Below, one piece after another: positions 1 to 64,000 of a stretch of DNA of 64,000 nt. Origin of the DNA: a virus. Position numbers and translations under genes: made by a program. The stretch is from positions 1-64,000 of the IMG/VR virus record IMGVR_UViG_3300046660_000364, one strand, 5' to 3'. Position 1 is the first letter of the stretch, and each line of letters starts with the position of its first letter. A model generated the notes under the pieces. That model did no database searches. It was not told where the DNA came from and saw only the letters and a program-made list of their open reading frames with translations.

Positions 1-3000
1 GTAGTCGAAGCCGAGGTTGTCGTTCCTGTTCAGCACCTGGCGCGCGGCCTTGGCGGCCGCGTCCAGTTCCGCCGGCGGGACCGGGTCGCCCTTGAAGCCG
101 TCACGCTTGCCGATTTGCCCCCAGTCACTCTGCAGTTCCTCGACGTGGAGTACGCGCTTGCCTTCGCTGTCGGTGCGGTCGTTGAGGCGGACGTGCGCCA
201 GCACGTTCTTCTCGTCCCAGTGGCTCGACTGGAAGGTGTTGCGGGTGCGCTCGTTGTACTCCTGCAGCGATTCCTCCTGCAGCGCGTGCAGCCTGGTTCG
301 CTCGTCCGGCGCCAGGTCGTCCTCGGTCCACCCCGGGCGGCGCATGTTGCCCTGCACCTCCCAGCCGTACTTGTCGCTCAGCTCGCCGATATAGTCGTCC
401 AGCTTGAAGGACGGCTCACGCGCGGGCAGGGTCAGCAGCAGCTCGCGGTTGTTCTCGCCGCCCGGCAGGGTGTAGCTGGCGTACCGCGGACGCTGGAATC
501 GGTTGGACGGCAGCCGGTAGGCCAGGTCGGCCTCGATGTTGCGCTGGTCGATCAGATTCGACCACTCCTCCTGCAGCGCGAGACGGTTGTCGATGTTGTC
601 GTCGTCCAGGATGCGCTCTTGCAGGTCGTCCAGGCGCTCGTTGTACTTGGCCAACACCGCTTCGCGCTTGGCCAGGCCTTCGGGGGTCGGCTCGGGCACT
701 TCCTCGCTGTGCATCGTTTCCGTGACGCGCACGCCGTTCTCGGCCAGGTAGTCCAGCAGCGCGGCCTTCGTGACCTTGGCATTCTCCCCCTGCATGAGCA
801 GCCAGTCGAGCACGCCGGTCCAGTAGATCTCGTCCTGCTTGACACCCTTCTGCGCAAAGCCACTGCCCATCATGGTCTCGCCCCACTGCAGCGCGGTGGC
901 CGACTTCTGCGGCAGGCGCTCGATCTGGCGCGCCAGCTGCGAGAACCAGGGCGAGGTCGAACCGTCCGAGAAGCGGGCGGCGGCTTCGTTACCGAACAGA
1001 CGCGGCGTGCGCGCTCCGGCGACCGCTTCCCGGGCGCGCGCCAGCAGAGACATGGTCTCGGCCTGGGTGCGTCCTTCGAGCCAGTCGGCGACCCGGTCCA
1101 GGCCGATCGCGCGCAGGCCCTTCTGCACCAGCGCGGCGAACTTCTGCCAGCCGTTGATGGTCTTGCCGCTGCCGGCCAGATCCGCCAGCGCTTCCTCGGT
1201 GGCCAGGTCCAGGGCGTAGCCGTAGGTGGCGGCCTGGCTGCGGGCGGCCTTGGCCAGCTCCGGGTTGATGAGGCGCAGGCGGTTCAGTTCCCTGGCCAGC
1301 GCTTCCTTGCCGAGGATCGCCGACAGGCCGATGTGGCCCAGCGCCTCGTGCGCCAGCACGAACTGCACCTCGCCCGGGTGTCCGAGGTTGTCCGCCACCA
1401 TCCAGACTTGTCCCTGGTAGGTCGCGCCGCGGGTGTCGGCCGGGGCCTTGAACGGCAGCTCGGCCACGCTCTGGACCACATTCACGCGCGGGGCGTTGGC
1501 CCAGCCCTGGGTGATGCCGGCGACGGTTTGCTGGACGTCGGCGCGCGCCATGCCGGCGGCGGCCTGCCCGCGCGAGAACTCGGCCTCGTCCTCCTGCTTG
1601 ACCTCGCCCGGCTTGCCCAGCTCGACCAGCGGCTTGTACTGCAGCAGCTGCTTGAGCAGTTCGACGCCCTTCTCCCCGGTCGGGATGAAGGTGCGGTCGG
1701 CCCAGTTGATGCGCTCGACGAAGGCGCCGAGGTTGGTCAGCATGTCGCGCTCGGAGCGGTTGTACGACAGCGACTGGCCGGTGATCTCGATCCGGTTGTC
1801 GTTCGAGACCCGGACCTTCGACAGCAGCCAGCCGTTGGCCAGGATCGCGCGCTCGCCATTCATCAGGCGCTCGAACACGGTGGCCGGGGCCAGCTTGTCC
1901 AGGTTCGAGCCGACCCCGAGGTTTTTCAGGGTCTGTTCGATGTTGTTCTGCGACACCACGCGGCCCAGCAGGCGCTCGCCATCCTCGGTCTGGGTGCGCA
2001 CCACGCGCGGGTCGCCCGGCAGGCGGTCCCAGATCGGCAGCAGCATGCCGGTCAGCAGGTGCGTCTTGCTGGTGTAGGTCGCCGGGGTGGCGGCCATTTC
2101 GGCTTCCCACTCGCGGCCGGCCTGCTCCGGGGTCAGGGGCACGAAGGCCGGGACCTGGCGCTCGGCTTCCTTCTGCGGTTTCAGGTGCGGGCGCATCCTG
2201 TCCAGCAGGCGCAGGTATGCGTCACGCTCCTCGCCGCGCGGCCCGGACAAGATGGTCTGCTCGACCCGTTCCAGGCCCCGCTGCAGCAGCAGGTCGGCCA
2301 GCCGCCCCGAGGTCACTTCGGTGTTGCCGGTGCCGAACTTGACGTACTTCTCGACCAGGCGCTCGTTGTCCGGCGGCGCGTACAGCATCGGCGTGATGGT
2401 CTTCTTGACCGTCTTGTCGCCGCGCGCGCCGGCCAGGACCGCGTCGATCCCGTCGCCGTAGCGGTAGCCGCCGGTCGTGTGCAGGCGCGCGCCGCGCGTG
2501 ACCACCTGGCCGGACTTGGCGTCGGTCGAGGTGCCGGTGCGCATCAGCGCGAACACTTTGTTCGTGCGCTCGTTACGGAAGAAGCCGAGGAACTTGTCGC
2601 CCCAGCGGGCCGCCTCCTGCTGCGCCTGGCTGAACGGGTTGAAGTGGGTCGGGTGGGTCAGTTCCAGCTCGACATAGCGGGTGGTCGCGCCGGTGCGCTT
2701 GTCCTCGTAGACGACCTCGTCACGCAGCTTGGCCACCTTGTCGGCGCGCAGCGTCTCCATGCCGGCGTCAAACGTCCCCTGCGCCTTGGCGCGCTCGATG
2801 GTTTCCTCGAGGCGGCGGAAGAACTCGTCGAACACGACGTCCTGGCGGGTGGTCTCCAGCGACAGCAGGCGGTTCAGGAACTGCGGCACGGTCGGCAGCT
2901 TGCTGTAGTTCAGCGCGCCGGTCTGGACGTCGATCAGGCCGTTCAGGCCGAGCGCCGCGGTCGTCTCGGTGAAGTTGAGCGAGGCCTGGCCGTTGTACAT

Positions 3001-6000
3001 GTCGACGAACAGGTTGTGCAGGGCGTCGATGGCGTGCTGGGATTCCAGGTTGTCGGTGGCCGAGAACATGCCCTGGCCGCCGGTTTCCCGCTGGCCCTTG
3101 GTCAGCGCGCCCAGCTGGTCCAGGCGCCGCGCGATCGAGGAAATGAAGCGCTTTTGCGCCTTCAAATTCGTGGTCGGCAGCACGTAGTGCGGCTGGTTCG
3201 CCTCGTTCGAGCGGTGGGTGCGGCCGAAACCCTGCACCGCGTTGTTGGCGCGCCAGCCCGGCTGCACCAGGTAGTGGACGCGGCGGCGCTGGTTCTTGAC
3301 GTTCAGGTCCGACTGGAACGAGTAGCCGGTGCCGCCGGCGTCGGAGAACACCAGCACGCGCTTCTTGTCGGCCATGAAGGCGTCGGCGTCGGCCGGCACG
3401 CTGGAGGCCGGGCGCTTTTCTTCGACCACCGTAAAACTGCCGGTCTTCTTGTCCTGCACCTGCACGAAGCGGCGGCCGCGGCCGGTGATCTCGGCGACGT
3501 TGCTGGTGCCGAACGCGCGCAGGATCATGTCGAGCGGGTTGTCCGGCACGCGGATCTGCTCGAGGTTCTTCACCAGCTGGTCGCGCAGCGCCACCATTTC
3601 GCGGTTGAACACCGGGTTGCCCTTGGCATCCACCACCGGGCGGGTCTGCTTGGCGCCGTTCTCGTCGGTGTATTCCTCGTGCTGCTGCACCGGGAACGAG
3701 TTGCGCACGTAGTTGATGAGGGTTTCGCGCGGGGTGAAGTCGAAATCCTCGGGCACGGCGTCGTCGTCGTCGGCGATCTTCGCCGCTTGCCGTTCCTGCT
3801 CGGCCTCGTTGGTGTTCACCAGCTGCATGACGACCGCGTGGCCGGCGTCCAGGTCGCGCTGGGCGGCCTCGACGATCGACGGCATCTGCATGGACGTGAT
3901 GACGTGGTTGAAGAAGCGCTGGTGGCTGCCCCAGAACTGGGCCAGCGCGGCGCTTTTCGCCTTCGGGTTCTTGTCCTGCAGGGTAGCCTTGAGGGCGGCG
4001 TCGATGTTCTGCAGCACGCCCTGCCAGGCGCGCGCCAGCTCGTTGTAGATGTCGGTCTGCAGCGGGGTCAGCTCGTGCTCGAGGCGGTCGTAGGTGACGC
4101 CGTCGAACGACAGCGAACGCGCCAGGTAGGAACCCTGCGCCTTCATGTCGCGCGAGACCAGTTCCATCGCCGCCACGCCGCCGGACTCGATGCCGCCGAT
4201 GAAATCCGTGACCTTGGCGAACGCCGAGCCTTCGCCCCACAGGCCCAGGCGGCTTGCATAGCCCAGGTTGTGGACTTCGGTGGCGCCGGTGGCCGAGACG
4301 TAGACGATGCGCGCGTTCGGCAGCGCCGCCTGCAGCGCCAGGCCGGCCAGCGCCTTGGCCGCCGGCTTGGTCTTGCCGCGCTTGCCCTTGCGCTCGACCA
4401 CGTTGCCCATGTTGTGGGCCTCGTCGAACGCGATCACGCCGTCGAAATCCTTGCCCAGCCAGTCGACGATCTGCTGCAGGCGCGACTTGCCGCCGGCCTT
4501 CTTGTCTTCCTTCAGGTGGCTGATGCCGCCCCAGCCGCTGTTGCCGCCGACCTTGCTCAGTTCGTCGAAGCGCACGGTGGTCTGCACGCCGTTGGCGAGC
4601 GCGATCTTGGCCTTGTGGCCGCGCGTCTCCCACGACACCAGGGTGCCGGGGCGACCGCGGAACTCGACCGCGGTGCCCGCCGGGTAGGTTTTCTTGAGCT
4701 GCTCGGCCGACATGGTGCCGTCGCCGGCCAGGCCGGCGCCGCCCTGCTGCAGGGTGCTGCCCGAGCGCAGCGTGTCGTAGGTCGTGAACAGGATGCCGCT
4801 CTTGGCGTCGATCGTGGCGTCGGCCTTGAACTTGTTGTGTGGCAGCAGCTGGTCGGGGTTGCCCGAGACGCCGCCGAAGTCGCGCTTGGCATCGCGCAGC
4901 AGGCCCTGCTTGGCCGACAGCCAGACCGCCTTGGTGCGGCCCTGGCGCTGGTTGTCGAGCAGGATGCCGGCGATCTCGCGGCCCTTGCCGACGCCGGTGC
5001 CGTCGCCGATGAAGAAGCCGCGCCGTTCCTTGTTCCCCGGCAGCATCTGGCTGTGCGCCTGGCCGGCGTACACCACCGCCTCGAGCTGGGCCAGCGACAG
5101 CATGCCCTGCTCGATCACGGCTTTCGGCAGGTTCGGGGCGTAGGATGGGGCCGGTGGCAGCACGGCCGCCATGGCCGAGGACTGGACCAGCTTGCCCGGG
5201 TGCGCCTTGGCGCCCGGGATCGAGAGGCGCTGCGGGGTGTAGTTCTCGAAGATCGCGTCGGACAGCTCGCCGGTGGCGGCGGCCTGGTCGGTCGACTCGA
5301 CCGTGACTTCGCCCTTTACGGGGCGTTCGCCACCATCGCGTTGTACAGGTTCTCGATCAGCAGTTCCGCTGCGTCCTCGGGTGTTTCCTGATCCGCCAGT
5401 TCCTCGGCCGTCAGCACCACGTCCTCCGGGCTTTCCGGGTTGGTCAGGAACCGCACCGCCTTTTTCGGCTCCCAGCTGGTTGCCATCGCGTTGACCTGCG
5501 CCATCATCCGGTCCTCGTCCGGGTCGCCCGGACTCGCCGGCACCGGATTGATCCCGTTCTCCAGACCCCAGCGGATCAGCGTCAGCACCGCCGGCTCGGT
5601 CGCCAGTGGTTTCTGGCCCGGCAGGAACGCGATCGCCGCCTTGTTGATCGGCAGCTGGTTCACCAGGAGCGTACGCGCCATCCGTATTTTGAGGAGCTTG
5701 TCGTTCATTGCGGATACCCTCCAGCAGTGCCGGCAGTTCGGCCAGCGTTTTGACCTGGCCGGTCACGACCGTGCCCGTGGTCGGGCCGGTCTTGTCGATG
5801 ACCAGGATCTGGTTGTCGAACGTGGTGCCGTACTTGGCATAGTTGCTGCCGTCGACACCAATGTTGACACGCACATTATAGTCCCGTCGGATCTGGGACC
5901 ACCATTTCTTGAACGCCGGCTTGTCGGCGGCCATGCCGTTGCCGACGATCGCCACCAGGCGCCCGCCCTCGCTCAGGCGTTTCAGGGCCTGCTCGATGTG

Positions 6001-9000
6001 CAGCGCGCCGTTCATGGTGTCGCGCGCGCCCTGGATGCGCCCGGCGGTCGCGGAGAACGGCGGGTTCATCAGGATCACGCCCGGCTTGACCTCGTCGGGC
6101 AGGATGTTGTGCAGCTGCTCGGCGTTCTCCTGGAACAGGCGCGCCTCGGGCAGCACCGTTTTCAGCACTTCGGCGCGGCGCGAGGACAGCTCGTTGACGA
6201 CGACGTCGGCTCCGGCCAGCTTGGCGTAGATCGCCAGGCTGCCGGTGCCGGCCGACGGCTCCAGCACCTGCTCGCCGGGCCGGATGTTGGCCAGCCAGGC
6301 GGCGGCGAACGCCTCCGAGGGCGGGGTCGAGAACTGCTGGTACTCGTCCATTTCCTCGGTGCGGCGGCTCTGGGTGGCCAGCATCTGGGTCCACTTGTCG
6401 AGCTGCTCGATCTTGTGGACCGCGTCGGTGGCGGACCCGTCCGGCGTCACCTGCTGGGCCATGATGTGGCGGTTCACGCCCGCTTCCATCGCGTCGTAGG
6501 CGTCCTTGACGCTGTACTTGCCCTCGGCCTGGGTGCCGCCGAAGGCCTTGTCGGCCGCCTCGAACAGCTGCTTGCTGCCGAAGGTCTGGCCGCTGGCCAG
6601 CCACTGCTGGACCTGCTGCGCGATCCGCTCGGTGCTGGACGCCGGCGCCGACAGGTTGGCCGACAGGCCCTGCTCCTTGGCGAACTGGATCGCGTACGGG
6701 CGGATGCCGGGGCCGAAGTGCTGGATCAGCATCTTGAACAGGTCGACCAGGGTTTTACCGGCCGCCTGGAACGCCACCAGCGCCTTCTCGAAGTGCGGCT
6801 TCGCGGCCTTGTACGAGTCCTCGTCGAAACCGGCCGGGAACGATTTCAGGGCGTTGCCGCCGAACAGCTGGATCAGGCCTTTCAGCGACTCCTCGATGCC
6901 GGTCACGCCGAGCTTGGCCGCCTCGCCGATCAGCTGCTTGGCGCTCTTTTCCTGCTCGGCCGACAGCGTCGGCGCGGCCTTCGGGCCAGTCTTGACGATG
7001 AGCTTGGCCTGCAGCTTGGTCTTGGCCTGGTCCCAGTTGATCGACTTGAGGAACGCTTCGCGCCCTTCCTTGATCGACACCAGCGTGTACGACTTGCCGC
7101 CCGGGGTCTGGCGCATTTCGCCGCCGCCGTCCCAGGTGACGTCGTACTCGGGGGTCTTGGTGTGGAACAGGCCGAAACCCTTGTGCTCGGTGTACTGGCC
7201 CGGCATGTCGTGGATGATCGACAGGCCGCGCGACGGATCGGCCAGCAGGAACACCTGGCCGTCGTCGATCAGCCCGATCAGGTGCTGGTAATCCTCCTGG
7301 GTCCAGTGGTCGGCTTTCGCGGCTTCGCCCGGGTCTTTCGCCTCGGGCTGCTCCTGCTGCTCCTCGGCCAGCTCGCTCTCGGCCTGGTCGAACAGGTTCT
7401 CGAGATCCGATTCGGACAGCGGGCCGGCGGCCGGTTCGGCGGCCTGCTGCTGCTGTTTCTCCAGTTCCTCGCGCAGGCGGGCCGCCTCGGCATCGCGCTC
7501 GGCCTGCTCGCGCGCCTGCTGCTCGGCGCGCGCCTGTTCCTGCCTGGCGCGCTCGGCCTCGTCCTTGGCGTACTGGTTGGCCAGCGCCGTCGCTTCCTTC
7601 TGCGCCAGGTGCGCGCGCACCATCGACGGGATCTGCGCTTTGAGCGACTCGATCGCTTCGCGGTACTGGCGGTCCTGGTCCGGGAATTCCTGGTTGAACT
7701 TCTCGATGTCGAGCGTGACGCCGCTGTCGGAGAACTGCAGCGCCTTCACCAGCGCCTGCACGCCGTCGTTGAACAGCTTGCGTTCCTCGCCCATCGGGTA
7801 CGGGGCGCCCTTGTATTGCGGCGCCTTGATCTTGCCTTCTCCGACCCAGTCCGGGTTGACCAGGTAGTTCGAGACGCCCCCGAGGGTGTCGTGGACCCAG
7901 CTCTCGGCCGCGCGCGCCAGCAGCTCCTTCGGGTTGCCCCAGTAGTCGGCGCCCATCGTGTCGGCTTCGCGCTTGTAGTCGGTCGGCATCGCGCTCTGCT
8001 GCCCGGTTTCATAGCGCAGCACGCCCTCGGCGTTCTGGATCAGGCCGGCCTCGCTCTTGAGGTCGTAGATCGGCGTGTTGCGGCGGCCGCGGCGCATGAA
8101 GCTGCGCCCGCGCACCGCCAGCTGCAGCTTGCCCGCCAGCGCCTCGACATCGCGGGCGGACGACAGCAGCTTGACCAGGCGCTGCACGGCCGTGTGCTGG
8201 ACCCAGCTGGTGCTCGTATAGCCCTGGTTCAGGGCGTGGTCGAGCGCGTGGAACCACTCGTGGGCCACGGTGCCGTCGCCCTTGGTGTTGGTGACGTTGA
8301 TGACGGGAACCGTGCCGCCGTCCGGGTGCGGCTGCTTGGCCTGGAAGTGCGCGGCGTGGCGGCCGTGGCCGAGCGCGCCGATGGCGAAGTGCAGCGTGCC
8401 GCCCAGGCCGATGTGCTTCGGGCTGATCCCGAGCAGGTTGGCCAGGTCCATGAAGGCGTCGAAGGCGTAGTTCAGGTGGTCCTGGTCCTGGCGCGCGGCG
8501 ACGTAGCGGCCGAAACCGACGTCGGCAAAGCCGAACGTCTCCTTCATCTGCTGCGGGGTGACGTTCTGGCCGTTGCGGTGGTCGGGCAGCTTCTCGCCCT
8601 CGCGCACCACGCGGTCCAGTTTCGGCACCAGCAGCGCCTGCTTGCGGTTGCTGGGGCCGTCCGGCTCGGCTTCGTTCTTGAGCAGCCCGGTGGTCTGGCG
8701 GCCTTCCGGCTCGAACCCGTACGACGAGCCGCGCATCATGCGGTGCAGCTGCTCGCCGGCCTCGCTCAGGCGGTTGTTGGACCAGTTGCGGGCGGTCTTG
8801 TCCTTGACCGTGTAGTCCTGGAAGCGCTGCGCCGCCTCGGCGATATTGGTAACGCCGGCCAGGGCTTCGGCCACGCCCTGCAGGCGGGCGTTGTAGGTGG
8901 CGGCGGCCTCCTGCAGCAGCTCGAGGCGGGCCTGGGCGTCGGCGTCCTCCATGCTGGTGCGCTTGCCGGTGGCGTCGTGGATGTACGGGTAGGCGCGGCC

Positions 9001-12000
9001 GTCGAGGAAGCGGGCGATCTTGCCCGAATCGCTCTCGCGGTAGCCGATCTCGCCATACAGGCTGGCCAGCGGCCCGGTGTCGAGCAGCCATTCCTGGAAC
9101 GGCTTGATGTCGTCGCGCAGCGCCGTGATGTAGCGCTTGACGCCCGGGGTGGCGCCCTCGCCGGCGACGTTGGCGAACGCCTCCACGCGCGAGGCCTGGT
9201 CCTTGATGATCTGGTAGGACCCGGTCATGTTGTCGGCCGTGACCTCCTTGATCCTGCGCTTGGACTCGTCGAACCAGCGGCGCAGCGCGGCGCCGGTGTT
9301 TTCCAGCTTCTTGCCGCGGCGCCCGGTGAACCAGGCTTGCCCCTCGTCCGACTTGATCCAGGCGGCGCCGGCCTCGTAGCCCTGCTGCAGCTGCGTGACC
9401 TGCGGCAGGGTCGACTTGGTCTTGCCGGCCAGCGCGTGGTCGAAGCCGGTCTTGAACAGCGCGATCATGTCCGGCGGGATGCCGACGGCCTGCGCGGCCT
9501 TGACCAGTTCGGCCTGGTAGACGGCCGGATCGCGGTCGATTTCCTTCTCGGCGCGTTTCTCCGCGCGCTTGAGGTATTTATACAGCGACTCGTAGAATTC
9601 CTTGGGCAGCGTGGGCTGGCCGTTGATGACCAGGTTGTCCAGCATCAGGCGGCGGTCGGCGTCGATCTCGCCGGCCTTTTCCCTGGCCACCCAGTCCTTG
9701 ATCGGGCCGCTGGCGACGCTGCCGAACTCGGTCGACAGGCGCCCATCCATTGTCTTCATCAGGGCCGCGTCCTTCGACAGCACGCCGAACAGCTCGCGCT
9801 GGCCGGCACGCACCAGTTTTTCGCGCTTCTTGGCGAACTCGGCCTCCTTGACGCGGCGGTTGTCCCACCAGTCGAACGCATCGCTGCGGGCGGCCTCGAC
9901 CGCCTGCTGCAGTGACAGGTTCTGCTGGAAGCCGATGACCTTGTTGCTGTACGGGTAGCTGACCTCGACAGTATAGGTGTCGGCCTGGATGCGGCCGAAC
10001 CCGCCGCGGCCGGCCGGCTTGACCTCGAACGTGGCATCGCCGAAGCGTACCTTGCCGTGGTCTTTCAGGTCGGTCTCGAACTGCTTGGGCGACATCGGGC
10101 GCGAACCGGCCAGGGCGCCTTCGTCCTCCGGTGCGGCTTCCGGCTTGTTCTCGGCTTCGTTCAGATCGTCGATGACGTCGTCGAGCACGCGGGCCTGCGG
10201 GCCGAACTTGCGCATCAGGCGGCTCGACGCCTCCTCCAGCAGATCCGCCAGGTCGATGACGGTCTTTTCCTTGCCCAGTTCCTCGATCACGCTGCGGATG
10301 CCCATGCGGGCGGCGCCTTCCGGGGTGTTGCGGTCGGCGTCGAAGCCGTCGAGCAGCTTCTGCAGGCGCTCGGCCACGGCGGTGCGGACGGTTTTCGGGT
10401 AGCGGCGGGTGCCAGGCGCATCCTGCTTGGCCCCGGCTTTCGGTTCGGCCTTGACCTCGGGCCTGGCTTCGGCCTTGACCTCGGCTTTCACCGCGTCGTT
10501 CAGGCGGCGTGCGGCATCTTCCAGCAGCGTGTCGACGCTGGCCGGGCTGCGGTGCACCTGGTAGTCGCGTCGGTAGCTGTTCCAGTTCGACAGGATCTGG
10601 TGGGTGTCGTGCTTGGCAGCGGCCAGCGCATCGGCGACGGTGTCGCCCATACCGATCCGGCGCAGCAGCGTGGCGATGCCTTCGCCGCGCGCAAAAGCGT
10701 CGACGTGGGCGCCGCCGGCCGGGATCTCTCCCTGGCGCGGGGCCAGCTTCTGGTACTCGCGCGAGTAGCCGTCGGACTGTTCGCGCAGCGCGCGCATGGC
10801 GGCCAGCACGTTCTCGCGCGGGCCGGCGTCCAGCGCGCCGAGCCAGCCTTTCAGGGCCGGGGCGTTCTTGGCGTTCTGCTCCAGCAGCTGGGCGAATAGC
10901 TCCTTGGTCAGCGGCTGCTGGCCGTCGTGCTGCTGGTGGTAGGCGGCGTACACCGACTCGAGGTCGGCCGGCAGCTTGCCGCGCACCAGCTCGGTCGCGC
11001 CCTTGAGCCAGTGCGTGTAGGTGTCGCTCTCGAACGGATTGAGGGCTTCGGTCTTGGGCTGCATACCCGGCGCCACCGTCGTCGACTGCAGGCGCAGGTC
11101 ACGCGCGCCAGCCGCGGTGACGCGCCCGGCCGGCAGCTTGCCCAGTTCGGCGCGGGCGCTCTTGATGCCCTTGTTGACGGCCCGGGTCTCGTCGGCGGTC
11201 AGCTTGGTGTGCAGGCGCTTCTCCAGGCTGGCGATATGCTGCAGCAGGGCGACCCGGCGCGTGTCCTGCTCGACCGACGCAAACCCCTTGACCAGGCGTT
11301 TGGCCTGCGCGGTGTCCTCGGCCAGCAGTGCCTGCTGGGCGGCCTCGGCTTCGCGCGCTCCCTTGACGGCGGTCAGGATGGCGCCGGTGGTGCGCAGCGA
11401 ATCCTTGCCGTGCTCGGACAGGTCTTGGCGGATCGCCTGGCCGGCAGCCTCGATCGCCAGCATGCGCGATGCGCTCGGCGTCGAGTCCAGCCGTGGCCTG
11501 AGCAGGGCACGGCCGGTGGCGTTGCCGCCCTTGCCGCCCTGCTGGTAGCCGAACGAATAGGCCCACTGCTGGTTTGGCGCCTGCGCGACCTGGATCTCGA
11601 ACGAGAACTGTTCCTTGCCGGTACGCTTGTTGTCGTATTTCAGCGCCGTCTCGTAGTCGGGGAAATAGCCGTCTTTCGGCGCGGTGTCCTCGGCATAGCC
11701 CCACTTGACGGCCAGGGTTTTGAGTTCCTCGTTGTGGGCGCCGTGGTGGTCGCTGATGAACTGGCGCGCGGCGCGGTCAAGATAGCCGGGCAGCTTGTCG
11801 AGGCTGTCGGTGAACACCTGCACGTCACGCGCCTCGATCTTCCCGTCCTTGGCCATCTGGCCCAGCGCCTTCTCGAACGCGGCCTTGTAGCTGTCCTTGA
11901 AGTCGACGAAGCGGTTGCCGGTGCCAGCCAGGTCGGCCTGCGCGACCAGCTGCTTGTCGGCGCCCAGCGCGGCCTCGACCTGCTCGCGGATCTGCGCCTT

Positions 12001-15000
12001 GCGCTTCTCGACGTCGTCGGCCAGCTCGCCCGGCGCGGCCTGCTCGGCCGGGGTCAGGACGTCGAGGAAGCCGCTGTGGAATTCCTGCTGGCGCTCGACC
12101 TTTTCCGGGGTGTCGTCCAGGTTGACGATAAAGTATCGGTTTTCGCCGACGATCATTTCGCGCTCGACCGTGCCCATGCGGCCGGCGAAGCGGTTGGCGT
12201 CTTTCAGCGACACGCCCGCGACCGGGGCCTTGGTCAGGCGCTTGATGCGCACGCGCACGCCCACCTCGAGCGGCGCCGGACGTTCCGGCAGGGTGCCCAG
12301 GCGCTCGTGCACGGTGCGCAGGTATTCGCCGAGCTGGCCGCGCTGCTGGCCGATGAAGCCGACCGTGCCCGCCACCTTGGCGTCGGGGCCGACGAAGCCG
12401 GCCGCGCGCAGCTGCTCGGTGTAGGCGGTCGCCACCGGCGCGTACAGCTGGCCGCCGGCGATATACACCTCGCTGAAATTCTTGTCCTTGAAGTCGCTCA
12501 CCATCACGCCTTCGGCGATCAGCTCCTGCTGGCGCGCGGGCGTCATCTTCTCGTCGTAGCTCGACAGGACGGCGCCGGCGCGCACCAGGCCGTGCTTGGC
12601 CGACAGGACGTAGACATCCATCGCGTTCTTCGGCATCCACTTGCGCAGGACGTCGAACATCGCGCCCTTGTACAGGTCGATCGCGGCGTGGCGGCCAGGC
12701 AGCTTTTCGTCGGTGCAGGCGATGATGAGCAGCGGCTTGGCTTCCTTCTCGTCGTAGACGTGGATGCGCTGCTGGTTCTGGACGACAGGCAGCGCCTCGG
12801 CGCGCTCGCGCTCGTAGCGGCGCACGGCGCCGTCGATGTACGGACGCACCTTGTCCGGGTCCATTCCCAGCAGTTTCTCGCGCAGCGCCGCGATCGTGTT
12901 CGGCCGGATGTGGTCGGGCAGACCCAGCTCGAGTTCCTTGTTGACCAGGTTGCCGGTGCCGAGCGAGATCCCGGCGATCGCGCGCTTTTCGTCCTCGGTG
13001 AAGGAGCGGGTCTTGCCCGGCTTGGCGGCTTCCTCGGTCTCGTCCTGCTTGCTGGCCAGCGCCTCGTCGATCCGGGCCTGCACCGCATCGGCGGTTTTCG
13101 CCACCTCGGCGGTGATCTGGACGTCGCGCGCCTTCTGTTCCTGATCGAACGCCTTGCGCTCTTTCTCGTCGAGCTGCTTGAGGGCGGCTTCCCTGGCCTT
13201 GCGGTGCTCGGCGGCGGCGCCCTTGTACTCGTCGGCCAGCGGCTGCAGGCGGGCGACGTCGGCGTCGTCGGTCAGCTTCTGGCTGGCCTGCTCCACCATG
13301 TCCCAGGCGAATTCAGCCTTGTCCTCCTCGAGCTTGGCGCGGTGCGCGGCGTCCCGTTGCTGGCCGGACGGCGGCGCTGCGGGTTCCTCTGGCTTCTGCT
13401 CCTGCTTGGCCGCCGGCACCAGGCCGCCGTCGCGCAGGTAGACGCTGCCGTTGCTGTCGACGTGTACGGCCGGATCGCGTTTCAGGATGTCGATCAGCGG
13501 ACGCGCCGGCTTCATGATGTTCTTGGCCTGCAGGTTTTCCACCACCAGCTGGCTGGCCAGGTCGCGCTTGAACTGGTCCCAGGCCACGCCGTCCGGGTTC
13601 AGGCTGCGCACCTTGCCGTCGGCATCCTTGAGTTTCAGGTTCTTGTCCGAGATCGACTCGACGCTCTGCTGCTTGCCGTTCAGCTCGAACTTGTCGCCGA
13701 CCTTCATGTTGGCGGCGGCGATGTTGGCCCAGGCGTGGTCGTTGTAGGCGTCCTGCTCGCTGGTGACGGCCTTCTGGAAGCCGAGCCGGCGGTTCGGGTA
13801 GTCGACCCCGGCCGGCTTGTCCTGCTGTGCATCAGGCGTGGCGGCCTTCGCTTCCGGCTTGGCCTTCTCCTCCTGCTGTGCGGCTGGCACCGGCCCGCCG
13901 TCGCGCAGGGACACCGCCTCGGCGCGCACGGCCTCGACGTACCTGGCCGAGTTGGCGTCGACCTGGTCGGCCTGCGCTTTCTCGCGCTCGGACAGTTCGT
14001 CGCCGCGACGGGCCAGGTTGCTGCGGTTCTTCGCGCTATGGAACAGGTTCATGTGCGCGGCCGACAGCTCGCCCTGCTTGTCCAGCAGCGGCTGCAGGCG
14101 GGCGCGCGCGGCGGCATCGGCCGGGTTCCACACGTCCAGCACCGCGTTGTAGGCGCGGCCGGCGGCGTGCCACCAGGCGCCGTGGTACAGCGCGGCCTCG
14201 ACCGGGTCCTTCGGCGCTTGCGGGTCCTTCGACTGGCGCTTGCCGTCGACGACCTTGCTGGTCGCCTTGGTGCCCACGCCCGAATTGACGTCGAACGCGG
14301 CGACCGGCGCCGGGGCCTGGTCCTTGGCCGGTTCGGCCGGCGGCTGCTCCTGGGCGGGCGCCGCGGGCGCCTGCTCCTGCTGGCCGGACGGCTTGCCCCA
14401 GTCCTTGGCCGAGACCGGCTTGTCGGTCAGCGCGACCGGCGTCAGGCGGTGCTTGCCGTCACCGATCGTGTCGCTCTCGTACAGCTTGCCCTCGTGCTCG
14501 ACGAACTGGCGCAGATCGGTGCCGAAGTTGCCGGCCGGGGCCTGCTCGCCTTCTGGCAGCGCCAGGCTCACCCACACGCTTTGCTTGCCCTGGGTGGAGC
14601 TGGTGACTTTGTAGGTGCGCCCGCCCATCTCGAAATACGGCGACTGCTGGATCTTCTCGGCGCCGGCCTTGAACTGCTCCGGGGTCGGATTCGGGACCTC
14701 GAGCGTGCCATCCTTCTGCTCGGGCGCGGCCGGGGCCTGCGGCTCGGGCTTGGCCGGCGCCTGCTGTTCCTGCGCCAGCTCGGCCTCGGCCTGGTCGAAC
14801 GCCGCGTGCAGCTGGTCCTCGCTGAGGGCGGCGTCGTGCGCCGGCTGCGCGCTGCCATCCTGCGCCAGCGTCTGCTGCGCCTGGCTGTACGGAATGAAGC
14901 GCACGTCCGGGAACCGCGCCTGCAGGGCCGGGATCGCGGCGGCGACCGGATCGGACACCAGTACCGACCTGATGCCGTCGGCCAGCGTCTTGTTCCTATC

Positions 15001-17592
15001 GGACAACAGGATGAACGGACCATCCTTGTAGGCGCCACCCGAGGCGGTGCCCAGGCCGGCGCCGACGCCGGCGGCGGCGTCCCTGGCGACCGTCAGCGGG
15101 GCGGTGTCGAACTGGCGGTTCGGGTTGATGCCGTTGGCGAGGATGTTCAGCAGCTGGCCCATCGGGTTGCTCTTGGCCAGGCCGTGGGCGTCGTACTGCG
15201 AACCGACGTCGGGGGTCACGCCGCCGGACTCGTTCCAGGCGTCGAAGTGGTCGTGGTGCTGGCGCGTGACGACGCCGTCGGCGCCGGGCGCGAACTGGGT
15301 GGCGTTCCATGCCTGCACGACGTCCTTGTTTTCCGGCGCGTACAGCGCGCGCAGGCCGTCGTGCATGACGTCGGCCGTGTGCGGGCTGGCCGGCTGGGCT
15401 GGGGCCGGGATCTGCATGGCCGGGAAATACGCCGGGTTGTAGGCGGTGGTCGTGTTGCCGCCCTTGAGCCACTGCTTGAGGCCGTCGACGGTGGTGGCGG
15501 TGATGTTCTCGCCGCCCTGCCAGCCCTGGGTATAGTGCGCGTCATACGCCTTGCGGGCCTGTTCCTGGCTGTTATAGCCCAGCATGACCTTGTGCTCGTC
15601 GAATTCGCCGGTGTCCTGGTTGATCTGGTCGACGATGAAGACGTGGTGGCTGGCCGGGTTCGGACCGATATACGTGTCGACCGCATCGCCGTCGGCGCCC
15701 TTGGTGCCACGGATGTAGCCGTAGTGGTCCTGCATCTGGGTCGACCATGGCGTGCCATCCGGGTCCTTGCCCTCGCGGGTAGTGCCGACCGGGTTCTCGA
15801 TCATCAGGTCGATGCCCTGCAGCTCGCCCTCGCCCTTCTTGTAGTTGCCGGCGTGCTTCTGCGCCTCGGACGGCGGCTTGCGGTCGTTCTGCTCGCTGGT
15901 GGCGGCCTGGTGCGCACCGGCGTCTAGCGCGGCGGCGGCGGCCGGGTCGATGCGGGTGATGTTCTCGATCGGGATGCCTGCGGTCGAGCCTTCGACCATT
16001 GCGTACCTGCCGCTGGGCGAGAACCCGGTGATGCGGGTGCCGCCCTCGAACATGTCCTCGCCGTTCAGCGTCACCTGCACCTGCTCGCCGACCTGCAGGC
16101 CGACCGGCGCGGCCGGGGCCTGCGCGGCGGCGGGATCGACGGCCGGGGTGGCGGCGTCGGCCGGCGGGGCTGCGGCGCCCTGCTCGAGCGCCGGGTCCTG
16201 GACCGGGCGCACACCGAACGCGCCGGCCTGGACCGGGTGCGGCACGACCTCGTGCGGGATGCCGGTGGTGCGGGTGCGGTCGTCGGCCTGCTTCTGCGCG
16301 GCCTCCTGGCGCATCGGCAGCATCGGGGTGGCCAGGCCGGCGGCGGTGGCCATCGGCCCGGCGGGCGGGGCGCCCATGTCGGCGCCGGCGTCGGGAGAGT
16401 CGAGCGGGTCGATGCCCGGCTGGGTGGCGGCCGGCGCGGCCGGGATCGCGGCCGGGTCGGCGAACAGCGAACCATCCAGCGTCAGCGGCCTGTTGGCCGA
16501 GATCGCGCGGGCGGCGTTGACGCGGAAATTCGTGGCGGCCTGCTGGTCGACCTTGGCGATCTCGGGCGCGATCTCGGCGGCAATGCGGGTGCGCTGCTGC
16601 TGGTCGGCGTCGGCCGAGGTCAGGACGTCGTTGCGCTGCTGCTGGCGGTGGGCGTTCACGCCCATGCCGGCCAGGCCGAACGGCGCCAGCAGCGCGGTCA
16701 TGCCGATGGTCGGCAGGATCGCCTCCTTGGCCGCGTCCCACGGCTTCTTGTCGTCGATGCCGTAGCGCGCCTCGGTGTAGGCCTCGGCGGCGTTCTGGCC
16801 CATTTCGGTGCCGACCTCGCCGATCATGGTCTCGGGCAGCTGGTGCAGCCAGGGTTTCAGCACCTTGGTGTTGGTGGCGCCCTGCAGCGCCTGCTCGGCG
16901 GCGGTGCCGGTGGTCTTGCCGATCGCGCGCCCGGCCAGGCCGAACATCTTGCCGCCGAGATAAGTGCCGGCCGTCTCGCCGAACCACTCCTCGGCGCCGG
17001 TCTCGCGTGCGGCGGCCAGGGCGTCCGCCTCGGGAAGCCCCTTGGCGCGCGCCTTTTCCAGCGTTTCCTGGGCCTGCGCCATGCCGGCCGGGGCCGAACC
17101 CAGCACGGAACCGGCCAGCAGGGCGGCGCCCTCGGGCGCACCGACCCCGGAGGCGATCAGGCCAACCCCGACCGCCGGCAGGATCGACTGCGGGATCATG
17201 CGCGCGCCCGAGGCGAGCGTGTTGGTCACGACACCGTGCTGGGCCTCCTGCGGCTGCAGGTCGGGCCGCTTTTCCTGCTCGCGCCCGTAGTCGGCGATGC
17301 TCTTGCCGATCTCGTAGACCTTGTTGCCGGGGTCCGAGGTCCACTGGATCGCCTGGCCCGCCATCTTCGGCAGGTCCGACACCGCGCCGGCCTTGAGCTG
17401 GTTCAGGACCTCGCCGACCGCCCCGCGCCGTTCGACACCCGCTGGCAGGTCGTACTTGTCGAAGTAGTTGCCCTTGGCGCTGTGCTGGTCGTACTTGTCG
17501 AAGTAGTTGGCCTTCGGCGCCGCGGCTGCCGGCGCGGGCGCGGCGGGGTCGAGCGGATTCGGGACCAGCGTCGGCTTGGTATCGTCGGACAT
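1..17592 (-). CDS. Giant polyvalent protein (methyltransferase + strawberry-notch helicase), 3' end outside window
   Basis: One uninterrupted minus frame runs from ATG at 17592 to the left edge, at least 5,864 codons with no stop. AGGAG lies 9 nt before the start. Domains by approximate residue: repeated NYFDKYD near 25-45; inorganic-pyrophosphatase-like domain of polyvalent proteins 578-712; DUF6884/YaaA-like domain 1615-1720 (IIACTDEKLPG); LPD5/LPD1-type region with HEWFHALDH near 3111; N6-adenine methyltransferase 3750-3900 with EPSAGTG and NPPF (3843); Pro/Gly/Arg-rich linker 3961-4092; strawberry-notch helicase with GDGTGVGKG (about 4195), DEAH (about 4388) and GFGRTHRS (about 4788); zincin-like HEALGH near 5415. 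The methylase-helicase pair matches phage P1 DarB, which is injected and protects DNA from type I restriction, and Bcep22-like phages carry a comparable giant protein. An injected anti-restriction role is inferred. It is the last visible gene of the late operon. Confidence 0.93.
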   Translation of the reverse strand, partial: MSDDTKPTLVPNPLDPAAPAPAAAAPKANYFDKYDQHSAKGNYFDKYDLPAGVERRGAVGEVLNQLKAGAVSDLPKMAGQAIQWTSDPGNKVYEIGKSIADYGREQEKRPDLQPQEAQHGVVTNTLASGARMIPQSILPAVGVGLIASGVGAPEGAALLAGSVLGSAPAGMAQAQETLEKARAKGLPEADALAAARETGAEEWFGETAGTYLGGKMFGLAGRAIGKTTGTAAEQALQGATNTKVLKPWLHQLPETMIGEVGTEMGQNAAEAYTEARYGIDDKKPWDAAKEAILPTIGMTALLAPFGLAGMGVNAHRQQQRNDVLTSADADQQQRTRIAAEIAPEIAKVDQQAATNFRVNAARAISANRPLTLDGSLFADPAAIPAAPAATQPGIDPLDSPDAGADMGAPPAGPMATAAGLATPMLPMRQEAAQKQADDRTRTTGIPHEVVPHPVQAGAFGVRPVQDPALEQGAAAPPADAATPAVDPAAAQAPAAPVGLQVGEQVQVTLNGEDMFEGGTRITGFSPSGRYAMVEGSTAGIPIENITRIDPAAAAALDAGAHQAATSEQNDRKPPSEAQKHAGNYKKGEGELQGIDLMIENPVGTTREGKDPDGTPWSTQMQDHYGYIRGTKGADGDAVDTYIGPNPASHHVFIVDQINQDTGEFDEHKVMLGYNSQEQARKAYDAHYTQGWQGGENITATTVDGLKQWLKGGNTTTAYNPAYFPAMQIPAPAQPASPHTADVMHDGLRALYAPENKDVVQAWNATQFAPGADGVVTRQHHDHFDAWNESGGVTPDVGSQYDAHGLAKSNPMGQLLNILANGINPNRQFDTAPLTVARDAAAGVGAGLGTASGGAYKDGPFILLSDRNKTLADGIRSVLVSDPVAAAIPALQARFPDVRFIPYSQAQQTLAQDGSAQPAHDAALSEDQLHAAFDQAEAELAQEQQAPAKPEPQAPAAPEQKDGTLEVPNPTPEQFKAGAEKIQQSPYFEMGGRTYKVTSSTQGKQSVWVSLALPEGEQAPAGNFGTDLRQFVEHEGKLYESDTIGDGKHRLTPVALTDKPVSAKDWGKPSGQQEQAPAAPAQEQPPAEPAKDQAPAPVAAFDVNSGVGTKATSKVVDGKRQSKDPQAPKDPVEAALYHGAWWHAAGRAYNAVLDVWNPADAAARARLQPLLDKQGELSAAHMNLFHSAKNRSNLARRGDELSEREKAQADQVDANSARYVEAVRAEAVSLRDGGPVPAAQQEEKAKPEAKAATPDAQQDKPAGVDYPNRRLGFQKAVTSEQDAYNDHAWANIAAANMKVGDKFELNGKQQSVESISDKNLKLKDADGKVRSLNPDGVAWDQFKRDLASQLVVENLQAKNIMKPARPLIDILKRDPAVHVDSNGSVYLRDGGLVPAAKQEQKPEEPAAPPSGQQRDAAHRAKLEEDKAEFAWDMVEQASQKLTDDADVARLQPLADEYKGAAAEHRKAREAALKQLDEKERKAFDQEQKARDVQITAEVAKTADAVQARIDEALASKQDETEEAAKPGKTRSFTEDEKRAIAGISLGTGNLVNKELELGLPDHIRPNTIAALREKLLGMDPDKVRPYIDGAVRRYERERAEALPVVQNQQRIHVYDEKEAKPLLIIACTDEKLPGRHAAIDLYKGAMFDVLRKWMPKNAMDVYVLSAKHGLVRAGAVLSSYDEKMTPARQQELIAEGVMVSDFKDKNFSEVYIAGGQLYAPVATAYTEQLRAAGFVGPDAKVAGTVGFIGQQRGQLGEYLRTVHERLGTLPERPAPLEVGVRVRIKRLTKAPVAGVSLKDANRFAGRMGTVEREMIVGENRYFIVNLDDTPEKVERQQEFHSGFLDVLTPAEQAAPGELADDVEKRKAQIREQVEAALGADKQLVAQADLAGTGNRFVDFKDSYKAAFEKALGQMAKDGKIEARDVQVFTDSLDKLPGYLDRAARQFISDHHGAHNEELKTLAVKWGYAEDTAPKDGYFPDYETALKYDNKRTGKEQFSFEIQVAQAPNQQWAYSFGYQQGGKGGNATGRALLRPRLDSTPSASRMLAIEAAGQAIRQDLSEHGKDSLRTTGAILTAVKGAREAEAAQQALLAEDTAQAKRLVKGFASVEQDTRRVALLQHIASLEKRLHTKLTADETRAVNKGIKSARAELGKLPAGRVTAAGARDLRLQSTTVAPGMQPKTEALNPFESDTYTHWLKGATELVRGKLPADLESVYAAYHQQHDGQQPLTKELFAQLLEQNAKNAPALKGWLGALDAGPRENVLAAMRALREQSDGYSREYQKLAPRQGEIPAGGAHVDAFARGEGIATLLRRIGMGDTVADALAAAKHDTHQILSNWNSYRRDYQVHRSPASVDTLLEDAARRLNDAVKAEVKAEARPEVKAEPKAGAKQDAPGTRRYPKTVRTAVAERLQKLLDGFDADRNTPEGAARMGIRSVIEELGKEKTVIDLADLLEEASSRLMRKFGPQARVLDDVIDDLNEAENKPEAAPEDEGALAGSRPMSPKQFETDLKDHGKVRFGDATFEVKPAGRGGFGRIQADTYTVEVSYPYSNKVIGFQQNLSLQQAVEAARSDAFDWWDNRRVKEAEFAKKREKLVRAGQRELFGVLSKDAALMKTMDGRLSTEFGSVASGPIKDWVAREKAGEIDADRRLMLDNLVINGQPTLPKEFYESLYKYLKRAEKRAEKEIDRDPAVYQAELVKAAQAVGIPPDMIALFKTGFDHALAGKTKSTLPQVTQLQQGYEAGAAWIKSDEGQAWFTGRRGKKLENTGAALRRWFDESKRRIKEVTADNMTGSYQIIKDQASRVEAFANVAGEGATPGVKRYITALRDDIKPFQEWLLDTGPLASLYGEIGYRESDSGKIARFLDGRAYPYIHDATGKRTSMEDADAQARLELLQEAAATYNARLQGVAEALAGVTNIAEAAQRFQDYTVKDKTARNWSNNRLSEAGEQLHRMMRGSSYGFEPEGRQTTGLLKNEAEPDGPSNRKQALLVPKLDRVVREGEKLPDHRNGQNVTPQQMKETFGFADVGFGRYVAARQDQDHLNYAFDAFMDLANLLGISPKHIGLGGTLHFAIGALGHGRHAAHFQAKQPHPDGGTVPVINVTNTKGDGTVAHEWFHALDHALNQGYTSTSWVQHTAVQRLVKLLSSARDVEALAGKLQLAVRGRSFMRRGRRNTPIYDLKSEAGLIQNAEGVLRYETGQQSAMPTDYKREADTMGADYWGNPKELLARAAESWVHDTLGGVSNYLVNPDWVGEGKIKAPQYKGAPYPMGEERKLFNDGVQALVKALQFSDSGVTLDIEKFNQEFPDQDRQYREAIESLKAQIPSMVRAHLAQKEATALANQYAKDEAERARQEQARAEQQAREQAERDAEAARLREELEKQQQQAAEPAAGPLSESDLENLFDQAESELAEEQQEQPEAKDPGEAAKADHWTQEDYQHLIGLIDDGQVFLLADPSRGLSIIHDMPGQYTEHKGFGLFHTKTPEYDVTWDGGGEMRQTPGGKSYTLVSIKEGREAFLKSINWDQAKTKLQAKLIVKTGPKAAPTLSAEQEKSAKQLIGEAAKLGVTGIEESLKGLIQLFGGNALKSFPAGFDEDSYKAAKPHFEKALVAFQAAGKTLVDLFKMLIQHFGPGIRPYAIQFAKEQGLSANLSAPASSTERIAQQVQQWLASGQTFGSKQLFEAADKAFGGTQAEGKYSVKDAYDAMEAGVNRHIMAQQVTPDGSATDAVHKIEQLDKWTQMLATQSRRTEEMDEYQQFSTPPSEAFAAAWLANIRPGEQVLEPSAGTGSLAIYAKLAGADVVVNELSSRRAEVLKTVLPEARLFQENAEQLHNILPDEVKPGVILMNPPFSATAGRIQGARDTMNGALHIEQALKRLSEGGRLVAIVGNGMAADKPAFKKWWSQIRRDYNVRVNIGVDGSNYAKYGTTFDNQILVIDKTGPTTGTVVTGQVKTLAELPALLEGIRNERQAPQNTDGAYAPGEPAADQQGGDRVPAGPETTGDRAGGADADPLGSGERDQSGAGESGRPGRGPDDGAGQRDGNQLGAEKGGAVPDQPGKPGGRGADGRGTGGSGNTRGRSGTADREPVQRDGGERPVKGEVTVESTDQAAATGELSDAIFENYTPQRLSIPGAKAHPGKLVQSSAMAAVLPPAPSYAPNLPKAVIEQGMLSLAQLEAVVYAGQAHSQMLPGNKERRGFFIGDGTGVGKGREIAGILLDNQRQGRTKAVWLSAKQGLLRDAKRDFGGVSGNPDQLLPHNKFKADATIDAKSGILFTTYDTLRSGSTLQQGGAGLAGDGTMSAEQLKKTYPAGTAVEFRGRPGTLVSWETRGHKAKIALANGVQTTVRFDELSKVGGNSGWGGISHLKEDKKAGGKSRLQQIVDWLGKDFDGVIAFDEAHNMGNVVERKGKRGKTKPAAKALAGLALQAALPNARIVYVSATGATEVHNLGYASRLGLWGEGSAFAKVTDFIGGIESGGVAAMELVSRDMKAQGSYLARSLSFDGVTYDRLEHELTPLQTDIYNELARAWQGVLQNIDAALKATLQDKNPKAKSAALAQFWGSHQRFFNHVITSMQMPSIVEAAQRDLDAGHAVVMQLVNTNEAEQERQAAKIADDDDAVPEDFDFTPRETLINYVRNSFPVQQHEEYTDENGAKQTRPVVDAKGNPVFNREMVALRDQLVKNLEQIRVPDNPLDMILRAFGTSNVAEITGRGRRFVQVQDKKTGSFTVVEEKRPASSVPADADAFMADKKRVLVFSDAGGTGYSFQSDLNVKNQRRRVHYLVQPGWRANNAVQGFGRTHRSNEANQPHYVLPTTNLKAQKRFISSIARRLDQLGALTKGQRETGGQGMFSATDNLESQHAIDALHNLFVDMYNGQASLNFTETTAALGLNGLIDVQTGALNYSKLPTVPQFLNRLLSLETTRQDVVFDEFFRRLEETIERAKAQGTFDAGMETLRADKVAKLRDEVVYEDKRTGATTRYVELELTHPTHFNPFSQAQQEAARWGDKFLGFFRNERTNKVFALMRTGTSTDAKSGQVVTRGARLHTTGGYRYGDGIDAVLAGARGDKTVKKTITPMLYAPPDNERLVEKYVKFGTGNTEVTSGRLADLLLQRGLERVEQTILSGPRGEERDAYLRLLDRMRPHLKPQKEAERQVPAFVPLTPEQAGREWEAEMAATPATYTSKTHLLTGMLLPIWDRLPGDPRVVRTQTEDGERLLGRVVSQNNIEQTLKNLGVGSNLDKLAPATVFERLMNGERAILANGWLLSKVRVSNDNRIEITGQSLSYNRSERDMLTNLGAFVERINWADRTFIPTGEKGVELLKQLLQYKPLVELGKPGEVKQEDEAEFSRGQAAAGMARADVQQTVAGITQGWANAPRVNVVQSVAELPFKAPADTRGATYQGQVWMVADNLGHPGEVQFVLAHEALGHIGLSAILGKEALARELNRLRLINPELAKAARSQAATYGYALDLATEEALADLAGSGKTINGWQKFAALVQKGLRAIGLDRVADWLEGRTQAETMSLLARAREAVAGARTPRLFGNEAAARFSDGSTSPWFSQLARQIERLPQKSATALQWGETMMGSGFAQKGVKQDEIYWTGVLDWLLMQGENAKVTKAALLDYLAENGVRVTETMHSEEVPEPTPEGLAKREAVLAKYNERLDDLQERILDDDNIDNRLALQEEWSNLIDQRNIEADLAYRLPSNRFQRPRYASYTLPGGENNRELLLTLPAREPSFKLDDYIGELSDKYGWEVQGNMRRPGWTEDDLAPDERTRLHALQEESLQEYNERTRNTFQSSHWDEKNVLAHVRLNDRTDSEGKRVLHVEELQSDWGQIGKRDGFKGDPVPPAELDAAAKAARQVLNRNDNLGFDY
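5316..5708 (-). CDS. Overprinted 130-aa ORF nested in the giant gene's linker
   Basis: This ORF has its own ATG at 5708, a strong GGAGG 9 nt upstream and a TAA stop, in a different minus frame from the giant gene, which stays open across it. Its predicted protein looks natural, with hydrophobic, acidic and helical segments such as LLIENLYNAM at the end and no runs of Arg or Pro. The giant frame here encodes low-complexity Gly/Pro/Arg/Asp linker. From about 5316 to 5720 the GC-rich third position belongs to the nested frame (roughly 17-19 of 20 codons per 60 bases, against 6-12 of 20 for the giant frame). The signature returns to the giant frame on both sides. I recognise no family. It sits exactly between the methylase and helicase domains. 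A chance open frame in GC-rich DNA is the alternative, but start, SD and codon signature all agree. Confidence 0.72.
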   Translation of the reverse strand: MNDKLLKIRMARTLLVNQLPINKAAIAFLPGQKPLATEPAVLTLIRWGLENGINPVPASPGDPDEDRMMAQVNAMATSWEPKKAVRFLTNPESPEDVVLTAEELADQETPEDAAELLIENLYNAMVANAP

Positions 17593-17604
17593 TGCGTATT
17601 TCTC

Positions 17605-17751
17605 CTAGATGGCGCGCGGGCGCGCCTGCGGATCGGTCATGGATACCATCGGCCACTGCTGGGTTCGGGTGCCGACAGCATAGCTCGCAGGGTGGCTCCA
17701 AGTCAGCGGGTTGACACGCCCCCCCTGGGCGAGGTAGGACAGCGCGCGCAC
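17605..17751 (-). CDS. Small 48-aa protein, coupled to the giant gene
   Basis: A short open frame fills the space between the transglycosylase and the giant gene. A GTG at 17751 lies 3 nt after the preceding TAA. The 48-residue product has ordinary composition (contains VNPLTWSHPASY and ends MTDPQARPRAI), unlike shadow frames. Its TAG at 17605-17607 overlaps the CTAGGAGA Shine-Dalgarno of the giant gene, so the two are probably translationally coupled. A 7-bp inverted repeat (17611-17626) lies in its last codons. An internal ATG (17640) is an alternative start. No function recognised. Being in the ejection-protein operon it may be a minor virion protein. Confidence 0.55.
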   Translation of the reverse strand: MRALSYLAQGGRVNPLTWSHPASYAVGTRTQQWPMVSMTDPQARPRAI

Positions 17752-17754
17752 GCC

Positions 17755-20700
17755 TTATTTCTTGTTGCTGGCGGCCGCGTAGGCAGCGGGGCCGTACTTG
17801 GCGAGGAACTCCGGGGCCAGCGCCGGGTTCGCCTTGAGATCGGCGATCGCCTGCGGGTCGGCCGGCGGGTAGACGCGGTCGGCCGGGTGCTCCAGCCACT
17901 CGTTGGTATCGCGCCGGTAGGCGCGCTGCGGGCGCTGCATGCCGGAGGCGTCGAAGCCGCCGCCGATAGTGACGAGGTTGTGGTCGAATTTCTGCGCCTC
18001 GGCCGCGATCTTGGCCGCCTCGACGCTGCCGCCAGCGGCGATCTGGTGGCCGCGGTTGGCGTACTCGCCCTGCAGCGCGGTCTTGGCCATGTCGGCGCCG
18101 TGCGGGTTCACGGCGAAGCGCTGGGCCTGCTGCGCATTGCGCAGGTACTGCGAGATCACGCCGTCGCCGCCGGCCAGCACGTTCGACGGCACGTAGTTGG
18201 TGCCGTCGAGCAGAAGGCCGTTGTTGTCGACCTGCACGCGCGAGGCCATGGCCGGGTTGGCCTGCACCACCGCCTGGTAGGCCTCGTAGTTGGTGCGCAT
18301 CCTGGCGGGGTCGGCCGCCTTGCCGTCCAGCGTCACGCCACTGGCGTTGTCCAGCGCCACGCGGTTCGTGAGTTCAGGGTGGCGCTCGAGGGTCCCGCGC
18401 AGGTTGTTATAGGCTGCCTGGGTAATGTCCGCCCCGCCGAAGCCTGGCACGACCATGTGGGTGGTGCCGTCCGGGTCGATCACCTGCACCATGCCGGCCA
18501 GCGGGTTGCGCACGTCGCGCGCCGGCCCGGCAGCAACCTGGGCCGGTGCAGACTGGGCGCCGCCACCGCCCATGCGTCCCGTCACCTGGGCGCCGTACTG
18601 CAGGGTATCCGGGGCGTTCGGGTTCCTCGGGTCGCGCACCGCGATGCCCTGGCGCGCCTTTGCCATGCCGCCCGGCCCGCCGTAGTAGCCGGCCGCCGCC
18701 AGCGCCGGGTCGCCACCGGCGGCGTCCCACATCTGCTTGGCGTAGCGGATGCCGGCGCGCATGTTGTGGTCGGTGTTCTTGATGTCCCAGCCGGCGTCGG
18801 CCATGTCCTTGAACGTGCCCGGCCGGACCTGCATCGGGCCGACCGCGCCGCGGTTGCTAGTCGGGGCGTTGGTGCGGCTGGTGTTTTCCTGTCCGTGCAG
18901 CGAGCGTGCGAAGTTGACAAAATTGGGATCGGCGGCGCCCTCGGCCGCCAGTGCCGCCTCGAACTTCGGATTGGCGGGCGCCACGCTGGCGCGGGCGGCG
19001 TCGGCCACCGGGCCGGCATTCTCCTGCTCGCCCTGCAGCTGGGACAGCATCTGCTGGTACTGCTGCTCGATGCCATCGCGCCGTTCCTGGCGGCCCTTGA
19101 AGGCGGTGATGCGCTCGCGGTCGGCGTCGGAGGGGCCATTGAAGCGGCTTTTCGCCTCGTCGTACTGGCGCACCAGGCTGGCGTCGTCGACCTGGGTCGA
19201 GGTATTCGCGGCGCCGTCGACCGAGACCGCGCGGATGATCGGCTTGCCGACCTCGTCCTTGCCGACGGTGACGTTCTTGTACACCTTGCCGTCCTGCTCG
19301 AAGGTGGCGCCGGCGTCCGGGCGGCCGTCGATCACGCTGACGCGGTCGAGCAGCTTGCGGTCGGCTTCGCTCGGCTGGTGGACCGTGATCTGGCCACGGT
19401 CGCGGGTTTCATAGGTGGTGGTGCCGTCCTTGTGGTTGTCGGTCTGGTAGTAGGCGGCGGTCGGGTCCTGCGCTTCCTCGTTGTCGATCGTGCCGAGCGC
19501 CTCGTCGCGCGCGTTGGCGGCCATCGCGCTCATGTTCGGGCGCGCCGGCGCGGCGGCGGTCCTGGCCGGTGCCGCAGCCGGTTTCTCGGCCGGCTTGGCG
19601 GTCTCGGCCGGCTTGGTGGCAGGGGTCGCAGCAGGCGCGGCAGCAGCAGGCGCGGCAGCGGCGGGCGCCGCGGCGGCGGCGGGCTTGGCCGGCGTGCCGG
19701 CGTTGGCGGCCCTGGCCTTCTCCAGTTCAGCGGCCAGCACCGGGTGGCGCACCAGCTGGTCGCCGAAGATTTCCTCCATCGACTTGTCATAGCCGAGCGC
19801 AGCCCGCGAGTGGCCAGGAATGAAGTGGTCGAAGAAGTGCGCGATGCCCGAGCCGGTGTCCATCAGCGCTTCCTTGCCGCCCTTGAGCAGGCTGCGGCCG
19901 GCCATCGACAGATCGCCATGCGCGAGCGCATCCAAGGTGCCGCCTGCGGACGAATCGACACCCGGCCCGCCAGTGACCTGGGAAGCGAGGGTCGGTTCCT
20001 TCAGTTTGTAATCGTTGAAGCTGTTGATGACCTGCGCGCCGGCGGCGGCGACGCCTGCACGGCCGAGCAATACCCGGTTCGTGCCGGCGAACTTGCCGAC
20101 GTTGTAGGCGGTGCGCGCCAGGCGCGAGGCGTTGGCGCCGGCCCCGGCCTCTGCGGCAGGTGCGACGGCACCGGCGGCGCGGCCGGCGGCACCGGCGACA
20201 CCGGCGCCCATGCGCTGCTGGGCGGCGGCATCGGCGATGGTGGCCGCTGGCGGCGGCGTGCCGGCGCCCGCTGGCGCACCTGCTGGCGCGGCGCTGCCCG
20301 CCGGGGTCGGGGGCAGGCCGACGCTCGCGCGCAGCGAACCGACGTCCGGTCGCGCGGTGGCGGGAATGCCGGTCGAGGTCGCGGCGGGCAGCTGGCCAGG
20401 TGGCGCGCCGGGAACCCGGGTCGGCACCGGGCGCCCGCTGGCGTCCCGGATGCCGGCGGCAGGCGGCTGGCCGGCGGCGGCCGGGGCCGCAGCGGGGCTG
20501 ACGGCCGGGGCGGCAGCAGCCGGGGCCGGTGCGCCGGCGCGGCCGCTGGCACCGGCGACACCGGCGCCGACGCGCTGCGCCGCGGCGGCCGGGTTGGCAG
20601 CGGCCGGGGCCGGCGCCACTGCCTGCTGGGCGGCCTGGGCAATGCTGCCGCCACCCATGCGGGCGCGCAAGGCCTGGTCGGCCGCGCTCGGGCCGGCGGC

Positions 20701-21321
20701 CGCGCGGGCGGCCAGTTGCTCGCGCAGCGGCGACGGGGCCGACGGGTTATTCACATTGGCGTTCAGGCGCTGGGCGACCGCCTGGGCGTCGGCCTGGGCC
20801 TGCGGGGCACCGGCGGTGATCTGCTGGCGCAGGTTCGGCCCGGGCGCGGCGGCCGGTGGTGCGCCGGCGTTCAGGCGCGCCTGCACGGCTTTCGCGTCGT
20901 TCTGGGCCTGCAGCGAGTTCTTCACCAGGTCGTCGCGCAGGGACGGGTTGATGTTGCCGGGCTGGACGACGTCGGTCAGGGTCGGCGGCGCCAGGCGCTG
21001 GGCGACGGCGCGGGCCTGCTCCTGCTGCTGCGGGGCGGCCGCGGTGAGCTGCTGGCGCAGCGGCGCTTCGGCCGGGGCGGCGCCGGCCGCCATGCGCTGG
21101 GACACCGCGCGCGCGGCGGCCTGCTGCTGGGGCGCGGCATTGGTGAGCTGCTGACGCAGGTCGGGCGCGGGCGCGGCCTGGCGCGCGGCGACGTCGGCGA
21201 TGCGCTGGCGCACGGCATCGGTGCTGGCCTGTGCCTGCGGCTGGGCGGCGCTGATGCGCTCGCGCAGGTTCGGCTGTTGCGGACGCTCGCTGGCTTCGAT
21301 CAGGTCATCGGGGTTCGGCAT
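17755..21321 (-). CDS. Virion-associated lytic transglycosylase (SLT-like), 1188 aa
   Basis: The first 200 or so residues are Ala/Gln-rich repeats of the type LRQQL...ARAVAQRL, probably helical. The middle is Ala/Pro-rich, followed by charged helical segments. Residues about 800-920 form a soluble-lytic-transglycosylase-like domain: a candidate catalytic Glu in LHGQENTS, the motif GAVGPMQV, and AGIRYAKQMWDAAGGDPALAAAGYYGG. Such enzymes cleave peptidoglycan between MurNAc and GlcNAc and are carried in phage particles to open the wall for DNA entry. Position between the coiled-coil paralogues and the giant polyvalent gene supports an ejection role. The remaining 270 residues are not recognised. 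Confidence 0.85.
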   Translation of the reverse strand: MPNPDDLIEASERPQQPNLRERISAAQPQAQASTDAVRQRIADVAARQAAPAPDLRQQLTNAAPQQQAAARAVSQRMAAGAAPAEAPLRQQLTAAAPQQQEQARAVAQRLAPPTLTDVVQPGNINPSLRDDLVKNSLQAQNDAKAVQARLNAGAPPAAAPGPNLRQQITAGAPQAQADAQAVAQRLNANVNNPSAPSPLREQLAARAAAGPSAADQALRARMGGGSIAQAAQQAVAPAPAAANPAAAAQRVGAGVAGASGRAGAPAPAAAAPAVSPAAAPAAAGQPPAAGIRDASGRPVPTRVPGAPPGQLPAATSTGIPATARPDVGSLRASVGLPPTPAGSAAPAGAPAGAGTPPPAATIADAAAQQRMGAGVAGAAGRAAGAVAPAAEAGAGANASRLARTAYNVGKFAGTNRVLLGRAGVAAAGAQVINSFNDYKLKEPTLASQVTGGPGVDSSAGGTLDALAHGDLSMAGRSLLKGGKEALMDTGSGIAHFFDHFIPGHSRAALGYDKSMEEIFGDQLVRHPVLAAELEKARAANAGTPAKPAAAAAPAAAAPAAAAPAATPATKPAETAKPAEKPAAAPARTAAAPARPNMSAMAANARDEALGTIDNEEAQDPTAAYYQTDNHKDGTTTYETRDRGQITVHQPSEADRKLLDRVSVIDGRPDAGATFEQDGKVYKNVTVGKDEVGKPIIRAVSVDGAANTSTQVDDASLVRQYDEAKSRFNGPSDADRERITAFKGRQERRDGIEQQYQQMLSQLQGEQENAGPVADAARASVAPANPKFEAALAAEGAADPNFVNFARSLHGQENTSRTNAPTSNRGAVGPMQVRPGTFKDMADAGWDIKNTDHNMRAGIRYAKQMWDAAGGDPALAAAGYYGGPGGMAKARQGIAVRDPRNPNAPDTLQYGAQVTGRMGGGGAQSAPAQVAAGPARDVRNPLAGMVQVIDPDGTTHMVVPGFGGADITQAAYNNLRGTLERHPELTNRVALDNASGVTLDGKAADPARMRTNYEAYQAVVQANPAMASRVQVDNNGLLLDGTNYVPSNVLAGGDGVISQYLRNAQQAQRFAVNPHGADMAKTALQGEYANRGHQIAAGGSVEAAKIAAEAQKFDHNLVTIGGGFDASGMQRPQRAYRRDTNEWLEHPADRVYPPADPQAIADLKANPALAPEFLAKYGPAAYAAASNKK

Positions 21322-21336
21322 GGTCGGGTCCTCGGT

Positions 21337-23568
21337 TTATGGTTTGTGGTTGAAGATGTGCTGGTTCGACACTTCAAACCGGGTGGAACTGCCCACCGAC
21401 AGCGAATTGCGCACCTCGGTGCGGCGGTCGTTCGTCATGGTCTGCGAATGGACGTTCGACACGCTGTTGTTAATCGACTCGCTGATGGTCTCGTTGTCGC
21501 TGAAGGTCTTGCTGTCGTTGTACGACGAGGTCCCGCCGGTGGTGTTCGCGAAGGTCGTCGAGTGATTGTTCGAGGCCGTGTTCGCCGTCGAGATACTGTT
21601 GGTGGTCGAGACCACCTTGTTCTGGCTGGTCGAGTCGCTGGTCGAGTCGCTGGTGCTGTGCGAGAACGAGTTCGACACGTGCACCGAACTGATGCGGGCG
21701 GCGGCGATCTGGGCGTCGGCCTGCGCCCCGGCCAGCTGCGCGGCTTGCGCGGCCTGCTGTCCCAGCAGCGTGGCGCGGGTCAGGATGCCGCCGCTGGCGA
21801 TGGCGGCCATCTGGATCGCGTTCTGGGCCTTGATGATGATGCCCTGCATGTCGGCCTGGATGCCGGTGCTTTTGGCGGCGACGTGGGCGCCGCTCGCGTA
21901 CTGCTCGGTCTGCGCCACCAGTCGCTCGCCGCTGGCGGTCAGGCTGGCGGCCTCGGTGCGGGTCTGGGCCGTCGCCTGCACGATCTGGCTCTTGTAGGTC
22001 TCGATCGAGAACTCCTGCTGGCGCACCTGCAGGCTGGCCGCGGCCGCCTTGTCCTGCACCAGCGCGCCGTAGGCCTGGATCTGCGAGGTATACCCGGCCA
22101 CCTCGGCGCCGAACAGGTCGAGCTTGGCGTGCTCGTTCTGCAGCTGCGCCAGGTAGCCCTGCACCGCCAGCGCCGATCCCTTGGCGCGCGCGGCGGCGCC
22201 CTCGACCTGGCTTTTGTACAGCTCGGTGCGGTTCTTGTTGTTGGCCACCGCCAGCGAGACCGCGGAGACGCGCGCCCGGTACACCTCGGCCAGCGCTTTC
22301 ACCCCATCCACCTGGGCCGTGTACTGCTGGGCCAGCTGGACGTTGAGCTGGCCGCGCGCCTTGACCGCTTCCAGTTCGGCCTTGTAGAGGTCGAGGCGGG
22401 ACAGGACGGCGGTCAAACGGGCCTTGAACACCTCGGCCTTGGCGCCGAAGGCCTGGACGTCGGCCTGGTACAGGTTGACGCGGGCGTCGAACAGCTGCAT
22501 CGCGGCCTCGATCCGGTAGCGGGCGGCGTCCAGGGCGCGCTGCTGGACCTGGTTGTACAGGGCGATCAGGTGGCCTTCGAGCTGCATCGCGTTGGCGAAC
22601 GCGAACGCGAAGTTCGACACCTGCATGCGGGCCTGCGCGACCATCAGCTCGCGGCTGGCGTCGCGGTCGTGCTCGATGCCGGCGTTGACGGCGCCCTGCA
22701 GCAGCCGCGCCAGCTCGCCGCCGGGCAGATTAAAGCCGCGCGCGGCGACCTGCGCGCTGGCCTCGTCGAACCCGCGGGCGCCGGCCGCGGCGGCCTCGTC
22801 GACGCTCTTGTCCCAGATGCGCTGCTCGACTTCAAGCGGCAGCGCCGACCAGGCGCCGTTCACCAGGCCGAGCAGGCGGCCGTTGAGGTCGGCCAGCAGG
22901 TCGGACTGGTACTCGATCTCGGCCCAGGTGAATTCCAGCTCGGGCGGCAGGATCGGCGCGGGGGCGTCGTCGGTAAAGGTCGGCACCTCGAAGGTGGGGG
23001 CGTCCGGCAGCGCCAGCGCGACCAGGTCCGGCACCGGCGGCAGCGTGAAGTCCGGTTCGACCGGGGCGCCGACGTCGGCCAGCTCGAGCGGGGCCGGCAC
23101 CGGCAGGTCGAACGGATCGGGCAGCGGCACGTCGATCAGCAGCGGCGGCACCAGGTCGTAGGGCGGCGGCGACACATCGCCCAGATTCAGCGGCGGCGGC
23201 GCCGGCGGCAGCACCGGCGGCGGCGGCAGCTGCACCGACATGTCGCCAGGGGCCGCCGGGCCAGTGCCGGCCTCCAGCGTCACCGGGGGGATGTCGAGGG
23301 TCGGGTGGACGATCGGTGGCAGCGACAGGTCGATCGCCGCCAGCGCCGCGATCGCGGCATGGCCGAGCGTCATCGCCTGGTTGGTCAGGTTGCCGGACGC
23401 CTCGCGCAGGGTGTCGCTGAGTTCGCGGACGGTGGTTTCCTGCGCCGGCGGCGGCGGCGGCGTGAACGGCGGCAGCGGCGGCAGCTGGTCCAGCGGCGAA
23501 GGGATCACCTCGATCGCGGTCGGGGCGTCGGTGGCGGTCGGGTCGACGGGAGTGGTGGTGTCGGTCAT
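21337..23568 (-). CDS. Coiled-coil ejection-type structural protein, paralogue B (743 aa)
   Basis: ATG at 23568 is chosen because GAGG precedes it and it follows the upstream paralogue by 11 bp; the same frame is open much further upstream but there it overlaps that paralogue. The N-terminus (to about 190) is Pro-rich with repeated LPPxP segments. Residues about 210-600 are Ala/Gln/Glu-rich long helices, likely coiled coil. The last 110 or so residues are dominated by Ser, Asn and Thr. It shares order and local sequence with the 785-aa neighbour (both contain ARVNL..ADV.AF..KAEVFKARL). No enzymatic motif. Probably an internal virion or ejection protein that forms a channel with its paralogue; inferred from context only. 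Confidence 0.8.
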   Translation of the reverse strand: MTDTTTPVDPTATDAPTAIEVIPSPLDQLPPLPPFTPPPPPAQETTVRELSDTLREASGNLTNQAMTLGHAAIAALAAIDLSLPPIVHPTLDIPPVTLEAGTGPAAPGDMSVQLPPPPVLPPAPPPLNLGDVSPPPYDLVPPLLIDVPLPDPFDLPVPAPLELADVGAPVEPDFTLPPVPDLVALALPDAPTFEVPTFTDDAPAPILPPELEFTWAEIEYQSDLLADLNGRLLGLVNGAWSALPLEVEQRIWDKSVDEAAAAGARGFDEASAQVAARGFNLPGGELARLLQGAVNAGIEHDRDASRELMVAQARMQVSNFAFAFANAMQLEGHLIALYNQVQQRALDAARYRIEAAMQLFDARVNLYQADVQAFGAKAEVFKARLTAVLSRLDLYKAELEAVKARGQLNVQLAQQYTAQVDGVKALAEVYRARVSAVSLAVANNKNRTELYKSQVEGAAARAKGSALAVQGYLAQLQNEHAKLDLFGAEVAGYTSQIQAYGALVQDKAAAASLQVRQQEFSIETYKSQIVQATAQTRTEAASLTASGERLVAQTEQYASGAHVAAKSTGIQADMQGIIIKAQNAIQMAAIASGGILTRATLLGQQAAQAAQLAGAQADAQIAAARISSVHVSNSFSHSTSDSTSDSTSQNKVVSTTNSISTANTASNNHSTTFANTTGGTSSYNDSKTFSDNETISESINNSVSNVHSQTMTNDRRTEVRNSLSVGSSTRFEVSNQHIFNHKP

Positions 23569-23579
23569 GGGCGTCCTCG

Positions 23580-25937
23580 TCAGTCGCGGTGCGTGGTGCG
23601 GTCGACGCGCTCGAAGGAGCTGGCGAAGCCCCAGTTGTTGTTGGAGCTGGTGGTCGCGGTGTAGTGCAGCGCGGTCGAGTCGTTGTTGTTGGTGCTGTAG
23701 GCGGTGCTGATGGTGTTGCTGTGGCCGTGGTTGAAGTGGCGGCCGGCGACGTTGCTGATGACCTTGTTGAACGTGTTGCCCGAGACAATGCTCTGGCTGT
23801 CGTTGAGGCTGACGCCGGTGCTGGTCGAGTTGATCGAGCTGGTGCTGTTGACGGTACTGCTCGAGGTGTTGATGCTGTTGCTGCTCGAGCGCGAACTGGC
23901 TTTGCTGATCATGGTGTGGATGGTGGTCATCGAGGCCGAGGCGGCGCCGATCTGGCCGGCGATCTGGGCCGCCGAGCGGGCCGCCTGCTCGGTCATGCGG
24001 GTCTGGATCTCGGTCGCCGCCAGGTTCTCGCGGGCCGTCTCGACCCCGATCTGGGCCGCGCCGATCGCCGCCTCGGCAGTGACCTGGGCGACCTTGACCC
24101 CGGCCTCGGCGTTCTCGATCGCCGCGCCCTGGCCGATGACGAAGGCGCGCACCTGCGCGCTGTACAGGCTGGCGGTGGCGCGCAGCTGCTCGATGGCGGC
24201 GTCGGCGCTGGCGCGGTAGCCCTCGGTCTGGGCGCGCAGGTTCTCGATCGGCAGCTCGATGGTTTCCTTGACCGCCAGGTCGATCAGGCTGCTCTTGGCC
24301 CGCACCAGCGCCTCGAAGCCGCCCACGCGCGAACGGTAGGCGCCGACCTGCTTGTCGAACAGCGCCGCCTTCTCGGCCTGGCCGCGCACGCTGGCGGCGT
24401 AGCGCTCGTAGTCGTTCTGCATCGCCGCCACCTGCGCCTCGTAGGCCTGGATGCGCGCGTGGTACTGGTCGGCGCGGGCCTTGTTGGCGTCCGCCATCTG
24501 CTGGGCTGCCTCGACCTGGGTGCGGTAGGTGTCGGCGACCACCCGGACCCCGCCAATGCGGGCCTGGTAGATCGCCAGCATCTGGCCGTTGACCTCGCCG
24601 CGCACGAGTGCCGCCTCGATCTGGGCGCGGTACACGGTGACGCCGGCCAGCGCCTGCTGCAGGCGGGCCTTGAACACCTCGGCCTTCATGGCAAACGCGC
24701 TGACGTCGGCGCGCATCAGGTTGACGCGCGCGTTGAACAGCTGGATCTCGGTGGCGATCACGGCCTTGGCCGCTTCCAGCGCGCGCTGCTGGACCGCGTT
24801 GTGCTTGTCCAGCAGGCGCGCTTCGGCCGAGATCGTGCCCTCGATCGCAAAGCGCAGGTTCTGCTGGGCCAGGTTGGCGCGTTCGACGGCGACCGCGCGC
24901 GCCAGGCTGGCGCTGCGCAGCAGGCCGCCGTGGGTTGCCTGCTGCACCATGCGCGTGAGGGTGCCGTCTGGCATCGCAAACCCGCGCCGGCGCAGCATGC
25001 GCTGGGCCTCGCCGACGGCGCGCCGGGTCAGCAGCTGTTCGCGGGCGGCGCCGCGCTCCCACAGCGCCTGTTCCAGCTGCGGGTCGATGCCGGTTGCGGC
25101 CTCGTCCACCAGCAGCTGGCCGAGGCGCACGTTGATCGTGTTCAGCAGCTGCGAGTTGTACTCGACCTCGTGGTAGACCAGCGCGGCGTCGGGCGCGTCC
25201 GGGCGCGCGCCGAGGCTGGCGTCGAACTGCGGCAGCTCGATCGCCGGCGCGTCCGGGATCGCCAGTTCGAGCAGGGTCGGGGCTGGCGGCAGCACGAAGT
25301 CCGGCGGCGGCGGTGCGCTGACGTCGAGCAGCAGCGGCTCGTCCGGCATGATGACCGTGATCGGGTCGGGCAGCTCGAGGTCGGCGATCGCGGGCGCCAC
25401 CAGGTCGTACACCGGCAGCGGCGGCAGGGTCAGGAAGCTGCCGCCGCCGGCGCCGGTGGGCAGCGGCTCCGGCATCGGCGGGAAGTTGCCGGTGTCCAGC
25501 GCGCTGGACGGCGCCGCGGCCAGCGCCTGCTGCGACAGCGTCACCGACGACGTGGTCTGCTGGCCCATCGGGCTGAAAGCGTGCAACACCATGCCCAGGC
25601 TGCCGAGGGCGTCGAGGGCGGCGCCCTGGGCGTCCTGCGAGGCGGCCAGGAAACCGTCGACGATGCGGGTGGTCTCGGCGCTGTTGTCGGTGGCGGTCCA
25701 GTCGCCCGGGTCGTGCGGTTCGACGCCGACCGGGGTGATGCTGGCGCCGCCGCCGCTGTTGGTCTGGGTCGGCGGCGCCGGCGGGAACGCCGGCATGCCG
25801 GACAGGGAGGTCAGCGCGATCAGGGCTTCGAGCGGCGCCAGCGGCAGCGGCGCCGGCAGCGGCTGCGGCAGCGGCGCCTCCGGCGGGCTGTCGGGGTCGA
25901 GGCTGGTCGGGTCGAAGAGGGTCGGGTCGTACGTCAT
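23580..25937 (-). CDS. Coiled-coil ejection-type structural protein, paralogue A (785 aa)
   Basis: ATG at 25937 with GGAG about 6 nt upstream. Same plan as the next gene: Pro-rich N-terminus to about 240, a long helical Ala/Gln/Arg region containing MRADVSAFAMKAEVFKARL, and a C-terminal tail of roughly 110 residues rich in Ser, Asn and Thr ending near FASSFERVDRTTHRD. The pair arose by tandem duplication followed by strong divergence. No catalytic motif. The operon position next to the transglycosylase suggests a DNA-ejection (internal virion) protein. A tail-length or fibre role is an alternative. Confidence 0.8.
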   Translation of the reverse strand: MTYDPTLFDPTSLDPDSPPEAPLPQPLPAPLPLAPLEALIALTSLSGMPAFPPAPPTQTNSGGGASITPVGVEPHDPGDWTATDNSAETTRIVDGFLAASQDAQGAALDALGSLGMVLHAFSPMGQQTTSSVTLSQQALAAAPSSALDTGNFPPMPEPLPTGAGGGSFLTLPPLPVYDLVAPAIADLELPDPITVIMPDEPLLLDVSAPPPPDFVLPPAPTLLELAIPDAPAIELPQFDASLGARPDAPDAALVYHEVEYNSQLLNTINVRLGQLLVDEAATGIDPQLEQALWERGAAREQLLTRRAVGEAQRMLRRRGFAMPDGTLTRMVQQATHGGLLRSASLARAVAVERANLAQQNLRFAIEGTISAEARLLDKHNAVQQRALEAAKAVIATEIQLFNARVNLMRADVSAFAMKAEVFKARLQQALAGVTVYRAQIEAALVRGEVNGQMLAIYQARIGGVRVVADTYRTQVEAAQQMADANKARADQYHARIQAYEAQVAAMQNDYERYAASVRGQAEKAALFDKQVGAYRSRVGGFEALVRAKSSLIDLAVKETIELPIENLRAQTEGYRASADAAIEQLRATASLYSAQVRAFVIGQGAAIENAEAGVKVAQVTAEAAIGAAQIGVETARENLAATEIQTRMTEQAARSAAQIAGQIGAASASMTTIHTMISKASSRSSSNSINTSSSTVNSTSSINSTSTGVSLNDSQSIVSGNTFNKVISNVAGRHFNHGHSNTISTAYSTNNNDSTALHYTATTSSNNNWGFASSFERVDRTTHRD

Positions 25938-25958
25938 GGGCGCTCCGCGAAAAAAGGG

Positions 25959-27986
25959 TCAGCAGCAGCTGGTGGTTTGCGGCGGGTCGGCGAAATACAC
26001 GCCCTGGCCGTTGTCGAAGAAGAAGGTGCCCTTGACCGCGGTGATCGAGATCCCGACGCTCCTGCGGCAGGCGTCACGCGCCTGCACCCGGTACGGGTAG
26101 TACCAGAACAGTTCCGGCTGGTACGGGCTGGCGTAGGGGTTGCCGAACGAGTCGGTCTGGTCGGTGTAGTCGTAGTCGTCGACGCTGCTGACCAGCGGCA
26201 CCGCTTCGAGCGCCATGCCCATCGCGTCGAGGCACCAGATTTGCGACTTGCTGACGCCCCCCAGCATGTCCTGCAGGCCGCCCTCGCCGCCGGGGTCGCT
26301 GATCTTGACCTGGCCATACACCCCGGCGCTGGCCGCCTCGAACACCCGGAACAGCGCATACGCCATGTACTCGGCATACTCGGTCTGCTCGGGCTGGGAC
26401 GGGCCGTAGACGGTGAAGTAGATGTCGAACGGCAGGCGGTCGTCGCCCGGATTGCCGTAGGTGCCGCCGCCGAGGATCGGGGCCAGGTCGGCCTTGCCCT
26501 GGTCGATCCAGCGCGCGCTGCCGCCGAGCGGGTCGATCGCCAGGTACTGCGGCGCGAAGTTCGGCCCGACCGGGTTCGGCCCGCCGGCGTGGCTGCAGGG
26601 GTCGGGATCGTCGACGCCGTACGGGAGGTAGGCGTACTCGCGGTCGTCGGCGCTGGCCACGGTGGTGCTGAAATTGAGCGTGATGGCCTCGGTGCCGCGG
26701 CCCAGGCGCACCTCGATCTCGATGCTGGTGTTCAGGGTGGTGTCGACCGGCTTCATGTACTGGTCGTAGTCGCTGGTAGCGCTGCGCCGACCCAGCCCGC
26801 TGGGGTCGCCCGCGTACAGCGGGATCTCCTCGCCGGCGCGGGTCGAGCGCAGCTGCGGGGCGTCGTCGAAGATGTGCACGGCGAGCACGTAGTCGCCGGG
26901 CAGCAGGGTGTTGCGCATGCCGAGCTTTTCCAGCGCGCGGCGCGCCGCCAGCACATGCGGGCGGCTTTCGACCGGCTCCTCCTGGTCGTCCTCGTCGGGA
27001 TCGCAGACGTACACGATGTCCCACAGGCGCGGCGCGATCGGGTAGGAGCCGTGGATCTGGCGGTCGCCGTAGTTGCGCACCTGGGCGCCGGTCTGGTCGT
27101 CAGCCAGCGGGTCGTACGGCAGCCAGCGGGTCAGGTCCGGCTGGTTCTGCACCGTGGCCCAGGTGCTGAAACAGCGCAGGCCGTTGGCCGAGGTCTCGAA
27201 TTCGCCCTCGTCGACGTTTTCCGCCACCGAGATATGGTGGGTGCCGGGGATGATGTTCAGCTGCGAACCGCCGCTGGCGTACCAGAGGTCGTAGCTGCTC
27301 TGGACCGCGCCGTGGACGTCGTCGGAAAAGGTCAGCGGGAACGCGGTATCGGCCGTGTAGCTGCCGTCGTCGGACGAGACCAGGTTGATGCCCTTGCCGC
27401 ACCACACGGCGGTCGAGCTGATGATGCCGCGCAGCGGGTGCTCGCCGTCCCACAGCGGGCCGGAATCCGGCTCGACCATGATAGCATTCACGGCGTACCA
27501 GGGCACGTTGGCGTTGGTCGAGCGGATGCCGACCCACAGGTAGTCGCTGCGTTCCTTCTTGCGTTCCTCGTCCTCGTCCTCGACCTCGCGCAGCTTGACC
27601 GGCGGCAGCGGCGGCGGCTCGTCGACAAAGCCTCCCTCGGCGTCGATGTGGCGCCAGGAGAAGTTGGCGGGGGCCTCGGCGTGCGCGCTGTGGACGCCGG
27701 CCGGCGCGTCGGGCAGCGGCAGCGGGGTCTCGATGCGCACCGTGTGGGTGCCGTTGTTGGTGATCGCGGTCAGGCGGGTGCCGTCCTCGAGCATGTGGAC
27801 CTGCTGGTGAAAGCCGCCGTCCTCGCCGTTCCTGATGCGCTCCTCGACGCCGGAGGCGTTCAGCATCCGGCCCAGCAGCCGGCGGCCCTCCAGGCTGTAC
27901 GACATCGCCAGCTCGGGGTCGCCGGCCAGCTGCATCTGCACCAGGCCGCCGAACGGCCGGACGTCATCGGGGTCACGCTTGCTCAT
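25959..27986 (-). CDS. Structural protein of unknown function, 675 aa
   Basis: The start is set at 27986, where the ATG overlaps the TGA of the preceding gene as ATGA; the longer frame begins inside that gene with Arg-rich shadow sequence. The product is acidic with mixed beta-type composition, many Tyr and Trp residues, and ends with a Cys pair (QTTSCC). An acidic Glu/Asp/Lys/Arg patch lies near residue 145. No family recognised. Coupling to the 429-aa protein and position between tail proteins and ejection proteins make a virion component likely. Confidence 0.75.
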   Translation of the reverse strand: MSKRDPDDVRPFGGLVQMQLAGDPELAMSYSLEGRRLLGRMLNASGVEERIRNGEDGGFHQQVHMLEDGTRLTAITNNGTHTVRIETPLPLPDAPAGVHSAHAEAPANFSWRHIDAEGGFVDEPPPLPPVKLREVEDEDEERKKERSDYLWVGIRSTNANVPWYAVNAIMVEPDSGPLWDGEHPLRGIISSTAVWCGKGINLVSSDDGSYTADTAFPLTFSDDVHGAVQSSYDLWYASGGSQLNIIPGTHHISVAENVDEGEFETSANGLRCFSTWATVQNQPDLTRWLPYDPLADDQTGAQVRNYGDRQIHGSYPIAPRLWDIVYVCDPDEDDQEEPVESRPHVLAARRALEKLGMRNTLLPGDYVLAVHIFDDAPQLRSTRAGEEIPLYAGDPSGLGRRSATSDYDQYMKPVDTTLNTSIEIEVRLGRGTEAITLNFSTTVASADDREYAYLPYGVDDPDPCSHAGGPNPVGPNFAPQYLAIDPLGGSARWIDQGKADLAPILGGGTYGNPGDDRLPFDIYFTVYGPSQPEQTEYAEYMAYALFRVFEAASAGVYGQVKISDPGGEGGLQDMLGGVSKSQIWCLDAMGMALEAVPLVSSVDDYDYTDQTDSFGNPYASPYQPELFWYYPYRVQARDACRRSVGISITAVKGTFFFDNGQGVYFADPPQTTSCC

Positions 27987-29272
27987 ACGCTGCGCGAGAG
28001 CGGCGCCACGTTCAGGCCGAGGCTGGCCAGCTCGAACTTGCCGCCATTCGTGTTGGCCAGGCGCCACTGCCAGTAGCGGCCGTCGACGCCGCGCCCGAAC
28101 TTCACACGCGTGCCATGCAGCGCCTCGCCGGCCTGGCGCGGCGCCAGCCGGTAGGTGTATTCGTGGTGTTCGTCGGTGACGAGCGTCATTTCCATCTCGC
28201 CGCCGGCGCGGTAGCCGACATAGGCCGCCTCGATCCGTTTCCGTTCGCTGCTGCCGAGGTCGCTGGTGCCGGACACGACCTGCGCGTCGATCGGCGCGCC
28301 CAGGTCGGTGTCGCCCATCAGGGCGACGATGCCCTCACTGGTGGCGGCCAGGGTCACGCCGGCGAACTGCGCAAAGCTGTTGGCGCTCAAGCCGTCGTAG
28401 CGGGTCACGCCTTTCAGGCGGGTGTTCAGCACCAGCGCGACGGTGTGCGGGCGCGTCAGGCGCACGGTCGACGCGCTCAGCGAGAACGCCGGCAGCAGCA
28501 GGTTGGCCGCGCCGATCAGCTCGCCGAAGCCGCTGCCGCCGGGGTCGCCCGCGCTGCCGTTGGCGCCGGCCGCGTACAGCGGCAGGGTCAGCAGGGCGTG
28601 CGCCACGGTGCCGCTGGCAGCGCTCGCCTGCAGGGTCAGCGGATTCAGGGTGATGCTGGCGGCAAGCACGCTGTCGGTGCTGCCGCGGGCGGCCAGCTGC
28701 AGCAGCGGCAGGCGCACATCGCCGGCGCTGCTGCCGTCCTGGTAGCTGGTGCCGGCCGCGTTCCACCGGGCCAGCGCCAGCAGGCCGTGCGACAGGCTGC
28801 CGGCCAGGCCGCCGGCGTCGGTCTGGAACGGCGGCAGCGCCAGCGCGGCGTGGTCGACACCGCGCGCGTCGAGCGAGAATGGCGCCAGCGCCAGGCTGCC
28901 CGCCTGGGCCAGGGCGCCGGTGATGGCGGTGCCGGCCAGCTGCAGCTGGGCCAGCTCGAGCGCCGCCTGCATCGCGCCGGTGCCGGTGAAGGCGGGCAGG
29001 TCGAGGCGGCCGTGGACGGCACTGCCGCCGACCGCCGTCGCGCTCAGCTGCAGGTGGCGCAGCGTCATGCCGTCGGCGCTGCCGCCGCTGGCGCTGAACG
29101 GTTCCAGCCACAGGACCAGGCCGAGCGGCTCGAACAGCTGGCCGGCGATGCCGGTGGCATTGGCCAGGTACGGCGGCAACGGCAGCGCCGACTCGAGTGA
29201 TCCTTCGAGGTGGAAAGGGGTCCTTTCCTTCGGGTTCAGGTCGCCCAGGTAGAGGTTGCCGTCGATCGCCAT
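27983..29272 (-). CDS. Structural protein, Ala/Leu/Gly-rich, 429 aa
   Basis: Begins MAIDGNLYLGDLNP. Residues about 30-290 are a repeated pattern of short segments of the kind LxLPxF...AxGxxGxLxHGxLxL, suggesting a beta-repeat fold. The last 130 residues differ, with charged and aromatic residues and a YVGYRAGGEMEMTLV stretch. The stop overlaps the next start (ATGA), so the two are co-translated. No enzyme motif. Likely a tail or fibre-associated structural protein. Confidence 0.75.
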   Translation of the reverse strand: MAIDGNLYLGDLNPKERTPFHLEGSLESALPLPPYLANATGIAGQLFEPLGLVLWLEPFSASGGSADGMTLRHLQLSATAVGGSAVHGRLDLPAFTGTGAMQAALELAQLQLAGTAITGALAQAGSLALAPFSLDARGVDHAALALPPFQTDAGGLAGSLSHGLLALARWNAAGTSYQDGSSAGDVRLPLLQLAARGSTDSVLAASITLNPLTLQASAASGTVAHALLTLPLYAAGANGSAGDPGGSGFGELIGAANLLLPAFSLSASTVRLTRPHTVALVLNTRLKGVTRYDGLSANSFAQFAGVTLAATSEGIVALMGDTDLGAPIDAQVVSGTSDLGSSERKRIEAAYVGYRAGGEMEMTLVTDEHHEYTYRLAPRQAGEALHGTRVKFGRGVDGRYWQWRLANTNGGKFELASLGLNVAPLSRSV

Positions 29273-29284
29273 ACCGGCCTCGCC

Positions 29285-30055
29285 TTACGCGCTCGGCAGC
29301 GTGATCGGGAACGACGCGATGGTCTGCGTGGCGCCCGCGGTGAGGGTGGTGCTGGACATGTTCAGCTGGGCGCCCGAGGTGGCGATCGCACCGTCGATGC
29401 GGACCTGGGCGGCCAGCGAGTCGACCACGCCCGAGTCGGCGACCGAGCCGGTGAAGCGGAACCAGCCGGCGGTGCCGGACGCGACCGCGACCCCCGACCA
29501 TGCCTGGCTGTCGAGTTTGGAGACGACGCCGCCGCTGGACTCGCCGAATTTCAGGCCGTTCACGGCCGTGACGCCGCCGGACAGGGCGGCGACCGTGGCG
29601 GTCAGGGTGGTGACGCCGGCGGCGATGGTCAGCCCGTTGGCGCCGGCGCCCATGCCGCGCGGGGCGGTGATGGTGACGACCGCGCCGCTGCTGGTGGCGG
29701 TGTAGTCCGGCACCGAGCGGGCCGCGTTGATGGCGCTGGCCAGCGCCGCGGCGGTGGTATTCAGGTCCGTGTTGAACGCGACCGGGGCGTCGATGATGGC
29801 CACGCCGCCGACGGTCAGGCTGTCGACCGAGCCGCTTGATCCGGACAGGGTGACGGTGCCGGTCGCCAGCACCTCGGCGGTACGGGCGCCCGAGCTGGCG
29901 GTGACGGTGCACAGCAGGGTGCCGGTCGGGGCCGCATCGGCGCTGGCCGGCTGGGCGCCGGAATAGATCTGGATCTGGCCGTTCTGGAAGGCCCCTTTCA
30001 GGGAACCGGCCGCATTGATGAAGTCGCGCGCCGCAGTGCTGAGCCGCAATGTCAT
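29285..30055 (-). CDS. Virion structural protein, 256 aa
   Basis: ATG at 30055 preceded by AAGGAG with 7-nt spacing; a start 27 bases further upstream is possible but has no ribosome site. The N-terminus (RLSTAARDFINAAGSLKGAF...IQIYSG) resembles small structural proteins of other podophages. The rest is Thr/Ser/Ala/Gly-rich beta sequence with the segment AALASAIN...YTATSSGAVVTITAP, which recalls Ig-like or decoration modules. It is the first gene after a minus-strand terminator, so it may have its own promoter or rely on readthrough. Confidence 0.78.
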   Translation of the reverse strand: MTLRLSTAARDFINAAGSLKGAFQNGQIQIYSGAQPASADAAPTGTLLCTVTASSGARTAEVLATGTVTLSGSSGSVDSLTVGGVAIIDAPVAFNTDLNTTAAALASAINAARSVPDYTATSSGAVVTITAPRGMGAGANGLTIAAGVTTLTATVAALSGGVTAVNGLKFGESSGGVVSKLDSQAWSGVAVASGTAGWFRFTGSVADSGVVDSLAAQVRIDGAIATSGAQLNMSSTTLTAGATQTIASFPITLPSA

Positions 30056-30090
30056 GGTGAATCTCCTTGGTAGACCCCTCAAGCGGGGCG

Positions 30091-30116
30091 AAAAAAAAGC
30101 CCCGCGGAGGCGGGGC
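30091..30116 (-). terminator. Intrinsic terminator on the minus strand
   Basis: On the minus strand a perfect 7-bp GC stem (GCCCCGC/GCGGGGC, 4-nt loop) is followed by eight T residues. It lies between the 401-aa tail protein and the 256-aa structural protein. Confidence 0.88.
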
Positions 30117-30143
30117 TAGGGGGGAAACGGGAAAGAATCCGGT

Positions 30144-30194
30144 ACTGAACCCGGTTCAGTGCTGAATTGAGGGCTTGACAGCGTTGAACGCTGT
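30144..30194. promoter_or_regulatory. Two interrupted palindromes (8-1-8), possible operators
   Basis: ACTGAACC-C-GGTTCAGT at 30144-30160 and ACAGCGTT-G-AACGCTGT at 30178-30194 are both perfect 17-bp palindromes with a single central base. They lie between the stop of the 401-aa gene and the terminator-promoter region of the next gene. Their spacing (34 bp centre to centre) suggests protein binding sites. A third 8-1-8 palindrome lies in the TerS/RadC divergent region. The remainder of this 140-bp gap holds the terminator and a ribosome site. Confidence 0.5.
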
Positions 30195-30195
30195 G

Positions 30196-31401
30196 CTAGG
30201 AATCGAGCGCCAACAGGTAGTGGTGGGCCTGGCCGCTGCGCAGCAGGGCCGCGCCATGGCGGGCGGCGGGCAGCTGGTAGCTGTCGCTGGTGAGGTTGAG
30301 CAGGGTGCCGTCGGGCAGGCCGAGCAGGATGCCGGCGCCGGTGGCGAACATCACGGCGTGCTGGCCGCTCAGCTGCGCATTGCCGAGGATCTCGCCGGCA
30401 TCGCCGCTGGTGAGCGAGCCGGGCAGCACGACGGCGTCGATCTTCTTGACCAGGGCGTTGTCGGCGAAGCTGGCGCCGGACAGGAACCAGACGGCTTTTC
30501 TGGTGCCGACGAACAGGCCGCTGTCGACCGCGGCCAGCAGCAGGATCTCGCTGGCGTCGATCGCGCGGTAGTCGCGCAGGTCGCAGTGTTCATAGGACAG
30601 CGCGCTGGTGGCGAACAGGTGTTCGCCCTGCGCGATGTAGATCCGGCCGCGATGCAGCGCCAGGCTGGTGCCGCTCGGCGGCGCGTCGAGCCACTGGGTG
30701 GCCAGCGGCAGCGAGCGCGGCCCGCCGACGTAGGTGAACTCGGCGTCCTCGACGTTGACCTCGGCGGCCTGGAACAGCGTCTCGCCGTCGGCCTGGCTCA
30801 GGTACAGGACCGCGCGCACGATGGCCGGGTCCCTTGGCACCGACCAGGTGAAGCGGATGCCGCTGCCGGCTGGCAGGTCGATGCGCTGGGCCTGGCCGCA
30901 GCCGGACTCCTGGCCGTCCTCGCGCAGCAGCGTCATGGCGAACAGGTAGACGCCGGCGGGCAGCACCCCGGTGGTGGCGCTGGCGGCGACGTCGGTCAGC
31001 TTGAGGTCGATGCCCCAGCTGCGCACGTAACCGTCCTGGTAGACCGCCGAGGACAGCCCGTTGCTGTGGTAGACGCGGTTGCCGACCGTGACGTAGGCCA
31101 TCGGGGCGTCGTCCAGGCCCATCGCCACCGCGGTCGGGACCATTTCGCGGTCGAGCCGGTACATGGTCTCGTCCTGGATATACAGGCAGTGTTCGCCGTC
31201 CGCGTAGAGGGAGTGGGCGCTGCCTGGGATCATCAGGGTCTGGCCGCTGCGGCGCGCGATGCGGCCGCTGTCGTCGATGTCGACGTTGACGGCATCAACC
31301 AGGTCGACCAGCGGGTCGTCGCGGGTGGGCAGCGCCTGCAGGCGCTCGACGGCCTCGGTATTGACGATGCCCCGGAAGCCGGTCAGGAGGACGGGTTTCA
31401 C
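30196..31401 (-). CDS. Tail/head-completion-like structural protein, 401 aa
   Basis: The start is taken as GTG at 31401, forming GTGA with the preceding gene's stop; the longer frame is Arg/Pro-rich shadow. The product begins MKPVLLTGFRGIVNTEAVERL. It shows repeated segments with YxxxGNxVYHS, YVGGPRSLP, HRGRIYIAQG and GLFVGTRKAVWFLSG, a pattern typical of beta-propeller phage stabilisation or tubular tail proteins. No enzymatic residues. Ends just before the regulatory gap with a terminator, closing the adaptor/tail transcription unit. Confidence 0.75.
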   Translation of the reverse strand: MKPVLLTGFRGIVNTEAVERLQALPTRDDPLVDLVDAVNVDIDDSGRIARRSGQTLMIPGSAHSLYADGEHCLYIQDETMYRLDREMVPTAVAMGLDDAPMAYVTVGNRVYHSNGLSSAVYQDGYVRSWGIDLKLTDVAASATTGVLPAGVYLFAMTLLREDGQESGCGQAQRIDLPAGSGIRFTWSVPRDPAIVRAVLYLSQADGETLFQAAEVNVEDAEFTYVGGPRSLPLATQWLDAPPSGTSLALHRGRIYIAQGEHLFATSALSYEHCDLRDYRAIDASEILLLAAVDSGLFVGTRKAVWFLSGASFADNALVKKIDAVVLPGSLTSGDAGEILGNAQLSGQHAVMFATGAGILLGLPDGTLLNLTSDSYQLPAARHGAALLRSGQAHHYLLALDS

Positions 31402-31535
31402 TGGACGGTCCAGAGCGCGACGAGGGACCACAGGACGGCGCCGAACAGGACCCCGCGCCAGAACGCGCACACCGGGCAGCGCGAGGACAACGGCAGGGTC
31501 ACGTCCCACAGGACGTCGAGGACCTTGTCGACCAT
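31398..31535 (-). CDS. Small membrane protein, 45 aa
   Basis: The product begins MVDKVLDVLWDV, has a CPVC pair near residues 20-23, and ends in one hydrophobic helix (about residues 24-44). The frame is also open to an ATG at 31568 that would give 56 residues and overlap the preceding gene. The stop overlaps the GTG of the next gene (GTGA). The size and single membrane span leave open a holin- or spanin-like role, but nothing proves it. Confidence 0.6.
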   Translation of the reverse strand: MVDKVLDVLWDVTLPLSSRCPVCAFWRGVLFGAVLWSLVALWTVQ

Positions 31536-31548
31536 GCGGTCCCAGGCC

Positions 31549-31650
31549 TTAGCGAGCCGCGCGTACATAGGCGTTCCACAGCAGGATGAGGAACACGGCC
31601 TGTTCCAGGGTGCAGCCGCAGTTTTTCTTGGGTCGCAGTACAGCTTGCAT
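31549..31650 (-). CDS. Small 33-aa protein with hydrophobic helix
   Basis: ATG at 31650 with a strong AAGGAGG 6 nt upstream. The product begins MQAVLRPKKNCGC and has a hydrophobic stretch EQAVFLILLWNAYV near the end. It overlaps the possible longer start of the next small gene. The 75 bases upstream, to the adaptor gene's stop, hold only a leader. Function unknown. Clean SD and composition argue that it is real. Confidence 0.6.
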   Translation of the reverse strand: MQAVLRPKKNCGCTLEQAVFLILLWNAYVRAAR

Positions 31651-31725
31651 GGTGTTCCTCCTTGGGTGGTTTGAATGGTTCGAGGTGAACTCGACCCGGC
31701 TTGACTGTTAAATCCGCGCCAGCAA

Positions 31726-32382
31726 TCAGTAGGTGCCGTCGTCGTCCATCTGCTCGTGGGCGATCCAGTTCTCGTCGATCGCCGAGGATTTCTTGCCGAA
31801 CTCCTGCTCGAACAGGGCCAGGCTGTCGGCGGCCTTCTTCGGGTCGTTGGCCTGCGAGTCCTGCTTGCTGTACGCGCGGTACAGCATCCAGTGGCGCAGC
31901 GAGCGGTGGAAGCGCGGAGCGATCTCGGGGCTGTCCTCGAGGCTGCGCATCTCGACCAGCGGCGTGCGCACCACCGTCAGCCACAGGCTGTCGTCGACGG
32001 CGGGGGCCGGGTACAGCATCAGGGCGCCGGTCTGGTAGTCGGGCACGAAGCCGATCGGCTGGCCGGCGGCGGCGTCCTCCCAGTACGGGTTGTGGGCGTC
32101 GAGGTCGCGCAGGGTGATGCGGCGCAGCGGGCGGTGGCCGGGCATCTTGGCGCGCCGCACGAACACGACCGCCGGGTGCAGCTGGACGATGCCGCCATCG
32201 GCCGCCAGCATGTCGATCCGCGCCACCGCGCCGCTGGAGTCGACCAGCAGGCGGGCGCGGCGGCAGGCCTCGTTCTCGGCGTCGTTGGCGAACTCCGTGA
32301 CTTCCTCGTCGCTCCACAGGTACGGCTCGGTGGCGTCGTCGGCCTCGTTGCGAAACAGCGTGATGAGGTCCTGCAGCGTCAT
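31726..32382 (-). CDS. Head-tail adaptor-like protein, 218 aa
   Basis: Begins MTLQDLITLFRNEADD, with YLWSDEEVTEFANDAENEACRRA and a helical C-terminus (HRSLRHWMLYRAYSKQD). This matches the pattern of podophage head-tail adaptor or DUF6682-like connector proteins, which dock under the portal. Its position downstream of capsid genes and before a propeller-type tail protein fits. Family assignment is from recalled sequence pattern only. Confidence 0.7.
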   Translation of the reverse strand: MTLQDLITLFRNEADDATEPYLWSDEEVTEFANDAENEACRRARLLVDSSGAVARIDMLAADGGIVQLHPAVVFVRRAKMPGHRPLRRITLRDLDAHNPYWEDAAAGQPIGFVPDYQTGALMLYPAPAVDDSLWLTVVRTPLVEMRSLEDSPEIAPRFHRSLRHWMLYRAYSKQDSQANDPKKAADSLALFEQEFGKKSSAIDENWIAHEQMDDDGTY

Positions 32383-32386
32383 AGCG

Positions 32387-33988
32387 TCACTCCTTCCAGT
32401 CGTCGTAGACGGCCTTGATGGCGTCGAAGATCGCGCCCGGGGTGATGTCGACCTGGCACTGGGCCGCCCCCGTCGTGGCGTCGGTGCTGCAGTACGACTT
32501 TCCGTAATGCAACATGTGGCATGGGTAGCAGCTGGTTCCGGCCGGGGTCAGGCTGATCGTGTTGTCCCAGTGCTTGGTCAGGTTTTCCACGCTGCTGTGC
32601 GACAGCATGACGATCTTGGCCGGTTCCGGCTCGAAGGCGACCGCGTTGAGCACGCCGGTTTCCGGGCCGAGCACCAGGTCCATCCGCTGGGCCAGGGCCA
32701 GCGTCTCGCGGATGGTCTGTTTGCCGGACTCGCGGTAGACGCGCGGTTCCAGTTCCCAGCCGCACTCGAGGATCTGGCAGGCCTCGTCGCCGGCCAGGAT
32801 GATGACGGCCTCGGGCATTTCCAGCAGCACGCGCGCGATCACGGCATCCATGTGGGGGCTGAACTTGTGCACGCTCGATCCGGCCAGCGCCCACATGATG
32901 GTGAACACCTTCGGGTTGGGCATGCCGATCATCAGCTCCTGGGGTTTGCGGGCCAGCGCGATCGAGGTCAGGAAACCCTGGGCCTTGCCGGCTTCTTCCG
33001 GGGTGGCATAGAAGCGGGCCTCGGACAGGTACGGCAGCTCGGCGAGGAAACTGGTCCACTCCAGGTAGTTCTTGTTCAGGACCACCTGGCGCACGCCCTG
33101 CGGCCACATGTGGTTGGCGCGGCCCGGCATGGCGAGCAGGGTGCCCTCGACGGACTCGGACAGCTGGACGAACTTGTCGAAGCGGCGAGCCAGGGCTTCC
33201 CAGAAGGCGGGCAGCTCGTGGTTCGGCACCAGGTCCGGGTCGAGGATCAGCCAGTCGTCGATGTGCGGGTCGTTTTTGAGGATCTCCTGGCCGGCCGGGG
33301 TGGTGTTGATGGTGATCGTATAACCCTGGCGTTTCAGTTCGGGCAGGATGTTCGACATTTGCAGCATGTCGCCGAAGCCGCCGAAGCGCGAGATGCAGCA
33401 GGTCTTGTCCGGCTTCGGGTTGTTGCAGCTCAGGCGCCAGTCGAGGCCTCCGAGCTTTTGCACCACGAGCAGGAAACTGTATTCGTTGCCGCCGTCGCGG
33501 GTCTGGTTGACGATCACGTCGACGCCGGTGCCGCTGGCGGCGGCCACGCTGGCGATGTGGGTCAGCACGTCGTCGGGGGAGAAATCGTGCTTGTGGTCGG
33601 GGTTGCTGCCGGGGGTGCCGATGCGCGGGTAGTGGTCGCGGTGCGGCAGGTACAGCACCAGGTAGCCGTCCTTTTTCAGGACGCGCCACCATTCGCGCAG
33701 GGCGGCCTCGGTGTCGACGATGTGTTCCAGCAGGTGGCTGCTGAAAATGCTGTCGCAGGTGGCGCTGCCGAAGTCGGACAGGTCGGCGCAGTCGGCCACC
33801 TTGATGTCGGGGCGGATCTTGATGCCGAACAGTTCGGTGTCGGCGCAGCTGTCGACGCCCAGCACATGCGGCAGCACCTTGCGCGGACCGCACCCGAGAT
33901 CGAGCACGGTGCCGCGCAGGTACTGCACGACGTCCCAGACCACCTTGCGGGCTTCGTCGCCCATCGGGTCATCCGGGCGCCAGGTCAA
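32387..33988 (-). CDS. Methyltransferase-glycosyltransferase fusion, 533 aa
   Basis: Residues about 10-170 are a class I SAM-dependent methyltransferase: TVLDLGCGPRKVLPHVLGVD (motif I), SSHLLEHIVD and a DGYLVLYLPH strand. From about 190 the protein becomes a GT-B glycosyltransferase of the heptosyltransferase (GT9)-like type, with CISRFGGFGDMLQMSNILPEL at its start and a GPETGVLNAVAF donor-site segment late. TTG at 33988 overlaps the previous TGA; ATG at 33964 is the alternative and gives 525 residues. It sits inside the head-tail operon, not in an early region. It may modify a virion protein or host surface sugar; substrate unknown. Confidence 0.8.
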   Translation of the reverse strand: MTWRPDDPMGDEARKVVWDVVQYLRGTVLDLGCGPRKVLPHVLGVDSCADTELFGIKIRPDIKVADCADLSDFGSATCDSIFSSHLLEHIVDTEAALREWWRVLKKDGYLVLYLPHRDHYPRIGTPGSNPDHKHDFSPDDVLTHIASVAAASGTGVDVIVNQTRDGGNEYSFLLVVQKLGGLDWRLSCNNPKPDKTCCISRFGGFGDMLQMSNILPELKRQGYTITINTTPAGQEILKNDPHIDDWLILDPDLVPNHELPAFWEALARRFDKFVQLSESVEGTLLAMPGRANHMWPQGVRQVVLNKNYLEWTSFLAELPYLSEARFYATPEEAGKAQGFLTSIALARKPQELMIGMPNPKVFTIMWALAGSSVHKFSPHMDAVIARVLLEMPEAVIILAGDEACQILECGWELEPRVYRESGKQTIRETLALAQRMDLVLGPETGVLNAVAFEPEPAKIVMLSHSSVENLTKHWDNTISLTPAGTSCYPCHMLHYGKSYCSTDATTGAAQCQVDITPGAIFDAIKAVYDDWKE

Positions 33989-34176
33989 GCTGGCTCCTGC
34001 AGCTGGGCGTCGAGCTGGTTGGCGGCGCCCTTCTTGGCCTTCGGCGCGGGGGCGGCGTCCTGCGCGACCCAGGGCTTGCCGTCGGCGGTGAAGAAGGCGC
34101 CGTCCTGCTCGTAGAAGCGGCCCTCGGTGTCGTTCACGACTTGCCCGTACGCCTTGTTGCGATCGAGGTCGGCCAT
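33985..34176 (-). CDS. Small virion-module protein, 63 aa
   Basis: Begins MADLDRNKAYGQVV and contains FYEQDGAFFTADGKPW, followed by an Ala/Lys linker and the ending ANQLDAQLQEPA. The peptide NQLDAQL also occurs in the scaffold-like protein. ATG overlaps the preceding stop (TGATG) and the stop overlaps the TTG of the methyltransferase-glycosyltransferase gene. Function unknown. Confidence 0.72.
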   Translation of the reverse strand: MADLDRNKAYGQVVNDTEGRFYEQDGAFFTADGKPWVAQDAAPAPKAKKGAANQLDAQLQEPA

Positions 34177-34436
34177 CAGTAGCCCTCCTTCGCATCCTCG
34201 GCGCGGTCGCCGGGGGCCGGGCCGAAGGTCGGATCGTCGGCGTAGCACTCGTCCATCGGGTCGCTGCCGGTGCCGCTCATCTTGCCCAGGCTGTTGGTGG
34301 CGTCGACGTCGATGCTGTAGCCGCCGGTGTCGGTCTTGATGCCGGTCATGCCGGTGCTGGTGCCGCGGTCCGGGACCGGCTTGCGGTCGCCCATGACGAC
34401 GCCAGTACCATCCGGCTTGTAGTTCGATTCGGACAT
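34176..34436 (-). CDS. Small acidic Gly/Asp/Thr-rich protein, 86 aa
   Basis: ATG at 34436 with AAGGAG upstream; the same frame continues upstream only as shadow of the 119-aa gene. Composition is Gly, Asp, Thr and Ser with no predicted core (contains GIKTDTGGYSIDVD). Probably disordered. Coupled to the 63-aa gene. Function unknown; location beside the capsid gene suggests a minor head component. Confidence 0.7.
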   Translation of the reverse strand: MSESNYKPDGTGVVMGDRKPVPDRGTSTGMTGIKTDTGGYSIDVDATNSLGKMSGTGSDPMDECYADDPTFGPAPGDRAEDAKEGY

Positions 34437-34461
34437 GTGGTTCTCCTTGGGGTGTGGTAAT

Positions 34462-34821
34462 TCAGGGTTCGTCGCCGTCGCGGCGCTGCAAGCTGGCGCG
34501 CCGGATAGCCGCCTCGGCCTCGACTTCGGCCCACAGGCGCATGGCGTTGGGTGCTGGTTCGCGGTACTGGATGCAGGCGTCGATGAACTCGTGCACTGCC
34601 CGCAGCACCTGCTTGGGCGAGGCTGGCAGCATTTCCTCTGCGATGAACCCGGCGTCGTAGTCACGGTACGCCTGGATGAAATAGATCGCTGCCAGGTGGT
34701 AGTGGTGATCGCGCTTGGTTTTCTCACGGTACAGCTTGAGGTCAGCGCGCACGCGCGCCAGCTCGTCGTCCTCGCTCACGTCAGCGTTCGCTGCCGCGCG
34801 GGCGGCCGGCGAAGCCGCCAC
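34462..34821 (-). CDS. Helical protein of unknown function, 119 aa
   Basis: Predicted mostly helical, with HHYHLAAIYFIQAYRDYDAGFIAEEMLP in its centre and a charged C-terminus. The start lies inside the preceding gene's end (41-bp overlap). A later start is possible. No family recognised. Part of the capsid-to-adaptor cluster. Confidence 0.7.
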   Translation of the reverse strand: MAASPAARAAANADVSEDDELARVRADLKLYREKTKRDHHYHLAAIYFIQAYRDYDAGFIAEEMLPASPKQVLRAVHEFIDACIQYREPAPNAMRLWAEVEAEAAIRRASLQRRDGDEP

Positions 34822-35032
34822 GCTCGCCGAAGGTATCGCCGACGTAGTTCTCGCCGTCGTCGGCGTTCTGCGGCAGACAGTGCGAGATCTTCTCTGGCGC
34901 CGGGACGGTGCTGAACCCCTTGGCCAGGTCGGCCAGGCTCGGATCGTTGCCGCTGCCCGAAGCGCCGGTCAGGCCGTCGTTGGACGACTTGAGCGGGCCG
35001 CTCTTGTTCAGGTTGCTGTTCTCGATGGTCAT
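34781..35032 (-). CDS. Small protein downstream of the capsid gene, 83 aa
   Basis: ATG at 35032 with AGGAGG 5 nt upstream; an ATG 30 bases upstream lacks this. The first 45 residues are Ser/Asn/Gly-rich. The rest includes EKISHCLPQNADDGENYVG. No family recognised. It is the first gene after the capsid terminator. Confidence 0.7.
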   Translation of the reverse strand: MTIENSNLNKSGPLKSSNDGLTGASGSGNDPSLADLAKGFSTVPAPEKISHCLPQNADDGENYVGDTFGERGGFAGRPRGSER

Positions 35033-35064
35033 GCAGACCTCCTGTATTACTGTGATCGTCACGG

Positions 35065-35102
35065 GAAAACGCCCGCCCCGCCGTGAGGTGGGGGCAGGCG
35101 TT
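35065..35102 (-). terminator. Terminator after the major capsid gene (minus strand)
   Basis: On the minus strand AACGCC, a one-base mismatch, then GCCCC pair with the matching arm (11 bp in all), followed by four T residues. It directly follows the capsid stop at 35113 and would leave capsid mRNA in excess over downstream genes if partial. Confidence 0.7.
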
Positions 35103-35112
35103 CAGGGGCCAC

Positions 35113-36057
35113 TTACGCGGCCGAGTCCCATTTCACGATGCGGGCGTTTTTGGCCTGGTTGTGAATCAGGCCAAAGCCACCGAGGTAGTACCACGCAATT
35201 CCGCGCGAACGGCCGTAGTCGCTCGGGATCGCACCGCGCATCTCCTCCGGGATCACGATGCCTTCTGCTACCGTGTCCGACCCGAAGAAATATGCCCAGT
35301 TCGACTGGCCGTTGCTCCAGGCCGCCTTGGCGATGTTGGTCTGCTCCACGAAGCGAACCGATTCATAACGGCCGATTTCGCCGTTAAGGATCATCTGGAA
35401 GCCGGCGTCCACGTACTGGTGCACGGCCTCCAGGTCGTTCTTCAGCTGGCGGAAGGTGGTCGGGTGCGCCAGGGAGATGTAGTCGTCGCCGGTATACGGC
35501 GGCACGTTACGTTCCTTCATGACGTCCACGATCGCCTTGACGTGGTTCTTGCCGAGGGCGACGTTGTTGGTGCCAGCGGCGGTGCCGTTGGTCGACAGCG
35601 TGACCGCGTTGGTGGAGGTGCCGCCGGTCGGGACCACGCGCAGCGGGGTCAGCGAGAACTGCGCTTCGGCCGCGATGTCGAAGGCCTTCTTCGCATCGTT
35701 TTTGAGGACCTTGGCGATGATCTCCTTGACCGGCTGCTCGGAGAGGTCATCCAGCTTGGAAGTGTACGGGACACTATTGCCAAATTCCGTCACCGTCATC
35801 GTGCCTTGCGTGATGACGAAGTTGGTAGTCGGCATAGCGGTGCCCTCGGTGAGGGTCGTGCCCTGGGTCGCTACATCGCTGTAAACGTTCCAGTGAAATG
35901 CCTCGCCGATGCCCTTGCCCTGCACCGCCGCGTCCTTGATGTCCGCGAACTGGCGGAATTTCGTGAGCGGCTGCACCGACATGCGCAGCACCTTCGAGAG
36001 GTTGGGGGACCACATGTAGCCTCCCAATGAGTTCGTCAACCAGACCTGACCTGCCAT
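35113..36057 (-). CDS. Major capsid protein, N4 gp56-like
   Basis: The 314-aa product carries features of the N4 gp56-type capsid family (HK97 fold): LRMSVQPLTKFRQFADIKDA near the N-terminus, YISLAHPTTFRQLKNDLEAV in the middle, and NGEIGRYESVRFVEQTNI shortly after. Forms the icosahedral shell. Preceded by the scaffold-like gene and followed by a terminator, the usual scaffold-capsid order. Codon use here is less extreme than in neighbours, as often seen in highly expressed capsid genes. Confidence 0.93.
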   Translation of the reverse strand: MAGQVWLTNSLGGYMWSPNLSKVLRMSVQPLTKFRQFADIKDAAVQGKGIGEAFHWNVYSDVATQGTTLTEGTAMPTTNFVITQGTMTVTEFGNSVPYTSKLDDLSEQPVKEIIAKVLKNDAKKAFDIAAEAQFSLTPLRVVPTGGTSTNAVTLSTNGTAAGTNNVALGKNHVKAIVDVMKERNVPPYTGDDYISLAHPTTFRQLKNDLEAVHQYVDAGFQMILNGEIGRYESVRFVEQTNIAKAAWSNGQSNWAYFFGSDTVAEGIVIPEEMRGAIPSDYGRSRGIAWYYLGGFGLIHNQAKNARIVKWDSAA

Positions 36058-36092
36058 GATAATGCTCCTTGAATGAAAAGATGGATTGCGCT

Positions 36093-37139
36093 TTAGACGC
36101 CGGCGCGCGCCGCCTTCATGGCGGCGATGATCGAGGACGCATCCTCGGCCTGCGGTTCGTTGGGCGCGGTTTTGGTGTTGATCGACGTGACGTTGTCGAT
36201 CGTTCGTTTCTGCTCCAGCTTTTGCGCTCGGACGGACGTGGTCGGTGCAGGATCTTCACGGCGGCCCGGTTCCTGTTGCGCGGTGCCCCAGCCGAATTTC
36301 GTTGCCAGCTCTCGGCTCACGTTGTCCAGCGCGGAGAAGAAGTCGATGCCTTCTTCTGCCTGCTTGCGCTGGATCTTGGCCAGGGCCAGAGACTCCATGT
36401 CGGGGTCCGCGTACATCTCGGGATAGTCGTTACGGTTCTGCGTCAATACACTCTCTACTGCGAGCTTTTGCTGCACGTGCTGCGTCACCGACTGGGCGAT
36501 CTGGTCGACGTCGAGGATGGGCGCAGGCGCTTGTGCCTGCTGCCGTCCAGCCAACATTTCATCCAGTTTGGCGAGCGCGTTATCCTCGTCGCCCTCGAAC
36601 AGGGCCTTGAGGAAGTCCTTGCGGGCGGCGACGGCGTCGACGTCCGCGGGGTTCGGGTCCATGACCTGCTGCTGCTGGAGCTGCTGCTGTTGCAGCTGGT
36701 CGTGGTACTGCTGCAGCTGCTGCTCGCGCAACAGCCGTGCCGCCTCGGCTTCCTGGGCCTCGCGCAACAGGCGCGTGGCTTCGGCGAGCCGTTTGTCGGC
36801 GGTCGAATTCTTCTGGTACTGGCGCACCAGGTCCTCCACCGGGACCTCGGCTTCCTCGCCGTCGATCTTGACCTTGACCTTGGCGGGCGCGCCGGCGCTG
36901 GCCGGGGCCGGATCAAGGGCCGGGTCGTTCAGCTGGGCGTCCAGCTGGTTCGGTGCGGGGGCGTTGGCCGGCTCGGCGATCGTCTCGGTCGGCAGTTCCC
37001 AGCCGTTCTGGGCGGCCATTTCGGCCTGGTGGCGTGCTTCCAGGGCCTCGAGGGCCTGGTCGCGCGCGGTGCGCTGCGTGGTTTCTTCTACTGCGGGTGC
37101 TGCTGCATCGTTTTGCACGTCCGATTGGATAGCGCTCAT
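36093..37139 (-). CDS. Scaffold-like capsid assembly protein, 348 aa
   Basis: Acidic, highly helical and Gln/Glu/Ala-rich. KVKVKIDGEEAEVPVEDLVRQYQK at about 92-115 is a motif of phage scaffold or capsid-assembly proteins. A long Gln-rich coiled coil follows (about 128-160). The C-terminus is basic-helical (IIAAMKAARAGV), as expected for a capsid-binding end. Lies immediately before the major capsid gene. Contains NQLDAQLNDPA, shared with the 63-aa protein. It starts its own unit after the terminator at 37178-37204. Confidence 0.85.
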   Translation of the reverse strand: MSAIQSDVQNDAAAPAVEETTQRTARDQALEALEARHQAEMAAQNGWELPTETIAEPANAPAPNQLDAQLNDPALDPAPASAGAPAKVKVKIDGEEAEVPVEDLVRQYQKNSTADKRLAEATRLLREAQEAEAARLLREQQLQQYHDQLQQQQLQQQQVMDPNPADVDAVAARKDFLKALFEGDEDNALAKLDEMLAGRQQAQAPAPILDVDQIAQSVTQHVQQKLAVESVLTQNRNDYPEMYADPDMESLALAKIQRKQAEEGIDFFSALDNVSRELATKFGWGTAQQEPGRREDPAPTTSVRAQKLEQKRTIDNVTSINTKTAPNEPQAEDASSIIAAMKAARAGV

Positions 37140-37177
37140 TGCTTGACTCCTGGGTAGGCGCCCGCAGGGTGCGGGCG

Positions 37178-37204
37178 AAAAAAAACCCGCCGGGGTGGCG
37201 GGTT
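37178..37204 (-). terminator. Intrinsic terminator between portal cluster and scaffold gene
   Basis: On the minus strand a perfect 8-bp stem (AACCCGCC/GGCGGGTT, 5-nt loop) runs into eight T residues. A second GC-rich hairpin (GCCCGCA...TGCGGGC, about 37159-37177) follows in the scaffold leader. The two could give partial termination or mRNA 5'-end protection. Confidence 0.88.
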
Positions 37205-37226
37205 GATGCGGTGGGAGCGTGCGCGT

Positions 37227-37454
37227 CTAGCGCAGCACCCGGACCTCGCCCTCGGTCTCGATCCAGACGCGGGCGCCGCAGGAGAGCGGCTTGTCCGGGG
37301 AATACACGACGCGCGAGCTGCCGATGATCTCGACCTCGTGGGCGTAGGTGTTGGACTTGTAGGATTTCACCGTCAGCACCGGCTCCTGCTCGCCGGCCGG
37401 CTTGCCGATATTCGAGCGGATCTTGTGCTGGTTGACATGGACGATGGTTTTCAT
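37227..37454 (-). CDS. Hypothetical protein, 75 aa
   Basis: Begins MKTIVHVNQHKIRSN; beta-rich, with VLTVKSYKSNTYAHEVEIIG and ending ETEGEVRVLR. Resembles small conserved podophage proteins found beside the portal gene, but I know no function. ATGA overlap with the gene before it; followed by the terminator. Confidence 0.75.
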   Translation of the reverse strand: MKTIVHVNQHKIRSNIGKPAGEQEPVLTVKSYKSNTYAHEVEIIGSSRVVYSPDKPLSCGARVWIETEGEVRVLR

Positions 37455-37723
37455 TCGTCCTCGAACAGGTAAAGGAACACCGGGGAGCCTTCGCCGACCC
37501 AGCTGCCGGCGATGTTGAAGTCGAAGTATTCCTCGGCCTCGTCCTGCTCCATGCCCTGGTGGTCCATCAGCGCCTGGATCACTTTATTCGTGTCGTAGGC
37601 GGCCACGCGCAGGTTGATGCGCTCGGCGATCCCGATCACGCAGGCGTCGAAGACGTCGCGCGGCTCGAGCAGCATGGCGTCGTCGCCGTCCAGGATCTCG
37701 TCGATGTCCTCGCTCAGCATCAC
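37451..37723 (-). CDS. Hypothetical acidic protein, 90 aa
   Basis: Strongly acidic (DEILDGDDAML at the start, LYLFEDE at the end). Helical centre with AERINLRVAAYDTNKVIQAL. Both ends overlap neighbours by ATGA. Function unknown. Confidence 0.75.
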   Translation of the reverse strand: MMLSEDIDEILDGDDAMLLEPRDVFDACVIGIAERINLRVAAYDTNKVIQALMDHQGMEQDEAEEYFDFNIAGSWVGEGSPVFLYLFEDE

Positions 37724-38025
37724 TCGCCCTCCTGGCTTTGCAGTTCGGCCTCGGCCGCCTTGCCGGCCTGGATCGCTTCATCCAGCCAGTCGCGGAAGCT
37801 GGCGGCGCGGCGCACCACCAGCTGCAGTTCGCGCACGTAGTTGGCATCGCTGGCGTCGGCTTCGCCGAGCAGCTCGAGCGCGGCCTGCTTCTCCTGCTCG
37901 GCGCGGCCGATCAGGTACTGGCCGACGGCGCCCTCGACGAAGGCCTTGACGTCCAGGCTGAACTGCACGGTGTGCAGCAGCTCGCGCACTTCCGGCGGGA
38001 ACTGCGAGAAGTCGATTTCGATCAT
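37720..38025 (-). CDS. Hypothetical helical protein, 101 aa
   Basis: Mostly helical, Glu/Ala/Leu-rich, starting MIEIDFSQFPPEVREL. Its ATG overlaps the portal stop (ATGA), so expression is tied to the portal. Possibly a portal-associated or scaffold helper; no direct evidence. Confidence 0.75.
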   Translation of the reverse strand: MIEIDFSQFPPEVRELLHTVQFSLDVKAFVEGAVGQYLIGRAEQEKQAALELLGEADASDANYVRELQLVVRRAASFRDWLDEAIQAGKAAEAELQSQEGE

Positions 38026-41000
38026 GCGTTGAAGTGCTCCACAAGTTTGTCGAAGAAGTCGCGGCCCAGCTGCTCGACAACATCAGAAGGCACGATAAAA
38101 TCGCCGCCCTGCAGGCCGACGGGTTGCATGTCGGCCGGCGCGTCCGGTGCACCTTCGGCCGGGGTGTGGAAGTGCGCCACCAGCTCCTCGAGGTAGTCCT
38201 GGCCGATCACCTGCACCACCGCGGCCGGGATCAGGTACTCGCCGCTGGAGACCTGGGCCGGCTGGGCGCCGTCAATCGTGGCCGGGATCGCGTCGGCGGT
38301 CGGGCCGCCCGGACCCTGGATCAGGCCGCCGTCGGCGTAGGCCGGCGCCTCGGGCTGCTGGCGGTTCTGGTTCTGCATGCGCTCGGCGTACTCGGGGATC
38401 GAGTTGACCGAGGCGTCGAGCTTGCCGCGGTTGTCGCCGACGAACTTCATGGCGCGCTGGGCGGCGCTGTGGATCGGCGCCTTGGCCAGCTTGTAGGCGG
38501 GGATCAGGCCGATGGCGTCACCGGCGGCGGCGCCGTACTCGCCCTTGTACAGGTCGTTGGCCACATCCAGCGCCGAGGTCACGGTGCCGGTGCCGGGCAT
38601 CAGGTCGAGCGCCAGCTTGGCCTTCGGGTACTCGTTGGCCAGCTGGTCGTAGCCGCGCGACAGGCGGCCGGGCAGCGCAGCGGCCTGCTGGAGGCCGTTG
38701 TTCACCATGCTGGTGGCGCCGTTCCAGGTCTGCTGCAGCGGGTTGACCGGGTTGGCCGGGTCGACCAGGCCGCCGTTGGCGTAGCTGTCATCCGGGTACG
38801 GCAGGCGCGGGTAGCCGGCCAGCCCCATGTTGGTCTCGTCGGTCAGGCCGTTCAGGGTGCGCGAGACCGGGTCCGGCGCTTTCAGGCCCATCTCGGCGCC
38901 GTACAGGCGGCGGTTGTCCTGCATGATGCGCAGGTGGTCGGCCAGGTCGATGCGCTGGTCCATGTCGAGCGGGCCGTAGGCGCCCATGCTCGGGATCAGG
39001 CCGCCGTTGCGGTAGGCGGCCTGGCCGATCAGGCTGGCGCCGGCGCTGTCCGGGCGGGTGGTCTGGATGCCGGCGCGCTCGCCAGTTCCCGCGGTAGCGG
39101 GAATCGGCGGCAGCGGATTCAGGGTGGTCGATGCGCCCTGTCCCGGCATGAAGGCGACCCCGGTGCGGCGGTTTTTCACGGCCTCGATCCCCAGGCCGGC
39201 GCTTGGCGCGCCCGGCATCGGGAAATTCGGGTCGATCCCGGAGGGGGTGGGCGGGCGGTAGCCGGCGGCCTTCATCAGCTCGTCGGCGATCGGGGCCACG
39301 CCCGGCACGGCGGCGATGACCTCGGCGGTCTGCATGGCCGAGAACTGCGCCTCGGACCCCTTCTTGACCGCATCGGCCGCGGTGACGCGGTCCTTGACGG
39401 CGTAGCTGGCCACCTCGGCGTCGATCTTGCGGATCTGCGCGGCGATCAGGGCCGGGTCGGCCTTCTGCGCCAGCTGCTGCTGCAGCTGCTGGACCTGGTC
39501 CTGCAGGCGCTTGACCATCGGGTCGCTGCCGTCGAAGTTGAAGAAGCGGGCGCCGTCCTTGTAACCGAGCTTGCCGAACAGCTCCTTGACGATCTCCTCG
39601 ACGTTCAGGCCCAGGTTCACGAGGCCATCGTTGGCCAGCATGTTGCCGAGTGCCGTCATGCCGTCGACGAACTGGCGCACCTGGTCGGCCGGGTTGACGG
39701 CGCCCATGCCGACGTTCACGTTGAGCGTGAACTCGTTCATCAGCTGCTCGTCGGTGATCTGGTCCATCCCGAAGCGCTGCAGGTCGGCGGTCTTGCCGCA
39801 CAGCGCGATCAGGGCGTCGTCGGTCTCGTAATACTGCTCCAGCAGCACCAGCTGGCGCAGCACCGGCTCGACCCAGGTCTCGACGAAAGTGCGCAGCTGG
39901 TAGCCGCTCACCTGGTTGGCGCCGGCGTCCAGCATCTGCATGCCGCCGACCGTCTCGTTCAGCTTGCGGTTCGATTGCACCGAGGACCCGGAGAAGGTGC
40001 CGGCGACATCATCGAAGTCCAGGTTCAGGACCTCCTGCTCTTTATAGGAGGAGCCGGTGACGTCGTTGAATTCCACCACTTTCACATCGTCGATGTCCTG
40101 CACCAGGGTGACGGAGCCGGGCACGTTCCTCGTCACGCTGCGCAGGTCGACCTGCTTGTTGCGGCGCGCGAAGTATCGCTTGTTCATGGCCAGCTTGACG
40201 TTGTCGATGCGCTGGTTGGCGACCTCGTTGATCTCGGCCTGGACGTCGCGCGTCAGGCGCGGCACCGAAGACGGATACAGCTTGTGGGTCTCCAGCACGG
40301 CGGTGCCGACCACATACGGGCGGCGGCCGTGGAAGTAGACCTCGGTGAGCGGCACCGGGTCCGACAGCAGGTGCTCGCAGCCGAGGGTGTAGTAGCAGTA
40401 GTCGACCTCGTCGACCTCGACGATGTTCTTGTGGACCCAGACGATATTGAAGTTGCCGTTGGCCTGGGTCTGGTATTTGCTGTCGGTGCGCGGCGACTCG
40501 CGCTGCAGGCGGATGGTGTCGCCGTAGGTCTTGGTGGCGCCCTGGATCGTGGACTCGGGCAGGGTTTTCCACTTGGCCTCGCCGGTCTTGGCGTCGACGT
40601 TGCGCATGCGCGCCTTGACGTCCTTCACGTACATCGGGATCAGTTCGATCACGTAGGGGCTGGTGCCGACCGGGTCGGTCCAGTCCGCGCCCGGGTCGAA
40701 GCGCAGGTTCTCGATCGGCACCAGGCGGATCTGCGGGCGGTCGATGTTCTTCTTCTCGTTGTACTGCCAGTATTGGTACGACGCCACCACGCCCACGGTC
40801 TGGGCGTCCTGGTAGGCGCCGACCAGGGTCAGGAACCAGGGGATCGACTTGGTGAGCCGGTGCTGCAGCAGCGCGCCCATGACGGCGGCCGACCCCAGCT
40901 GCGTGGGGTCGTCCTCGTCCTGCGCCGTCACCTTGAGGACGTCGTTGCTGGCAAAGAAGGCCTGGGCCGCGGCGGCCTCGTTCTTGCGGATCGTGGTGCG

Positions 41001-41219
41001 GGTCTTGGGCCGGAACAGTTTACTTCTGCCCTTGTTGGCCTCGGCCAGGTACTTCGAGCCGGCCGGGTGCTGGCCCTGGAACTGGCGCAAATCTCCCTCG
41101 ATCTGGGCGCGCACCGAGCTGTCGAACCAGTTCGAGGAGGCGCTGAAGGCGTCCCGCGCGAGGGCCACCCAGTCGGGCGTGTCTTGCGCCGGCGCGGCGG
41201 TGTTGTTCTGGTCGTCCAT
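38022..41219 (-). CDS. Portal protein with long C-terminal extension, 1065 aa
   Basis: The first 700 residues fit a podophage portal: FRPKTRTTIRKNEAAAAQAF, QYWQYNEKKNIDRPQIRLVP, NLRFDPGADWTDP, and GRRPYVVGTAVLETHKLYPSS. A Gln-rich coiled coil lies near 565-580. Portals form the dodecameric DNA channel and terminase dock. The remaining 350 residues are extra: Gly/Pro-rich linkers with repeated ANGGLV/ADGGLI segments, then two tandem copies of a module (GEYLIPAAVVQVIGQDYLEEL then GDFIVPSDVVEQLGRDFFDKL) at the very end. Follows a 118-aa gene and precedes three coupled small genes. Confidence 0.9.
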   Translation of the reverse strand: MDDQNNTAAPAQDTPDWVALARDAFSASSNWFDSSVRAQIEGDLRQFQGQHPAGSKYLAEANKGRSKLFRPKTRTTIRKNEAAAAQAFFASNDVLKVTAQDEDDPTQLGSAAVMGALLQHRLTKSIPWFLTLVGAYQDAQTVGVVASYQYWQYNEKKNIDRPQIRLVPIENLRFDPGADWTDPVGTSPYVIELIPMYVKDVKARMRNVDAKTGEAKWKTLPESTIQGATKTYGDTIRLQRESPRTDSKYQTQANGNFNIVWVHKNIVEVDEVDYCYYTLGCEHLLSDPVPLTEVYFHGRRPYVVGTAVLETHKLYPSSVPRLTRDVQAEINEVANQRIDNVKLAMNKRYFARRNKQVDLRSVTRNVPGSVTLVQDIDDVKVVEFNDVTGSSYKEQEVLNLDFDDVAGTFSGSSVQSNRKLNETVGGMQMLDAGANQVSGYQLRTFVETWVEPVLRQLVLLEQYYETDDALIALCGKTADLQRFGMDQITDEQLMNEFTLNVNVGMGAVNPADQVRQFVDGMTALGNMLANDGLVNLGLNVEEIVKELFGKLGYKDGARFFNFDGSDPMVKRLQDQVQQLQQQLAQKADPALIAAQIRKIDAEVASYAVKDRVTAADAVKKGSEAQFSAMQTAEVIAAVPGVAPIADELMKAAGYRPPTPSGIDPNFPMPGAPSAGLGIEAVKNRRTGVAFMPGQGASTTLNPLPPIPATAGTGERAGIQTTRPDSAGASLIGQAAYRNGGLIPSMGAYGPLDMDQRIDLADHLRIMQDNRRLYGAEMGLKAPDPVSRTLNGLTDETNMGLAGYPRLPYPDDSYANGGLVDPANPVNPLQQTWNGATSMVNNGLQQAAALPGRLSRGYDQLANEYPKAKLALDLMPGTGTVTSALDVANDLYKGEYGAAAGDAIGLIPAYKLAKAPIHSAAQRAMKFVGDNRGKLDASVNSIPEYAERMQNQNRQQPEAPAYADGGLIQGPGGPTADAIPATIDGAQPAQVSSGEYLIPAAVVQVIGQDYLEELVAHFHTPAEGAPDAPADMQPVGLQGGDFIVPSDVVEQLGRDFFDKLVEHFNA

Positions 41220-41237
41220 GTGCGGGCCTCGGGGTGG

Positions 41238-41594
41238 TTAGCGGTCGAACACGAAGTCGCCGATGGAATTGGTGCGCAGCTGCAGGTACTTGTTCTCGTC
41301 GAAGCGGCCGCGGTTGGCGCCGAAGCGCTCCAGGATCTCGCCGCCGGCCTTGATGACGTCGCGCTTGAAGTCGCTGGCCGAGTAGATGTTCACCAGTTTC
41401 AGCACATAGCCCATCTGGCCGTGCAGCATCAGGTTCTGGATGTTGGCCACGCCGTTCCTGCCGTCGACGTTCACCGCCCAGGCCCAGCCCGCGTAGTGGT
41501 TGGTCAGGGTGCTGGCGATCTCCTTGGCCAGGACCATGTCGTGCGCGCAGGTCTCTACGGCGCTGTCATCCAGGCCGACAAGGATTTTGCTCAT
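41238..41594 (-). CDS. Hypothetical protein, 118 aa
   Basis: Begins MSKILVGLDDSAVETCAHDM; mixed alpha/beta, ends RTNSIGDFVFDR. Not recognised. Lies 18 bp before the portal gene in the same direction. Confidence 0.75.
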   Translation of the reverse strand: MSKILVGLDDSAVETCAHDMVLAKEIASTLTNHYAGWAWAVNVDGRNGVANIQNLMLHGQMGYVLKLVNIYSASDFKRDVIKAGGEILERFGANRGRFDENKYLQLRTNSIGDFVFDR

Positions 41595-41620
41595 GGGTGT
41601 CCTAAATGGTCGGCCGCGGG

Positions 41621-41651
41621 GGTAACTGCCCTTTCCATTCAGGCAGTTACC
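41621..41651. other. Perfect 10-bp hairpin between portal-cluster genes
   Basis: GGTAACTGCC and GGCAGTTACC are exact complements around an 11-nt loop. No T tract follows on the minus strand, so it is not a classical terminator. It lies in a 78-bp gap before the 118-aa gene. It could be an RNA-processing or stability hairpin. Confidence 0.5.
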
Positions 41652-41672
41652 TGTTCGCGGCGTGAAAATTTG

Positions 41673-41831
41673 CTAGTCCGGGTAGAAGTCCGGCTCGGTT
41701 TCGGTCTGCACCAGGCGGTTCTTTTCGACGTCGGACAGCCAGAGGTACTGGTCGAACGAGTAGTAGGCGCGCACCGATTCGGGCAGCGCCTGGTACTCGC
41801 GGTAGACCAGGTTGTCGCGTTCGATCTGCAT
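41673..41831 (-). CDS. Small conserved-type protein near portal, 52 aa
   Basis: Begins MQIERDNLVYREYQALP and contains SVRAYYSFDQYLWLSD. Start 9 nt after the upstream gene's end. Aromatic-rich and acidic at the C-terminus. Unknown function. Confidence 0.65.
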   Translation of the reverse strand: MQIERDNLVYREYQALPESVRAYYSFDQYLWLSDVEKNRLVQTETEPDFYPD

Positions 41832-41839
41832 GGGCGGCC

Positions 41840-44254
41840 TCAGACGCTGCGCGGCAGGATGGCGAACTGGGGCGCCAGGCCGTAGTTCGGTTTCGTTGGG
41901 CGCGCCATGAACTTGGCCCAGGCGGTGGCGCCGCCCGGATAGCCGCTGTCGACCGCAAACGCCAGGCCCGGCTGGTAGTTGGCCGGGTAGCCGTCGGTGG
42001 AGGCGGGATAGCCGTCGATGTCGCCCGGCAGGCAGTTGGGGGAAAAGGCCAGGCGCTGCGGCGAGTTGCAGGGGTATTGCTGCTGGGCCGGGGCGACCGT
42101 GAACGCGAAGCACTCGGCCAGGGTGCCGAAGAACGGCGCGGTACTGGTGGTGCGCACGCCGAGCGCGTAGGTGCAGGCGTTCAGGTTGCAGACCGCCGGG
42201 TCGTTCATGCGGCCGACCTGGAACTTGGCCTTCCACGCAAGCAGGCGGCGCGCATCCGAATTCCCCAGCAGATCGACGCCGTGGCCGATGGCCTGGGTGA
42301 AGAAGTCGTCCATCCACGGCGCGATGCCGTTGCCGGTGCCGCCGTTGACCGGGTAGGCGATCGCGTAGCCGTTGGTGATGACGCCCAGCGCGTTGTCGTT
42401 GCCGTCGACGTAGCGGGCGACGAACCAGCTGATGTTGTTGGTGTACCAGGTCTGGAAATGCGACTTGAGCGGGTGGCCCTCGGGGGTGATGGCGGCGCAC
42501 TCGGCCAGCGTGCGCATGCTCCAGCCCTGGCCGCGCACCTGGTCGGCGCGCACATGCGCCTTCTCGAAGTCGCGGTAGTAGGGGTTGTCCTGGTAATGAT
42601 TGAAGGTGCACCAGAAGTGCAGGCCTTCCAGGTAGAAGAAATCGCCGGTGAGCAGGTACGGCAGGTAGTACAGGTCCGGCTGGTGCGAGCTGTCCGGGCC
42701 GCCCTGGGTCACGGTGGTCAGGTTCGGCAGCTTCTCGTTCTTGCCGGTGGCCGGGTTGATGCAGTCGCCGGGGTTGCCCAGCAGCGAGGAGTACGGGAAG
42801 TTGATGACCGACAGCGGGTAGCCGCGGCCCGGACCGGCGCTGTCGTCGCGCCGGCACATCGGCCAGCTGCCGCCGATGTCGGCGCTGGCCAGCATGATCG
42901 CCTTGGCCCGCTTGTCCATCGACAGCACGGTAGTGGCATGGATGTCCGGCATGATGCCGATGTCGGGGCGCCCGCCGGTGGTGCCCATGGCCGGCTGCAG
43001 GTTGCCGAAGCCCATCGGGTCGAAGCGGGTGCTGGCCATGGTCGTGACGTAGCCGTTCAGCACCGATTCCGGGATGACCACGCTCTGGTCGTAGTTCGGG
43101 ATCTGGCGGCTGCCGATCAGGTAGGCGGTGTCGTGGCGGATATGCAGGGTCGGCGCGCCGCCGGTCCAGAAGGTGCGCTTCCAGCGCGCGGTCGGGGTGT
43201 GGATCAGGCCGGTCTTGCTGTAGACCGTGGCGCCGGCGGCGTTCAGGGTGACGTCGTAGACGATGTCGGTGGTCGAGGTGTAGGCCTGGCAGTGCTCGAT
43301 CACGGCGTCGATGCGGGCCTGGCCGGTGCTGAACGCGCGCACCGAGAACTGCGCTGTCAATGTCGGGTGCCGGCCGCTCGGCCCGACGAAGGGCACGTTG
43401 AAGATGAAGTCGGAGGCCACCGGGCCGGCGAACCAGGTGTCGGGGACGACGCCGGCGCAGCTGGCGGTGTAGGTCACGCCGCTGATGACCACGCTGGCCG
43501 AGGGCAGCGATGCCGGCAGGCCGACGGCGGTCGCGCTGCCGGCGGCACTGGCGCGCTTGATCGACAGGGTCTGCGAGGCACTGGCGGCCAGGGTCGGCAG
43601 CACGCCGCAGATCATGGCGTGGCGCACCGAGCCGTCCGGGTGCAGGGCCTTGACGTTCAGCTGGGCGGCGATGCTGCTGCTGTCCGGCAGGGTCAATGTG
43701 ATCCCGGCGCCGGTCGACGGCAGGTGGCCGAGCGCGAACACGTGGCCGAGCGCGAACGGCGCATTGGCGACCGGAGTGGCCGCGGTGTTCTCGATCTTGA
43801 AGGTGGTGATCTGCGCGCCGATGGCGATCGGGGTGCCGGTGGCGGGCGGGTCGCCGGCGGCGCCGGTGGCGGCGAAGCCGATGCTGCGCTGGCCCTGGCG
43901 GCTGGCGACGGTGGCGAGCGTGGCCGGCAGGGCGCCGTTGACCGGCACGATCGCGCGGCTGACCTGGGCCTGGCTGGCGCTGGCCGTGGCGTCGGTATGG
44001 ATGCTCTGGTTCGAGAGCGCGGCTGCGGCGGCGAGGCGCTGGGCCTGGCGGGTGCCGGCGGTGACGTCCAGCAGCATCGGGATGTCGATGCGCGGGGCGT
44101 ACAGGGTCGTGTTGACGTCGCTGGTGAGCGTGCGGCCGCCGAAGCTGTAGCTCAATACCGGCGGGGCATTGAAATTCGCGCTCGGGTCAGCCATCCCGAC
44201 CTCTTCCGACCACAGGCGGTCGGAGAAGCGCGGGATGGTGCGGTCATCACTCAT
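41840..44254 (-). CDS. Large protein of unknown function, 804 aa (possible tail-associated carbohydrate-active protein)
   Basis: The N-terminal 200 residues are Ala/Thr/Ser-rich. Residues about 150-370 look beta-sandwich-like. The C-terminal half is aromatic-rich with Trp/Tyr/His and repeated helices (FYLEGLHFWCTFNHYQDNPYY, SHFQTWYTNNISWF), a pattern seen in alpha/alpha-toroid polysaccharide lyases or hydrolases. I cannot identify catalytic residues. Start overlaps the preceding small gene by 8 bases. Location at the head of the minus-strand late operon is unusual for a depolymerase. Alternative: a novel structural protein. Confidence 0.7.
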   Translation of the reverse strand: MSDDRTIPRFSDRLWSEEVGMADPSANFNAPPVLSYSFGGRTLTSDVNTTLYAPRIDIPMLLDVTAGTRQAQRLAAAAALSNQSIHTDATASASQAQVSRAIVPVNGALPATLATVASRQGQRSIGFAATGAAGDPPATGTPIAIGAQITTFKIENTAATPVANAPFALGHVFALGHLPSTGAGITLTLPDSSSIAAQLNVKALHPDGSVRHAMICGVLPTLAASASQTLSIKRASAAGSATAVGLPASLPSASVVISGVTYTASCAGVVPDTWFAGPVASDFIFNVPFVGPSGRHPTLTAQFSVRAFSTGQARIDAVIEHCQAYTSTTDIVYDVTLNAAGATVYSKTGLIHTPTARWKRTFWTGGAPTLHIRHDTAYLIGSRQIPNYDQSVVIPESVLNGYVTTMASTRFDPMGFGNLQPAMGTTGGRPDIGIMPDIHATTVLSMDKRAKAIMLASADIGGSWPMCRRDDSAGPGRGYPLSVINFPYSSLLGNPGDCINPATGKNEKLPNLTTVTQGGPDSSHQPDLYYLPYLLTGDFFYLEGLHFWCTFNHYQDNPYYRDFEKAHVRADQVRGQGWSMRTLAECAAITPEGHPLKSHFQTWYTNNISWFVARYVDGNDNALGVITNGYAIAYPVNGGTGNGIAPWMDDFFTQAIGHGVDLLGNSDARRLLAWKAKFQVGRMNDPAVCNLNACTYALGVRTTSTAPFFGTLAECFAFTVAPAQQQYPCNSPQRLAFSPNCLPGDIDGYPASTDGYPANYQPGLAFAVDSGYPGGATAWAKFMARPTKPNYGLAPQFAILPRSV

Positions 44255-44375
44255 CGGATTCCTCGGGAATGGGCAGCGGTTGCGGGTGCAGCGAAGTCGG
44301 CGGCATCTTGTCGAGCCAGGCCACGAAGTCGGGGGACGGCAGGAACGGCGCGGGCGGGAACGCGCCGCTCGCCAT
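44247..44375 (-). CDS. Small Pro-rich protein, 42 aa
   Basis: ATG at 44375 overlaps the TGA of the previous gene (TGATG), and its stop overlaps the ATG of the 804-aa gene. Sequence is Pro-rich with PDFVAWLDKMP in the centre. Tight overlap on both sides supports translation. Unknown function. Confidence 0.55.
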   Translation of the reverse strand: MASGAFPPAPFLPSPDFVAWLDKMPPTSLHPQPLPIPEESDE

Positions 44376-44668
44376 CACACACCCCGGCCCTTGTGCTTGG
44401 CGTGGCTTGGCACCTGGTTCTCGACGTTGTGGGTGTCGGTACGCACCACGCCGCGGCCGGTCGGCACACTCGGCACGTGGCGGCTGGTCGGCGCCACCGG
44501 CGGGCGCGCCATCGGCGACGGCATCGGCGGGGGCGTCGTGGCCATGGCGGCACGCGGGGCCGGCACGGCAGGCGGCCGGGCAGCCTGCGGCGGGACTGGC
44601 GGTGCTGGCGGCGCCTTCATCGACGGCACCTGTTCCGGCTTCGCGACAGGCTGGACAAACTTCTTCAT
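44375..44668 (-). CDS. Pro/Ala-rich protein, first gene of the minus-strand late operon, 97 aa
   Basis: ATG at 44668 with GAGG 6 nt upstream. The centre is Pro/Ala low complexity; the C-terminus is not (TDTHNVENQVPSHAKHKGRGV). It begins the leftward operon opposite the rightward operon that starts at 44722. Unknown function. Confidence 0.65.
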   Translation of the reverse strand: MKKFVQPVAKPEQVPSMKAPPAPPVPPQAARPPAVPAPRAAMATTPPPMPSPMARPPVAPTSRHVPSVPTGRGVVRTDTHNVENQVPSHAKHKGRGV

Positions 44669-44721
44669 GGGGAACCTCGTGGGTCTTGACAGGTGGTAAC
44701 ACCAGACGACAAACTGGCGTG

Positions 44722-45093
44722 ATGGATAACCAAAAAGAAACAGAACAGCACAGCCCGCAGGCGGACACGGAGCTTGTGACCATGCAGGCCATGGCCGAGT
44801 GCATGGACATGGTCCGGCAGGAGCTGGTCGAGGCCGGAATCATCGACGAGAGGGTGCCGCCGATGTTCGTGGCCGAGGCAGTACGGAGCCGTGTGGGCAC
44901 GTTGCTGAGCGATATGCGCTCGGCGCTGGTCGAGCTGACCGCGGTGCAGCGCAAGCTGATCGACGCCAACGCCGAGATCGCGGCGCTGCTGCTGGCCCGA
45001 GACGCGGCGCGGAATTTCTGCGGCCGTTGCGGCAAGCGGCTCACCACTGACCTGGTTCACACCTGCACGCCACCAGCGGAGGCACCGGCATGA
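44722..45093 (+). CDS. Helical protein with zinc-binding-like tail, 123 aa
   Basis: Helical Glu/Ala-rich body, then a C-terminal CGRCGKRL...HTCTPP motif that could bind a metal. The same tail occurs in the 64-aa protein at 47640. Only weak ribosome-site complementarity precedes the ATG. A TTGACA at 44686-44691 could be a -35 element, but no good -10 follows. First gene of the rightward operon; ATGA overlap with the next. Confidence 0.72.
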   Translation: MDNQKETEQHSPQADTELVTMQAMAECMDMVRQELVEAGIIDERVPPMFVAEAVRSRVGTLLSDMRSALVELTAVQRKLIDANAEIAALLLARDAARNFCGRCGKRLTTDLVHTCTPPAEAPA

Positions 45094-45758
45094 CCCAAGA
45101 CGCAGAAATCCTCGCCCTGCATCGCCAGCTCGCCTACCAGAAGCTGCGCGCCGACCTGGCCGAGGCCCGCGCCACGTCGAAGTCGCAGGAGTGCATCGAG
45201 CTGCGCGAGCGGATGGCCAATTCCCCCGAATTCGAGGGAACTAGCCCATTGCAGGAGGCGGTCAACCGGCTTGACGACATCCTGCAGGGCGACGACGGCC
45301 AGGCGTACAAGGAAGCCCGCAAGGCGCTGCCGAGGCTGCGCGCGGCACTGGAGCGTGAATCCGTGACCGTCACGGGAAATGGTCCGTGGCACGCCGAGGA
45401 AATCGCGCAACGGCTGCCCCCGCCCCGCGCCACGGTCGCTGCGGTGACGGCCGAACTACTGGCCGCCGGCAACGCGGTGGTCGAGCACTGGCACTCGCGC
45501 GACTGGAAAAAGCCGCCTACTGCGGATGTTATCGCTCGGCTGACGAGGGCGGTAGGCCGGGTCAAACGAGGCCGTGAGCTGTACACCTGCGTCGGCAAGG
45601 GCGGCGAATACGAACTGGTTGGCGAGGCAAAGGGCGCCGGGACGTTGAAGACTTATTCGGGCTTGATCGTCTACCAGGACAGCATGACCGGGCAGATGTA
45701 CTGCCGTTCGATGACGGACTTCGACAATCGCATGCTGCGGATCGGACACCAGCCATGA
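45090..45758 (+). CDS. Phage protein with DUF1653-like C-terminus, 222 aa
   Basis: The N-terminal half is helical and charged. The C-terminus (ELYTCVGKGGEYELVGEAKGAG...LIVYQDSMTGQMYCRSM) resembles the DUF1653-like beta domain common in phage early genes. Function unknown. Overlaps both neighbours by ATGA. Confidence 0.72.
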   Translation: MTQDAEILALHRQLAYQKLRADLAEARATSKSQECIELRERMANSPEFEGTSPLQEAVNRLDDILQGDDGQAYKEARKALPRLRAALERESVTVTGNGPWHAEEIAQRLPPPRATVAAVTAELLAAGNAVVEHWHSRDWKKPPTADVIARLTRAVGRVKRGRELYTCVGKGGEYELVGEAKGAGTLKTYSGLIVYQDSMTGQMYCRSMTDFDNRMLRIGHQP

Positions 45759-46219
45759 AGGTACTGATATTCGACATCGACGGCGTCATCAACAGCGAGC
45801 GGACCTGCGCCGCCTTCGACGGCTACCCGCACGATTTCAGCCCGGTCGACATGGCCCGCTTCGATCCGGTGGCGCTGGCCCTGGTGAGGAAGCTGTGCGC
45901 GAAGACCGATTGCGTGATCGTGCTGTCCTCGACCTGGCGCCTGACCTTCACGATCGAGGAAGTGGCGCACTACTTGGACCTGCCGGTGATGGCGGCCACG
46001 CCGGACCTGGGCGACACCAACTCGCGCAGCGACGAGATCGCGCTGTGGCTCAGGCGGCATCCGCAGATCACGACCTACGCCATTGTCGACGACCTGGCGT
46101 TGGACTTCGACGACCCCGAGCAGCAAGCCCGCTTCGTCAAGACCAACGAGGAGTTCGGCCTGTCGCTGCCCAACTACCGCGCCCTGCTGCGCATCCTGAA
46201 CCCTGGAGTAGCACCATGA
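45755..46219 (+). CDS. HAD-superfamily hydrolase-like protein, 154 aa
   Basis: Starts MKVLIFDIDGVINSE: HAD motif I with Asp7 (nucleophile) and Asp9. VLSSTWR is motif II and AIVDD motif IV. No large cap domain, so it is compact like phage HAD domains linked to nucleic-acid repair. Likely a phosphatase acting on a nucleotide or nucleic-acid end; substrate not known. Confidence 0.8.
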   Translation: MKVLIFDIDGVINSERTCAAFDGYPHDFSPVDMARFDPVALALVRKLCAKTDCVIVLSSTWRLTFTIEEVAHYLDLPVMAATPDLGDTNSRSDEIALWLRRHPQITTYAIVDDLALDFDDPEQQARFVKTNEEFGLSLPNYRALLRILNPGVAP

Positions 46220-46428
46220 CCAGTCGCAACCAACGAGAGGGCCGCTACGCCGGCCAGGTCCTCACCTTCCACATGCGCAGCAGGATTGCCCGCCGCGTCT
46301 CGACGTGGAACGCCGAGCAGGCGCTGATCGACCACAGCGACCGGCAAGTGCAGCGCCTGCGCAATCGCAGGGTCCGCATCGAGGCGGCCACGCTTGCCGT
46401 GCTGCCGAACGACCGCAGCCAGGGATGA
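46216..46428 (+). CDS. SRNQREGRY-family paralogue 1, 70 aa
   Basis: Begins MTSRNQREGRYAGQ, the N-terminal signature shared with three proteins at 47831, 48081 and 48233. The rest is Arg-rich (RSRIARRV, RLRNRRVRI). ATGA overlap with the HAD gene. Strongly basic, so nucleic-acid binding is plausible but unproven. Confidence 0.7.
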   Translation: MTSRNQREGRYAGQVLTFHMRSRIARRVSTWNAEQALIDHSDRQVQRLRNRRVRIEAATLAVLPNDRSQG

Positions 46429-46562
46429 CTAACCCGACCGCCCGCGCGATTGCCAGCGTGGCCTGCTGCGCAGCCTGCTGCGCCATCGCCTTCGCCGAAC
46501 CTGTCTATGGTGTGCTGTGCATCATCGGCATGATCGGCGGCCTTTACACTATCTGGAGCTAG
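46425..46562 (+). CDS. Small membrane protein, 45 aa
   Basis: ATGA overlap with the previous gene. Two hydrophobic stretches: a Cys/Ala-rich one (ASVACCAACCAIAF) and VLCIIGMIGGLYTIW at the end. Predicted inner-membrane peptide. Could be a superinfection or holin-type protein; not assignable. Confidence 0.6.
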   Translation: MTNPTARAIASVACCAACCAIAFAEPVYGVLCIIGMIGGLYTIWS

Positions 46563-46565
46563 ACC

Positions 46566-46781
46566 ATGACCGACACCAACGACAAGATCGAATTCGACCA
46601 GGACGAGGTCGCCAAGCTGGAACCGTGGAGAGCGGCCGACCACCTGTCCACCGACGAGGACATCGCCGGCTATCTGGTGGCCGTCCTGGACGAGCCGGAC
46701 GCCGACCCGGAAAAAGAGGTGGAGGTGCTGTGCAGCGCGATCCGCGACGTCATCACCGCACTCAGGAAGCGCGCCGCGTGA
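46566..46781 (+). CDS. Truncated HigA-like antidote N-terminal domain, 71 aa
   Basis: EPWRAADHLSTDEDIAGYLVAVLDE...EVEVLCSAIRDVITALRKR follows the N-terminal part of the putative addiction-module antidote (HigA-like) family. There this segment is followed by a helix-turn-helix. Here the protein stops before any HTH, and the usual Gly/acid pattern is replaced by KEVEVLCS. No toxin-like partner is adjacent. It may be a free dimer or decoy domain; function inferred only. Confidence 0.65.
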   Translation: MTDTNDKIEFDQDEVAKLEPWRAADHLSTDEDIAGYLVAVLDEPDADPEKEVEVLCSAIRDVITALRKRAA

Positions 46782-47014
46782 AGCCGGACGAACGCCAGCT
46801 CCATGAGGGCGATGTCGTCCAGCTCTCGCCCGACGTCGGCAATCCCATGTTCGCCTGCTGCATGATGACCGTGACCGAGCCGAAGTCGTTCGGGGCGCAG
46901 GGCTATGTCCAGATGACCGGCGAGGACGGCAAGCCCGGTGGCGCGGCGTTCTACCGTGCCAAGTGGGAGGAAATGGAGTACGTCGGCCAGGCCGCATGGG
47001 TGATCAACCGATGA
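46778..47014 (+). CDS. Hypothetical protein, 78 aa
   Basis: GTG start overlaps the previous stop (GTGA). Contains EGDVVQLSPDVGNPMFACCMMTV, an SH3-like or small beta-barrel pattern seen in short phage proteins. Ends AAWVINR. Unknown role. Confidence 0.68.
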   Translation: MKPDERQLHEGDVVQLSPDVGNPMFACCMMTVTEPKSFGAQGYVQMTGEDGKPGGAAFYRAKWEEMEYVGQAAWVINR

Positions 47015-47199
47015 TGTACTACAGCGCCCTGCCACGCCGCTTCTGCACCCCCGAGCAGCCGATGCAGCACGAGTTCAGGGACCACTACCAGTGGAGCCAT
47101 CCCGATGCTGCCGAGGTCATGCCGTTCTTCAACCTGGTGGTCTACACCTGCCCGCACTGCAAGCACACGTTCCACGCCGAACCGAGGAAGCCCGAATGA
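47011..47199 (+). CDS. Small protein with CxxC motif, 62 aa
   Basis: ATGA overlap with the gene before it. The C-terminal half has YTCPHCKHTFHAE, half of a zinc-ribbon. N-terminus is aromatic and basic. Unknown. Confidence 0.66.
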   Translation: MMYYSALPRRFCTPEQPMQHEFRDHYQWSHPDAAEVMPFFNLVVYTCPHCKHTFHAEPRKPE

Positions 47200-47426
47200 G
47201 TACCTGGAACTACCGCGTGGCACGCACCACGCAGACCGTGAACGGCGAGGAGTATGTGTCCTTCGCCATCCACGAAGCGCACTACGACAAGCCGGAATCG
47301 GCTCCGCGCGTGATCTCGCGGGACGCGATGACCACCAGCTTCGAGAGTGTCGAGGAGCTGCGCGCCGGACTGACCCGGATGCTGGCCAGCCTGGACAAGC
47401 CGGTGCTGAACTACGAGGACTTCTGA
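47196..47426 (+). CDS. Conserved small phage/bacterial protein, 76 aa
   Basis: Pattern MSTWNYRVARTT...FAIHEAHYD...SVEELRAGLTRMLASLDKPVL matches a widespread short hypothetical family seen in phages and bacterial genomes. Function unknown. ATGA overlap upstream. Confidence 0.72.
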   Translation: MSTWNYRVARTTQTVNGEEYVSFAIHEAHYDKPESAPRVISRDAMTTSFESVEELRAGLTRMLASLDKPVLNYEDF

Positions 47427-47427
47427 C

Positions 47428-47643
47428 ATGGCCCATCACCACGTCTCGGCAAGCTGCGAGGGCGAACGCTGCACGGCCTGCGGCGCACCGGCCAGCCACA
47501 AGGTGGGCGAGGAAATCCAGTGGGACGATCCGCAGCCGAACCGCCACAACCTGACGGCCTACTTGTGCTGCTTCCACTTCGCCAAGGTGTTCGGGCCTGC
47601 CGCGCCGTGCGCAGTGCTGGCCGACCACCAGGGGGCGCAGTGA
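47428..47643 (+). CDS. Cys/His-rich putative zinc-binding protein, 71 aa
   Basis: Has CEGERCTACGAPASHKV and LCCFHFAKV, spaced as in small zinc-ribbon or treble-clef-like proteins. Follows the previous gene by one base. Unknown role. Confidence 0.68.
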   Translation: MAHHHVSASCEGERCTACGAPASHKVGEEIQWDDPQPNRHNLTAYLCCFHFAKVFGPAAPCAVLADHQGAQ

Positions 47644-47834
47644 AGCTCAAGCCCGACACCATCCTGCCGACGCCCGAGGAAGATGCCGCGATCACGGCTG
47701 CTGCCCTGGCCGACCCTGATAATCCACCGCTGACCGACGCCGAGCTGGCGCAGTTCCGTCCATCCCGCTGCCAGCGTTGCGGCAAGATGCTGGCCCTGAC
47801 TGGCCCGCACGTTCACACCTGCACCCCAGCATGA
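47640..47834 (+). CDS. Small protein with CxxCGK...HTCTP tail, 64 aa
   Basis: GTG at 47640 overlaps the previous stop (GTGA). The N-terminal half is acidic; the C-terminus is CQRCGKMLALTGPHVHTCTPA, nearly the same tail as the 123-aa protein at 44722. Suggests a shared metal-binding or docking tail. Unknown function. Confidence 0.66.
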   Translation: MKLKPDTILPTPEEDAAITAAALADPDNPPLTDAELAQFRPSRCQRCGKMLALTGPHVHTCTPA

Positions 47835-48091
47835 GCCGCAATCAACGAGAGGGCCGGTACGTCGGGACCTTCCGGGGCAAGCAAGTGCGGCGCCGTGCGC
47901 TGCTGCCTGCCCTGATGGTTGGCGATGCGGAGCTGTTCCCGCCGTCCGTGCCCTTCCCCGACAACGGGATCGCCTGGCTGACCATGAACCAGCGCAGCCC
48001 GGTGGAGCCAGTCCTGCCGCTGCGCATCCGCTACCGCAGCAAGGACAGGACCGCCGAGGTGGTGCTGGAGAGGGCCGGGCATGACGACTAG
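47831..48091 (+). CDS. SRNQREGRY-family paralogue 2, 86 aa
   Basis: Begins MSRNQREGRYVGTFRGKQV; ATG overlaps the previous stop. The longest family member, with a C-terminal region containing LRIRYRSKDRTAEVVLER. First of three family members in a row. Confidence 0.68.
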   Translation: MSRNQREGRYVGTFRGKQVRRRALLPALMVGDAELFPPSVPFPDNGIAWLTMNQRSPVEPVLPLRIRYRSKDRTAEVVLERAGHDD

Positions 48092-48236
48092 CCGGAACCA
48101 GAGGGAAGGTCGCTACGCCGGCAAGCTGTACGGGCAGCACTGGCGCAGCCGGTTCTATCATGGCCCTGGTCACTACAACGCGGTGATGACGCCGTACGTC
48201 GAGGCGGTCATGCGCAGCAAGCGGAAGTGGCGATGA
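48081..48236 (+). CDS. SRNQREGRY-family paralogue 3, 51 aa
   Basis: Begins MTTSRNQREGRYAGKL and overlaps paralogue 2 by 11 bases. Basic (ending MRSKRKWR), with a Tyr/His-rich middle. Too short for routine gene finders. Confidence 0.62.
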   Translation: MTTSRNQREGRYAGKLYGQHWRSRFYHGPGHYNAVMTPYVEAVMRSKRKWR

Positions 48237-48406
48237 CCAGCCGGAACCAGCGCGAGGGCTACTACGTCGGCCACAGTGAGGGCCGTGCGGTGCGCTGGCG
48301 TCTCGCCCTGGTCAGGCGGGTGCGCAGTGCCAAGGCCAGGGCGATCCTGCGCCGCCGCAGCTACGCTGCCTACGGCCTGGTGATCCGGGCCGAGAGCATC
48401 GGGTAG
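48233..48406 (+). CDS. SRNQREGRY-family paralogue 4, 57 aa
   Basis: Begins MTSRNQREGYYVGHSEGR, ATGA overlap with paralogue 3. Strongly Arg-rich (RVRSAKARAILRRRS). Last gene of this rightward operon. Confidence 0.62.
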   Translation: MTSRNQREGYYVGHSEGRAVRWRLALVRRVRSAKARAILRRRSYAAYGLVIRAESIG

Positions 48407-48535
48407 CTCGGCTGGTGGAGGCGGCATCTACCGAACCCGAACCCTGGTCCCCCTATGACAGCAGGGTCTCGGGACGGTTCGCACTGGCACCGATACCCAC
48501 AACGATACCCCCGCTGCGCCGGCCGGACGTAGAAA

Positions 48536-48566
48536 CGCCCTCGGCACTGGGTAAGTACCGAGGGCG
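48536..48566. terminator. Probable bidirectional hairpin terminator between convergent operons
   Basis: CGCCCTCGG/CCGAGGGCG 9-bp stem with a 13-nt loop lies between the rightward operon (ending 48406) and the leftward recombinase gene (ending 48609). T tracts are short (TTTC on minus), so efficiency is uncertain. The rest of the roughly 200-bp gap shows no convincing gene. Confidence 0.6.
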
Positions 48567-48608
48567 CTTGCCGCTCCCCCCGAAGCAGTGGAGCCAGTAT
48601 AGCGCCTG

Positions 48609-49181
48609 TCAGGCGTGGCCGTCGAGGTATCGGTAGAGGGTCATGCGGCTGATCCCGTACTCCCTGGCCAGCGCGGCCTTGGAGATCGCCGGATCGGCAG
48701 CGCGCTGGCGCAGCTCCTGCACGGTCGCTCCGTCGAGGGTGGGCTTCCTGCCCTTGTACTTGCCCTTGCGCTTGGCGATGGCGATCCCTTCGGCCTGCCG
48801 CTCGCGGATCATGGCCCTCTCGAACTGTGCGACAGCACCCAGCAGCCCGAGCAGCAGCTCGTTCATCGGGTTGGCCTCACCCGAGAAGGTCAGGTTCTGC
48901 GCGGTGAACGTCACGGTGACACCATCCTCGGTCAGGCGGTGCACCATCAGCAGCAGATCGTGCAGGTTCCTGGCCAGGCGGTCCATGCTGTGCACGAACA
49001 GCGTGTCGCCGTCCCGCACGTAGTCCAGCATCGCCTTCAACTGCGGCCTGTTCGTCGTGCCGCCGCTGCACTTGTCCTCGAACACCTTGTCCAGCTCGAC
49101 GCCGTCCAGCTGGCGCTCCGTGTTCTGGTCCGTGGTCGACACCCGCACGTACCCGATCCGCTTCCCTGGTCCCTTGCTCAT
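48609..49181 (-). CDS. Serine recombinase (resolvase/invertase family), 190 aa
   Basis: Start at 49181 follows GAGGAGG; the longer frame is promoter DNA. YVRVSTTDQN contains Arg13 and the nucleophile Ser15. HSMDRLARN and RERQAEGIAIAKRKGKYKGRK follow, and a C-terminal helix-turn-helix (SKAALAREYGISRMTLYRYL) recognises the site. Standard small resolvase/invertase length. It cuts and rejoins DNA at a res or inversion site. I find no clear recombination sites in flanking DNA. In a phage it could resolve genome multimers, invert a fibre segment or be a moron. It has its own sigma70-like promoter. Confidence 0.92.
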   Translation of the reverse strand: MSKGPGKRIGYVRVSTTDQNTERQLDGVELDKVFEDKCSGGTTNRPQLKAMLDYVRDGDTLFVHSMDRLARNLHDLLLMVHRLTEDGVTVTFTAQNLTFSGEANPMNELLLGLLGAVAQFERAMIRERQAEGIAIAKRKGKYKGRKPTLDGATVQELRQRAADPAISKAALAREYGISRMTLYRYLDGHA

Positions 49182-49202
49182 GGCTACCCTCCTCGGTGGT
49201 TG

Positions 49203-49241
49203 TGTACCACTAGAGTGTAGACCACAAGCGCATAGTGTCAA
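49203..49241 (-). promoter_or_regulatory. Sigma70-like promoter with direct repeats for the recombinase gene
   Basis: Reading leftward: TTGACA (49241-49236), 16-nt spacer, TACACT (49219-49214), then the recombinase ribosome site. On the plus strand GTGTACCAC and GTGTAGACCAC form a direct repeat over the -10 element, suggesting an autoregulatory operator. Confidence 0.55.
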
Positions 49242-49294
49242 GCTAGGCGGAACACCATCCTATTGTTACTGGTCGAGTCCTGGCCTGCGCCCCG

Positions 49295-49320
49295 TAACAC
49301 ATGAATGTACCCATGTGTTA
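49295..49320. other. 9-bp inverted repeat at the terminase stop codon
   Basis: TAACACATG (49295-49303) and CATGTGTTA (49312-49320) are exact complements; the TerL stop lies in one arm. No T run follows. Possible operator or transcript-end hairpin. Confidence 0.45.
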
Positions 49321-50934
49321 TACCCCGTCCGCGTAGGTTTCCGGTTCCAGGGCACGCTCGTCGATGATGATCGGCGGGACCGGGGACATGTCGTACAGGC
49401 GGCTGGTCGCGTCGATGAGATCCTTCTTGGAGGAGAAGGGATAGGTCAGGTATTCCTCAAGGAAACCTTTGTTGAGCGAGTACAGGTTGCCTTCGTGGTC
49501 GCGGCGCATGATCGGTTTGAAGATGCGGAAGGCCTGCCCCTGTTCCTTGATGCGGCGCTGGTTCGCGGTCTCGCCCTGCACCACCGCGGCCAAGTAGAAC
49601 CTGCGCGAGATGAAGTCGGGCTGGAGCCTTTGCACCCTGTCGTCCTTGGCCTGGGCACCGTCGGAGGTCCAGGCCAGCTCGACGATCTCGAAGGCTTCCT
49701 TGTCGCGTTGCATCTGCTCCTCGAAATACTCCAGGTCGCTCTGCATGCCATATCGCTCGTAGCCGATGTAGACGGCCTGCACACCGGGCTGGGCCGTCCA
49801 GTACCGCCGCAGCCCTTTGAGCGCCTCCCAGCGTTCCCGGAGGCCCATTTTGTGCCGGTATCCGTCCAGCAGGTAGCGGTTGCCGCCGCTGTCGACGCCG
49901 ACCACGGCCATGGCGGTGTTGTCCGACCCCTTCTTCTTCGAGTTGGCCGGGTCGCACATGATGTACACGTTCAATGTGGCCGGCCTGATGTCGATGAACG
50001 AGAGCCATTCCTTCTTGAACATGGCCTCGTTGCCGGCGGCAGGATTCATCAGCTGCTGGCAGGCAATCGTCGCGGGACCCTGGGCCAGCTTCTTCGCCTC
50101 CCACGCCTCCTGGTTGAGGAACACCGGCGTGCCGTTCGGCGTGCCGTCCACCGTGGCAGGGTACAGGCGCACCGTCAGGATCTTGCGGTCGATGATCTCC
50201 TGATATGTATCCTGGAAACTGTAACGTGTCCCAACGTGCCATGCACGGACCTTGCCGTCCTCGCCCCTCGCGCCCAGGTTGTCGCTGAGTTCCCACGCGC
50301 TGGTGGTTTTGTTGACCTGATCCGGCGTGCTGACGGACTCGCGGGTGACGACGTCGTCATAGACGCGCAGCAGAAAGTGCGCGCCGGTGGGTTGCCCATC
50401 GACAAGGCCGTGGCTCTCGACAGTCGCTTCTTTGGGATTTGATTTCCTGCATACAACAATCCCTTTCTCCTCACTCCACTTGGGGGATTGCGCCCTGGGG
50501 TCAGCGTAGAAGATGTTGGGGTAGGTCGCCTGTAGATCCTTGTTGGCCTCAAGCTCCTGCTTGATCTGCAACATGAATTTCCGGGCCACCGGCTTGGTAT
50601 GCGAGAAGATCCCGATCGTGATCTCGGGGTCCTTGATGATCTCCTGGATGATGCCGGCGAAGGTAATGATCGTGCTCTTGTAATGCTCGCGTGCCCATAG
50701 ATCCAGGCATCCATCGGGCTTGGCCTCGACCTCGCGGCAGCGTGCGTACAGCCAGGGGTGGATCGCGTCGAGCCGGTGCAGCAGGCGCGTGAGCAGGTAG
50801 AAGCGGTCATGCCTGCCGAGCCACGCCTTGCCCTCCATGCCGTACTGGCTCTCGATCACCTCCCACAGGTCCGCCACGGCCTCGAAGGGGGCGGCGTGCA
50901 GGGTGGTGCTGAATTCGTCAGGCAGGGACAGCAC
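49318..50934 (-). CDS. Terminase large subunit
   Basis: GTG at 50934 is preferred because the residues before it are atypical and lie within the TerS gene; ATG at 50994 (558 aa) is the alternative. [14 protein letters not shown] is an atypical Walker [10 protein letters not shown] the Walker B, and [18 protein letters not shown] starts the RNase H-like nuclease with its first Asp. Ends EPETYADGV. TerL packages DNA using ATP and cuts concatemers. Overlaps TerS, followed by the recombinase gene, and separated from the portal by a rightward accessory island. Confidence 0.9.
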
Positions 50935-51463
50935 TGGTCCCCACCGGCTGTTGCAGACGCTTCTTGAACGCGGCCCGCAGCTCGTCGAATCCATCGCTCA
51001 CGGCGACGGTGACATTGGTGCTGCTGTCCTCGGGTTCGTCCAGCTCGCGGATCTTGCGGATCGTCTCGACGGCCAGCTTGTTCGCCTCGCAGATGGTCTT
51101 GACATCTTTGGGGTGGTCGACGCTGTCCACCATCGTGAGCAGCTTGTCCATCGCCTTGCGGGCCACCGCGAGACCAGTCGTCATGTCCTTCACATCCTGG
51201 CTGGCCTCATCCACCTGGATCTGACGAATCGCCTCGTCACTCGTCAGTGCGTTCGTCACCTGTTCGTCAAGCGATACGCCCGACATTGCTTCCCGGACAA
51301 GTTCGCGCTTAATATCGCTGGTGCCTTTGATCCAGCCCTGCTTCTTGGCGTACCTGCGCAGGGTCGGTTCGGGGATCGCGTGCTTGGTGGCCAGGGCGTT
51401 GATGCTGTACCCGCCTGCCGCGTAGTCGATCTCCGCAGCGGCGAAATCGTATGGGGTGGTCAT
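50918..51463 (-). CDS. Terminase small subunit
   Basis: Starts [21 protein letters not shown] and has an N-terminal helix-turn-helix ([25 protein letters not shown]) followed by long helices for oligomerisation, as in TerS proteins that bind the pac/cos site. 181 aa, standard. Overlaps TerL. Divergent from the RadC-like gene. Confidence 0.85.
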
Positions 51464-51508
51464 GAGCTGTCCTTTGTGCGCGAGGGGCTACGCAATCGTG
51501 TGCCTATG

Positions 51509-51529
51509 TATAGCATCATGCTATATACT
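51509..51529. promoter_or_regulatory. Operator-like palindrome in the TerS/RadC divergent region
   Basis: TATAGCAT-C-ATGCTATA (51509-51525) is a perfect 8-1-8 palindrome. TATACT at 51524-51529 could be a rightward -10, and leftward TATACAT-like bases lie on the other arm. So one protein could control both transcripts. The remainder of the 117-bp gap shows GTGTGTGTG and no gene. Confidence 0.55.
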
Positions 51530-51580
51530 GTGCATGTGGGTGTGTGTGCCCGCGTCCCCCTACTTGAACGGAGCCAACTT

Positions 51581-52084
51581 ATGAGTGTTCACAACAATGT
51601 CGTGCAGCTTGCGCCGGTGCCACCGCGCCCGGACACCCGCCGGCAGCGCGAGGATGCAACCATCCGGCGCGCCCTGTCGATCCTGTCGAACCGCATGCGC
51701 GCACCCGGCACGCTGCTGACCAGCCCGGCCACGGCGCGCGACTATGTGCGCCTCTACGCGGGGGAGCTGGAGCATGAGGTCTTTCTGGTGCTGTTCCTCG
51801 ACCCGCAGCACCGCCTGATCGCGCGGGAGGAGCTGTTCCGGGGCACCCTGACGCAGACCAGCGTGCACCCGCGCGAGGTGGTCAAGGCCACGCTGCACTA
51901 CAACGCGGCTGCGGTCCTGCTGGCGCATAACCACCCGTCCGGCTGCATCGACCCAAGCGAAGCGGACAAGCGGATCACCAATGCGCTGTCGCAGGCGCTT
52001 GCACTGATCGACGCCCGCGTGCTGGACCACATCATCGTCACCGCTAACCAGTCGTACTCGTTCGCCGACCACGGCCTTATCTGA
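51581..52084 (+). CDS. radC: RadC-like JAB-domain protein, 167 aa
   Basis: Has the JAMM-type motif in [21 protein letters not shown] with HxH and Asp, and the [20 protein letters not shown] segment of RadC. It lacks the N-terminal helix-hairpin-helix of chromosomal RadC and so belongs to the short form common on plasmids, ICEs and phages. Often adjacent to anti-restriction and repair genes; biochemical role unresolved. First gene of the rightward operon, with CGGAG 9 nt upstream. Confidence 0.88.
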
Positions 52085-52101
52085 CTGAGAGGAGATCCAC
52101 C

Positions 52102-52305
52102 ATGAAATCGCACCGCGAAACCTATCCTGACCAGTACCGCCACCCCTTCTGCGGCAAGGCGGTCGTTGTCGATACCGGCAAGTTCCGCACGGAGGGCATC
52201 TTCGAGCGCAGCGTCATGACGCGCTTTGGCACCCTGGCGATCCTTGAAGGCTCGACCGACGGCTACCTGTTGGCCCATGTGAAGCTCAAGGACAACCCGG
52301 CCTGA
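52102..52305 (+). CDS. Small protein, 67 aa
   Basis: GAGGAG precedes ATG. Beta-rich: PFCGKAVVVDTG...GTLAILEGSTDGYLLAHV. Probably a small barrel. Unknown. Confidence 0.7.
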   Translation: MKSHRETYPDQYRHPFCGKAVVVDTGKFRTEGIFERSVMTRFGTLAILEGSTDGYLLAHVKLKDNPA

Positions 52306-52310
52306 CGGCA

Positions 52311-52362
52311 CCAGTGTCAGCACCTCTCGCGGGGTGTTGACGCGGGGATCGTCCCGGCAACC
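52311..52362 (+). promoter_or_regulatory. Double-hairpin leader element, copy A
   Basis: CCAGT followed by stem GTCAGCACC/GGTGTTGAC, then CGGG...GTCCCG hairpin, then AACC, ribosome site and ATG of the 308-aa gene. Related by structure and covarying bases to copies at 53306, 54319 and 55425. Confidence 0.75.
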
Positions 52363-52377
52363 ATGAGGGGAAACGTC

Positions 52378-53304
52378 ATGCTTGAGAAACGACTTGTCGC
52401 TGCCGTGCGCGACATCATCAGGAGTTCCGACGCCGACGACGGCGCGGCGCTCGCCAACGCGATCCAGCAGGCCCGCACGCTGGTCGAGAACCCGCCCGCC
52501 TACGACACCGATCAGGCGGTACTCGACAACTTCCTCACCGCCCTGGCCGATCTCGGGTTCGGCGACGAGGACACGCCGGTCAACGGCGGCGACTGTGTGG
52601 ACTACATCTGCGAGTATTGGGACCGTCTCGCGCCCCTCGCCTCGGAATGGCCGCTCCCGCCCGAATTGGCCCAGGTGCGCACCCGGCTGAACGTGGGCAC
52701 CCGCGTGCTGTCGGTCGAGGGCGAGACCTCCGACACCGACCAGGGCGAACAGGCCACCGGCCCGCACGCCATCGGCACCATCACCGGGATCGACGACACC
52801 GTCGAGCATGGGATCTGCGTGGCGTTCGAGCCGTCCGGCGTTTCGGTGCTGCTGTCCTGCGCCGAGCTGGCCGACGATCTGAAGTACGAGATCGACCCGG
52901 AGGCCTACTACCCCAGCCGCGAGGCCGTGGTCGAAGCGGTCGAACGCATGCTGGCCCATGAGGGGAATTACGAGCTGGCCGTGCGCGTGGTGGCGAACAT
53001 GATCGAACAGGGGCAGGTCGAGCACACCGAGCACGGTTACATGATCGAGCGCGACACCAACGTGTTCGAGATTGCGGCCGACCTGTCGCGGGAGGATCTG
53101 CCCGACTCCTACCCGCCCGAGCTGGCGATCTCTGACCGCCACCTGACCGCCGACCAGTTGTTCACGAAGTACAGCACCAAGCGGGACAACGGCGAGCATC
53201 CGCAGTACCTGCGCCGCGACTGGCGGCACGATGTGGCCGAGGACAACACGCTCCTGGGCTACTGGCAATGGGTCGAGCACCAGCTTGAACAGGACCGCGA
53301 CTGA
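52378..53304 (+). CDS. Hypothetical plasmid/ICE-type protein, 308 aa
   Basis: ATG at 52378 with AGGGG 7 nt upstream; an ATG at 52363 lies inside the leader. Acidic. Residues 100-165 look like a small beta domain (GTRVLSVEGE...GPHAIGTITGIDD...VLLSCAELADDL); the C-terminus is helical and ends YWQWVEHQLEQ. No known function. Controlled by leader copy A. Confidence 0.75.
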   Translation: MLEKRLVAAVRDIIRSSDADDGAALANAIQQARTLVENPPAYDTDQAVLDNFLTALADLGFGDEDTPVNGGDCVDYICEYWDRLAPLASEWPLPPELAQVRTRLNVGTRVLSVEGETSDTDQGEQATGPHAIGTITGIDDTVEHGICVAFEPSGVSVLLSCAELADDLKYEIDPEAYYPSREAVVEAVERMLAHEGNYELAVRVVANMIEQGQVEHTEHGYMIERDTNVFEIAADLSREDLPDSYPPELAISDRHLTADQLFTKYSTKRDNGEHPQYLRRDWRHDVAEDNTLLGYWQWVEHQLEQDRD

Positions 53305-53305
53305 A

Positions 53306-53360
53306 CCAGTCTGAGCGCCTTGTCCGCAGGGCGCTCAGGCGGGGGCCGTCCCCGTCAACC
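53306..53360 (+). promoter_or_regulatory. Double-hairpin leader element, copy B
   Basis: CCAGT, stem CTGAGCGCC/GGCGCTCAG (perfect 9 bp), then CGGGG...CCCCG hairpin, then CAACC and GAGGAG before the next gene. Confidence 0.78.
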
Positions 53361-53372
53361 GAGGAGAACAAC

Positions 53373-53864
53373 ATGCCTGTCTACAGCTTCATCACCACCA
53401 TCACAGCGCCAGACCGCGAGGCTGCGGAGGCCGCAGCATCGGAAATCCGCGTCTCTGCCGAAGAAGGGATCGAGGCCGCGATCCAAGACGAGGAGGTGCC
53501 CGAGGGCGTCGAAGTCGAGCACGGCGAACTGGTCGGCGACAGCCTGTTCGGCTATCTGGACCTGTCCACCGCCCACCTGACGCCGGGCACGCGCGAGCGC
53601 CTGAACTTCTACGGCGACGATCCGGGCCGCAGCGTTGACGGCCTGCGCCTGCGTCTGGCGAACTCTGGCTGGCCCGCCATGAGCATCGCCCCCTACGAGC
53701 ACGGCTGGTTCGTGACCGTGCCCGACAAGAAGGAACAGGACCTGTCCGGCCTGCCCGAGGATCTGGCCGCTGTCATGCACTACGCCCAGGTCGCCGGTGC
53801 GTATGTCGTCCGCTTCGACAGCGATGGCCACACCGTGGACGATCTGTCCGTCTACGAGGAGTGA
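53373..53864 (+). CDS. DUF5983-like protein, 163 aa
   Basis: STAHLTPGTRERLN, YEHGWFVTVPD and PEDLAAVMHYAQ...VDDLSVYEE follow the DUF5983 pattern found in plasmid and ICE accessory regions. The first 70 residues are an extra acidic domain. Role unknown. Preceded by leader copy B. Confidence 0.75.
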   Translation: MPVYSFITTITAPDREAAEAAASEIRVSAEEGIEAAIQDEEVPEGVEVEHGELVGDSLFGYLDLSTAHLTPGTRERLNFYGDDPGRSVDGLRLRLANSGWPAMSIAPYEHGWFVTVPDKKEQDLSGLPEDLAAVMHYAQVAGAYVVRFDSDGHTVDDLSVYEE

Positions 53865-53866
53865 CC

Positions 53867-54313
53867 ATGCCCAAGAAAACTTACCGCGTCGTCTACAACG
53901 GCGTCGAGTACACCCGCCAGACCGAGCGCATCTACACGCACATCGTGCTGGTGCGGCGCGACTACGAAACCGAGCTGGCTCAGAGCATCAAGACTGCCCG
54001 CGAGCGTGCCAGGGCCAGCCACGGCTATGCGGTCGAGCACGCCAACCAGCCCATCACCGCGAAAAGCTGGGCCACGGCGGACGAGCTGGCCGAGAGTGCG
54101 CGTGTCGCCGGCATGACGCCCGAGCAGTACGAGGCCGAGTGCGTCGAGAAGGCCCGCGCCTACGTCGAGAAGCGCCGCGCCGCAGGGGTGTTCGACAACC
54201 CCGGCCCGCTCACATGGTGCGGCAGGCCGGATCTGGCCGCGAAGGAGGAAGCCAGGGCGCGCAGCAGCGGGTATTGGGCCGAGGTCGTCACCGTGCCGGT
54301 GCCGCAACCCTGA
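53867..54313 (+). CDS. Hypothetical charged protein, 148 aa
   Basis: ATG at 53867 with GAGGAG upstream; GTG at 53861 overlapping the previous stop is an alternative. Contains KTYRVVYNGVEYTRQTER and helical ESARVAGMTPEQYEAECVE. Unknown. Confidence 0.7.
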   Translation: MPKKTYRVVYNGVEYTRQTERIYTHIVLVRRDYETELAQSIKTARERARASHGYAVEHANQPITAKSWATADELAESARVAGMTPEQYEAECVEKARAYVEKRRAAGVFDNPGPLTWCGRPDLAAKEEARARSSGYWAEVVTVPVPQP

Positions 54314-54318
54314 CCATG

Positions 54319-54370
54319 CCAGTCTCAGCGTCTCCGCAAGGGGGCGCTCAGGCGGGAATGGTCCCGACTA
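54319..54370 (+). promoter_or_regulatory. Double-hairpin leader element, copy C
   Basis: CCAGT, stem CTCAGCGTC/GGCGCTCAG with one C-C mismatch, then CGGG...CCCG hairpin, then ACAGGAGG before ATG of the 243-aa gene. Confidence 0.72.
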
Positions 54371-54382
54371 CAGGAGGATGCG

Positions 54383-55114
54383 ATGACGACACCGAAAGAT
54401 CCGCTGGCCCGGCTGGTCCAAGCCGCGCTGGCCTACGACAAGAAGATCATGGACGCCGAGGCCGTGCCGACCGCCGACGACTACAACGAACTGCTCGACA
54501 TGGTGAAGGCCTACGCGCCGCTGCCGATCACCGCGCCCGAGCAGGAACCGCGCGTATCGACCGTCTACGAGTGCCAGGAGTGCGACTGGACCGGCACCCT
54601 GGACGACGTCAACGGCATCCACCATATCCACCACATTGAGGAGTACCTCGAACCGGGCGATCTGACGCCGGCTGGCGTGTGCCCGGAGTGCAGGGCCGTG
54701 ATCGGGGTCGAGGACCCGGACATTCCGCACCACACCCTGTATCACGTCGGCGTCACCATGCGCATGCGCGGCTGGACCGTGATCCCGCCCGCCGACTGTC
54801 CACCGCTGCCCTCGCCCACCGTACCTGCTGGCGGGTTCACCGAAGGGCCGTGGCATGTCGAGCCGACCGAGGGCAACCCGAACAGCCTGTCGATCTGCAA
54901 GGCGGGCTACGGCATCATCGCCGAGATCAACCGCGACGATGAGCCGCTGGTCGATCTCGACCACCACGACGCGGCCCTGATCGCCGCTGCGCCGGGCCTC
55001 GCCAACGCCGTGCGCGACTGCCTGAACGCCTACGACAAGTTCCGCGACCTGCCCTGGGGCACGCTGCGCCGGGCCTATGCCGCTATCTTCCCCCAACCGA
55101 AACAAGGAGCCTGA
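54383..55114 (+). CDS. Zinc-ribbon accessory protein, 243 aa
   Basis: Residues about 60-105 have ECQECDWTG and VCPECRAVI, a four-Cys ribbon typical of plasmid/ICE proteins. The C-terminus (EGPWHVEPTEGNP...IIAEINR...ALIAAAPGLANAVRDCLNAY) is a phage-type domain often found alone, so the gene may be a fusion. Role unknown. Led by leader copy C. Confidence 0.75.
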   Translation: MTTPKDPLARLVQAALAYDKKIMDAEAVPTADDYNELLDMVKAYAPLPITAPEQEPRVSTVYECQECDWTGTLDDVNGIHHIHHIEEYLEPGDLTPAGVCPECRAVIGVEDPDIPHHTLYHVGVTMRMRGWTVIPPADCPPLPSPTVPAGGFTEGPWHVEPTEGNPNSLSICKAGYGIIAEINRDDEPLVDLDHHDAALIAAAPGLANAVRDCLNAYDKFRDLPWGTLRRAYAAIFPQPKQGA

Positions 55115-55116
55115 GC

Positions 55117-55419
55117 ATGAGCAATCAATTCAACCTCGCCTGCCCGGAGTGCGGCAGCACCGACGAGCTGGACATCGCCGCGACCGTATGGGTCCGCCTG
55201 ACCGCTGACGGCACGGACGCCGACGAGTCGCACGACGGCAGCCACGAATGGGGCGACAGCAGCGCCTGCCACTGCAACCAGTGCGGCTGGGATGGGACCG
55301 CAGGGCAAGCGGACGCGGACTGTGCCGAGGGCACGCACTCGTGGATCGACGAGACCGGCCTACTGCCGCCCGACACCGCCTGCACCCGCTGCGGCGCGCT
55401 GTACGGCCACCCGGACTGA
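55117..55419 (+). CDS. Double zinc-ribbon protein, 100 aa
   Basis: Cys pairs at CPECGST, CHCNQCGW and CTRCGALY. MSNQFNLACPECGSTD...VWVRLTADGTD matches a family common on conjugative elements. AAGGAG upstream. Co-transcribed with the 243-aa protein. Confidence 0.75.
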   Translation: MSNQFNLACPECGSTDELDIAATVWVRLTADGTDADESHDGSHEWGDSSACHCNQCGWDGTAGQADADCAEGTHSWIDETGLLPPDTACTRCGALYGHPD

Positions 55420-55424
55420 CAGGG

Positions 55425-55479
55425 CCAGTGCCAGCGCCTGCCGCGTGCGGGCGCTGGTGCGGGAATTGTCCCGGCAACC
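55425..55479 (+). promoter_or_regulatory. Double-hairpin leader element, copy D
   Basis: CCAGT, stem CCAGCGCC/GGCGCTGG (8 bp), then CGGGAATTGTCCCG hairpin, then GCAACCAAGGAG before ATG at 55492. Confidence 0.78.
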
Positions 55480-55491
55480 AAGGAGAGAGCA

Positions 55492-55917
55492 ATGGACCTG
55501 CACCAGACCGCGATCACGGCGGCATTCGTGATGGATGGGCTGCACCAAGCCGACCTGAAAGAGGTCATGTCCCACTACATCGGCGACGGTGGCCTGCTCG
55601 AAGTGGTCGACGACGTCATGCAGTGGGTCCCGGCGATCACGGCGCTGCGTGCCGCTGCCGACCGGCTGCGCCCCGACTATCCCGGCGTGTTCGAGTACGA
55701 GGTGTCCAGCGAGTTCGGCAAGTGGCTGGGCAACAACATCATCGACGAAGGCGACCTGCCCGACCGTGGGCACGCCATGAGCATGCTGATCGACGCCGTG
55801 GAGTCGTTCTATCGCCTGAACGGGCCGGAGCACCGCGACCAGCGCCGCCGCCTGCGTGCCAACCTGGACGCCGCCGCCGACCTCATCATGGCACCTGCCG
55901 CCAGCGAGGGGACCTGA
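55492..55917 (+). CDS. Hypothetical helical protein, 141 aa
   Basis: Helical, with EFGKWLGNNIIDEGDLPDRG and VESFYRLNG. Not recognised. Preceded by leader copy D. Confidence 0.7.
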   Translation: MDLHQTAITAAFVMDGLHQADLKEVMSHYIGDGGLLEVVDDVMQWVPAITALRAAADRLRPDYPGVFEYEVSSEFGKWLGNNIIDEGDLPDRGHAMSMLIDAVESFYRLNGPEHRDQRRRLRANLDAAADLIMAPAASEGT

Positions 55918-55920
55918 CCC

Positions 55921-56235
55921 ATGAACCGCTCTGACGAAGTTCGTCACATTGTGACGAAACCTGACGAGCGGTTCGTCACCCGCGATCCGTGGGTGATGAC
56001 CGCTGCCGAGCGCCAGTGGCTGCGCGACCGGCCCACCGCCACCGTGGTGCGGGCCGAGCAAGCCACATGGCCGCTGCTGCTGGCCGCTGTGGTCCTGCTG
56101 CTGTCAGCCTATACGCTCGACGCCTACCCGATGGTGCGCGGAGCACTGGCCGACATTCCGTGGGCCAGGATCTTCCACTACCAGCCCGTCTCGCCGATTG
56201 ACCCAGGCGACCGCAACGGGCTATTGCATAAATGA
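55921..56235 (+). CDS. Membrane protein, 104 aa
   Basis: One hydrophobic helix, WPLLLAAVVLLLSAYTL, near residues 48-66, with a basic charged N-terminus. AGGGG lies 9 nt before ATG. Unknown. Confidence 0.7.
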   Translation: MNRSDEVRHIVTKPDERFVTRDPWVMTAAERQWLRDRPTATVVRAEQATWPLLLAAVVLLLSAYTLDAYPMVRGALADIPWARIFHYQPVSPIDPGDRNGLLHK

Positions 56236-56249
56236 AAGGAGTCTTAACC

Positions 56250-56591
56250 ATGACCGACCGCTACAAGGGCAGCAACATCAGCCCGTTCGCCTGCGGCCCC
56301 GACAAGGTGTGCATGGACTGCATGGCCGCGCTGCCCGAGGCCAGCATGACCCTCGTGCAGCGCACGCCGGGCCTGACCATGTACCGCTGCCCTGCCTGCG
56401 CCGCGCAGCGCCCGACGACGCTGGCTGCGATCCTGGCCTACGCCAAGGCGCGCTGGTGCTGGGATGACCGCACCATGCTGGAGGAGCTGTTCGACACCTA
56501 CGCCATGAGCGGCACGCCCGAGGAGTTCGTCGATATGTGGGCGCACAAGTACGACCTGACGGACCCGCGCGACCTGGGGATCAACCCATGA
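56250..56591 (+). CDS. Cys-pair protein, 113 aa
   Basis: ATG at 56250 with AAGGAG 8 nt upstream; ATG at 56232 would overlap the previous stop. CMDCMAALPEAS and CPACAAQRP form a possible zinc ribbon. The C-terminus is helical and acidic. Unknown. Confidence 0.7.
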   Translation: MTDRYKGSNISPFACGPDKVCMDCMAALPEASMTLVQRTPGLTMYRCPACAAQRPTTLAAILAYAKARWCWDDRTMLEELFDTYAMSGTPEEFVDMWAHKYDLTDPRDLGINP

Positions 56592-56779
56592 GCGGGCGTC
56601 CATCCGACGCCGTCGTCATAGCCGTCGCCCTGCTGCGCAAGAGCGGCGGCACGATGTCGGCCTATGCCGCCGCCAAGCAGGTCGGCATCGCCCTGTCCAC
56701 GATCTACCGCTCGGCGTTGTACAAGGCGTACAAGGCCGAGCAGAAACCCACCCCCAACCGCAAGGAGAAGAACCAATGA
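56588..56779 (+). CDS. Small helix-turn-helix protein, 63 aa
   Basis: MSAYAAAKQVGIALSTIYRSALYKAYK is a helix-turn-helix of the type used in recombinases and small regulators; N-terminal ALLRKSGG precedes it. A candidate regulator that might bind the palindromic operators. ATGA overlap with both neighbours. Confidence 0.7.
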   Translation: MSGRPSDAVVIAVALLRKSGGTMSAYAAAKQVGIALSTIYRSALYKAYKAEQKPTPNRKEKNQ

Positions 56780-57267
56780 GACACAACGGAACCATCCAGG
56801 CCAGCATGGACGACATGATCGCCAAGTACGGCTGGGCCGTGCAGGCCGTGTTCGGCGTGCACGGCGAGCACGGAAACCCCCCGTTCAGCTACACCGTGGG
56901 CCTGGCCGCGAAGAACCTGCCGGAAATCATCGTGTTCGGCATTCCCCACCGCGTGGCGCACACGTTCCTGAACGCCCTGGCCCGGCGCTTCACCACGACC
57001 GGCGTGCCGCCCTTCGACACCGACCTGCACGACGTCGCCGAGGGCTACCCGGCGCGCCTGATACTGGCACCGCGCGAGGAATCGGACCAGTACATGTTCG
57101 CCACCAAGAACCGTTACCCGGACTACGCGGCGGTGCAACTGGTGTGGCCCGACGACAAGGGCCGCTATCCGTGGGTTGACGGCTTCAACCCGAAACTGGT
57201 CAGGCAGCAGCCGGTGCTGCGCGACATCTACATGGAGAGAAAATTGTCTAAGGAGAACCAGCCATGA
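56776..57267 (+). CDS. DUF4262-like protein, 163 aa
   Basis: YGWAVQAVFG...PPFSYTVGLAAKNLPEIIVFGIP...LVWPDDKGRYPWVDGF matches the DUF4262 pattern. Role unknown; common on mobile elements. AAGGAG upstream. Confidence 0.82.
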   Translation: MRHNGTIQASMDDMIAKYGWAVQAVFGVHGEHGNPPFSYTVGLAAKNLPEIIVFGIPHRVAHTFLNALARRFTTTGVPPFDTDLHDVAEGYPARLILAPREESDQYMFATKNRYPDYAAVQLVWPDDKGRYPWVDGFNPKLVRQQPVLRDIYMERKLSKENQP

Positions 57268-57668
57268 GAACCACCCGCCATCACGCGCGGCATCAGACCG
57301 CGCTGCCGCCCGGCGACAACAGCGACGAGATCACGCTGCTGGACTACTTCGCCGCCCGCGCGCCGCAGGACATCCCCGACTGGTTCCAGCCGAGCTACCC
57401 CGAGTACGAGGGGCCTGCGTACCCAGCCATCCCCGAAGGCATCCCCGAGGAGGACCGCAAGATGCTCGCAAGCTGGACCAAAGACGGCTGCTGGGATCTG
57501 GAAGGCGAGTACGCCTGGTTCCAGGAGGCCGCAGAGACGTACCGGCAGGCGCGCGAGAACCACGACTACATGTGCAAGATGGGTGCCTACTACGAATGGC
57601 GCTGGGAGTACGCTGAGTCCATGGTGACATTTCGCAAAGCGGTCGTAGGCGATGAGGTGACATCATGA
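57264..57668 (+). CDS. Hypothetical Tyr/Trp-rich protein, 134 aa
   Basis: Contains LLDYFAARAPQDIPDWFQP, a segment found in many phage and plasmid hypotheticals, then acidic helical C-terminus with YYEWRWEYAE. ATGA overlap upstream. Unknown. Confidence 0.72.
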   Translation: MRTTRHHARHQTALPPGDNSDEITLLDYFAARAPQDIPDWFQPSYPEYEGPAYPAIPEGIPEEDRKMLASWTKDGCWDLEGEYAWFQEAAETYRQARENHDYMCKMGAYYEWRWEYAESMVTFRKAVVGDEVTS

Positions 57669-57880
57669 GCCACGATCCCGTCACCATCACCGCCGTCATG
57701 GACGACGATGTCGCTTGGGAGCTGGCGCAGTTCTGCAAGCGCAGCACGTTCAGCACGTTCTACGAGTTCACCGAGGCGCACCTGCCCCCGGACGAGCGCA
57801 CCGCGCTGGCCTACCGCATGATCCGCGGCATCGAGGCCGTCCATGCCGCCCTCGCCCAGCAGGGCTACGCACCACGCTGA
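57665..57880 (+). CDS. Small conserved-type protein, 71 aa
   Basis: VAWELAQFCKRSTF...LAYRMIRGIEAVHAALAQQGYAPR matches a short family seen in phages and ICEs (DUF7706-like by memory). ATGA overlap. Unknown. Confidence 0.7.
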   Translation: MSHDPVTITAVMDDDVAWELAQFCKRSTFSTFYEFTEAHLPPDERTALAYRMIRGIEAVHAALAQQGYAPR

Positions 57881-57904
57881 CCAACCACAACCAAGGAGAA
57901 AATC

Positions 57905-58222
57905 ATGAGTCTGATTCTGACCATCAAGGCATCGACCACCACGCAGCAGATCGAGGACGCGATCCGCTACCTCGACATGCGCAAGCACGCCATCGAGCGC
58001 CGCGACGACGCCGCCGCCGTGATCGCGGAGCAGGGAGACCAGGAAGTGCTGGAGCTGCACCATATCGACGGACTGGATGTGCTCTACTCGCCGACCTGGG
58101 GCTACGCCTACGTCAACCATCCGACCGGCGGCATTGGCGACAGCATGGTGCTGGACAACGGCGAAGCCGACTCTGCCGAACATGCCGCCCGCGTGTGGCG
58201 CGAACAGAACGGGCCACACTGA
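57905..58222 (+). CDS. Hypothetical protein, last gene of the rightward operon, 105 aa
   Basis: AAGGAG precedes ATG. Mixed alpha/beta with HHIDGLDVLYSPTWGYAYV. Followed by a strong terminator. Unknown. Confidence 0.7.
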   Translation: MSLILTIKASTTTQQIEDAIRYLDMRKHAIERRDDAAAVIAEQGDQEVLELHHIDGLDVLYSPTWGYAYVNHPTGGIGDSMVLDNGEADSAEHAARVWREQNGPH

Positions 58223-58240
58223 ACCTGCCCGCGCCGCGCC

Positions 58241-58263
58241 AGCCGCCTTCGGGCGGCTTTTTT
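58241..58263 (+). terminator. Intrinsic terminator of the rightward accessory operon
   Basis: AGCCGCC-TTCG-GGCGGCT followed by six T residues. The stop of the convergent leftward gene lies at the T tract. Confidence 0.92.
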
Positions 58264-58585
58264 ACGTCCTGACGCGCCCCACGCAGGGCATGTCCCACTG
58301 CGCGCGCAGGCCGTCGCCGGCATCGGCGATGATCCGCGCCACGTAGCGCGCCCCTTCGCTCAGCGCGAGCGTGAACGGCAACGTCGCCCGATACACCCCG
58401 TTCGAGTCGGCCAGGTAGTCCATGGCGAGCGGCCAGTCGGTGCCGGGCACTGGCAGGCCGGCGCCGTCGTACAGCGCGACCGACACCCGCGCATCGCTGA
58501 CGAACATGCCGCTGTTCTCGTCGCGCAGGCCGGTCACGTCCACGATGGAGTTGTTGCCAATATAGAGAATATGGATGGTGCTCAT
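58262..58585 (-). CDS. Tail-module protein with Ig-like beta fold, 107 aa
   Basis: Beta-rich: DVTGLRDENSGMFVSDARVSVALYD, then GVYRATLPFTLALSEGARYVARIIAD. Typical of small phage Ig-like or fibre-associated domains. ATGA overlap with the fibre gene; last gene of the leftward tail module. Exact role unknown. Confidence 0.72.
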   Translation of the reverse strand: MSTIHILYIGNNSIVDVTGLRDENSGMFVSDARVSVALYDGAGLPVPGTDWPLAMDYLADSNGVYRATLPFTLALSEGARYVARIIADAGDGLRAQWDMPCVGRVRT

Positions 58586-60684
58586 CGGTCGGGCCTCAGA
58601 TCAACGCGCCCGCTCAGGGCGGCGCGCATGCGGTTCGGCGCTTCCAGCGCGGGCTGGGCCTGCACCGTGCCACTCAGGTCCGGGTGCAGGCGCTTGGTGC
58701 CCGCCGTCAGCGTGCCGGGCTGCGGCAGGTACTGCGCCAGCACGCCCTTCGTGTGTTGCCGCTCCTGCGCCGTGGTGACGAGGGCATCGACGCCAACCAC
58801 CAGCAGGTTGCCGTCGCCGATGTGCTGCGCCTGGCCGGTCGTCAGCGCCATATCGACCGCCACGCCGGCCAGCAGATCCGCGTGCTGGCCCTGGCGGGTC
58901 GCGGTCGGCGCATCCGAGGACAGCCCGAACAGGCCGGCGACATGCTGCACCTGGCCGCTTTCAGTCGTGTTGACGCTCTCGGCGCGGACCTGGGCGCGCA
59001 CGCGCTGCTTCTGGTCGGTGGCGGCACTCGTATCCGCCGCGATCCCGGCCACGGCGCTGCTGCCCTGCCCCTGCGCGGTGGTCGCCTGCGCGACGGCAGA
59101 GACGCCGGCCTGTGCCTCGCTGGACTGGCCCTGGTAGGTCGCCACGTCCACCACGTAGGCGCTTGCCAGCTCGCCGGTCGCCTGCTGGGCGCTGGCGGTC
59201 GAGGCGGATGCCTCCACCACGCTATCGAGCTGGCCGCTGGCGGTCTGGGCCTGCGCGAGCTGGGCGCTGGTGTCGAGGCTGACCCCGGCCTCGGCGCTGC
59301 CGGCCTGCGCCTGCGCCGTGCTGGCCCCGGTATCGCTGGCGACTCCGACCTGCGCGCTGCTGGTTTGCGCCTGGGCGCTGCTGGCCGCGCTGCTGGCCGA
59401 CAGGGTGGCGGAAGCTGCCGCCTGCTGGGCCTGCGCGGTCGCGCCCTGGCCTGCTGCCGAGGTGGCGGCACTGGCCGCGCTGTGCTGCGCCTGCGAGGTG
59501 GTGGCGCTGACCGTGCTGGTGCCGAAGCTGGCGGTGGCTGCCGCGCTGCTGGTCTGGCCCTGCCGGGTGCCGACGCTGGCGCCGGGCACGCCCTCGACGA
59601 TGGACACCGCCGACAGCAGGCGGCGCGAGCTGACCGTGGTGCCGGTGATGCCGACGCTGGTCGCGCTCTGCGCGGCGCTGGTGATGCGGGTGCCGGTCCC
59701 GTAGAAATAGGTGCCGCGCGGGGTGGTGAACGCCATCCCGTTGGTCCAGGTCGCCTCGGTGTCGTAGCTGACGGAGACGACGGCGGCGGCGATGAAGCCC
59801 GCTGCTGCGGTATTGAACGGCCCCGCCGAGATCGAGGTGCTGGCGGTGTCGGTGACGTTCTGCGCCAGGTGGTCGAACACGGCTGGCCCCGGCGACTGCA
59901 CATGCAGCGCGGTGAGCACGCGCTGGCCGGTGGACACGTCCGCATCCCAGCTGACCGTGATGGCGTTGGCGCTGTGGCCGAGCGCGTTCAGGCAGTAGAA
60001 CCAGCGCAGGTGCCGGTTGCCGGTGGCCAGCCCGACCTCGCTGGTCGCCACATAGGTGTTGCCGGCGGTGTCGGTGACGCTCGCGGTGGCCGGCACGTCG
60101 TGCTGGACCGCCAGCAGGATATGGTTGCCGGCGATGACCTCGGCGGCCGGCAGCGCATCGCTGAACCCGTCGGCGCCGCTGGGGCCGTAGGTGACGTCGA
60201 GCAGGTCGCGCCGCACCAAGGCCCACGGCGTGGCCGTGGTTGCCGCCGCGCTGCTGCCCTGCGCCTGGCTGGTGGCGATGCCGACGGCGGTCCTGACACT
60301 GGCGGCGGCTGCCGCACTCTGGGCCTGCGCGGTCGCGGCACTGGCGGCGATCCCGACGCTGGCGGCGGCAGCGATGTGCTGCGCCTGCGCGCTGCTGGCG
60401 CTGTCCGCGTCCTGCACGAGCGCGGTGGCCGATGCGCTCTGGCCCTGCGCTGCGGTAACAGTGGCGGCAATCGCGGTGCCAGCCTGCGCGCTGCCGCTCT
60501 GGGCCTGGCTGGTGCTGGCGGTGCTGTCGGTAGTGAGCGCGCCAGTCCCAGTCGTGCCAATTGGCTCGGCCAGGTAGACGATGTCGAGGCTGGTGTTGTC
60601 CGAGCTGGAAGCGGCGTCCACATCGGCGAACACCTGGCCGAGGTAGACGATGTCGAGCGCCTTGCGGTCGTCGGCGGCGCTCAC
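58582..60684 (-). CDS. Repeat-rich tail fibre-like protein, 700 aa
   Basis: Starts DDRKALDIVYLGQVF, then two blocks of about 20-residue Ala/Ser/Gln repeats (SxAQAQxxSAxAGVxxDT) at about 50-140 and 330-640. They flank a non-repeat beta-sandwich-like domain (about 150-320). Such repeats form long shafts. Coupled to the tailspike upstream and the Ig-like protein downstream. Probably the host-binding fibre or its stalk. Confidence 0.75.
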   Translation of the reverse strand: MSAADDRKALDIVYLGQVFADVDAASSSDNTSLDIVYLAEPIGTTGTGALTTDSTASTSQAQSGSAQAGTAIAATVTAAQGQSASATALVQDADSASSAQAQHIAAAASVGIAASAATAQAQSAAAAASVRTAVGIATSQAQGSSAAATTATPWALVRRDLLDVTYGPSGADGFSDALPAAEVIAGNHILLAVQHDVPATASVTDTAGNTYVATSEVGLATGNRHLRWFYCLNALGHSANAITVSWDADVSTGQRVLTALHVQSPGPAVFDHLAQNVTDTASTSISAGPFNTAAAGFIAAAVVSVSYDTEATWTNGMAFTTPRGTYFYGTGTRITSAAQSATSVGITGTTVSSRRLLSAVSIVEGVPGASVGTRQGQTSSAAATASFGTSTVSATTSQAQHSAASAATSAAGQGATAQAQQAAASATLSASSAASSAQAQTSSAQVGVASDTGASTAQAQAGSAEAGVSLDTSAQLAQAQTASGQLDSVVEASASTASAQQATGELASAYVVDVATYQGQSSEAQAGVSAVAQATTAQGQGSSAVAGIAADTSAATDQKQRVRAQVRAESVNTTESGQVQHVAGLFGLSSDAPTATRQGQHADLLAGVAVDMALTTGQAQHIGDGNLLVVGVDALVTTAQERQHTKGVLAQYLPQPGTLTAGTKRLHPDLSGTVQAQPALEAPNRMRAALSGRVDLRPDR

Positions 60685-60685
60685 G

Positions 60686-63529
60686 TCACGTCACCGTCAG
60701 GTCGTCGATCCAGTAGTTGCCGGTGGTGCCGACGCCATCCCACCAGAGCATCCAGAGTTCGACCACGCCGGATTCCAGCGGGGTCACGGTCAGGCCGGCG
60801 GCTTGCTCCCAGGTGTTGAGGGCGACCGGGTCGACCGAGGCGGTGGCATCAGCGTCGATCCCGGCCAGCGCGCCGCCGTAGATCAGCAGCGCGCCCTTGA
60901 TGCTGGCGAGGTCACGGCGACTCCAGACCTTGAAGGTCTTCGCCACGTTCGCCTGCAGCAGGTAGCGCCCGAGCGAGAAGCGCACCGGATAATTCGGCGT
61001 GCGGTAAGTACCGTTGATCGAGCACTTCCAGCTCAAGCCGGACGCGGTGTGGCGCGTCGTGATGTCGCTGCGGATCGTCCCCTCTTGGAAATAGATGCGG
61101 TGGTCGAGCGGATCGTTGCCATGCTTGTGGGAGTACAGCATGGCGTCAACAGGCTGAGTCGCGCCCATCGCGGCTTGGTTGACGAAGGTCGCCTCGGTAG
61201 AAAGCCCATTGACGAAGCAGACCGGAGTGAAATCACTGTTGCCACCAGACACGGACTGTAAGTTGTTGACGGTGACGTAGTTGCTGATGATGGCGTCGTA
61301 CACATTGGAATTGCCTGGACCGATGCCAGTACCGCTATTATTCCTTGCCACCACATAGTTCAGGCGGGTACGGTACTTGGCGGGCTGGATGCCACCCGAG
61401 CCGTTGTTTGACGCCTGAAGCGCCTTACCAAGCGCCTGTGAAGAATTTTGCGCAGCGATGCCGTAGGAACCGCAATTGAAACCATGAATGCCACTCAGCG
61501 TGTAGTGGCTGTTGGACGTGTTCAGAAGGAAACCATCGGAGCAGGCCACCGCATGGCAATTGGTGATGGTCGCGACAGCAGCACCGGCAGCGATGCCACT
61601 AGCGAAACGAGTTACATTGAAATAGCTAACTCCGATGAACTTGAATCCGGAAAGGTACACCCCATTGCCGTTCCAGTTGAGGCCATCCCACCACGTTTCT
61701 CCGCCATCCTGCGCACTCATGTCGGTGCGGTTCCAGCCGCCACTGTAGGTGATCGGGTTTCCGCTGGCACCGCTCTTGTTGATAAAGTTGTTATTCGTGT
61801 TGTTCACGATCGGGTACATCTGCGTCGTTTCGCGCTTGTAGGTCGCCACGGTCTCAGTCGCACCGTGGTAGCCACGCAAGGTGGTCACGGAAGCACTGCC
61901 GATGTTGTCGAGAGTGACCGCAGTTCCATTGATGCTAGAGATGGCGAACCAGCTATCCTCCAGCTCGGCGTTGATGCAGGTCCAGACCACGGTGCCGTCA
62001 GTGACAGTCTTGCTCCATGCAGCAGGCCACGTCGGTTCGGCAGAACCAGAAGTGCCAGCGGTGGTGACTTGGTACAGGAAGCCGTTTCGGTTGACCTGAG
62101 TCGGGCGGCGGCGGTCGCCAAGCGCATAAGCGGTCGATGCGGCCCAGCTCTTGTTGTGGACCTTGCCGATCAGCGAGCGGTGCGTGAGCGAATCTGGCGA
62201 AGACGATGCCTTGCCGGCGATGATGTTGTCGAGCCAGATGTTGACGGTGCCGGGGTCTGCGTCCGCGTACAGTGCCACCGAGGCCACGTTCGACGGCAGG
62301 GCCGCGCCAGTGTCGATCACCATCGGGTGCCAGTTGTTGGCAGCCGGGTAGTCGGGCAGGTAGACCGACTGGATCGGCACGTCGCCGGTCGTGTCCGAGC
62401 ACAGCACGAGGCGCATGGTGCCGCCCAGCAGGACATTGTTGGCCTGAAGCCAGAACGATACCTGCTGGTAGCTGGAGAGGTCGAGCGCGCCAGTGGCCCT
62501 GTACGCGATCTTGCCGGTGGTGAATGCGGCAGCGACGGTGATTATCTGGAAGCCGGTGCCCTCGCGGCGTGCCGTGCCGGTGCTCGCCGAGGCAGTGACG
62601 TTGGTCGCTGCCGTCCATGCGCTGTCGCAGGTGTCGATGTTGGCCGTGACGGCAGCGGCGAGAGTGACGGTCTTGCTGTACTGTGTCCACGTCGCATTCC
62701 CGACCAGCGTGTCGTCAGGAGTGGCGCGTAGACGGATCGTATCACCAGCCGCATGGCGTGCTGCGGTCGGGCCGTTGGCGATGGTGCGCCAGCGGTTGGC
62801 GAACGAGCTTCCGCTGCCGTCGCCGCGACCGGGAACCAGCAGCATGACATTATGAAACCACGGGTCATCCTTATACGTGCTTGGCAGCGCGGCGGCTGGC
62901 GGGGTGAATGCGCCAGCATAGCGCGCCACGCCACGAGTCAGGCGGAAGTCCTGGATGTAGCCGGGGAAGTGTTTCGACGGCGAATTGTCATTGCCGATGA
63001 CGACATTGCTGGTCTGTGCCGACAGCACGCTGGTGTCGGCCACCGAGTTCTGCGGCGCACCATCGAGGTACAGGCGCGCCGTGCTGGCATCGCGGTCGAC
63101 CGCGATGTGATACCACTGGAGCAGGGTTGGCGTGAAGGCAACGGTCAACGCGCCTGCGGCGGCGGTGCCGGAGGTCGACCACTGGTACTGCAGCTGGCCG
63201 GAGGCGTTCATGCCCACGCGCCAGCTCAGGCCGCTGGTCGCACCGTCGGCCCACTGGCCGAACATCGTCTCGACCGTGGTGGCGGAGTGGCTGGTGAAGT
63301 AGACCCAGGCCTCTGCGGTGAACTTGTTCGCGCCGAGCTGCAGGCCGTTGCTTGCAGTGACCGGGAACGTGATGCGCGACGCCGCGGCCGAAGAAAAGTC
63401 AAGCGAGCGCGAACCGTACTTGGCGACGGCAACGCTGGACACCGAAGTCAAGGTCTGCGTGCGCCCGAACACGGAAAAGTCGGAGCCGAGATCGTCACCG
63501 CCCTCCGGGTCCAGGTAGAGCGTGGTCAT
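60686..63529 (-). CDS. Modular tailspike, LamG + carbohydrate-binding + beta-helix, 947 aa
   Basis: Residues about 30-210 are a LamG/concanavalin-like domain (FTAEAWVYF, WYHIAVDRDASTARLYLDG). A beta-sandwich region follows. About 450-505 resembles a chitin-binding CBM5/12-like module (YALGDRRRPTQVNRNGFLYQ and TAGTSGSAEPTWP). From about 560 to 790 the sequence is Asn/Ser/Gly-rich and right-handed beta-helix-like (NCHAVACSDGFLLNTSNSHY, GFNCGSYGIAAQNSSQALG), the fold of phage depolymerases. The end is another beta domain. Probable surface-polysaccharide-binding or degrading spike; catalytic residues not identified. Confidence 0.82.
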   Translation of the reverse strand: MTTLYLDPEGGDDLGSDFSVFGRTQTLTSVSSVAVAKYGSRSLDFSSAAASRITFPVTASNGLQLGANKFTAEAWVYFTSHSATTVETMFGQWADGATSGLSWRVGMNASGQLQYQWSTSGTAAAGALTVAFTPTLLQWYHIAVDRDASTARLYLDGAPQNSVADTSVLSAQTSNVVIGNDNSPSKHFPGYIQDFRLTRGVARYAGAFTPPAAALPSTYKDDPWFHNVMLLVPGRGDGSGSSFANRWRTIANGPTAARHAAGDTIRLRATPDDTLVGNATWTQYSKTVTLAAAVTANIDTCDSAWTAATNVTASASTGTARREGTGFQIITVAAAFTTGKIAYRATGALDLSSYQQVSFWLQANNVLLGGTMRLVLCSDTTGDVPIQSVYLPDYPAANNWHPMVIDTGAALPSNVASVALYADADPGTVNIWLDNIIAGKASSSPDSLTHRSLIGKVHNKSWAASTAYALGDRRRPTQVNRNGFLYQVTTAGTSGSAEPTWPAAWSKTVTDGTVVWTCINAELEDSWFAISSINGTAVTLDNIGSASVTTLRGYHGATETVATYKRETTQMYPIVNNTNNNFINKSGASGNPITYSGGWNRTDMSAQDGGETWWDGLNWNGNGVYLSGFKFIGVSYFNVTRFASGIAAGAAVATITNCHAVACSDGFLLNTSNSHYTLSGIHGFNCGSYGIAAQNSSQALGKALQASNNGSGGIQPAKYRTRLNYVVARNNSGTGIGPGNSNVYDAIISNYVTVNNLQSVSGGNSDFTPVCFVNGLSTEATFVNQAAMGATQPVDAMLYSHKHGNDPLDHRIYFQEGTIRSDITTRHTASGLSWKCSINGTYRTPNYPVRFSLGRYLLQANVAKTFKVWSRRDLASIKGALLIYGGALAGIDADATASVDPVALNTWEQAAGLTVTPLESGVVELWMLWWDGVGTTGNYWIDDLTVT

Positions 63530-63996
63530 TACTCACCTGCCGCGTACTGGATCGCCAGCCACATGTCGTGCAGGGTCTGGAGGCGGCCCAGCAGGGCCGT
63601 GTAGTCGTCCGTTCCCATCTCGAACGCCGCGCTCACCTGGGCGTCCGTCAGCTCGGCGTTCGCCAGGCGCTCGACGATCCAGAACGCCAGCCGGGCCGTA
63701 TCGCTGCCGGAGGTGGGGCGGTAGGCGGCGCGAAAGCGCACGGCCAGCGCGGGCGCGTCCTGGTAATTGAGCGTGAACGGGCCGCCTTGCAGCATGTCGC
63801 GCAGCTCGCGGTCGGCCGCCGCCGCATTCAGCATGTCGGTCACGCTGGTGGCGGCGGCGACGATCTCGGTGTCGTCCGGTTCGTGGTCGAACTCCAGCTG
63901 CTGGCCGGACTCGTTGCCGTCGTCGGACAGCACCACGACCACGCTCCAGCTGCCGAAGGATGGTTCGACGCTGGCGGTGCGCACGTAGGCGTACAT
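63529..63996 (-). CDS. Tail-module protein, 155 aa
   Basis: N-terminal beta segment (SWSVVVVLSDDGNESGQQL) and helical C-terminus (WIVERLANAELTDAQVSAAF). Stop overlaps the tailspike start (TAATG). May be a spike assembly or attachment protein. The ATG is only 4 bases from the window edge, so upstream signals are not visible. Confidence 0.7.
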   Translation of the reverse strand: MYAYVRTASVEPSFGSWSVVVVLSDDGNESGQQLEFDHEPDDTEIVAAATSVTDMLNAAAADRELRDMLQGGPFTLNYQDAPALAVRFRAAYRPTSGSDTARLAFWIVERLANAELTDAQVSAAFEMGTDDYTALLGRLQTLHDMWLAIQYAAGE

Positions 63997-64000
63997 AATG

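What the first reader, a model, noticed from the sequence alone, without database searches (positions are those of the whole stretch)
32387..33988. Methyltransferase fused to a heptosyltransferase-like glycosyltransferase within the head operon
Gene carries a class I methyltransferase (DLGCGPRK) and a GT-B domain in one chain, expressed with capsid and adaptor genes. Sugar transfer plus methylation of a virion protein or of host LPS at late times would be an uncommon decoration or exclusion system.
Basis: partly seen in the sequence, partly recalled or inferred. Interest (0 to 1): 0.62.

Follow-up and report, generated by a model that had tools for sequence, protein, structure and literature searches.

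The report
Phage capsid-linked methyltransferase–glycosyltransferase fusion enzyme
Hundreds of uncultured bacterial viruses, of two unrelated kinds, carry next to their capsid gene an enzyme that probably attaches a sugar and, in most of them, methylates it; the virus particle is the likeliest target, but no one has tested this.

Summary
Minus strand 32387-33988 encodes 533 aa (TTG start): a class I methyltransferase (Methyltransf_11, 44.7 bits) joined to a GT-B glycosyltransferase. AlphaFold pLDDT is 92.7. The two halves match SAM methyltransferases (Z 16.7) and GT9 heptosyltransferases (Z 23.9). Catalytic positions of both halves are conserved. The gene overlaps the upstream gene by 4 nt and ends 4 nt before the head adaptor gene. 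It is not unusual in uncultured phages: more than 200 relatives in IMG/VR, plus prophages in isolates such as Aromatoleum and Paraburkholderia, but none in 50,697 phage records. It lies 3' of the major capsid gene in two unrelated head modules: podophage type (as here) and lambda/HK97-like siphophages, where it usually directly follows the protease-capsid gene. The glycosyltransferase is the constant part: its catalytic residues and four cysteines are invariant in 125/125, while the methyltransferase is decayed in 15 and absent in 10. Other glycan enzymes (TylF, FkbM, GT2, GT4, sulfotransferase) sometimes join the slot. Best reading: late decoration of the virion with a (methylated) sugar. LPS modification is less likely but not excluded. 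Donor, acceptor and activity are untested.

The parts
32387..33988 (-). methyltransferase-glycosyltransferase fusion gene, 533 aa, TTG start (ATG at 33964 also possible)
33440..33988 (-). N-terminal class I SAM methyltransferase domain
   Evidence: Methyltransf_11 44.7 bits; model residues 1-173 align to 3dli_A Z 16.7, rmsd 2.6, 156 aligned
33887..33901 (-). SAM motif I, DLGCG (model residues 22-26)
   Evidence: D22 and G24 60/60, G26 59/60
33581..33604 (-). NPDHKHDF motif (model residues 121-128)
   Evidence: 60/60 invariant in alignment A1; lost or altered in most type-B relatives
32387..33439 (-). C-terminal GT-B, GT9-like glycosyltransferase domain
   Evidence: 3tov_B Z 23.9, rmsd 4.0, 291 aligned; 1psw Z 22.7; hhalign to E. 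coli GT9s 92.6%, E 4.6e-7
33368..33388 (-). RFGGFGD motif; D199 aligns with the GD aspartate of WaaF/WaaC
   Evidence: D199 125/125 invariant; hhalign column
32864..32866 (-). K367, aligned with the lysine of the KRWP/KHWP motif of WaaF/WaaC
   Evidence: 125/125
32654..32662 (-). E-T-G (435-437), matching D-(S/T)-G of WaaF/WaaC
   Evidence: E435 125/125
32456..32530 (-). four invariant cysteines C479, C482, C492, C503
   Evidence: 125/125 each; similar clusters also in cellular GT9s
33985..34176 (-). small gene directly upstream (LDRxKPYGxVxG family), 4-nt TTGA overlap
   Evidence: family in 122 of the loci scanned, also in relatives lacking the GT; junction
31726..32382 (-). head-tail structural protein (Ad3-like), start 4 nt after the fusion gene
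   Evidence: phrog_399 2.7e-37; order as in Vibrio phage 1.232.O, Ad3 before Hc3
30196..31470 (-). head closure Hc3
   Evidence: phrog_8040 1.5e-52
35113..36057 (-). major capsid protein
   Evidence: phrog_1357 1.7e-23; 56% identical to the MCP of Vibrio phages
36093..37139 (-). scaffold-like gene between portal and capsid genes
   Evidence: position; conserved in 79 of 106 loci; no family match
38022..41219 (-). portal protein, 1065 aa with a long C-terminal extension
   Evidence: phrog_1216 3e-23
49318..50994 (-). large terminase subunit
   Evidence: phrog_38 3.6e-44

Best explanation
A two-domain glycan-modifying enzyme made late with the head proteins. The GT9-like half (catalytic base D199, donor-site K367 and E435) moves a sugar, plausibly ADP-heptose taken from the host, onto a virion protein, most likely the capsid or a small head protein made next to it. 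The fused methyltransferase uses SAM to methylate that sugar, or the same acceptor, capping it. Shown here: the two folds, the conserved catalytic positions, gene junctions that imply translational coupling to head genes, and location 3' of the capsid gene in two unrelated phage lineages. Inferred: that both halves are active, the donor, the acceptor, the methylation site, and the benefit (shielding or stability of the particle).
For: High-confidence model of both domains; GT9 and class I methyltransferase matches. Catalytic residues and four Cys invariant in 125/125 GT domains, including those whose methyltransferase has decayed. Same-strand capsid gene upstream in 88 of 106 loci. In a capsid-anchored sample, 52 of 70 loci carry it and only 3 with >=4 kb downstream lack it. 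In an unrelated lambda/HK97-like head module (TerL-portal-protease/MCP-enzyme-Hc1-tail terminator) it follows the MCP in 67 loci, mostly within 0-300 nt. The two capsid proteins show no significant BLAST similarity. Overlapping or 4-nt junctions with head genes. Glycan enzymes share the slot in some phages: TylF, FkbM, GT2, GT4, sulfotransferase. ADP-heptose synthase present in 16 of 17 distinct host genomes. Precedent: mycobacteriophages glycosylate capsid and tail tube with their own GTs (PMC12363180).
Against: No glycan, methylation or activity has been measured. GT9 enzymes are best known for LPS core. The slot may be just a tolerated insertion site for late-expressed cargo; one contig (L284) has the gene between TerL and portal. 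The two lineages count as about two independent placements, not hundreds. Cultured relatives lack the gene, so it is not needed to build such a capsid. No acceptor could be picked out: the adjacent small gene also occurs without the GT.
Confidence: 0.55

Rival explanations
1. The enzyme adds and methylates a sugar on host LPS core late in infection or in induced cells, hiding the receptor so that released particles do not stick to debris or re-infect dying cells.
For: GT9 is the LPS heptosyltransferase family; structure closest to GT9/WaaF; hosts that could be named are largely diderm and 16 of 17 distinct host genomes have the ADP-heptose pathway. The four-Cys cluster also occurs in cellular GT9s of the same hosts.
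Against: Directly next to the capsid gene in two unrelated head modules; coupled to head genes, so expression is expected late; no LPS genes nearby. Diderm hosts with heptose are the default among those sampled, so that point discriminates weakly.
Confidence: 0.22
2. The enzyme works on another small molecule or polymer (for instance phage DNA, or an intermediate of a longer phage glycan built by neighbouring GTs), with the head operon only supplying late expression.
For: Phage GT-B enzymes can glucosylate DNA (established knowledge of T4); variable glycan cassettes in the slot.
Against: GT9-type fold and motifs rather than the DNA glucosyltransferase families (absence of those from the list is not proof); no base-modification genes were looked for or seen near it.
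Confidence: 0.13
3. Passenger cargo without a virion role that persists because the slot between capsid and adaptor genes tolerates insertions.
For: Homing-endonuclease-like ORFs also occupy the slot in some relatives (L012, L026, L141); a few relatives lack the gene.
Against: GT catalytic residues invariant across 125 diverse sequences; conserved adjacency in two lineages.
Confidence: 0.1

Closest known systems
GT9 heptosyltransferases (WaaF/RfaF, WaaC/RfaC; Pfam PF01075)
   Same: GT-B fold (Z about 20-24), GD aspartate, lysine and D/E-(S/T)-G positions align; four-Cys cluster shared with many cellular GT9s
   Different: 12-15% identity; E instead of D at 435; fused to a methyltransferase; lies in a phage head operon, not an LPS cluster
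Bacterial autotransporter heptosyltransferases (TibC/AAH)
   Same: GT9-like fold (4rap_J Z 20.2); four C-terminal cysteines spaced C-x2-C-x9-C-x10-C against Cys339/342/358/370 in TibC (PMC4358343); TibC acts on protein
   Different: methyltransferase in place of the N-terminal beta-barrel; no autotransporter nearby; ring assembly untested; cysteines are not specific to this family
Mycobacteriophage virion glycosyltransferases (Che8 gp110, Corndog gp38)
   Same: phage-encoded GT that decorates the particle (precedent in PMC12363180)
   Different: no sequence or structure link tested; hosts are mycobacteria; not known to be fused to a methyltransferase (my knowledge, not checked)
Uncultured Caudovirales phage RfaF-like protein A0A6J7WHE7 (BFVD)
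   Same: best viral structural match to the GT half (E 6.5e-14, TMt 0.76)
   Different: 296 aa, GT alone, function unknown

Membership tests
Class I SAM methyltransferase (Methyltransf_11, PF08241) | profile match above the curated cut-off | tested here: met
   44.7 bits against 21.2; 60 of 60 relatives match
Class I SAM methyltransferase (Methyltransf_11, PF08241) | SAM motif I and the acidic residue after strand 2 | tested here: met
   DLGCG; D22 and G24 60/60, D38 59/60
Class I SAM methyltransferase (Methyltransf_11, PF08241) | methyl transfer activity | not testable with these tools
   needs assay
GT9 heptosyltransferase (PF01075) | GT-B fold of the GT9 type | tested here: met
   3tov_B Z 23.9 rmsd 4.0 over 291; 1psw Z 22.7 rmsd 3.9 over 276
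GT9 heptosyltransferase (PF01075) | profile match above the curated cut-off | tested here: inconclusive
   no match for the window protein at E<=1; 28 of 60 relatives match at E<=0.1, best 6.8e-8
GT9 heptosyltransferase (PF01075) | catalytic Asp in the GD motif and conserved Lys | tested here: met
   D199 and K367, 125/125; aligned by hhalign to WaaF
GT9 heptosyltransferase (PF01075) | Asp of the D-(S/T)-G motif | tested here: inconclusive
   conservative replacement, E435 in 125/125
GT9 heptosyltransferase (PF01075) | ADP-heptose as donor | not testable with these tools
   host pathway present in 16 of 17 distinct genomes, which is only compatible
Bacterial autotransporter heptosyltransferase (TibC) | four-Cys iron-finger motif | tested here: inconclusive
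   four invariant Cys, but cellular GT9s of the hosts have a similar cluster; metal binding untested
Bacterial autotransporter heptosyltransferase (TibC) | N-terminal beta-barrel domain | tested here: not met
   a methyltransferase occupies the N-terminus
Bacterial autotransporter heptosyltransferase (TibC) | dodecameric ring; autotransporter substrate | not testable with these tools
   needs biochemistry
Phage virion-glycosylating GT (Che8/Corndog type) | glycan on virion proteins that depends on the gene | not testable with these tools
   needs MS of virions

The most novel reading that the evidence does not exclude
A mobile capsid-decorating enzyme: one polypeptide installs and methylates a heptose-type sugar on the major capsid protein, and its gene has been recruited next to the capsid gene in at least two unrelated phage lineages, with further glycan enzymes added or the methyltransferase discarded as the glycan changes.
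Probability: 0.35. Interest if true: 0.78.

Novelty: new variant of a known kind. Interest (0 to 1): 0.6.

Why it matters
Virion glycosylation is documented in a few mycobacteriophages; whether phages of Gram-negative bacteria commonly do it is open. This family is widespread in uncultured phages, absent from the cultured collection searched, and present as prophages in cultured Paraburkholderia, Aromatoleum and Pseudothauera (the last with a decayed methyltransferase half), so the question can be tested directly. Natural variants (fused, decayed, GT alone, split) give a ready comparison of what the methyl group adds. If true, it offers a sugar-tagging enzyme tied to capsid assembly.

Tried and rejected
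Four-Cys cluster as proof of TibC-type protein glycosylation: rejected, because GT9s of the host bacteria carry a similar cluster, while E. coli WaaC and WaaF lack it. Upstream small gene as the acceptor: not supported, since it occurs in relatives lacking the GT (L130, L154, PTXU04, Vibrio phage). Query with the divergent L106 protein found no viral relative. Homologues in phage records: only methyltransferase-type matches for the whole protein, none for the GT half. Sequence search of the GT half in PDB gave only a weak 3tov hit (E 0.08) among chance hits, so structure and hhalign carry that point. Literature searches for a phage heptosyltransferase-methyltransferase fusion returned nothing relevant; the library lacks most subscription papers, and the mycobacteriophage glycosylation paper itself was not held. 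My first scoring put the Paraburkholderia pair (NPDHRHDF) among the decayed; recoded as intact. The 11th 'GT alone' sequence, L141, is a split gene, not a true GT-only one.

Full report
The gene. On the minus strand, 32387-33988 is an open frame of 533 codons. Its TTG start lines up with the M-x-W start of relatives. The stop of the upstream small gene overlaps the start (TTGA), with CAGGAG just before. The gene ends 4 nt ahead of the ATG of the next head gene, whose AAGGAG lies inside the end of this one. Upstream in the same direction are terminase, portal, a scaffold-like gene and the major capsid gene; downstream come an Ad3-like structural protein and Hc3. The record is a 66.2-kb uncultured virus contig.

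The two halves. The N-terminal half is a class I methyltransferase by profile and structure (Z 16.7 to 3dli_A). The C-terminal half escapes Pfam in this protein, but 28 of 60 relatives match Glyco_transf_9. An AlphaFold model from 60 relatives has mean pLDDT 92.7 and pTM 0.87, and its C-terminal half matches GT9 enzymes with Z 19-24. A profile comparison with E. coli WaaF, WaaC and WaaU gives 92.6% and places D199, K367 and E435 on their GD aspartate, KxWP lysine and D-(S/T)-G motif. All three, and four C-terminal cysteines, are invariant in 125 distinct sequences. The methyltransferase keeps D22, G24 and the NPDHKHDF motif in all 60 aligned relatives.

How common. A first scan of IMG/VR found 207 coding relatives, a scan with a siphophage-type query 205, and one with a GT-only query 94; these overlap to an unknown extent. 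None of 50,697 phage records holds the fusion or its GT half. In bacterial genome contigs 26 loci were found, including Aromatoleum, Paraburkholderia (two), Pseudothauera and Zoogloea. In a draw of 398 Pseudomonadota genomes, 9 had it, 3 of them already known, including the genome on which the draw was centred, so the rate is rough.

Where it sits. Same-strand capsid gene upstream: 88 of 106 loci. Starting instead from the capsid gene, 52 of 70 new loci carry the GT downstream, 3 with at least 4 kb of downstream sequence lack it, and 15 are shorter; two of those 15 (L155, L156) have the Ad3 gene after the capsid gene and no GT between, and so lack it as well. In L097, L101, L102 and L104, and in many IMG/VR contigs, the gene lies in a lambda/HK97-like module: terminase, portal, protease-capsid fusion, this gene, Hc1, tail terminator, tape measure. 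The two capsid proteins share no significant BLAST similarity. Across 153 further loci, the nearest capsid gene upstream was of the siphophage type in 67 and of the podophage type in 52; 24 were cut too short and 10 had no hit. Several of those 10 show capsid-like ORFs by eye; one, L284, has the gene between terminase and portal. These are many contigs but about two independent placements.

What varies. Of 125 distinct GT domains, 99 have an intact fused methyltransferase, 15 a decayed one and 11 none. One of the 11 (L141) is really a gene split by a GIY-YIG-like ORF (identified by eye; no Pfam hit) exactly between the halves, with both halves intact, so 10 are GT alone. On the GT tree the decayed state falls in several separate lineages (at least six changes forced by well-supported branches under the first coding; about five after recoding the Paraburkholderia pair), while GT residues do not change. 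A simple reading is that the sugar transfer is the core function and methylation an accessory. In some phages the slot next to the capsid gene also holds TylF-type methyltransferases (10 loci), GT2, FkbM, an MptE-like protein, or, in L075, GT4, GT2, a methyltransferase and a GT1-sulfotransferase fusion. This looks like a glycan-modification island inside head operons.

Function. I favour late decoration of the virion with a methylated sugar (0.55). LPS modification (0.22) shares the enzyme family but explains less well the attachment to capsid genes in two lineages. Host genomes with the prophage nearly all have the ADP-heptose pathway (16 of 17 distinct genomes), which is compatible with both. 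The four cysteines do not separate the two, because cellular GT9s in these hosts have a similar cluster. Phage virion glycosylation has precedent in mycobacteriophages (PMC12363180), and GT9-type transfer to protein in TibC (PMC4358343). Shown: folds, conserved catalytic positions, gene junctions, placement. Inferred: activity, donor, acceptor, order of steps, benefit.

Noticed in passing
L075:2484-6742: Run of glycan genes between the capsid gene and the fusion gene: GT4, GT2, a methyltransferase and a GT1-sulfotransferase fusion.
   Followed up: partly
L141:3915-4565: GIY-YIG-like ORF splits the fusion gene exactly between methyltransferase and glycosyltransferase; both halves remain open, the GT with its own ATG. 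No Pfam match at E<=0.001, so the name rests on sequence appearance.
   Followed up: partly
L284:5408-7461: Fusion gene and a second methyltransferase-like ORF lie between terminase and portal rather than after the capsid gene.
   Followed up: no
L091, L092, L093, L098, L099 (fusion gene at about 10001-11500 in L091): Magnetococcales prophages carry a version with SAM motif I intact but the NPDHKHDF motif lost, as a separate clade on the GT tree.
   Followed up: partly
window 38022-41219: Portal protein of 1065 aa; cultured relatives match only about residues 17-560, leaving a C-terminal extension of some 500 aa without a match there.
   Followed up: no
window 41840-44254: 804-aa ORF between terminase and portal genes with no Pfam or PHROG match.
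   Followed up: no
window 60686-63529: 947-aa protein with a concanavalin A-like lectin domain (Laminin_G_3, 1.9e-21) and matches to baseplate and structural families.
   Followed up: no
window 48609-49241: Serine resolvase (PF00239, 3.2e-37) next to the terminase gene.
   Followed up: no
L073:2088-2642 and 38 other loci, early gene after the capsid gene: A small Ser/Thr/Ala-rich protein family (39 loci in one cluster) 3' of the capsid gene; a candidate decoration protein and possible sugar acceptor.
   Followed up: no
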